Source: a virus
DNA: 28,821 nucleotides
IMG/VR virus record: IMGVR_UViG_3300033994_002576
Coordinates: 1-28,821 of that record
Direction: 5' to 3' (one strand)
Position 1 is the first letter of the stretch. Each line of letters begins with the position of its first letter. A model generated the notes under the pieces. It saw nothing but the letters and a program-made list of their open reading frames with translations, had not been told where the DNA came from and made no database searches. Below are positions 1 through 28,821 of the stretch, one piece after another. Position numbers and translations under genes: made by a program.

Positions 1-7
1 TTTTTTT
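1..7 (+). terminator. Possible 3' end of an upstream terminator (T-run)
   Basis: The window opens with seven T residues directly before a late promoter box. This could be the U-tract of a rho-independent terminator whose stem lies outside the window, in the same order (terminator tract near a late box) as at 26410-26444. The stem is not visible, so this is a weak inference. Confidence 0.25.
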
Positions 8-16
8 ATCTTTACT

Positions 17-24
17 GATAAATA
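17..24 (+). promoter_or_regulatory. T4-type late promoter box (GATAAATA)
   Basis: GATAAATA fits the NATAAATA form of the T4-like late promoter, which T4-like phages read with gp55-type sigma factor as a -10-like element without a -35. It ends 40 bases before the start codon at 65, the same kind of distance as at the other late boxes here. An AGAGAG ribosome-binding stretch at 48-53 lies between box and start codon. Confidence 0.6.
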
Positions 25-64
25 AGATAGGGAAATAGGTTCCAAGTAGAGAGATTCATTTACG

Positions 65-3000
65 ATGCCACAGAAGACAAATCTTAACGTATCACCATAT
101 TTTGATGATTTTGATCCACAAAAGAATTTTTATAAAGTTCTCTTTAGACCTGGATATTCCATCCAAACTAGAGAGCTAACTTCTCTACAATCAATTCTTC
201 AAAATCAAATTGAAAGCTATGCTAAATTTCAATTTAAACAGGGACAGTTAGTAATCCCTGGTGAAATTGGATTAAACACTAAAGTAAATTATGTTAAATT
301 GTCTTCAGTTTCTGAAGTTGCTGTAAATGAAAATGGATCTATAGTATATAAAAAATTTGACATTAAGAATTTAATTGGCTCTACTCTACGTGGTATTAAT
401 TCTGGTGTTTCTGCTACAGTTGTAGAAACTGAGTATGCAACTACAGAAGAAGCAGATACTTTATTTGTTAATTATATTAATAGTGGCGATTCGGCAAATG
501 AATCTACTTTTAGACAAGGAGAAACATTAGAAGTAGTTGGTGGAGTAAATACCCCACTTCTTGTTGTTGGTACTGATGGAAGTGTTTTACCTACAACTAT
601 CTCAGTAACTAATCCAGATACAGAAGAAACAACTTCTTTGACTAGTCCCGCAATGGGATTTGCAACGGCTCTTAAAGTAGAAGAAGGTGTCTATTTTGTA
701 AATGGCTATTTTGTAAGAAATGAGCAACAATTACTTGTTATAGACAAATATTATGATAAACCATCAGCAAAAGTTGGATTTAATATTATTGAAGAAATTA
801 TTACCCCAGAAGAAGATCCTTCACTTTATGATAATGCAAGAGGATTTTCAAATGCATCTGCTCCAGGAGCACATAGATTAAAAATTTTCTTAGATCTCAG
901 AAAGTATGGTTATAAAGAGTTAACTGATAAAAACTTTATTCAGTTAATCAAAATTAAAAATGGTGTAGTTGAAAAGCAAGTTAAGCCAGCAGATTATACT
1001 TTATTAGAAGAAACTCTAGCTAGAAGAACCTATGATGAATCTGGTGATTACATTGTAAAAGATTTCTCTTTAGATATTAGAGAATATTATCAAAGAAATA
1101 ATAATAATGGTTTATTCAGAAAATCATCTTCTGGACTAGTAAATGGTCTTAGTGAAGATGTAGCTACACGTAAAATGATTGCTAGTATTGGAGCAGGAAA
1201 AGCATATGTACGTGGATTTGAAATTGTAAATAAAGAAACAAAATATTTAGAAATTGATAAAGCAAGAGATACTTTAACCAGAGACAATGTAGTTCTTAAA
1301 TCAAAAGGATCAACTACATTTAAAATTTCTAATGTATATGGTAGTGTTCCTTTAAACAATGTAGCTGGAGATTTAACAGCATATCCAGATGTATTTTTGA
1401 GTTGTTTGTTTAACGATGGTTCTATTGGACTAAATGGAGAAGAAGAAGATTCTTATTTTAAATTAACTAAATCAAGAAGAGCTCAACCATTTACATTAAA
1501 GGATGGTATTAAAACAATTTATGTTCAAGTTGCAAATACATTGCCTGCAGCTAGAAATGAATATCCATCCACTCTATGGTATGTAAAAACTAGAAGTGGG
1601 GGTCAACCATCTTCAGTTGGTTCTGTTGATGTTATTGCAGGTTCTATTTCTAAAAGAAATGATGTTTCTACTGCAGCAGGACAATTTTTCGTTGAATTTA
1701 CTATTAAAGGTGATAAATCTGTTCTTGATACTTATTTCTTAGAATATGACGATGGAGGAGCAGGAAAGCTTAGATTGTTGTATGAAACTCAAGCAGAAGC
1801 TCTTGCTGGCGGATCTTCTTATTACGGCACTGTAGTTGATTACAATAATACTATCACTCCAGTAATTGGTATTACTAAACCAAAAAATTTCTCTCTTTCT
1901 GATAGAGCACTTGGATTTAATTCCGATACTGATATTGTTGTTTCGAGAGGAAGGAGCGGAATTAATTCCAGACCTTATAGTGGTATTTTCAATTTTTCAT
2001 ATTTCAATCCAATTTTCTTCACTAAGATTACTTTAGAAGAGCAGCCATCTATTGGTTTTGGAGTTGGCAAATATATTGTAGGAAAAACTAGTAATGCTTA
2101 TGGTGTTATAGAATCTGATACTACAGAAAATTATAGTAGTGGAAATATTTTATTTGTTAGCGTTCTTTCTGGTGAATTTATTTCTGGAGAAACAATTTCG
2201 GATGAAGATGGCAATTCATTAAAAATTGCAAAAGATAATACAATTTCACACTTTATTGTTACTAAGCGTGGAAATGGATACACAACAGATGCAAAATTAA
2301 TTATTAATGGGGATGAAATTAATTCGACAAAAATAACGCCAGAATTAATTGGTGGGTCTATCTACAAAATTGAAATTAATGATAGAACTGCCTTGAGAAA
2401 AGAATATGCAGCTCCTCCTGTAATTACAGCATCTCCACAACCAGATTCTCCATCAAATTTTGCTGTAATTGTACCAGTTCTATTTAAGAACACTGTCTTA
2501 ACTTATACTCCACAAAATGTAAAATCAATATATTCGAATTACAATAACTACGTATTTACAGCTGATGTAGATTTTACGAAGACAGAATATTCAAATTATA
2601 AGCAAATAACTAACTTTACTTTCTCTGGTAAAGCTGGTGATCGTTATATTGAATGTAATGGCTTTGGAGCTAATTTAGCAAAAGATTTAGTACAAGGTGA
2701 TATTATTCAATTTACTGATGAATCAAATCAAGTAATCAAAAATATTGTACAGTATACTTCAGATGCACAAGGTGTATTTAAATCAAGAATTTATCTGGAT
2801 TATAGTTTGCCTAATGATATTGTTAATGCGAGTGTTGTTAGAATTAGACCAATCATTGAAAATGTAACTTCATCATTAGTATTCCCAACAGGAAGTAAGC
2901 AAGTGGCTTCCTTAGTAAAAGATACTTCAGATACAAAGATTAAATGTTATATAAGAAAAGATTTTACAACAGATCTTTCTTCTAGTGGTGGTACACTAAC

Positions 3001-6000
3001 ATTTACAGCACAGTTAGCAACTGGATTCCAAAGATTTGTTTCATATTCAGAAAATACATTCGTATTAACTGTTTTAGATAAAGGAGATTCGACACTAGTA
3101 GAATCTGGTGATATAATTTATATTTCCCCAGATTCTGTTAGCATTAATAATCCAACTTCAGATTCTACTGGAATCACTACGGGATCTGCGGTTATTACTT
3201 TACCAGATAATTATTTTGGATCTGGCTTAGCAAATTACCCTAAGCTAAAACTAACAGCTACAGTTGAAATTGATAAGGCGAAGCCAAGATTAAAAACTGC
3301 TATTACAAATAAGAGAATTGTTGTTACTTCTAGCGGAGATAGAGTTATTCCTTTCCGTGGTACAGATTATGATGGAGAAAATATTCAAGTATTTTCTTAC
3401 TCCGATGCATATAAGTTAAGATATGTTTATGAAGGAACTTCAACTACACCACCAGATGTAGATGCAAGTGGTCAGTTAATTAGTGGAACAGATATCACAT
3501 ACAAGTTTACATTTGATGATGGTCAAAGAGATACTTTATACGATGTATCAAGATTGGTACTGAAACCAGGATTTGATGCTCCTATTGGACAACTAGTAAT
3601 TGCATTTGATTATTTCGAGCATTCTCAAGGAGATTTTTGTACTGTAGATTCATATCTACATGAAGCTGGAGTGCCAGCAGATGAAATTCCTTCATTCAAC
3701 TCCACACTTAATGGTATTGTTTCACTAAAAGATGTTATTGATTTTAGACCAAAAGTAGATTCTAATACGACAATTACTGGATTCCAGGATATTTCAATTT
3801 TAACAAATCCAGAAGGAAAGAGCTATGTAAACTTTGTTGGTGATGGGGGTGTTATTTCCGCTACTCCAGCCTCAGATCCAAATTTAGAGTTTACTGTTTC
3901 ATTCAGTGAAACACAATACTTAGATCGTATTGATGGAATTTTCTTAAACAAAAAAGGAGAGTTCATTGTAAAATCTGGCAACTCTTCACTAAATCCATCC
4001 AAACCAGATAATATTGATGATGCAATTCCAATCTGCTATCTTTATATTCCTTCTTTTACCAATGATAGTAAGGATGTAAGAATCACTCCAGTTGATAATC
4101 GTAGATATACGATGAAAGATATTGGAAAACTAGAAAAGCGTATTGAACGTTTAGAGTATTACACAACTCTCAGTATTCTTGAGCAACAAGCATTAAATAT
4201 GCAAGTTAAGGATGAGATTGGTCTTGATAGATTTAAGAGTGGTTTTATTGTAGATAACTTCGAATCTCATGGTATTGGTAATATTAAATCATCAGATTAT
4301 AGATGCTCAATCGATACCCAGCAATCTGTTCTTCGTCCACAAACTAGAGAAAATAGTTTTAACTTAGTTGAAGTTAATACTAGAGAAGATCAGCGTGCTA
4401 TTTCTGGATATAAAAAGTCAGAAAATATTGTTACATTACCATACACATCAGTCAAAGTCCTTGGCAATGAATTTGCAACTAAAACTATTAATCCAAACCC
4501 ATTTGTAGTAGTTCAATATGTTGGCGACTGTGCAATTACTCCTACTATTGACCAATGGTATGATACAACAGTTGCTCCATTAGCAATCAATAACAACACG
4601 AGTCATTTTACCATTTTCCAAGCAAAAGATAATGTAAAAGAATCATTATCTAGTATTTACAATTCATTTGTTGTGAACTGGGTAGGAACAAATGCTTCGT
4701 TCTTAAATATTAATTCATTTGCTTCAATTTCCAGTGAAAGTGTAAATGCATTAGTTCAGCAAGCATCAATTGCAAGTTCTTCTAATGTAAACCCACAAAA
4801 TAATGAAATTGGTAAAGGAATTGATTCTAAGACAGTTAATAATAATAGTGTATCATCTTCACTACAATTTTTTGCTAGATCAATTCCTGTTAAATTCAAA
4901 GTTCAAAGATTAAAGGCAAATACCAAACTAAACATTTATATTGAAGGAAGGAATGCAAACAGATGGGTAGTACCTGATACTATTTTCACTGGAGTAGCTG
5001 GAAGTTCACTATCTACTTTCAATTCTCCTTTAGTTACAGATGAAAATGGAAATTTAAGTGGAATAATTTTATTCCCAGCTGGATATCCGCCAATTGAAAA
5101 TTCTAGATGGACTGGAGATGTAAATACAGTTTCTTATGATGAAGGTTCTGAAGAGATGCGTTTTACAACTGGAGAAAAAACTATTACCTTCTCTTCTTCA
5201 TCTGAGTATTCTGAAAAATTAACCGCAGATACTTACGCAGAAATTAAATTCTATTCTACTGGTATTATTCCAGAAAATCCACAATCAATTATTTCAACTT
5301 CGGTTGCATACTTTAAAGCAAATGAAGGTGTACAGCTAGTTAACAGCAATACAGATCAGGAATCAAAACCAAATCCATTAGCGCAAACATTCAAAATTGA
5401 AAACTTTGCTGGTGGTATGTTTACTACTGGTGCTGATTTATTCTTTAATAAAAAAGATGCTACAATTCCAATTAGAGTTTATCTAACAAATATTGATACA
5501 GGAAAGCCAGGTAAGTTTATTGTTCCTGGTTCAGAATCAATTATGTATCCAGAAACTTATTTAAGAGTTTACTTAACTGGAGATTCTGATACTATTTCTA
5601 TTAGAAAAGGTGAGTTTATAAAAGGAAAGAATTCAAATGCTACTGGTCCTATCTTAAAAGTTTTTGATAAGAATAATATTCTAGTTGGAGATGAAAATTC
5701 AATTCAATTCCAATTAAATAAAGAGCAAGTATATACTCTAGTATTAAGTAATCACAATGGAACCTCATTCTTACAAAATGAACCATTAGAGATTCCTTCA
5801 GTAACAGAATTTAATAACACTAGAAATAAAAATGCAGTATTGTTGATCGCAAAAGATTCTGGTAAAGTTGTTGATTTAAAAGTTACTAATGTAGGTGATA
5901 ATTATGAGAGTGCTACTATTACTATAGAAAGTCCTCAATCGCCAGGCGGAAGTACAGCAACAGGAACTGTTAGTGTTTCTGACTTTAAGATTTATAATGC

Positions 6001-8119
6001 AGAGATTTCATTAAATGGTCGTGGATATACCGAAGCACCATCTGTTGTTATTAAAGGTGTTGGAAGCGGTGCTGGAGAGGCTACAATCGAATCTATTATT
6101 GAGATTGATACTCCAGCTGTAAGGATGGGTATTTGTACAGATGAATTTAGTGAGACCAAATCTATTGTCGCAACCAGATTTAACTTCAAGCATCCAGTTT
6201 ATTTACAAAATGATACTGAGTATGCTTTAACAATTGAAACCGATTCTATTAATTATGAAATTTGGGCATCTCGTTTAGGTGAGACGGAAATTGCAACTAG
6301 CACTACTGTAAATTCACAACCTTTACTTGGTTCCGTTTATAAATCACAAAATACTGATAACTGGACAGAAGATTTATTTGAAGATATTAAATTTACTCTT
6401 TATCGTGCAGAATTTAATATCTCAAGACCAGCAGAAATTTTATTAACAAATTCTAATCTTGGTTATGAATTATTGGATGCAAGTCCTTTCGAAACTAGTG
6501 TAAGGTCTTCTACAAATGCTACATCAGATCTATTTAAAAATAACAACTCAATTATAAAAGTAACTCATAGAGATCATGGATTTGAGGATAAAGGTAAGTC
6601 ATATGTATTCTTCAGAAACGCAGAAACTGTTGGCGGTATTTCTTCTTCCTCACTAAACTCACTATTATTTGAAGTTAAGAACTCTGGATTAGATACCTAC
6701 AATATCATTTCGCCAAATAGAGCTGGCTCTAGTGTCATTGGTGGCGGCAATAAAGTATTGGCATCTTATAATAGAAAGTTTGAAAGATTATATGCACAAA
6801 TTTCTTACTTACAATTAGAAGGAACTACAATTGATACATTTGTAAAAACTACAAATATTACTCCAGTAGATTCTTCTTCACCTAACTTCCCAACATATAC
6901 ACAAACTGATTTTGAAAGAACTTTCTTAAATCAAGAGCAATACTTTACAAATCAAAAAGTAATTGCTTCTAGAATCAATGAGACATTAAATTCTATTAAC
7001 AGATCCTTAACTTATAAGATTAATCTTTCTTCGACAGTTTCTTACCTATCTCCAGTAATTGATCTAAATACATGTTCGGTTAAAACTGCAACCAATAGAG
7101 TTGAAAATTCAACTGGTTTTGAAAATAGATTTGGAAAGAGAAATCAGATTTTAAGATTCTTCCCATTATATAATCTTGGATTAATTGTGGTTGGTTCAGA
7201 TGACGATCTAGTTTCTGGAACAATTTTATCTGGTCAGACAAGTAAAGCAGTAGGTACAATTATAGATTATAATAATAATGTTGCTCTAATTACTCTCAAT
7301 ACTTCTGTTGCATTTGAAAATAATGAGCAAATTATTGCCACAACACCTGCTGGTGTTCGCATTACTTCAGTAAATCTAAGTGTTTCTTCTTCCACCGAAC
7401 AAATTTATACTTTTGCAGAAAATGCAGATCTGATTGCGTACTATCCGCAAAATGTAAATATTGATTATGCAAATACTATCAATGGTAAAATTATTTCGTG
7501 GGATTCTAAAGAAAAAGAAATTATTGTAGAGAATAGTTATTTCCCAATTAATGGAAACTATGTTAGTGAAATAACTAAAGATAGTGCGTTTGTTAGAAAA
7601 GAAAATAATCAATCTCAAGATATCTTTAGAGTTGGAGATATAGTAAAAACTGGAGATAATAGATATGTAGAAGTTGCTTCTATGCAATTTGCTACTGGTG
7701 TTGATTTTACTCCAGAAACAAGTTCTAAAAACACTTCAGCTTTAGCAAAATATGTCTCTAAAGAAGTTGCTATTAATAGTCCTGGAACTTCGATTGATGT
7801 TAGAATTACTGCTAATGTTAAAGACACGGAAAATGTAAAAGTTCTTTATAGAATTAAAGAAGCATCATTACAGTCAAACTTTGAAGATATTAATTGGAAG
7901 TATTTTAATATTGATGGTTCTCCAGATAACAATGATTTAGCTACTGCAGAAAATTCAATTTCTGCAATTGTAGAAAAACAATCATCATATCAAGAATTTA
8001 AATATAGTGTTGCAGATCTTCCTGAATTCACTTCATTTGCCATTAAGATTGTGATGAAGACAGATGATCCAGCATATGCTCCAAAAATTCAAGATGTCCG
8101 TGCAGTTGCTTCTTTCTGA
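65..8119 (+). CDS. Giant baseplate-type virion structural protein (DUF4815-like, 2684 aa)
   Basis: A 2684-residue structural protein. The N-terminus, with the run SPYFDDFDPQKNFYKVLFRP followed by a GYSIQTRELTSLQ motif, resembles the DUF4815 proteins of T4-like cyanophages, which sit where T4 has gene 10 (baseplate wedge and tail pin). A gp10-like, baseplate-attached role is inferred from this and from gene order. The rest is a beta-rich mosaic. A module with the pattern GExxxGxxSxAxGxV recurs near residues 105-159, 663-724, 1845-1880 and 2380-2426; glycine-rich GxGYT-type repeats occur near 735-750 and 1930-2015; a short helical stretch with IGKLEKRIERLEYYTTLSIL lies near residues 1350-1375. 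There is no signal peptide or membrane segment. The start codon follows AGAGAG at 48-53 and a late box at 17-24. The stop codon overlaps the next gene by one base, suggesting translational coupling. The structural class is secure; the exact gp10 equivalence is not. Confidence 0.75.
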   Translation: MPQKTNLNVSPYFDDFDPQKNFYKVLFRPGYSIQTRELTSLQSILQNQIESYAKFQFKQGQLVIPGEIGLNTKVNYVKLSSVSEVAVNENGSIVYKKFDIKNLIGSTLRGINSGVSATVVETEYATTEEADTLFVNYINSGDSANESTFRQGETLEVVGGVNTPLLVVGTDGSVLPTTISVTNPDTEETTSLTSPAMGFATALKVEEGVYFVNGYFVRNEQQLLVIDKYYDKPSAKVGFNIIEEIITPEEDPSLYDNARGFSNASAPGAHRLKIFLDLRKYGYKELTDKNFIQLIKIKNGVVEKQVKPADYTLLEETLARRTYDESGDYIVKDFSLDIREYYQRNNNNGLFRKSSSGLVNGLSEDVATRKMIASIGAGKAYVRGFEIVNKETKYLEIDKARDTLTRDNVVLKSKGSTTFKISNVYGSVPLNNVAGDLTAYPDVFLSCLFNDGSIGLNGEEEDSYFKLTKSRRAQPFTLKDGIKTIYVQVANTLPAARNEYPSTLWYVKTRSGGQPSSVGSVDVIAGSISKRNDVSTAAGQFFVEFTIKGDKSVLDTYFLEYDDGGAGKLRLLYETQAEALAGGSSYYGTVVDYNNTITPVIGITKPKNFSLSDRALGFNSDTDIVVSRGRSGINSRPYSGIFNFSYFNPIFFTKITLEEQPSIGFGVGKYIVGKTSNAYGVIESDTTENYSSGNILFVSVLSGEFISGETISDEDGNSLKIAKDNTISHFIVTKRGNGYTTDAKLIINGDEINSTKITPELIGGSIYKIEINDRTALRKEYAAPPVITASPQPDSPSNFAVIVPVLFKNTVLTYTPQNVKSIYSNYNNYVFTADVDFTKTEYSNYKQITNFTFSGKAGDRYIECNGFGANLAKDLVQGDIIQFTDESNQVIKNIVQYTSDAQGVFKSRIYLDYSLPNDIVNASVVRIRPIIENVTSSLVFPTGSKQVASLVKDTSDTKIKCYIRKDFTTDLSSSGGTLTFTAQLATGFQRFVSYSENTFVLTVLDKGDSTLVESGDIIYISPDSVSINNPTSDSTGITTGSAVITLPDNYFGSGLANYPKLKLTATVEIDKAKPRLKTAITNKRIVVTSSGDRVIPFRGTDYDGENIQVFSYSDAYKLRYVYEGTSTTPPDVDASGQLISGTDITYKFTFDDGQRDTLYDVSRLVLKPGFDAPIGQLVIAFDYFEHSQGDFCTVDSYLHEAGVPADEIPSFNSTLNGIVSLKDVIDFRPKVDSNTTITGFQDISILTNPEGKSYVNFVGDGGVISATPASDPNLEFTVSFSETQYLDRIDGIFLNKKGEFIVKSGNSSLNPSKPDNIDDAIPICYLYIPSFTNDSKDVRITPVDNRRYTMKDIGKLEKRIERLEYYTTLSILEQQALNMQVKDEIGLDRFKSGFIVDNFESHGIGNIKSSDYRCSIDTQQSVLRPQTRENSFNLVEVNTREDQRAISGYKKSENIVTLPYTSVKVLGNEFATKTINPNPFVVVQYVGDCAITPTIDQWYDTTVAPLAINNNTSHFTIFQAKDNVKESLSSIYNSFVVNWVGTNASFLNINSFASISSESVNALVQQASIASSSNVNPQNNEIGKGIDSKTVNNNSVSSSLQFFARSIPVKFKVQRLKANTKLNIYIEGRNANRWVVPDTIFTGVAGSSLSTFNSPLVTDENGNLSGIILFPAGYPPIENSRWTGDVNTVSYDEGSEEMRFTTGEKTITFSSSSEYSEKLTADTYAEIKFYSTGIIPENPQSIISTSVAYFKANEGVQLVNSNTDQESKPNPLAQTFKIENFAGGMFTTGADLFFNKKDATIPIRVYLTNIDTGKPGKFIVPGSESIMYPETYLRVYLTGDSDTISIRKGEFIKGKNSNATGPILKVFDKNNILVGDENSIQFQLNKEQVYTLVLSNHNGTSFLQNEPLEIPSVTEFNNTRNKNAVLLIAKDSGKVVDLKVTNVGDNYESATITIESPQSPGGSTATGTVSVSDFKIYNAEISLNGRGYTEAPSVVIKGVGSGAGEATIESIIEIDTPAVRMGICTDEFSETKSIVATRFNFKHPVYLQNDTEYALTIETDSINYEIWASRLGETEIATSTTVNSQPLLGSVYKSQNTDNWTEDLFEDIKFTLYRAEFNISRPAEILLTNSNLGYELLDASPFETSVRSSTNATSDLFKNNNSIIKVTHRDHGFEDKGKSYVFFRNAETVGGISSSSLNSLLFEVKNSGLDTYNIISPNRAGSSVIGGGNKVLASYNRKFERLYAQISYLQLEGTTIDTFVKTTNITPVDSSSPNFPTYTQTDFERTFLNQEQYFTNQKVIASRINETLNSINRSLTYKINLSSTVSYLSPVIDLNTCSVKTATNRVENSTGFENRFGKRNQILRFFPLYNLGLIVVGSDDDLVSGTILSGQTSKAVGTIIDYNNNVALITLNTSVAFENNEQIIATTPAGVRITSVNLSVSSSTEQIYTFAENADLIAYYPQNVNIDYANTINGKIISWDSKEKEIIVENSYFPINGNYVSEITKDSAFVRKENNQSQDIFRVGDIVKTGDNRYVEVASMQFATGVDFTPETSSKNTSALAKYVSKEVAINSPGTSIDVRITANVKDTENVKVLYRIKEASLQSNFEDINWKYFNIDGSPDNNDLATAENSISAIVEKQSSYQEFKYSVADLPEFTSFAIKIVMKTDDPAYAPKIQDVRAVASF

Positions 8120-8316
8120 TGAATTACTTACCAGTTGACGGCCACCCAAACCTAGTTAGAGATGTTAATACTGGGGCGATTATAAGTAAAGATCGTCCCG
8201 CAAAAAGATTGACATCTGAGTTCAATGCAATGAAAGATGACATAAATACTTTGAAGGAAGAACTATCTGAAATTAAACAGCTTCTTAGAGAGATTGTAAG
8301 AAATGCCAGCAATTAA
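8119..8316 (+). CDS. Small coiled-coil virion-associated protein (65 aa)
   Basis: A 65-residue protein in two parts. The N-terminal half carries GHPNLVRDVNTGAII, a motif I recall from short uncharacterised proteins of T4-like marine phages. The C-terminal half (about residues 33-62) has hydrophobic residues spaced as in a coiled coil (MKDDINTLKEELSEIKQLL). The start codon lies in TGATG, sharing one base with the stop of the giant upstream gene, and the end overlaps the next gene by 14 bases, so all three are probably translated together. No enzyme motif is present. A role as a small oligomerisation or assembly factor for the large neighbours is only a guess. Function unknown; that it is a real gene is likely from the overlaps and the recognisable motif. 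Confidence 0.75.
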   Translation: MNYLPVDGHPNLVRDVNTGAIISKDRPAKRLTSEFNAMKDDINTLKEELSEIKQLLREIVRNASN

Positions 8317-11300
8317 CGTCGCAAAAACAGACACCTTTGAAATTCAAAGGCAGAAAATTAATCAGATTGGTGATCAAATTTTTAATATATATCAAGGTGG
8401 TAGTGATTTATCCACTGGCAATTTAAAATTGGGAGATGGAACCAGAACATCCCCATCATTGGCGTTTATTTCAGATCCATCTCTAGGATTATATAAAGCA
8501 GCTCCATCTACTTTTGGATTTGTTAGTTCTGGGAAAAAGATTGCAGATTACTCAGAAGAAAATATATTTTTATATAAAGAATTAATTCTACAAAAAAATA
8601 TCATAAGTTCTTCTGGCATTCTTATTTCGAATCCTGGCACAAATTATGATTCTGGAAATTATAATGATGTTCCTTTATTAGGAGGAACTGGTATTGGAGC
8701 TACCGCAAATATTGAAGTTACGGAGTTTACTGGAAATATAGTAAACGTAGGAAAAAATTATATAGAAGGTTCATATACAGATATTCCTATATCTTCTGGT
8801 TCGGGAACAGGAGCTGTAGTATCTTTTATAGTAGAGGGAATTTCTGGAAATATTACAAATTCTGGTACTGGATATGTGCCTAATAATTATAACAATATTT
8901 CTCTTTCTGGAGGATCTGGTAGTGGAGCAAAAGCAAATATTGGTATTACTGGAGACATATCTTTTTCTGGTTCTATTAATTCTGCTGGTTCTGGATATGC
9001 GGAAGGATCTTACATTTCAGTACCTTTATTAAATAAACCAACAATAATATATACAGTAACTTCAGTATCAAATCCAGGAACTCCTCCACCAGCAAATGTA
9101 TTTCAAATTAATGGCGTAACACAACAAACATTAACATTAATACAAGGTAATACTTATAGATTCGATGTTTCTGATGCATCAATGACGATTGATGCAATAA
9201 ATTTTACTCAAACAGATGGTTCAGCTTTACCAACAGCAGATTATACAATTATCAGAAAAGGAACTTCTGGATCTGTTGGATCTTTTGTAGATCTTGTCAT
9301 TAAACCATCTGCTACTTTAGGAAATATAAAATATGAATCATCTTCAACATTTATTGGAGCAGGTGCTACTATAACAATTGCTTCTGGAGCATCTAGTAAT
9401 TATGGAACAAACGGATCTGCTAATATAACTGTAGATGCTTCTGGAGTTATTACTGGATTTACTTTAGTATCATCTGGATTTGATTATAAACAAAATGATG
9501 TATTACAAGTATATAATGGTGATGTCGGAGGAACTGGTTCTGGATTTGAATATACTTTAGGATCTGCAACATATAATGGAGAAATTACATCTATTGAAAT
9601 AGTAGACAATGGAATAAATTATCTTAAAGATGATATCTTGTCCGTAAATCCATCAGATGTAGGTGGATTTGGTTCTGGATTTTTATATACAATAACATCA
9701 GAACCAGGAATAGTAAAAGATTTTGAGTTTAGTGATAAAGGATCCAATTATCAAATAAATGATAATCTATTTTTACCAGGAGAAATAACAGGAATTTCTT
9801 CTACTGTAAGTACAATTAATACACTTATAACAGTAACATCAGTTTCTGGTATATCTAGTGGATCTTTAGTTGTTCAAACAAGTGGCACTGGATCAATTGC
9901 TTCAAATACAACCGTAGTATCAGTAAATTCTATTAACAATACTATTGTTTTATCTGATTTACCAACTGCAGATGGATCAGTAATTTTATCATTTATTCCT
10001 TCTTATGGAAATTCCACTGTAGATTTTGAATATAAAATTACAAATGTTGGAGAAATTTTAGGTTTTTCAATTTCAAATGGTGGTAATGGGTATTCTAATA
10101 ATGATATTTTAACAGTTAATAATAAAGATTTAATTCAGCCAATTACAATAAATGTAATTAATAGAAATTTACAAACTATAACATTTCAAGAAACTATACC
10201 AAGTAATACATTTTCTGTTGGTGATATTATACTTTTATCGTCTGATCCTACAGCACAAGAAGCTACAATATATGCTATAACTACAAACGGCGGTAATATA
10301 GAATCACTTTTAGTAGATAATAGATCATATTCTGCTGGCAATACTATTACAAATCCAGATATTTCTCCATCTACTTACACAATTAATACTGCATCTGGAA
10401 TACAATATAGATATTTCCTTGATGATGGATCTGGCTACAAAATAACTCCAAGTTTTACATTATATTCTGGAAATATTTATGTATTTGATACTTCAGATTT
10501 ATCTAATTCTAATCATATATTTGCTTTAAGTAAATTTAGAGATGGAAAATGGGGTCCAAGTTTAATTGAAAATGTTTCAGCTACACTCAATATTGGATCC
10601 AATCAAATATTAGTTTCTGATACTACAGGAATATTGCCTGGTATGGCAGTAACTGTAGAATCTGGATTAGGACAACTTCAGCAAAATACTACTGTATTAG
10701 AAGTTATTAATTCCACAACTATATTGTTAAGTTTATCACCAGCTAATTCTGGAGCTTCGGTATTGACTTTTAGGGGGGTAGAATATACAGAAGGGGTAAC
10801 AAGAAGTACATCCAACTTAGTTTTAAACGTTAATGATAATACACCAAATTTATATTATTATTGTGCTTCTCAATCATCACTTCATGTAGATGAAGGTGGA
10901 ATAAATGATCAAGAAGCTGTATTAACAATTAATTTAAATAATCCCAAAATTTTTGGAGAGGGATTTTTAGCTACAGTTACTCAAATAGAAACAGAAAATA
11001 TTATATCATCCGATGTAAATACTGGTAATATAGATGCAATTTCATTTACTGGAAATGAACTAACTATTTCTGATGCCGTTGTTACTAATGTTTTATCTGT
11101 AGAAAATTTAGAAGCAACAAATATTTCTTCTTCTTCTATTACTTCTAATGGAACATTAAATATCTCTGGATCATCTATTGAATTATCTGGAAATACATCT
11201 ATTGGTTCTGCAATTCAAATAACCGCAAGTAATGGAAATATTACTACATCTGGCGTATTACAAACTAACGGTTCATTAAATGTTGATAATATATTAACAA

Positions 11301-12931
11301 TAAACAATGGAAGTATTTCTACATCTACTGGAAATAATCTTATTCTATCCCCAGCATCAGGAAGTTTAGCTGTAGTAAATTCATCTTCAGCATTTGTAAT
11401 TCCTTCTGGAAGTTCTTTACAAAGACCAGCTAATGCTATAGCAACAAATGGTGCTATTAGATTTAATACCGATAGTGGTCAGTATGAAGGATATAGTGAA
11501 ACTACATCTACATGGTCTTCTTTAGGAGGTATTAGAGATCTTGATGGCAATACCTATATTGCTGCCGAAGCATTTACAGGTGCTAATGATAATGTATTAT
11601 ATTTCTATAATGATGGAAACAATACATTAAAATTAACAAGAAATCATTTAGATTTTAATACCGTAAAAAGATTACGTTCTTTAGATATTAATCTTCCAGT
11701 ATATACAGAATGGTCTTCAAATGCTCCAGTAACTTTAGGAGATTTTGTAAAATATAGAAATAATTTATATGAAGTTACTCAAGCAGGTACAACGGGAACA
11801 TCAGGAACAGAACCAACACACACAACTGGTTCCCAGGCAAATGGAACTGCTGTATTAACTTGGTATTCTTCTGCCGTAGCTCCATTATCTTTTGAAGAAA
11901 TTTCAGAACTTAGAGTTGGTCCTAATGGTAATCTCCCACTAGTTATTAATAGTGATCTAAGATTATTTGATAATACAATTTCAACTGATGTAAATGATTT
12001 ATTACTTCAACCAAATGAAGGCAAAAAAGTAACTGTAAATGCAAATACATCTTTAGTTATTCCAGTTGGAGATAGTAATCAAAGAGGTGCTCCTGCAGCT
12101 GGATCAATTAGATATAATACATCTATTACTCAATTTGAAGGTTATAGTGGAACTAATTGGTCTTCTCTTGGTGGCGTTCGTGATGTAGATGGAAATACTT
12201 ATATTATTCCTGAAACTATACCTGGAAGTAATGAAAATACTTTATATTTTTATAATGATAATTTAAATACTTTAAGGGTAACTACAACCGCAATTGATTT
12301 GGATGAAATTGATACTATCAGATCAATAACTTCAAACACTTTAAATATTCAAGCTTCTCTAATTACTTTTGACAATTTATCAACATCAATTGAAAATACA
12401 TTAACTTCTACATTTATTTCTAGTACAAAAGATAATTTAGATCTTGGTTTATCACAAGGTTTAAATAATGATCCTCTATTGAGATTAGAAAATACTGGCG
12501 ATATTTACTATAATATTGGTTTTGGTACAGGAGTTTATAATGGAGTAAAAATATTTGATAGTGAACTTAAAGAATTAGAAATAGCTGATTTCAAAATATC
12601 CACATCAAAAATTAATTTAAGTAAAGGTACTATTAATTCTGGTAGTGCTATATTATATAATCCTTCTATAAATGAATCTTCAAAAGTTCAAGTTATTGCT
12701 CATAATACAACAACTGGAGATAAAGAATTTATTGAGTATTCAGTAATAGATAATGGAACTGATATATTTTTCACCGAATACAATAATTTAAAAACTGGAG
12801 AAGAATTAATTTCTTCCGAATTTGATTTTACATCAGAAAGTAATGTAAGAATTACATTTACTGTTTCGGATTTATTAACAAATGGAGATAATTTAGTAAT
12901 TACAGTAATAAGCAATGTCATTAAGAGGTAA
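8303..12931 (+). CDS. Mosaic fibre-like virion structural protein with cupredoxin-like and CBM-like modules (1542 aa)
   Basis: A long modular fibre-like protein. Residues 1-75 form an N-terminal module (FEIQRQKINQIGDQIFNIYQ, then GSDLSTGNLKLGDGT and PSLAF) recalled from cyanomyovirus structural proteins and probably used for virion attachment. Residues 110-245 and 370-620 hold glycine-rich GxxY repeats. Two cupredoxin-like domains lie at about 246-350 and 700-890. A CBM5/12-like segment lies at 1133-1193. A module ending in GGxRDxDGNTYI is duplicated at about 1030-1130 and 1251-1343. The C-terminal 90 residues (TTGDKEFIEYSVIDNGTDIF) form another recurrent fibre domain. Residues 884-1030 are low-complexity Ser/Asn/Thr-rich beta repeats. 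The stretch is very AT-rich (16 of 60 bases GC at 9781-9840) with many ATA and GGA codons. It follows the 65-aa gene with a 14 nt overlap. A side-fibre or baseplate-fibre role is inferred from modules and position; the attachment site is unknown. Confidence 0.75.
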   Translation: MPAINVAKTDTFEIQRQKINQIGDQIFNIYQGGSDLSTGNLKLGDGTRTSPSLAFISDPSLGLYKAAPSTFGFVSSGKKIADYSEENIFLYKELILQKNIISSSGILISNPGTNYDSGNYNDVPLLGGTGIGATANIEVTEFTGNIVNVGKNYIEGSYTDIPISSGSGTGAVVSFIVEGISGNITNSGTGYVPNNYNNISLSGGSGSGAKANIGITGDISFSGSINSAGSGYAEGSYISVPLLNKPTIIYTVTSVSNPGTPPPANVFQINGVTQQTLTLIQGNTYRFDVSDASMTIDAINFTQTDGSALPTADYTIIRKGTSGSVGSFVDLVIKPSATLGNIKYESSSTFIGAGATITIASGASSNYGTNGSANITVDASGVITGFTLVSSGFDYKQNDVLQVYNGDVGGTGSGFEYTLGSATYNGEITSIEIVDNGINYLKDDILSVNPSDVGGFGSGFLYTITSEPGIVKDFEFSDKGSNYQINDNLFLPGEITGISSTVSTINTLITVTSVSGISSGSLVVQTSGTGSIASNTTVVSVNSINNTIVLSDLPTADGSVILSFIPSYGNSTVDFEYKITNVGEILGFSISNGGNGYSNNDILTVNNKDLIQPITINVINRNLQTITFQETIPSNTFSVGDIILLSSDPTAQEATIYAITTNGGNIESLLVDNRSYSAGNTITNPDISPSTYTINTASGIQYRYFLDDGSGYKITPSFTLYSGNIYVFDTSDLSNSNHIFALSKFRDGKWGPSLIENVSATLNIGSNQILVSDTTGILPGMAVTVESGLGQLQQNTTVLEVINSTTILLSLSPANSGASVLTFRGVEYTEGVTRSTSNLVLNVNDNTPNLYYYCASQSSLHVDEGGINDQEAVLTINLNNPKIFGEGFLATVTQIETENIISSDVNTGNIDAISFTGNELTISDAVVTNVLSVENLEATNISSSSITSNGTLNISGSSIELSGNTSIGSAIQITASNGNITTSGVLQTNGSLNVDNILTINNGSISTSTGNNLILSPASGSLAVVNSSSAFVIPSGSSLQRPANAIATNGAIRFNTDSGQYEGYSETTSTWSSLGGIRDLDGNTYIAAEAFTGANDNVLYFYNDGNNTLKLTRNHLDFNTVKRLRSLDINLPVYTEWSSNAPVTLGDFVKYRNNLYEVTQAGTTGTSGTEPTHTTGSQANGTAVLTWYSSAVAPLSFEEISELRVGPNGNLPLVINSDLRLFDNTISTDVNDLLLQPNEGKKVTVNANTSLVIPVGDSNQRGAPAAGSIRYNTSITQFEGYSGTNWSSLGGVRDVDGNTYIIPETIPGSNENTLYFYNDNLNTLRVTTTAIDLDEIDTIRSITSNTLNIQASLITFDNLSTSIENTLTSTFISSTKDNLDLGLSQGLNNDPLLRLENTGDIYYNIGFGTGVYNGVKIFDSELKELEIADFKISTSKINLSKGTINSGSAILYNPSINESSKVQVIAHNTTTGDKEFIEYSVIDNGTDIFFTEYNNLKTGEELISSEFDFTSESNVRITFTVSDLLTNGDNLVITVISNVIKR
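12923..12928 (+). promoter_or_regulatory. Ribosome-binding site for the 169-aa gene
   Basis: AAGAGG five bases before the ATG at 12934 is the clearest purine-rich ribosome-binding site in this part of the window. It overlaps the last codons of the upstream gene and supports the ATG at 12934, which lies only two bases after the preceding stop codon. Confidence 0.6.
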
Positions 12932-12933
12932 TT

Positions 12934-13443
12934 ATGGCTAGTAACTTAAAAACTTTAGATTCCGTAGGAGGATTTTCTGTAGATAATACAGATATTATTA
13001 CTGATACTAAAGATATAAAAAATGTAAATAGTTTAGAAATAAAAAATTCTGCTCATAATGATAGTTTTACTTCTCATTATATTTTAAGAGGAATTAATAC
13101 TTCAGTTCTTAGTTTAAATGAACAAGGAGATCAAATATTTTTACCATCAAATACAATTAATTTTATTACAGGTCATATTATTGGAGTAAATGACAATGGT
13201 GGTGGACATTATTCATTAAAAATTGAAAGTTGTGTTACAGTTGGTTCTGCTGGTAATGTTCAGGAATTATCATCTTTGACAACTATCATAAAAGATAGCG
13301 TACCATCTGGGCAAACTTGGTCTGCTGTTCCTTTTGTTACTGGATCGGCAAATAGGTATAGTTATTCTGTAACAAGAGCTGGTACAACTTCACAAATTAA
13401 ATGGGTAGCTTATGTTCAAGTTATCAGTATTGACTGGACTTAA
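12934..13443 (+). CDS. Small fibre-domain virion protein (169 aa)
   Basis: A 169-residue protein. Residues 1-60 contain a short fibre-like lead-in (FSVDNTDIITDTKDIKNVNS). The C-terminal half has a compact beta-rich domain with the run KDSVPSGQTWSAVPFVTGSA followed by RYSYSVTRAGTTSQIKWVAY, which I recall as a terminal domain of larger fibre proteins in T4-like marine phages. Here it stands almost alone as a short gene. It begins two bases after the 1542-aa gene with a good ribosome-binding site (12923-12928), so it belongs to the same transcript and may cap or pair with that fibre. After it comes a 49-base gap carrying the next late promoter. The specific function is unknown; it could also be a remnant of a once longer fibre. 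The Trp-rich end is intact and the frame is clean. Confidence 0.65.
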   Translation: MASNLKTLDSVGGFSVDNTDIITDTKDIKNVNSLEIKNSAHNDSFTSHYILRGINTSVLSLNEQGDQIFLPSNTINFITGHIIGVNDNGGGHYSLKIESCVTVGSAGNVQELSSLTTIIKDSVPSGQTWSAVPFVTGSANRYSYSVTRAGTTSQIKWVAYVQVISIDWT

Positions 13444-13445
13444 TG

Positions 13446-13452
13446 CTAAATA
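13446..13452 (+). promoter_or_regulatory. Late promoter box (CTAAATA)
   Basis: CTAAATA is the variant late box recalled from T4-like cyanophages. It lies in the 49-base gap after the stop at 13443 and ends 40 bases before the ATG at 13493, the same distance as at the first gene. AGGGG at 13476-13480 and GGA at 13483-13485 between box and ATG can serve as the ribosome-binding site. It probably starts a separate transcript for the giant fibre. Confidence 0.6.
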
Positions 13453-13492
13453 GATAAGAGAATAAAACCTACGGCAGGGGCTGGATAGTAAA

Positions 13493-16400
13493 ATGAGTTT
13501 TCAGTTTAATTCCGATAGAGAAAAAATTAGAGCTATAAATCCTTCTCTAATCGGAGAAAATGAATTAACTATTAGATCAGGAGTTGGCTCTAATGAAAAA
13601 GAGATCATTAGAGCTCAATTAGATTCTAATACTAGTTTACCTAGAGTAGGTATTAATAGGACTGGAAGTAGAGTAGAAAGAATAGAAGTAACTAGCAGAG
13701 GTTCTGGTTATACTTTACAGCCTACTGTCAATTTAAGTGCTCCAGATCAACCAAATGGAAGACAGGCACTTGCCTCTGCTGTAATTAATTTAGGTTTTGT
13801 TGTAGCTATCTTAGTTGATGATCAAGGAGATGGTTATACATCAGCTCCATCTGTAACTATCAGTGGCGGAAATGGTTTTGGCGCAACTGCTTTAGCATTT
13901 CTTGATACCGTAGATTTTGAACTTGATATTAACGGTGCAATCAGGACTTCAACTTCTATCATTTCTGATACTGCTAGAATTTTAAACCTAGATATTGATA
14001 ATTTTGTAACTCCAGATTTAGTTTTAAGAGCTCCAAATTTTAAAACATTTGTTAATAACACAGGCACACAGTGGGCTGCAAATGTAATCTTACAAAAAGA
14101 TTCCTATAGATATTGGGAATCTAATGTTTATCAAGCATTAAATACAGGGGAAACGGGTTCAATACCACCAACACATATTGATGGCATTGAATTAAATGGG
14201 GAAATTAGTTTTAAGCATATTGGTATTAGAGCTTCTGATCAAAATCAACCATTTTATGATCAATCTGGAGAAGCAGGTATATACCCAAGATCTATTACTC
14301 CACTTCTTGGCGATAAATCTGATAAGATTGCTACCACTGAATACGTTTTAAACCTCGCTACAAATGACGTTGGTGGTCGTGTTTACGTTTCGCAGCAGAT
14401 TGGTAATGACGACAATGATGGTCGTTCCGCAGTTGCTCCTGTAAGAACTATTAAGAAAGCTGCCCAGATTGCTTGGACAACTCCTGGCGTAAAGGAAACT
14501 ATTGTAGTTTCTGGTGGTGATTATGTAGAAGATAATCCAATTTCTTTACCCCCAGATGCTTCAGTTGTTGGTGATAACTTACGTCTTGTTATCATTCGTC
14601 CAGCAAATCCAAGAAAGCACATCTTCAAATTTGGTGATAAAAACTATGTAACTGGCGTTACTTATAGAGATCAAATTGATTCAAATGGCGATCCTGTAGC
14701 AACATGGGATTATGCCATGGTGTTTGACGATAAACAAAGAATTGTTTATGATGTTAGTGCAAATGGAGATTTCGAAACTGAATTTCCTGTAGGACATCAA
14801 ATTTTTGGACCAGAAAAATTCCGTGCTCTGTTCCAAACAAATACTGGTTTATCAAATTTAACTTCAGGACAAAGAGTTCGTGGTGTTAATACTGGTGCAA
14901 TTGCATTATTAAATAATGTTTCTTTCAACAAAATTACTGGACCTGATGCATATGTAGATGGAAGTGTAGATTTTTCTGTAATTAGTGGAACTTTTAATGC
15001 GGGAGAAACGTTCCAATTTGGCGGAACTGGAACCGTATCATTCCAGCCAAATACTGCATATACTTTAGGACAAACTGTTTGGACAGGAGATAATGTATAT
15101 ACAGTAACTGTTGCTGGTACTTCTGGCTCTGCTGCTCCAGCCCATACATCTGGAACAGCTACCAATGGCACCATAACTTTTGCTTTCTTAAGAACAGCAT
15201 ATGAATTTATTTCTACTGATATTAAATCAATTAGAGCAGAAGGAGAAGTTGTATTTGTAGATGAAGATATTACATCACCTCTTCCTATTGTAAGAATTGA
15301 TTTTTCAAAACAAGGTACTAATGAAGTAGCAACTGGAGGTTTTCAAGATCCTGGAGTTACAGAAGATTTAGGTGGTATTGTTTTCTATACTAACGCTCTT
15401 GTTGGTAGACAAAATACACACGATTTTAAAGAGGGACAAGAAATTTTAATTTCTGGTCTTCCAGAATCATCTCCAGACCTTTCTTTCTTGAATGGAAAGC
15501 AAAGAATTTATAAAGTTCTAGAAGATGCTGATGGTAGATCGAGAAGATTTGTTATTCCGAAAAAGACAACAGTAACTACAGTTGATGATTTTGATCCAGG
15601 ACAATTTGCTTCTGTAAGGTCTGCATCAAAGTCAGTAACTCTTTCTCTTCTTAACTCACCAAATAAATTCCCCATAGCAACTCCAGTAGCAAGACGCTAT
15701 CAGGATGCTTGTTTACAAATTAGAAATAACATTGACTTTATCGCTGATGAAGTTGTAAGAAGAATTAATGATGAATTTAAGAAAGAGTACTTCTCTGTAT
15801 ATAATATTTCTGGTGTTCAATTTAAAATCTTTTTAGGTCCATCAAGATTTATTCATACCTATGTAAGTGGAGGAACTGTAGAATTTAATAACACTACTTA
15901 TAATATTGCAGATTTTCAGTATGATAATTTTGTGACTGGAGAAGCAACAATAACAACAAATGTTCCAGTTGCATCTTTAACAGAAGATAGTATCGTAAAA
16001 CTTGCTGGTATTGTTGTTGAGTGTGATATCGACGGAGTAACAACTCAAAAAATTTATCCAAGTTTTAATATTCCAGTAAGTGATAATAAGTGTCGTAGAG
16101 ATGTAGGACATTTTCTAAACGCAGTAATTAGAGATCTTGAGTTTGGAAGTAATTATAATATTATTGATGCTGCTAAAAAATATATTTCTGCTGGTCAGAT
16201 CGATCTTGTAGATTACGAAATTACTCAAACAATTCGTGCTATTGAGTATGCTAGAGAACTAGCAATTTATGCTATGAGAAAGTGGAGAACTGGAAACGGT
16301 ACTCCTTCAGATCCTGTTTACATTCCACAGTATTCATCATTACCAAGATATTTTGATCCAACTGTAATTGATGATCTAGCATCTCCAGCGTGTGCTAACG

Positions 16401-19400
16401 TAGCATCTGCTATTAATACACTTTCATATCTATTTGTTGATGTACTTGCCAACAATGCTAATGGAACTTCGTTAGATGCTGCTTATTTAATTGCTAGAAA
16501 CAGAGATTTTATTGCTGATGAAGCATACGGAGCAACTAAAACACTTTACCCATCTCTAGGTCTTTCTAATATCAATGAAAGAAAATGCCGTAGAGATATC
16601 AATTTTATTATTAGTGGATTGCTGAGAGACCTTATTCTTGGCGGTAATGCTGGTATTGTTACTGCAGCAGAGTCATACTTTACTGGCACAGAACTAACTG
16701 GTATTCCAGAAGCACAAAGAGAAGAAACAATCTACGCTTTCAATCAGGTAAAAGATCTTTGTATCCTTGCCATGAGAAATTGGAAAACTGCTGGCGGTGC
16801 TGGTGCTACATACACCCCACTTCATACTCCAATTCCTCTATTTACTGATGCTAGTATTCTCATAGATACAGCTGGAACACCTTGGTGTGCTCAAATTGAA
16901 TCTGCTATCACTACTTCATTTGCTTTACTTGAAGATATTTTGGATGGCACAGTTTCTCCAGGAGGAACTGAAAAAACATTTGGCACATTATTTGATACTG
17001 CATCTATCATTTCATATCCAGATAGTATTATTTACGATGCTAATGACACTGTAATTACTCCTAGATCCGATTTTGATGATTTCCCAATTATCGAAGCTTC
17101 TCCATACACACAGAATGCCTCTGTAATTTCATTCCTAGGTGGAGGTGGTGCAGAAATTGATGGTTCTAAAGTTAAGCAACCTAACTGCCCATTCCCTGGT
17201 CTAGAACTTGACGGTTCCGCAACTTTCCCGAATCAAGGTAAGTCGATGGTTGCTTCAGCATTTACCATCGTATCATTTGGAGGAACTGGTTATTTAATTA
17301 AAAATGATGGTTATGTTCAGTTAGTTTCTGTATTCTGTATTTTCTGTGGTGATGGTGTTCTCGCAGAATCTGGTGGTTATGCTTCCATCACAAACTCAGC
17401 AACAAACTTTGGTATATTTGCTTTAAGAGCAATTGGATTTAATGATTTTGCTTACCCATTTGATATAGGCACAATTACAAACGTATCTTCAACCCCAACA
17501 GGAAGAACTATTTTTACAATTGATGGATTAGGAAGAGAACCACTTGAGCACTATATTGTTAAGATTGATGGCTATGAAAATGTAAGTGCAGAAATTGAAT
17601 ATTATATTGATAGCGTTGGTGCAGTTACAGTTGGTCCTCCATTCTCTGCTCAAGTAACTATTGAATCTGGTTCTGGTGGAGGAGCAGAATTTAAAGATAG
17701 TTCAACTGGTCAAGCAGTATCTACATCAGTATTAACTGGAAAAACTATTCGTTTACATAGACCATCTATTGTTAACTCTTCATCTCATACTTGGGAATTT
17801 GCTGGTTCTGGAACAAATTATAATGCACTACCAGAAAATGGTGGGGTTAAAATTGAAGCAAATGAGCAGGTTTCGGAAGATTATGGTCGTGTTTATGTTT
17901 CTGGTACTGATGAACTTGGCGACTTTAAAGTTGGTACATTCGCTAGAATTGAAAACAGAACTGGTAATATTACCTTTACTGGTACAGTTACAATTTCTGA
18001 AGTTGAATTCCTTAAGCTAAAAGGTGGTGACGTTGTTGTTACTGGTTTTGATGCTTCAAACACTTTAGGTGGCGCTAACTCAACTGACTCTAAACTACCA
18101 ACTCAAAAGGCAGTTAGAGATTATATCACAAACAATCTTGGTCCTTATATCAATAAGCCATACTCAACAAACGCTGTTCCTAGAGCACTAGTTGAACTAA
18201 CTGATTCTGGAAAAATTTCTATCGATCAGATTCCACCACTCAGACCATTCAGCGTATATACAGTACCAGATCAAACTGCTCGTTTAAACATCGAAGGTGC
18301 TCTTGCTGGCGATATTGCTATCCAACAAGATACATCAACTTCTTATATTCTTAACAATGATAATGGAAGTTTATTCGTTTCATTTAATGTAGATCCAACT
18401 CTTCAATTTACTACTGGTGATGTGTTTACTGGTAGTGTGAGCGAAGGTAAAATTCAGGCTACAGAATATAGACAGGGTGTTGTATATCAAATTAATATTA
18501 CTGATCCAGGTTCTGGTTATACAACTGCTCCTGTCATTACAATTACTGGGGGAAATCCACAAGCAGGTTCCATACAAGCAGCCGCAACTTGTACTATTGC
18601 AAATGGTCAAGTAGTTACTGTAACAATAGTTTTATTCAACGGTCTTATTGGTGGTAAAGGTTATACAACTCAACCAACAGTTACATTCTCAGCTCCATCT
18701 GGTTCTGGAACACAAGCAACTGGTATCGCTCTAATAGAAAGTAGATTATATGGAGATATTGTAAATAATATCAAAATTGCGGAAACTGACACTATTAATT
18801 CTAGTGATATACCAACGGAAACAATTAATATTAATAGAGTTGTAAATACTTCTGCTTCTAATAATAATAATTGGGTATCACTTTCAACAAATCAAATTGC
18901 TGCTTCTGACATTACATCTGGTGTTATTGCTACATCAAGATTAGCAAATAATTCAGATGCTGCAAACTCATTTACATTCTTGAGAGGCGATCAAAGCTAT
19001 GTACCAGTTGTACAATCTGTTAAAGGTGCGGAAACTAGATATTTTGCTAAACTATTCTCCCAAGCAAGTAGTGGATCAAGTCAGTTAATATTTACAACAA
19101 ATTCAAATACCCTCGTTGGCCATAGAGTTGTAGATAATATTACTGGTATTCAATCAAATACTTCAATCAATGGTGTCGTAACATCTGGTGGATTAACAAC
19201 AGTATCTATCAACAATCCTCTAACATCTACTCTTGCTGCTGGCAGTATTATTGAATTCCAAAGAGGAGCTTCTCCATTAGTATTTGAATCTTCTTTCACT
19301 CAAGGAAGTTTTGTTGATAATATTGTAATTGCTAATAATGGCAATGGTTTTACAGATGGTCAATATTTTGATGTTCCATTGTCGGGTGGATCTGGCACTG

Positions 19401-22114
19401 GATTGAGAGCAAATCTTATTGTTTCTGGAGGTCAAGTTACTGAAGTTACAGTAACAAACTCTGGTCTAAATTATACTTCCGATTTTAATGTATCTTCAGC
19501 TCCAGCTCAGATTGGTGGAGGTTCTGGACTTGTTCTTGCTGCTAAAATTAGCACTGTAAACAGACAATATGCTAATACTGCTATCGATGTTCAACGAGTA
19601 ACTGACCTAACAATTTCTGCTGATGAATTTGGTACTATTGGTGTTGCTAGATTTAGAAAATCACAATTTGAAATTGGACAAGCTGGCAATGGATCTATTG
19701 TATTAAAAACTGGTGCTGATAGTGGACTTGATGCTGACTTACTTGATGGTGCTCAAGGTGCTTACTATCTAAATGCGTCAAACTTAAATGCTGGTACTAT
19801 TTCTGTTGATAGATTAGCTGGTACATACAATATTAGTATTTCTGGTCAATCAGGTAATACGTTAAGATTAATTACCTCCACAAATAACCCAACATCAAAC
19901 CCATCCCCAAGTGCTTTCTCTTCTGGTGTAATTGTAGATACTAGAAATAATGCAGCTGATGGATTAAATGATGGAGGAACTAGACATGTCACAATGACAG
20001 TGAGAAATGGAGGTTCTGGATTTGATGCTACTTTTGGTGGAGTAAGACAATTAGCATTTACCGATAATGATAATTTATGGTTAAGAGGTTCTGGATCTAC
20101 TTTAGATTCATTTGGATCTTGGGCAAAAATTTGGACATCTTTAAATGATGGACCAGGAACTGGTTTAGATGCTGATAGATTAGATAACAAACAAGGAACT
20201 TGGTATCAAAATGCTCTTAATATTAATTTTGGATCTTTAAGTGATAATAGATTACCAATTTTCCAAACAAATAAAGATTTTCAAAATCGTTTAAGAATAC
20301 TTTCCTTTACTGGACAGCCAAGATATAGAATTTATGTTTCCAATCAAGTTTTGTCTGGGACTCCATTTTTACCAGGACAAATTGTAAATCTTTATAATGC
20401 AAATTCTCAAGGTGTAGGTACAATTTCTATTACGGATGTACTAATTAATCAAGATAATGCAGATTCATTTAATAATTATACTATTATTACAGGTACTTTA
20501 ACTACAGGTAATTTTGTTGGGGCAGAAACAATTGGTACTGCAAGCAATAGAGTTCCATTCCAAGATTATGCTATTTCATCGCTTGATACTAATGCTGATG
20601 GATTACCTGATGGTACATTTGAAGCTGCCGCAATTGAAAGTGATGGAGGAACTGCTAATCTTCGTCTAGGTAGAAGAGATGGTCAAGCATCATCTCCTGG
20701 TATCTACTTCAGATCTTCTCAATTAGCTGCAGCATCATTTAACTCAGCTATTGTTGCTACTGGAGGTAATTCAACCAATAGCAGTGGTACTCTTGATGTT
20801 AAAGTAGTTGATGCAAATGGTCTTACTATTAATGGAAACACTATTTGGAACTCTGGTAATGTAACATTTAACAGTGCTAATATTGTTTCAACTGCAGTTA
20901 TCCGTGATGCTTCTGGCAACTTTGCTGCGGGGACAATCACAGCAAACCTAACTGGTGCTGCTTCACAGAACGTCCTCAAGGCTGGCGATACCATGACTGG
21001 TTCGCTCACCTTAACTGGTGCTGGTAGCAATCTAAGTGTTTCTGGTACTTCTGGATTCACTGGTAATGTTACAATGAGTGCCAACTTGAATGTCGATAGT
21101 GGCACATTATTTGTTGATTCTACAAATAATAGTGTTAATATTGGTACTGTTACAAATGCTTCTGGTGTTAAACTTCAAGTTTTTGGAGATGCTGCTACCG
21201 ATACTATTCTTCGTGTAACAGCAACTAATGGAACTTATGATCCAGTAATTCAATTGGCAGCTGATTCTGGATTTACAAATGAAGGTTTTGAATTACGATA
21301 TGATAATAATGTTGGTGATGTTTACTTTAAGCAAATTTGGACTGGGTTAACAACTACTCCAGCATATAGATTTAGCACTGGCAATAAGACAGATGCTTTA
21401 GTAATTACTGGAAATGGTAGAGTTGGTATTTTTGGAACTCCAAATGATTCTTATGAACTAGATGTAACTGGAGATCTTCGTGCTTCCACTAGCATGGTCA
21501 TTGGAAATGCTGCCTCTAATGGCGGAGCTCCATTATTATTCTTAGGTTCTTCTGGATTTAGAAACTTCAGAATTGGTAATCAATTAACCGCTAATGATAT
21601 TTTTGAAATTACTCCATCAACTGCAAATGGCGGCACAACTTGGGCATCTACTCCAGCAATTGCTATTTCTGGAGCAAGCAGTTTAGTTGGTATTGGCACC
21701 ACTACATTTACTAGTACAGCTACTGGTTCAACTGTAGTTTACAAGTTAAATGTTGAAGGTAATATTAATATCAATGGTCAAGTTTATCAAAATAACTTAC
21801 CATTTGTAACTTCGAGATGGACACAATCTTCTAACGGTTTAGATATTCATAGATTATCTAAGGTTGGTATTAATAAAGCTAACCCAGCCTACACATTGGA
21901 TATTGGTGGTGATCTTAATATGACTGGAAAAATGTATATTAATGGTTTTGCTCAATGGTTAGATTCTAATGGTATTATTAAAGTATCTTCTAGTACATTA
22001 AGCGAAAGTGTAACTATTCCAGCTGGAGTAAATGGTATGTCAACTGGTCCTATTACTATTACCCCAGGAAATACAGTTACTGTATCACAAGGTGCTGTTT
22101 GGAATATCTTATAA
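13493..22114 (+). CDS. Giant beta-helix tail fibre / virion structural protein (2873 aa)
   Basis: The largest gene here, typical of T4-like cyanophage fibres. In order: an attachment-like N-terminus (1-60); GxGYT repeats (about 70-135); a CBM5/12-like segment (193-245); a right-handed beta-helix start (about 294-470) with GRVYVSQQIGNDDNDGRS and PVRTIKKAAQIA; a second CBM-like segment (519-566); two Cys-containing helical units centred on KCRRD (residues 866 and 1031); a beta-helix continuation near 1240-1330 with NQGKSMVASAFTIVSFGGTG; a linker with SKLPTQKAVRDYITNNLG (about 1530-1550); more GxGY repeats (1670-1750, 1943-2022); fibre repeats with GLDADLLDG and GLDADRLDN (about 2080 and 2225); VGI/LDV-type repeats (2550-2820); and an end with SVTIPAGVNGMSTGPITI. 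No S74 intramolecular chaperone domain is seen at the C-terminus. The beta-helix and CBM-like parts suggest polysaccharide contact. Whether it cleaves anything is unclear; no catalytic residues could be assigned. Confidence 0.8.
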   Translation: MSFQFNSDREKIRAINPSLIGENELTIRSGVGSNEKEIIRAQLDSNTSLPRVGINRTGSRVERIEVTSRGSGYTLQPTVNLSAPDQPNGRQALASAVINLGFVVAILVDDQGDGYTSAPSVTISGGNGFGATALAFLDTVDFELDINGAIRTSTSIISDTARILNLDIDNFVTPDLVLRAPNFKTFVNNTGTQWAANVILQKDSYRYWESNVYQALNTGETGSIPPTHIDGIELNGEISFKHIGIRASDQNQPFYDQSGEAGIYPRSITPLLGDKSDKIATTEYVLNLATNDVGGRVYVSQQIGNDDNDGRSAVAPVRTIKKAAQIAWTTPGVKETIVVSGGDYVEDNPISLPPDASVVGDNLRLVIIRPANPRKHIFKFGDKNYVTGVTYRDQIDSNGDPVATWDYAMVFDDKQRIVYDVSANGDFETEFPVGHQIFGPEKFRALFQTNTGLSNLTSGQRVRGVNTGAIALLNNVSFNKITGPDAYVDGSVDFSVISGTFNAGETFQFGGTGTVSFQPNTAYTLGQTVWTGDNVYTVTVAGTSGSAAPAHTSGTATNGTITFAFLRTAYEFISTDIKSIRAEGEVVFVDEDITSPLPIVRIDFSKQGTNEVATGGFQDPGVTEDLGGIVFYTNALVGRQNTHDFKEGQEILISGLPESSPDLSFLNGKQRIYKVLEDADGRSRRFVIPKKTTVTTVDDFDPGQFASVRSASKSVTLSLLNSPNKFPIATPVARRYQDACLQIRNNIDFIADEVVRRINDEFKKEYFSVYNISGVQFKIFLGPSRFIHTYVSGGTVEFNNTTYNIADFQYDNFVTGEATITTNVPVASLTEDSIVKLAGIVVECDIDGVTTQKIYPSFNIPVSDNKCRRDVGHFLNAVIRDLEFGSNYNIIDAAKKYISAGQIDLVDYEITQTIRAIEYARELAIYAMRKWRTGNGTPSDPVYIPQYSSLPRYFDPTVIDDLASPACANVASAINTLSYLFVDVLANNANGTSLDAAYLIARNRDFIADEAYGATKTLYPSLGLSNINERKCRRDINFIISGLLRDLILGGNAGIVTAAESYFTGTELTGIPEAQREETIYAFNQVKDLCILAMRNWKTAGGAGATYTPLHTPIPLFTDASILIDTAGTPWCAQIESAITTSFALLEDILDGTVSPGGTEKTFGTLFDTASIISYPDSIIYDANDTVITPRSDFDDFPIIEASPYTQNASVISFLGGGGAEIDGSKVKQPNCPFPGLELDGSATFPNQGKSMVASAFTIVSFGGTGYLIKNDGYVQLVSVFCIFCGDGVLAESGGYASITNSATNFGIFALRAIGFNDFAYPFDIGTITNVSSTPTGRTIFTIDGLGREPLEHYIVKIDGYENVSAEIEYYIDSVGAVTVGPPFSAQVTIESGSGGGAEFKDSSTGQAVSTSVLTGKTIRLHRPSIVNSSSHTWEFAGSGTNYNALPENGGVKIEANEQVSEDYGRVYVSGTDELGDFKVGTFARIENRTGNITFTGTVTISEVEFLKLKGGDVVVTGFDASNTLGGANSTDSKLPTQKAVRDYITNNLGPYINKPYSTNAVPRALVELTDSGKISIDQIPPLRPFSVYTVPDQTARLNIEGALAGDIAIQQDTSTSYILNNDNGSLFVSFNVDPTLQFTTGDVFTGSVSEGKIQATEYRQGVVYQINITDPGSGYTTAPVITITGGNPQAGSIQAAATCTIANGQVVTVTIVLFNGLIGGKGYTTQPTVTFSAPSGSGTQATGIALIESRLYGDIVNNIKIAETDTINSSDIPTETININRVVNTSASNNNNWVSLSTNQIAASDITSGVIATSRLANNSDAANSFTFLRGDQSYVPVVQSVKGAETRYFAKLFSQASSGSSQLIFTTNSNTLVGHRVVDNITGIQSNTSINGVVTSGGLTTVSINNPLTSTLAAGSIIEFQRGASPLVFESSFTQGSFVDNIVIANNGNGFTDGQYFDVPLSGGSGTGLRANLIVSGGQVTEVTVTNSGLNYTSDFNVSSAPAQIGGGSGLVLAAKISTVNRQYANTAIDVQRVTDLTISADEFGTIGVARFRKSQFEIGQAGNGSIVLKTGADSGLDADLLDGAQGAYYLNASNLNAGTISVDRLAGTYNISISGQSGNTLRLITSTNNPTSNPSPSAFSSGVIVDTRNNAADGLNDGGTRHVTMTVRNGGSGFDATFGGVRQLAFTDNDNLWLRGSGSTLDSFGSWAKIWTSLNDGPGTGLDADRLDNKQGTWYQNALNINFGSLSDNRLPIFQTNKDFQNRLRILSFTGQPRYRIYVSNQVLSGTPFLPGQIVNLYNANSQGVGTISITDVLINQDNADSFNNYTIITGTLTTGNFVGAETIGTASNRVPFQDYAISSLDTNADGLPDGTFEAAAIESDGGTANLRLGRRDGQASSPGIYFRSSQLAAASFNSAIVATGGNSTNSSGTLDVKVVDANGLTINGNTIWNSGNVTFNSANIVSTAVIRDASGNFAAGTITANLTGAASQNVLKAGDTMTGSLTLTGAGSNLSVSGTSGFTGNVTMSANLNVDSGTLFVDSTNNSVNIGTVTNASGVKLQVFGDAATDTILRVTATNGTYDPVIQLAADSGFTNEGFELRYDNNVGDVYFKQIWTGLTTTPAYRFSTGNKTDALVITGNGRVGIFGTPNDSYELDVTGDLRASTSMVIGNAASNGGAPLLFLGSSGFRNFRIGNQLTANDIFEITPSTANGGTTWASTPAIAISGASSLVGIGTTTFTSTATGSTVVYKLNVEGNININGQVYQNNLPFVTSRWTQSSNGLDIHRLSKVGINKANPAYTLDIGGDLNMTGKMYINGFAQWLDSNGIIKVSSSTLSESVTIPAGVNGMSTGPITITPGNTVTVSQGAVWNIL

Positions 22115-22117
22115 AGT

Positions 22118-22125
22118 TATAAATA
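22118..22125 (+). promoter_or_regulatory. Consensus T4 late promoter box (TATAAATA)
   Basis: An exact TATAAATA in the 35-base gap between the giant fibre stop (22114) and the ATG at 22150, ending 24 bases before the ATG. It matches the canonical T4 late promoter and would start transcription of the first adhesin cassette. A second NATAAATA at 22142-22149 abuts the ATG and is too close to be useful. Confidence 0.7.
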
Positions 22126-22149
22126 TATGAAAGAGAATCATAATAAATA

Positions 22150-23280
22150 ATGTCTACGTTAAATGTAGGAACAGCAAATTTAACACATTCTTTAAATTTG
22201 CCAGTATTAACAACAGCACAAAGAAATAGTATATCTCCGCAGGCGGGAAATATTATATTTAATTCTGATTTATTGGTTGTACAGTACTACGATGGAACAG
22301 CTTGGACTGATCTCGGCCAAAAAGGTGGCTCATTATATGATTTCACAACTTTTACTTTCAAACCAATAGTTGCAGCTGGTAGTGGAACTGGACCAAATTT
22401 GTCACAAATACAATCTGCTTATTCTTCTGTATCTTGGTCAACTAATTATATTACAATGGGACCAACACAAGGATATCAGCGATGGACAGTTCCTGTTGAC
22501 GGAATATATGAAATAGAGGCTGGTGGTGCTGCTGGAGGCAAAGATCCAAATACTTCTTTTCAAAGAGCATACGGAGCTTTAGTTAAGGGAAGATTTCAAT
22601 TAGCAAAAGAACAAGTATTGGAAATGGTAATTGGATCCAGAGGAAATGAATATAGCTCTCCTCATTATAATGAAGCAGGTGGCGGAGGAGGAACTTTTGT
22701 AAAAAATCATACAGTAAATACACTATTGATAGTTGCTGGTGGTGCTGGTGGTGCTCCAAGTAGTGCTTACGGAGGGGCTTGTACAAGAAATTTATCTATT
22801 GGACAAGGACAATCTACTCAACAAGGAGGAATAGCAGTTTGTGCTGCAACTCCAGCAACTCCTTCACTTGGTTATGGAGGAAATACTGCTGGATCTTATC
22901 AAGGTGGTGCTGGAGGAGGATATTTAGGAAATGGTGCCAATGGAGGTACTCATTGTTGTACATCCACGGGAGGAGGTGGATACAATTCGGGAGCTGTAGG
23001 TGGCCTAGGAAATTGTTGTTATTCTAGCCAAACTCAAAATGGAGGTGGTTTTGGTGGTGGTGGTGGTGGTCAATTAAGTGGTCCTGGCGGTGGTGGTGGA
23101 TATACAGGAGGAAGTTGTTCTGGCCAATGGTCTTCTTTTAGTGAATATGGAGGTGGAGGAGGTTCTTATAATATTGGTTCCAATCAATCATCAACAGCAG
23201 GAGGAAATACTGGATCTAATTCTACTTCTAACGGGGGGTATGATGGAGCTGGTTATTGTAAAATTACACTTGTAGGTTAA
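22150..23280 (+). CDS. Glycine-rich adhesin-like tail fibre tip protein 1 (376 aa, Cys-rich)
   Basis: First of three tandem paralogues. Residues 1-58 are a lead-in module (LTTAQRNSISPQAGNIIFNS, then YYDGTAWTDLG), related to modules in the large fibres and likely an attachment segment. Residues 65-125 include FTTFTF and end in the family motif QRWTVPVDGIYEIEAGGAAG. From about 150 on it is glycine-rich (GGGGGTFVKNH, LLIVAGGAGGA, a six-glycine run at 302-307), resembling the glycine-rich domain of ALK/LTK-type receptors and, in spirit, the polyglycine type II helix tips of T-even gp38 adhesins. Unlike its paralogues it has two CC pairs (HCCTS, NCCYSS) plus further Cys. A receptor-binding tip role is inferred. 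It has its own late box at 22118-22125 and is followed after four bases by a small companion gene. A structural enzyme is unlikely; no active site is seen. Confidence 0.75.
   Translation: MSTLNVGTANLTHSLNLPVLTTAQRNSISPQAGNIIFNSDLLVVQYYDGTAWTDLGQKGGSLYDFTTFTFKPIVAAGSGTGPNLSQIQSAYSSVSWSTNYITMGPTQGYQRWTVPVDGIYEIEAGGAAGGKDPNTSFQRAYGALVKGRFQLAKEQVLEMVIGSRGNEYSSPHYNEAGGGGGTFVKNHTVNTLLIVAGGAGGAPSSAYGGACTRNLSIGQGQSTQQGGIAVCAATPATPSLGYGGNTAGSYQGGAGGGYLGNGANGGTHCCTSTGGGGYNSGAVGGLGNCCYSSQTQNGGGFGGGGGGQLSGPGGGGGYTGGSCSGQWSSFSEYGGGGGSYNIGSNQSSTAGGNTGSNSTSNGGYDGAGYCKITLVG
23053..23070 (+). repeat. In-frame GGT x6 tract
   Basis: Six consecutive GGT codons encode Gly302-Gly307 of the first adhesin. Being triplet-based, slippage would change loop length without shifting the frame. 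Confidence 0.9.
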
Positions 23281-23284
23281 AAAG

Positions 23285-23800
23285 ATGCTTAGATTTATAA
23301 AATTAGTAAATAATTTACCAACACATTATACTATCGAACAATTATTTGAAGAATATCCAGATGCTGTAATTTATGAAGGTTATGGTGGATTACCATCAGA
23401 AAGATTGTTAAAAGAATATGATATATATCCATTAATTACCACGATAAAACCTGAAGGAGATATAGTAGAAGAAGGAGAACCAATTTTCTCGAATGGAGAA
23501 TGGATTCAGACATGGACAATAAGAGATTTTACCAAATCGGAATTAGAAGAACAAAAAAGACAATTTGAACTAAAGCAAATAAATTCAGAAAAAGAAAGTT
23601 TTTTTAGACCTTTTTTGGAAAATAATAATATTTTTGTTGATAAAGAAATGCAAAATTATAGATATAATATTTGTAAATCGTGCGATAAATTTATAAATTT
23701 AACTAAGCAATGTAAAGAATGTGGATGTTTCATGACATTAAAAACTAGATTAAAACTCACTTCATGTCCAATAGGAAAATGGGACAGTGACCTCAAATAA
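23285..23800 (+). CDS. Adhesin-companion protein with C-terminal zinc ribbon (171 aa)
   Basis: Follows adhesin 1 by four bases; AGG at 23274-23276, eight bases before the ATG, is a plausible ribosome-binding site inside the adhesin's end. Residues 1-85 carry HYTIEQLFEEYPDA, LLKEYDIYPLI and EGEPIFSNGEWIQTW, matching the companion gene at 24839. The region looks like tail-fibre assembly or chaperone-type small proteins encoded next to their fibre, but no firm family name can be given. Residues 86-115 are charged and helical. The C-terminal 45 residues form a Cys cluster (Cys130, 133, 143, 146, 148, 161; CKSC, CKECGC, SCPIGKW) expected to bind zinc and recalled from many T4-like marine phage proteins. 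Inference: it helps folding, trimerisation or attachment of the adhesin. Adjacency supports that pairing; direct evidence is lacking. Confidence 0.7.
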   Translation: MLRFIKLVNNLPTHYTIEQLFEEYPDAVIYEGYGGLPSERLLKEYDIYPLITTIKPEGDIVEEGEPIFSNGEWIQTWTIRDFTKSELEEQKRQFELKQINSEKESFFRPFLENNNIFVDKEMQNYRYNICKSCDKFINLTKQCKECGCFMTLKTRLKLTSCPIGKWDSDLK

Positions 23801-23803
23801 ATA
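23796..23803 (+). promoter_or_regulatory. Late promoter box (AATAAATA) overlapping a stop codon
   Basis: AATAAATA spans the TAA stop of the companion gene (23798-23800) and ends 22 bases before the ATG at 23826. Position and spacing match the late boxes of the other cassettes. AGG near 23809-23811 is a weak ribosome-binding candidate downstream. Confidence 0.55.
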
Positions 23804-23825
23804 CAAATAGGTAAAAATTAAAATA

Positions 23826-24842
23826 ATGTCTAGTTTATCTACACAAGTTGCGAATATTCAATCATTACTTAATGCTCCATCAATTACAATTGCAGAAAGA
23901 GATTCATTAACTTTTACCATTGGTTCTGTAATATACAATAGCGATGAATTAGTTCTGGAAATTTATGATGGAGAAAAATGGTTATTAGTTTTAGGTACTA
24001 GGCAAGCTTCAGGGGGATCTGCTGCAAATACTCCTTTATATGATTTTACTGGCGCCAGATTTACAAATGGAGGTCAAACTGGTAGAACAGGTCCATCACT
24101 TTCTCAAGCAATTAGCGGGATAACTGGAAATGATTCCTGGAAAAATAATACACAATATTTTAATGTTTCAGCAGGAATTCAATTATGGACTGTTCCTCAA
24201 ACAGGTAATTATCGAATTACTGTAGCTGGAGCAAAAGGAGGAAATAGCAATAACTGGGGAAGATCTGGTGGGTTTGGAGCCACTATGTCTGGGACATTTA
24301 GTTTAAACAAAGGAGATGTTTTAAAACTTTTAGTTGGACAAATGGGGACTAATGATACTTATGATGGTGGTGGTGGAGGAGGTAGTTTTGTAACAAAACA
24401 AGATAATAGTTCATTAATTATTGCTGCAGGAGGTGGCGGAGGATCTGCATGTGGATTTAGTGGATCTGGATCTAGTGCTGGTAGAACAGATCAAAGTGGT
24501 AGTAGTACAAGTTGGGGAAGTGGAGGAAGTAATGGAAATGGTGGAAATGGATCTACTGCTGGAGGCGGAGGTGGATTAACTGGCAATGGTACTGGATCTT
24601 GGGGAGGTCAATCATTTGTAAATGGTGGTATTGGTGGTCCAAACGCTTCTGGTGGATTTGGTGGCGGTGGCGGTGGCGGTGGCACCAATGGAGCTGGAGG
24701 TGGTGGAGGTTATTCTGGAGGAGGATATGCTCCTTGGTGTTATGATGGTGGTGGTGGTGGATCTTTCAATAATGGCACCAGTCAAAATAACACTACAGGA
24801 AATAATAGCTCACATGGTTACATCGACATACAAAAACAATGA
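23826..24842 (+). CDS. Glycine-rich adhesin-like tail fibre tip protein 2 (338 aa)
   Basis: Second paralogue of the array. The lead-in (residues 1-58) has SITIAERDSLTFTIGSVIYN and EIYDGEKWLLVLG. Residues 74-150 contain LYDFTGARFTNGGQTGRTGP, the Trp motif GIQLWTVPQTGNYRITVAGA and a KGGN turn; the remainder is glycine-rich with GGGGGGSFVTKQ, LIIAAGGGGGSACG and an eight-glycine run at 279-286 encoded by a perfect GGTGGC repeat. It has only two Cys (SACGF, PWCYD), unlike adhesin 1. Its stop overlaps the start of the next small gene (ATGA), implying coupled translation with that companion. Receptor-binding tip function is inferred from the glycine-rich domain, the fibre-like lead-in and position between fibre and neck genes. 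Whether it sits on the same virion as its paralogues or serves a different fibre cannot be told. Confidence 0.75.
   Translation: MSSLSTQVANIQSLLNAPSITIAERDSLTFTIGSVIYNSDELVLEIYDGEKWLLVLGTRQASGGSAANTPLYDFTGARFTNGGQTGRTGPSLSQAISGITGNDSWKNNTQYFNVSAGIQLWTVPQTGNYRITVAGAKGGNSNNWGRSGGFGATMSGTFSLNKGDVLKLLVGQMGTNDTYDGGGGGGSFVTKQDNSSLIIAAGGGGGSACGFSGSGSSAGRTDQSGSSTSWGSGGSNGNGGNGSTAGGGGGLTGNGTGSWGGQSFVNGGIGGPNASGGFGGGGGGGGTNGAGGGGGYSGGGYAPWCYDGGGGGSFNNGTSQNNTTGNNSSHGYIDIQKQ
24660..24683 (+). repeat. Perfect hexanucleotide repeat GGTGGC x4, in frame
   Basis: Four exact tandem copies of GGTGGC encode Gly279-Gly286 of adhesin 2. The repeat is a likely slippage or recombination site that would lengthen or shorten a glycine run by two residues per unit while keeping the frame. 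Confidence 0.9.
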
Positions 24843-25099
24843 GATACTATAAAGTAGAAGATGGTATTCCAAAAGAATACTCAATAGAACAGCTATTAAA
24901 AGATCATATTGGCGCAAATATTTGCGATCCTTTTATTGGAGAAATATCAGAAAAATTATTATTAAATTATAATGTTTACAAATTAATTGAATGTCCTCCT
25001 TTAGATATAGATAATTGCATAGAAGGAGAACCAATATTTGAAAATAATCAGGTTAATCAAACTTGGATTGATTTATCCGAAAAAATAAATAATATATAA
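24839..25099 (+). CDS. Short adhesin-companion protein lacking the zinc ribbon (86 aa)
   Basis: Starts inside the stop codon of adhesin 2 (ATGA overlap, four bases), so it is probably translated by re-initiation after that adhesin. It aligns with the N-terminal half of the companion at 23285: shared elements are EYSIEQLLKDH against HYTIEQLFEEY, LLLNYNVYKLI against LLKEYDIYPLI, and EGEPIFENNQVNQTW against EGEPIFSNGEWIQTW. The protein ends soon after this region, so the Cys cluster of the longer paralogue is absent. The frame ends cleanly at TAA. This suggests either that the N-terminal part alone performs the adhesin-related task or that the C-terminus was lost. The domain cannot be named with confidence; a tail-fibre assembly or chaperone role is inferred from the pairing. 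Confidence 0.65.
   Translation: MRYYKVEDGIPKEYSIEQLLKDHIGANICDPFIGEISEKLLLNYNVYKLIECPPLDIDNCIEGEPIFENNQVNQTWIDLSEKINNI
25084..25091 (+). promoter_or_regulatory. Late promoter box (AATAAATA) inside the end of the companion gene
   Basis: AATAAATA lies in the last codons of the 86-aa gene and ends 31 bases before the ATG of adhesin 3 at 25123. Its spacing matches the other late boxes of the array, so it probably drives the third cassette. Confidence 0.55.
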
Positions 25100-25112
25100 A
25101 AGTTTTAATAGT

Positions 25113-25116
25113 AGGA
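25113..25116 (+). promoter_or_regulatory. Ribosome-binding site for adhesin 3
   Basis: AGGA six bases before the ATG at 25123, within a 23-base gap, is a well-placed Shine-Dalgarno sequence and supports this start. Confidence 0.65.
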
Positions 25117-25122
25117 TTTAAT

Positions 25123-26181
25123 ATGTCAACACTAAATACTAAATCATTAATAGTAACGCAAAAGCTAAACATGCCTGCGTATACTGATGCTCAAAAAGAT
25201 GCGTTGACAACAGCAATTCCTGGATCTATAATTTATAATTCAGAAGGACAATCATTTCAATATTATGATGGAGCTAACTGGCTTGGTGGTTCGGGTGGAG
25301 CATTATTTGTTTTCACAACAGCTACATTTACTTCAGGAGGATTAGAAGGTAGAAATGGACCTTCTTTAACACAAGCTAGAAGTGGTCTTTCTGGTCCAGA
25401 AGCAAATACATGGAAAAATGATACTACATTTTTCAATGTTTCTGGTGGTATTCAATTATGGACTGTGCCAAAAGATGGCGTATATAGAATACAATGTGCT
25501 GGAGCTCAAGGAGGCAATAATTCATCTTTTACAGGTGGTCCTGGTTATGAATTAAGATGTGATTTTACTTTTACCCAAGGTTTAGTATTAAAAATTTTAG
25601 TGGGACAAAGAGGAAATAGCACCACTGGATCTAATTGTGATGTGGGTAGTGGCGGAGGAACTTTCGTGGCTACTAACACAAACACACCTATAATTGTTGC
25701 TGGCGGAGGTAGCGGAGCTTCGTATAATACAAATGGTAAGCCTGGACAAAGTGGAGAAAATGGCGGTCAAGGTGACAACAGTGGAGGTCAAGGAGGAACT
25801 GGGGGAAATGGAGGATTTGCTGCATCTTCTGGTTCTAGTGGTGGAGGAGGATTTTTTGGTAATGGAGCAAACCAAACTTGGTCTCCATCATCTGGAAATG
25901 GTTTTGGACTTGCTTTTACTAATGGAGGAACTGGGGGAGCTACAATGAGTGCAGCATATGCTGAAGGTGGTTTTGGTGGAGGTTCTGGAGGACATGGAAA
26001 TTGTTACATTGGATCGGGTGGAGCAGGTGGATATAGCGGTGGAGGTGGTGGAGGCTACAATGGAAATCTTGCTGGCGGAGGAGGTGGATCGTTTACTAGC
26101 TCATCTTTTAGTTCCACTAATAGAGTAAATATAGGAACTAGAAATGGGGGTGGGTATGCAACTATTACTTTTATATCATAA
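25123..26181 (+). CDS. Glycine-rich adhesin-like tail fibre tip protein 3 (352 aa)
   Basis: Third paralogue. The lead-in has LNMPAYTDAQKDALTTAIPG and SIIYNSEGQSFQYYDGANWL, closest in pattern to adhesin 1. Residues 65-135 contain LFVFTTATFTSGGLEGRNGP, the motif GIQLWTVPKDGVYRIQCAGA and QGGN; this part is closest to adhesin 2, so the protein looks like a mosaic of its two neighbours. The glycine-rich C-terminus carries GGGTFVATN, IIVAGGGSGAS and many GG steps, but no long pure triplet repeat. Its Cys are few (IQCAGA, LRCDF, SNCDVG, GNCYIG). No small companion of the 23285/24839 family follows it; the next gene is an unrelated coiled coil. Receptor-tip function is inferred as for its paralogues. 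Its late box lies at 25084-25091 and its ribosome-binding site at 25113-25116. Confidence 0.75.
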   Translation: MSTLNTKSLIVTQKLNMPAYTDAQKDALTTAIPGSIIYNSEGQSFQYYDGANWLGGSGGALFVFTTATFTSGGLEGRNGPSLTQARSGLSGPEANTWKNDTTFFNVSGGIQLWTVPKDGVYRIQCAGAQGGNNSSFTGGPGYELRCDFTFTQGLVLKILVGQRGNSTTGSNCDVGSGGGTFVATNTNTPIIVAGGGSGASYNTNGKPGQSGENGGQGDNSGGQGGTGGNGGFAASSGSSGGGGFFGNGANQTWSPSSGNGFGLAFTNGGTGGATMSAAYAEGGFGGGSGGHGNCYIGSGGAGGYSGGGGGGYNGNLAGGGGGSFTSSSFSSTNRVNIGTRNGGGYATITFIS

Positions 26182-26184
26182 ATA
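26177..26184 (+). promoter_or_regulatory. Late promoter box (CATAAATA) overlapping a stop codon
   Basis: CATAAATA contains the TAA stop of adhesin 3 (26179-26181) and ends 30 bases before the ATG at 26215. It follows the NATAAATA pattern and the spacing of the other boxes and would serve the 62-aa gene. Confidence 0.55.
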
Positions 26185-26187
26185 AAT

Positions 26188-26215
26188 TGGTAATATCATT
26201 ATAAATTGATTACCA
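26188..26215 (+). repeat. Inverted repeat ending on a start codon
   Basis: TGGTAAT (26188-26194) and ATTACCA (26209-26215) are perfect inverted repeats with a 14-base loop. The last base is the A of the ATG at 26215. There is no T-run, so this is not a terminator; it could affect ribosome access. It may be chance in AT-rich sequence. Confidence 0.4.
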
Positions 26216-26403
26216 TGGATACAGAAACACTCAAAAAGAATTTCGAAGACCAACTTGCTACCACAGAAAAGCAAATTTTTGATTTAGAAGCAAGTTTAGA
26301 AAAAGCAAAAGAATACAAACTAAAACTTCAAGGTGGTCTAGAGACACTACTTCTCCTTAACCCACCAGAAGAAGAAACTGCTCCAGAAGAAGCAGCAGAA
26401 TAA
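26215..26403 (+). CDS. Small coiled-coil protein with acidic tail (62 aa)
   Basis: The ATG at 26215 is chosen over an in-frame TTG at 26206 because ATG is the start used by every other gene here; no clear Shine-Dalgarno favours either. Residues 5-45 form a heptad-like helix (LATTEKQIFDLEASLEKAKE, then LKLQGGLETLLLL); the end is proline-glutamate rich (NPPEEETAPEEAAE). Small proteins of this shape occur just upstream of gene 13 in T4-like cyanophages as far as I recall, where T4 instead has wac. It is short, has no enzyme motif and is probably a structural or assembly accessory. It has its own late box (26177-26184), and a terminator-like hairpin follows seven bases after the stop. Function unknown. 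Confidence 0.6.
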   Translation: MDTETLKKNFEDQLATTEKQIFDLEASLEKAKEYKLKLQGGLETLLLLNPPEEETAPEEAAE

Positions 26404-26409
26404 TCCACA

Positions 26410-26444
26410 AATCCCTATCTGATAAATACAGGTAGGGATTTTTT
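26410..26444 (+). terminator. Rho-independent terminator-like hairpin with a late box in its loop
   Basis: The left arm 26410-26421 pairs with the right arm 26429-26440 over twelve base pairs, all Watson-Crick except one G-U, with a seven-base loop, and the sequence continues as a T-run to 26444. It lies seven bases after the 26403 stop and ends the adhesin region. The loop (26422-26428) reads ATAAATA, so the late promoter of the next gene sits in the terminator. Confidence 0.85.
26421..26428 (+). promoter_or_regulatory. Late promoter box (GATAAATA) in the terminator loop
   Basis: GATAAATA occupies the top stem base and the whole loop of the terminator hairpin and ends 28 bases before the gp13 ATG at 26457. 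It would start the neck-gene transcript just where the upstream transcript ends. Confidence 0.65.
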
Positions 26445-26456
26445 GTATCTAATTAA

Positions 26457-27287
26457 ATGGCACAGCCATCTACTAGACAGGGACTAATTGACTACTGTAA
26501 AAGACAGTTAGGTGCTCCTGTGTTACAGATTAACATTGATGATGCACAAGTTGGTGATGTTATCGATGATGCTATTCAGTATTATCAGGAATGGCATTAT
26601 GATGGCGTGGAGCGTATGTATCTCAAGCATCAAGTTACTGCTGATGATGTAGAGAGATTTTTATCATCCAATGAAGAGAATAGCACTACTGATCCATATG
26701 GTGCTACATGGGAAAATAGAAGAAACTTTATTGAAGTTCCAGATCATGTGATTGGAATTTCTAAAGTATTTGGGGTTTCATCTAACTGGATTCGTAATGA
26801 TTTATTTGGTTTAAGCAACCAGTATTTCTTGATGGATGTATTTTCATTCTCATCTGGATTTGCTTTTGGTAACTTTGATATGACCAACTACTATATGATC
26901 CGTCAGTATTTTGAAACTCTTGATATGGTTGTTAATACTGGTGCATTAGTAGAGTATAGATTTAATAAGAGACAAGATAGATTGTTCATTGATATTGGTA
27001 CAAGTAGATTAACAGAAGGAAATTATATTTTAATCGAATGCCATAGAGCATTAAATCCAGAAGAATTTACTCAAGTATATAATGATAGTTTTGTCAAGAA
27101 GTATGCTACTGCTCTTATGAAGAGACAGTGGGGACAGAACTTAATTAAGTACAATGCTGTTCAACTTCCTGGTGGTATCACACTAAACGGAAGACAGATT
27201 TATGAAGATGCGTTGGCAGAGATTGCACAACTAGAAGCAGATATGCCAACCAAGTATACACTCCCACCTATGGATATGATCGGATAA
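26457..27287 (+). CDS. gp13: Neck protein gp13
   Basis: Recognised as the T4-like neck protein gp13 by its N-terminal run RQGLIDYCKRQLGAPVLQIN, then DDAIQYYQEWHYDGVERMYL, which are strongly conserved in cyanophage gp13. At 276 residues it is slightly shorter than T4 gp13 (309). In T4, gp13 and gp14 form the neck that closes the filled head and docks the tail. Other visible features are a mid-protein aromatic stretch (YFLMDVFSFSSGFAFGNFDM) and a C-terminal KKYATALMKRQWGQNLIKYN helix. The start lies 28 bases after the late box in the terminator loop; gp14 begins one base after its stop. Base composition and codon use are plainer than in the fibre genes, as expected for a conserved core gene. 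Confidence is high from both sequence and gene order. Confidence 0.93.
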   Translation: MAQPSTRQGLIDYCKRQLGAPVLQINIDDAQVGDVIDDAIQYYQEWHYDGVERMYLKHQVTADDVERFLSSNEENSTTDPYGATWENRRNFIEVPDHVIGISKVFGVSSNWIRNDLFGLSNQYFLMDVFSFSSGFAFGNFDMTNYYMIRQYFETLDMVVNTGALVEYRFNKRQDRLFIDIGTSRLTEGNYILIECHRALNPEEFTQVYNDSFVKKYATALMKRQWGQNLIKYNAVQLPGGITLNGRQIYEDALAEIAQLEADMPTKYTLPPMDMIG

Positions 27288-27288
27288 G

Positions 27289-28173
27289 ATGCCTACAAGT
27301 CCTTATTTTCCACCCTACTATGAAGGATATTCTGGCGAGCAAAATCTCGTGCAGGATCTTGTTGACGAGCAGATTAAACTGTTCGGTTCGGATATCTATT
27401 ATCTACCAAGAACTATCCTAAAAGAAAATACATTAGATGATGTAATCTATTCTAAGTTTGAAAGTCAGTTTCAAGTTGAGATGCTTTTATCTAATGTAGA
27501 AGGTTTTGGTGAGCAATCAGAATTTATTTCTAAGTTTGGTATTCGTATTACTGATGAAGTTAAGTTTATTGTATCAGCAAGACGATGGGCAGAATCAGAA
27601 GAACAGTATAGTCCAAACTTAACTGTTCCTGGTAGACCAAATGAGGGAGACCTTTTATACTTCCCATTGACTACAGACATTTATGAGATCAAATTTGTAG
27701 AAAGAGAAAGTCCTTTCTATCAGTTTGGCAAGATTCAGTTTATTATTATGACGGCTGAGATCTATGAAATTGGTAATGATAAGATTGATACTGGTATTGA
27801 AGCGATTGATGAAATTGAACAATTGTTTAGTTCTGCTATTGCATTGAATATGAAGGTTGGAGGAACTGGCAACTTTACTGTTGGGGAGGTTGTTACAGGT
27901 AGTATATCAAATGAAACTGCAGAAGTCAAGTCATGGGATCCTATTACCAGGATCATTCAGGTCATTAATCGCACGGGAACATTTGTCGAAGATGAAAGTT
28001 TAACTGGTGATGACAGTGGTGCTGTATGGGTAGTTAGCACTTTCTCTACAATTGAAAATACCAATTCTGAGTATGATCAAAATAAATATATTGAAGACAC
28101 CGCTAATCCTCTTATTGATTGGGGTGAAGTTAACCCGTTTGGGGAATTTGGAAATATGGGAGATAGCTTCTAA
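27289..28173 (+). CDS. gp14: Neck protein gp14 with a C-terminal inserted module
   Basis: Recognised as T4-like gp14 by position directly after gp13 and by conserved segments near the N-terminus (QNLVQDLVDEQIKLFGSDIY, YLPRTILKE, DDVIYSKFESQFQVEMLLSN) and FIVSARRW. It forms the neck with gp13. The protein has 294 residues against 256 in T4 gp14. The extra length fits a beta module near residues 188-250 with FTVGEVVTGSISNETAEVKS and FVEDESLTGDDSGAVW. This GExxxGxxS pattern recurs several times in the giant protein at 65-8119, so it appears to be a mobile structural module rather than part of the neck core. The end, with NPLIDWGEVNPFGEFGNMGD, looks intact. Its stop overlaps the gp15 start by one base (TAATG). 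Confidence 0.92.
   Translation: MPTSPYFPPYYEGYSGEQNLVQDLVDEQIKLFGSDIYYLPRTILKENTLDDVIYSKFESQFQVEMLLSNVEGFGEQSEFISKFGIRITDEVKFIVSARRWAESEEQYSPNLTVPGRPNEGDLLYFPLTTDIYEIKFVERESPFYQFGKIQFIIMTAEIYEIGNDKIDTGIEAIDEIEQLFSSAIALNMKVGGTGNFTVGEVVTGSISNETAEVKSWDPITRIIQVINRTGTFVEDESLTGDDSGAVWVVSTFSTIENTNSEYDQNKYIEDTANPLIDWGEVNPFGEFGNMGDSF
28081..28088 (+). promoter_or_regulatory. Possible internal late box (AATAAATA)
   Basis: AATAAATA lies within gp14, 84 bases before the gp15 start. The spacing is longer than for the other boxes and the surroundings are coding, so it may be chance in AT-rich sequence. Confidence 0.25.
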
Positions 28174-28821
28174 TGTTAGGACCGCACTATTATAACGAGG
28201 CAATACGTAAAACTGTTATTGCATTCGGAACACTATTCAACAATATTGAAATTCAAAAGGTAGATCCTCAAACCAAAGCTGTATTGGAAGTTGAGAAGGT
28301 TCCTCTTGGGTATGGTCCTAAGAATAAGTTCTTAACTCGTTTAGAGCAGAACCCAGAAGTGGGAAGAAAAGTTGCCATTCAGTTGCCTCGTTTATATTTT
28401 GAGATGACTGGAATCAATTATGATTCGGCAAGAAAGACAAGTCCTATTCAAAAGTATAGAACTGTTGTTAGTGATAATGGTAATGAAGTAAGGGTTCAGT
28501 ATGTTCCAGTCCCATACAATATGGACTTTGAACTTGGTATTATTGCTAAGTCACAGGATGATGGTCTGCAGATTATCGAACAGATTCTACCATACTTCCA
28601 ACCAAATTTCAATATGACTCTTAACTTTATTCCAGAGATGGATGAGAAGAGAGATGTTTCTGTTATCTTAAACAGTGTTGATTATGAAGATGACTGGGAA
28701 GATGATTTTATGCAACGTCGCAGTATCATCTGGACTTTAGGATTTACTGCTAAGTCATACATCTACGGTCCTTTCAGTCAAGCAGGTATTATTCGCAAAG
28801 CTACTATTTACGAATCTGTCG
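28173..28821 (+). CDS. gp15: Tail completion / sheath stabiliser protein gp15 (5' part, cut by window end)
   Basis: Starts at ATG in TAATG, sharing one base with the gp14 stop, and stays open to the end of the window: 216 complete codons against 272 residues in T4 gp15. Translation begins MLGPHYYNEAIRKTVIAFGT and contains IQLPRLYFEMTGINYDSARK and PVPYNMDFELGIIAKSQDDG, hallmarks of gp15 in T4-like phages. In T4, gp15 forms a hexameric ring that caps the tail tube and sheath and contacts the neck. The position after gp13 and gp14 is the T4 order, and genes 16 and 17 (terminase) would be expected next. The 3' end is missing only because of the window edge. Confidence 0.92.
   Translation, partial: MLGPHYYNEAIRKTVIAFGTLFNNIEIQKVDPQTKAVLEVEKVPLGYGPKNKFLTRLEQNPEVGRKVAIQLPRLYFEMTGINYDSARKTSPIQKYRTVVSDNGNEVRVQYVPVPYNMDFELGIIAKSQDDGLQIIEQILPYFQPNFNMTLNFIPEMDEKRDVSVILNSVDYEDDWEDDFMQRRSIIWTLGFTAKSYIYGPFSQAGIIRKATIYESV

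Follow-up and report, generated by a model that had tools for sequence, protein, structure and literature searches.

A probable cassette of ALK-type receptor-binding tips and tip-specific chaperones at a hypervariable slot of a T4-like cyanomyovirus

Few viruses of the ocean are as abundant as the T4-like cyanophages, in which recognisable homologues of the distal fibre genes of T4 (g34, g35, and g37) are lacking (PMC2984593). In the cyanophage Pam3 (PDB 7YPX), the virion fibre gp24 consists of TNF-like and Gly-rich domains and is folded by a phage-encoded chaperone, gp25 (PMC9608196); a likeness of gp24 to ALK (7LIR) had been noted by the same authors (PMC9608196). In the T-even phages T2, S16, and PP01, the gp37–gp38 pair provides a glycine-rich receptor module with variable loops, encoded beside the long fibre gene, with gp38 being a small protein that comprises a β-helix and a PGII (polyglycine-II) sandwich. 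A literature search found no paper on tandem adhesin–chaperone arrays.

The window described here (28,821 nt) represents part of the genome of a T4-like cyanomyovirus, a phage known from metagenome contigs only; the host is probably a marine cyanobacterium. All features mentioned below that carry a strand are on the plus strand. A giant tail-fibre protein of 2873 residues (13493..22114; phrog_5342 tail fiber protein, 4554 bits) is followed by tip protein 1 (22150..23280, 376 residues), companion 1 (23285..23800, 171 residues), tip protein 2 (23826..24842, 338 residues), companion 2 (24839..25099, 86 residues), and tip protein 3 (25123..26181, 352 residues; phrog_22713, E 1.2e-29), which has no companion. 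A small conserved gene (26215..26403, phrog_580) closes the variable slot and leads to gp13 (26457), gp14 (27289), and gp15 (28173). An earlier note on this DNA had described three paralogous genes head to tail, the first two each followed by a small protein of one family, and the open reading frames lie exactly where it had placed them, with a 4-nt gap between tip 1 and companion 1 and an ATGA overlap (24839–24842) by which, judging from the sequence, companion 2 is translationally coupled to tip 2.

As in Pam3, a TNF-like and glycine-rich receptor-recognition end is combined here with a dedicated small putative chaperone in a cyanophage. The single fibre protein of Pam3 docks to the baseplate by a long N-terminal helical bundle, whereas this locus has three tips with short lead-ins, lacking such a bundle, beside a separate 2873-residue fibre. 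Position beside a long fibre gene, a glycine-rich receptor module with variable loops, and the logic of host-range exchange are common to this locus and the gp37–gp38 pair, although the Gly-rich domain is here TNF-like, of the ALK type, located in the large protein, and present in three copies. We consider it likely that the locus is a receptor-binding tip cassette with tip-specific chaperones, exchanged at a fixed slot.

The paralogy of the three tips, as judged from their sequences, is far beyond chance (tip 3 matches tip 2 with E 1e-49 and tip 1 with E 4e-35). The earlier note's description of a common lead-in and a common Trp-Thr-Val-Pro motif holds: the first ~58 residues are 43–48% identical among the tips, and W-T-V-P (W112–P115 in tip 1) is invariant in all three. 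The strong divergence that it had assigned to the glycine-rich part emerges once common glycines are set aside, with a non-Gly-Gly identity of 0.32–0.45 in the TNF-like part vs 0.12–0.21 in the glycine-rich insert, and the Cys content differs as well (8, 2, and 4 residues in tips 1, 2, and 3).

Tip 1 matches PF12810 with E 7.4e-10 and 39.7 bits, over the Pfam gathering cut-off of 24.5, whereas tip 2 reaches 12 bits, under the 24.5-bit cut-off, and no PF12810 match is found in tip 3. A joint profile of the tips finds ALK at E 3e-24, and phmmer links tip 1 to human ALK (7n00) at E 3.3e-11. In the predicted structure of tip 2, strands of the regions 112–200 and 318–337 form a TNF-like jelly roll around the Gly-rich insert, the latter being modelled with low confidence (pLDDT <50), and the lead-in is predicted to be a 58-residue mixed domain with one six-residue helix. 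The model superimposes on ALK (9g5i) with VIA Z 20.2 (236 residues aligned, rmsd 3.3), with 34% identity in the structural alignment, and on the TG domains of ALK and LTK with Z 18.5–20.2. The next fold matches are the Pam3 fibre gp24 (7ypx, Z 10.2, 131 residues aligned) and the Bxb1 tail tip (Z 9.3). By sequence and model, the tip domain is thus of the TNF-like/glycine-rich, ALK/LTK receptor type (PF12810), sharing with the TG domain of these receptors both the sequence family (tip 1 above the cut-off) and the fold, whereas the transmembrane, kinase, and EGF-like parts of the receptors are absent from the tips. T-even gp38 did not come up in PDB sequence searches and is absent from the listed fold matches. 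NCBIfam gave no useful result, and one relative (L011) came from a scan with the alignment of the tip domains.

The tips presumably serve in adhesion as parts of the virion. The short common lead-in probably anchors the tip to the virion, and the C-terminal jelly roll with its glycine-rich insert has, by model, the fold of ALK/LTK TG and Pam3 gp24; by analogy with Pam3 and with gp38 of S16 and PP01, the host surface may be contacted by the variable loops in which the insert ends. Different tips may serve for different receptors. The main text of the S-CREM1 report mentions proteins detected by mass spectrometry without naming the gp65 tip.

The two companions match each other over 76 residues (39% identity, E 1e-15), with companion 2 consisting of the N-domain only. 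The N-domain of companion 1 (residues 1–~85) matches phrog_4998 (E 3.8e-12) and is followed by a helix and a C-domain. The model of this N-domain has pLDDT 73–90, and its BFVD fold matches include predicted tail assembly chaperones of phages (best E 2.2e-6) and the Noxifer DUF4376 protein (2.2e-7). Foldseek gave no significant match of the companion model in the PDB, with neither Mu Tfa nor gp25 found; the Pfam families Tfa (PF02413) and Phage_tail_APC (PF16778) match neither companion, and tblastn with companion 2 yielded no phage hit even with the threshold relaxed to E 1. In 7/7 unrelated phages, homologues of the N-domain lie directly after a fibre-like gene, that is, one annotated as tail fiber, collagen-like, possible tail protein, or virion structural protein. 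The phrog_4998/DUF4376 proteins of Noxifer, Seunavirus, PhiEaH1, and Psa21, which have an N-domain homologous to that of the companions, occupy this position; those tested have a DUF4376-type domain at the C-terminus, whereas the window companions lack both this domain and the C-terminal helical trimerisation domain of Pam3 gp25, companion 1 carrying DUF6171 instead. This second module of companion 1, a Cys-rich, zinc-ribbon-like domain (PF19668, E 4.5e-9), was absent from the earlier note.

The companions are likely folding helpers of their tips. They would act as tip-specific folding or assembly chaperones made from the same transcript as the tips, with companion 2 representing a client-binding N-domain alone and companion 1 adding the Cys-rich domain. 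Companion-less tips of the ALK type exist (tip 3 of the window, those of L137, L156, and L132, as well as those of S-CREM1 and S-SZBM1), and a companion is therefore not obligatory. This speaks against such a role, as do the missing trimerisation domain and the lack of a Mu Tfa or gp25 match in the PDB. That the companions are instead permanent virion subunits, capping or co-forming the tip in the manner of gp38 on gp37 of T2-type phages, would agree with the large-then-small gene order of g37–g38 and with the Tfa chaperones of Mu and Ur-lambda, which stay in the virion (PMC9608196). We regard this as quite improbable, as the glycine-rich receptor-type domain is located in the large protein, opposite to T2-type gp38, the companion fold matches are predicted chaperones, and Pam3 gp25 was not detected in virions (PMC9608196).

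The type of the downstream companion tracks tip type across different loci. The association is strong, with 206/208 for same-type pairs vs 449/2128 for different-type pairs and, without the largest companion family, 28/30 vs 0/494, in statistics that treat related sequences as independent. This association, together with the placement of N-domain homologues after fibre-like genes in unrelated phages, supports the matched assembly partners proposed earlier, and the cassette reading is supported as well. It also speaks against the companions being unrelated small regulators or moron genes that hitch-hike with the tips, as do coupled translation and the fibre-adjacent homologues in seven unrelated phages; such a role is highly improbable, even though elsewhere DUF6171 finds its best phage matches in small hypothetical proteins that are not located near a tip.

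Late-promoter-like ATAAATA sites precede every tip and no companion in the window. Two are found before tip 1 (22119..22125, 31 nt upstream of the gene, and 22143–22149), one 29 nt before tip 2 (23797..23803), and one 38 nt before tip 3 (25085..25091). Of the plus-strand sites, 7/9 are located no more than 70 nt ahead of a gene start (binomial P 3e-8 in comparison with A/T-only 7-mers). The motif is not over-represented across the window (10 vs 20 expected), and its placement alone, not its abundance, is informative.

The region that separates gp13 from the giant fibre gene forms a hypervariable slot. The near relatives L098 and L099 keep gp13–gp15 at 87–92% nucleotide identity, and in relatives whose gp13 is 99% and 93% identical, the slot is occupied by other genes. 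The alignment with L098 starts only at 26302 (92%). L099 aligns over 26195–28819 (87%), its homology ending 14 nt after tip 3, and resumes only inside the upstream fibre gene at 21739–21897 (78.6%), leaving an exchanged cassette (21898..26195) with no nucleotide match in L099 between flanks that align on both sides. Since L098 and L099 carry other genes at this place, the same three genes are not common to all relatives, so that the finding by which the earlier note would have dismissed its host-range cassette does not arise, and an exchange cassette is supported. When companion 2 and tip 3 were each used to scan IMG/VR, the sole record returned was L001, which matches the window without a difference over 10,099 nt and hence provides no independent copy of the array. 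The slots of S-H9-2, S-H9-1, S-RSM4, Sf-CH1b, and S-PM2 occupy the same place between giant fibre and gp13 and have mostly related lead-ins and one to three tips, frequently accompanied by small partners, yet differ in their C-terminal modules (LamG, other glycine-rich, or other). In S-H9-2, LamG modules are present on the same lead-in type in the order tip–companion–tip–companion–tip, whereas S-RSM4, Sf-CH1b, and Sf-CH11 have another Gly-rich module on it; a similar lead-in bears other modules (other Gly-rich, LamG) in many cyanophages. Tip–companion units would be swapped between phages as cassettes at a fixed slot, bounded by the conserved fibre end upstream and by phrog_580–gp13 downstream.

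When giant fibre proteins with unrelated tips downstream are compared, conservation is highest in their last ~55 residues (mean pairwise identity of the last 55 residues 0.47 vs 0.21–0.37 in five upstream segments, 15 loci), and this sequence segment is a candidate common dock for the tips. The proteins might alternatively be virion adhesins that are not long-fibre tips, namely short fibres, whiskers, or baseplate-attached proteins, each with its own site, as the cassette adjoins the neck genes (gp13–15) as well as the fibre gene and the attachment of the lead-in to the fibre end is putative. The conserved fibre C-terminus beside variable tips and the slot directly after the fibre gene make this somewhat unlikely. 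We can speculate, though with low probability, that a single virion carries all three ALK-type tips on a common dock, with companion supply setting tip composition and host choice; each cognate companion would then license its own tip only, allowing host choice without genetic switching.

The growth of the array by duplication of these three tips, as the earlier note had envisaged, does not agree with the trees, in which a single clade of the tip domains is rejected (AU p 7e-5 for the whole domain and 0.027 for the TNF-like part only). Tip 2 groups with the tips of S-CREM1 and S-SZBM1 at 100/99 support, being 64% and 62% identical to S-CREM1_65 and S-SZBM1_50 and ~50% to its neighbour, while the pairing of tips 2 and 3 is not rejected (p 0.316). 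For local duplication of one tip–companion unit with subsequent divergence of the tips speak the lead-in and fold common to all three, the membership of both companions in one family, and a recent tandem duplication that S-SZBM1 shows at a locus of this kind (neighbours 80% identical). Monophyly of the lead-ins is likewise not rejected (p 0.945), in a tree with few columns that is too short to test duplication. In view of the rejected clade and the placement of tip 2, this origin is unlikely, and by sequence the array looks assembled by module exchange.

The slot between the fibre end and phrog_580–gp13, with its interchangeable tips on similar lead-ins and their tip-specific partners, offers concrete candidates for host recognition. 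With the slot defined, host attachment of cyanomyoviruses becomes directly testable.

The window, a 28.8-kb virus record, belongs to a T4-like cyanomyovirus, with the host deduced from the relatives of the phage. The gene for the giant tail-fibre protein (2873 aa, phrog_5342) runs to position 22114. Further downstream, at 26215, comes the start of a small gene, phrog_580, followed by gp13 (start 26457), gp14 (27289), and gp15 (28173). Five genes lie between the fibre end and phrog_580: tip 1 (22150–23280, 376 aa), companion 1 (23285–23800, 171 aa), tip 2 (23826–24842, 338 aa), companion 2 (24839–25099, 86 aa), and tip 3 (25123–26181, 352 aa), an array represented by one sequence. The earlier note is right on every coordinate, on the gap of 4 nt between tip 1 and companion 1, and on the ATGA overlap of tip 2 with companion 2. 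The paralogy is certain, both for the tips (E 1e-49 and 4e-35) and for the companions (mutually E 1e-15).

In Pfam, tip 1 scores above the cut-off of the ALK/LTK glycine-rich domain; human ALK gives its best PDB sequence matches (E 3.3e-11), and a joint profile of the three tips and those of S-CREM1 and S-SZBM1 matches ALK with E 3e-24. Seven sequences went into the AlphaFold2 model of tip 2. Its confidence is modest overall (pLDDT 57.9), reaching 65–84 in the lead-in core (aa 21–50) and most TNF-like strands and falling below 50 in the glycine-rich insert 217–304. ALK/LTK TG domains head the model's structural matches (Z 18.5–20.2, 216–239 aligned); next come the fibre of cyanophage Pam3 (Z 10.2) and the tail tip of Bxb1 (Z 9.3). 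That phage fibres with TNF-like and glycine-rich domains resemble ALK had been published before, for Pam3 gp24 (PMC9608196). Bacteria, mainly Bacteroidota, also often carry ALK-type domains, so the domain itself is not peculiar to phages. The tip 1 domain clusters with domains of a proteobacterial metagenome bin (L194, L200; support 93/99), not with phage tips; a bacterial or prophage source is possible.

The proposal that the array grows by duplication found no support for these three tips. In tree tests on the glycine-rich domains, which are alignment-dependent, a single clade of the three was rejected (AU p 7e-5 for the whole domain, 0.027 for the TNF-like part alone), a pair of tips 2 and 3 was not (p 0.316), and the lead-in (the first ~58 residues common to the tips) was too short to decide the question. 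Tip 2 shares 64% identity with the tip of S-CREM1 and 62% with that of S-SZBM1, neither of which has a lead-in, and about 50% with tip 3. The array thus looks like the product of exchange, in which tip modules were set onto lead-ins of a similar kind. At a similar locus in S-SZBM1, local duplication does occur (neighbours 80% identical).

The slot between fibre and gp13 also varies among relatives. L098 (gp13 99% identical) shows 92% nucleotide identity from 26302 onward, with a halogenase-like and oxygenase-like genes upstream of the aligned part. L099 (gp13 93%) aligns from 26195 onward and at 21739–21897 within the fibre; the stretch in between is occupied by three other tips rich in glycine, another kind of companion, and halogenase/oxygenase-like genes. 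For L098 and L099 alike, the gene names were assigned from similarity to genes of annotated relatives. At this slot in S-RSM4, Sf-CH1b, Sf-CH11, and S-H9-2, a similar lead-in bears other C-terminal modules, including LamG and other glycine-rich types; S-H9-2 shares the tip-companion-tip-companion-tip order, but its modules are unrelated. In related cyanophages (L098:1–4779, L099, L092, L094, L096, L002, L003), glycine-rich tips at the slot are often followed at once by a gene for tryptophan halogenase and by several 2OG-Fe(II) oxygenase genes in a row, and these enzymes might modify the tips instead of serving metabolism. Oxygenase-like genes also occur on the minus strand between an ALK-type tip and phrog_580 (L137:8511–9706, L156:9077–9697), in an otherwise plus-strand late region.

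Among dereplicated tips with an adjacent companion, paired across different loci, the companion family is common to 206 of 208 same-type pairs vs 449 of 2128 different-type pairs (shuffled pairing: mean 58, maximum 132), and to 28/30 vs 0/494 without the largest companion family. Below 45% tip identity, 39 of 40 pairs keep the link, most of them within that family (3/4 without it). Related sequences were counted separately, so these figures speak for tips and companions being linked as units but should not be read as a probability. Individual cases are the companions of S-H9-2 vs S-H9-1 (33% identity) and S-RIM32 vs Syn1 (49%). Some ALK-type tips occur without a companion; a partner is therefore not always needed.

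The N-domain of companion 1 is phrog_4998, in which that of companion 2 is placed through its match to companion 1. Noxifer, FENT2, SURPRISE13, Psa21, Proteus phage 10, PhiEaH1, and PVPSE1 (seven phages from unrelated genera, two being Seunavirus-like) each have a homologue immediately behind a fibre-like gene, annotated there as tail fiber, collagen-like, possible tail, or virion structural protein. DUF4376 lies behind the N-domain in all three given the Pfam test, in one of them below cut-off. The predicted model of companion 1 (N-domain pLDDT 73–90) found no match in a structure search of the PDB; it matches the folds of predicted viral proteins automatically annotated as "phage tail assembly chaperone" and of the Noxifer DUF4376 protein. 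Homology, position, and the fold of predicted models suggest that the companions act as chaperones. They would be client-binding grips that lack the helical trimerisation domain of Pam3 gp25; companion 1 also bears a Cys-rich module, DUF6171. Two cyanophages have DUF6171-like Cys-rich modules in their tip companions (window 23285–23800; L007:13425–13718, where the score is below the Pfam cut-off), and many phages have matching small hypothetical proteins at other places.

The cyanophage late-promoter consensus is NATAAATA, with the core ATAAATA (PMC2984593). Plus-strand copies of this core lie 31, 29, and 38 nt ahead of tips 1, 2, and 3, respectively, as well as ahead of phrog_580 and gp13; the window motif scan found none ahead of either companion. 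The core shows no enrichment across the window as such, although 7 of 9 plus-strand copies are placed at most 70 nt ahead of a gene start (binomial P 3e-8, tested against A/T-only 7-mers). Each tip thus looks like its own transcription unit, with the companion probably coupled to its tip.

Stand-alone lead-in-like proteins of 58–63 aa, possibly separate adaptors, lie between fibre and tip in three loci (L137:7166–7342, L156:7728–7907, L004:11800–11991). Toward the end of the giant fibre, conservation peaks in the final 55 aa (21950–22114), with a mean identity of 0.47 against 0.21–0.37 in the segments before it, and this final segment is conserved among fibres with unrelated downstream tips. 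The conserved fibre end would fit a common, perhaps universal, dock for the tips.
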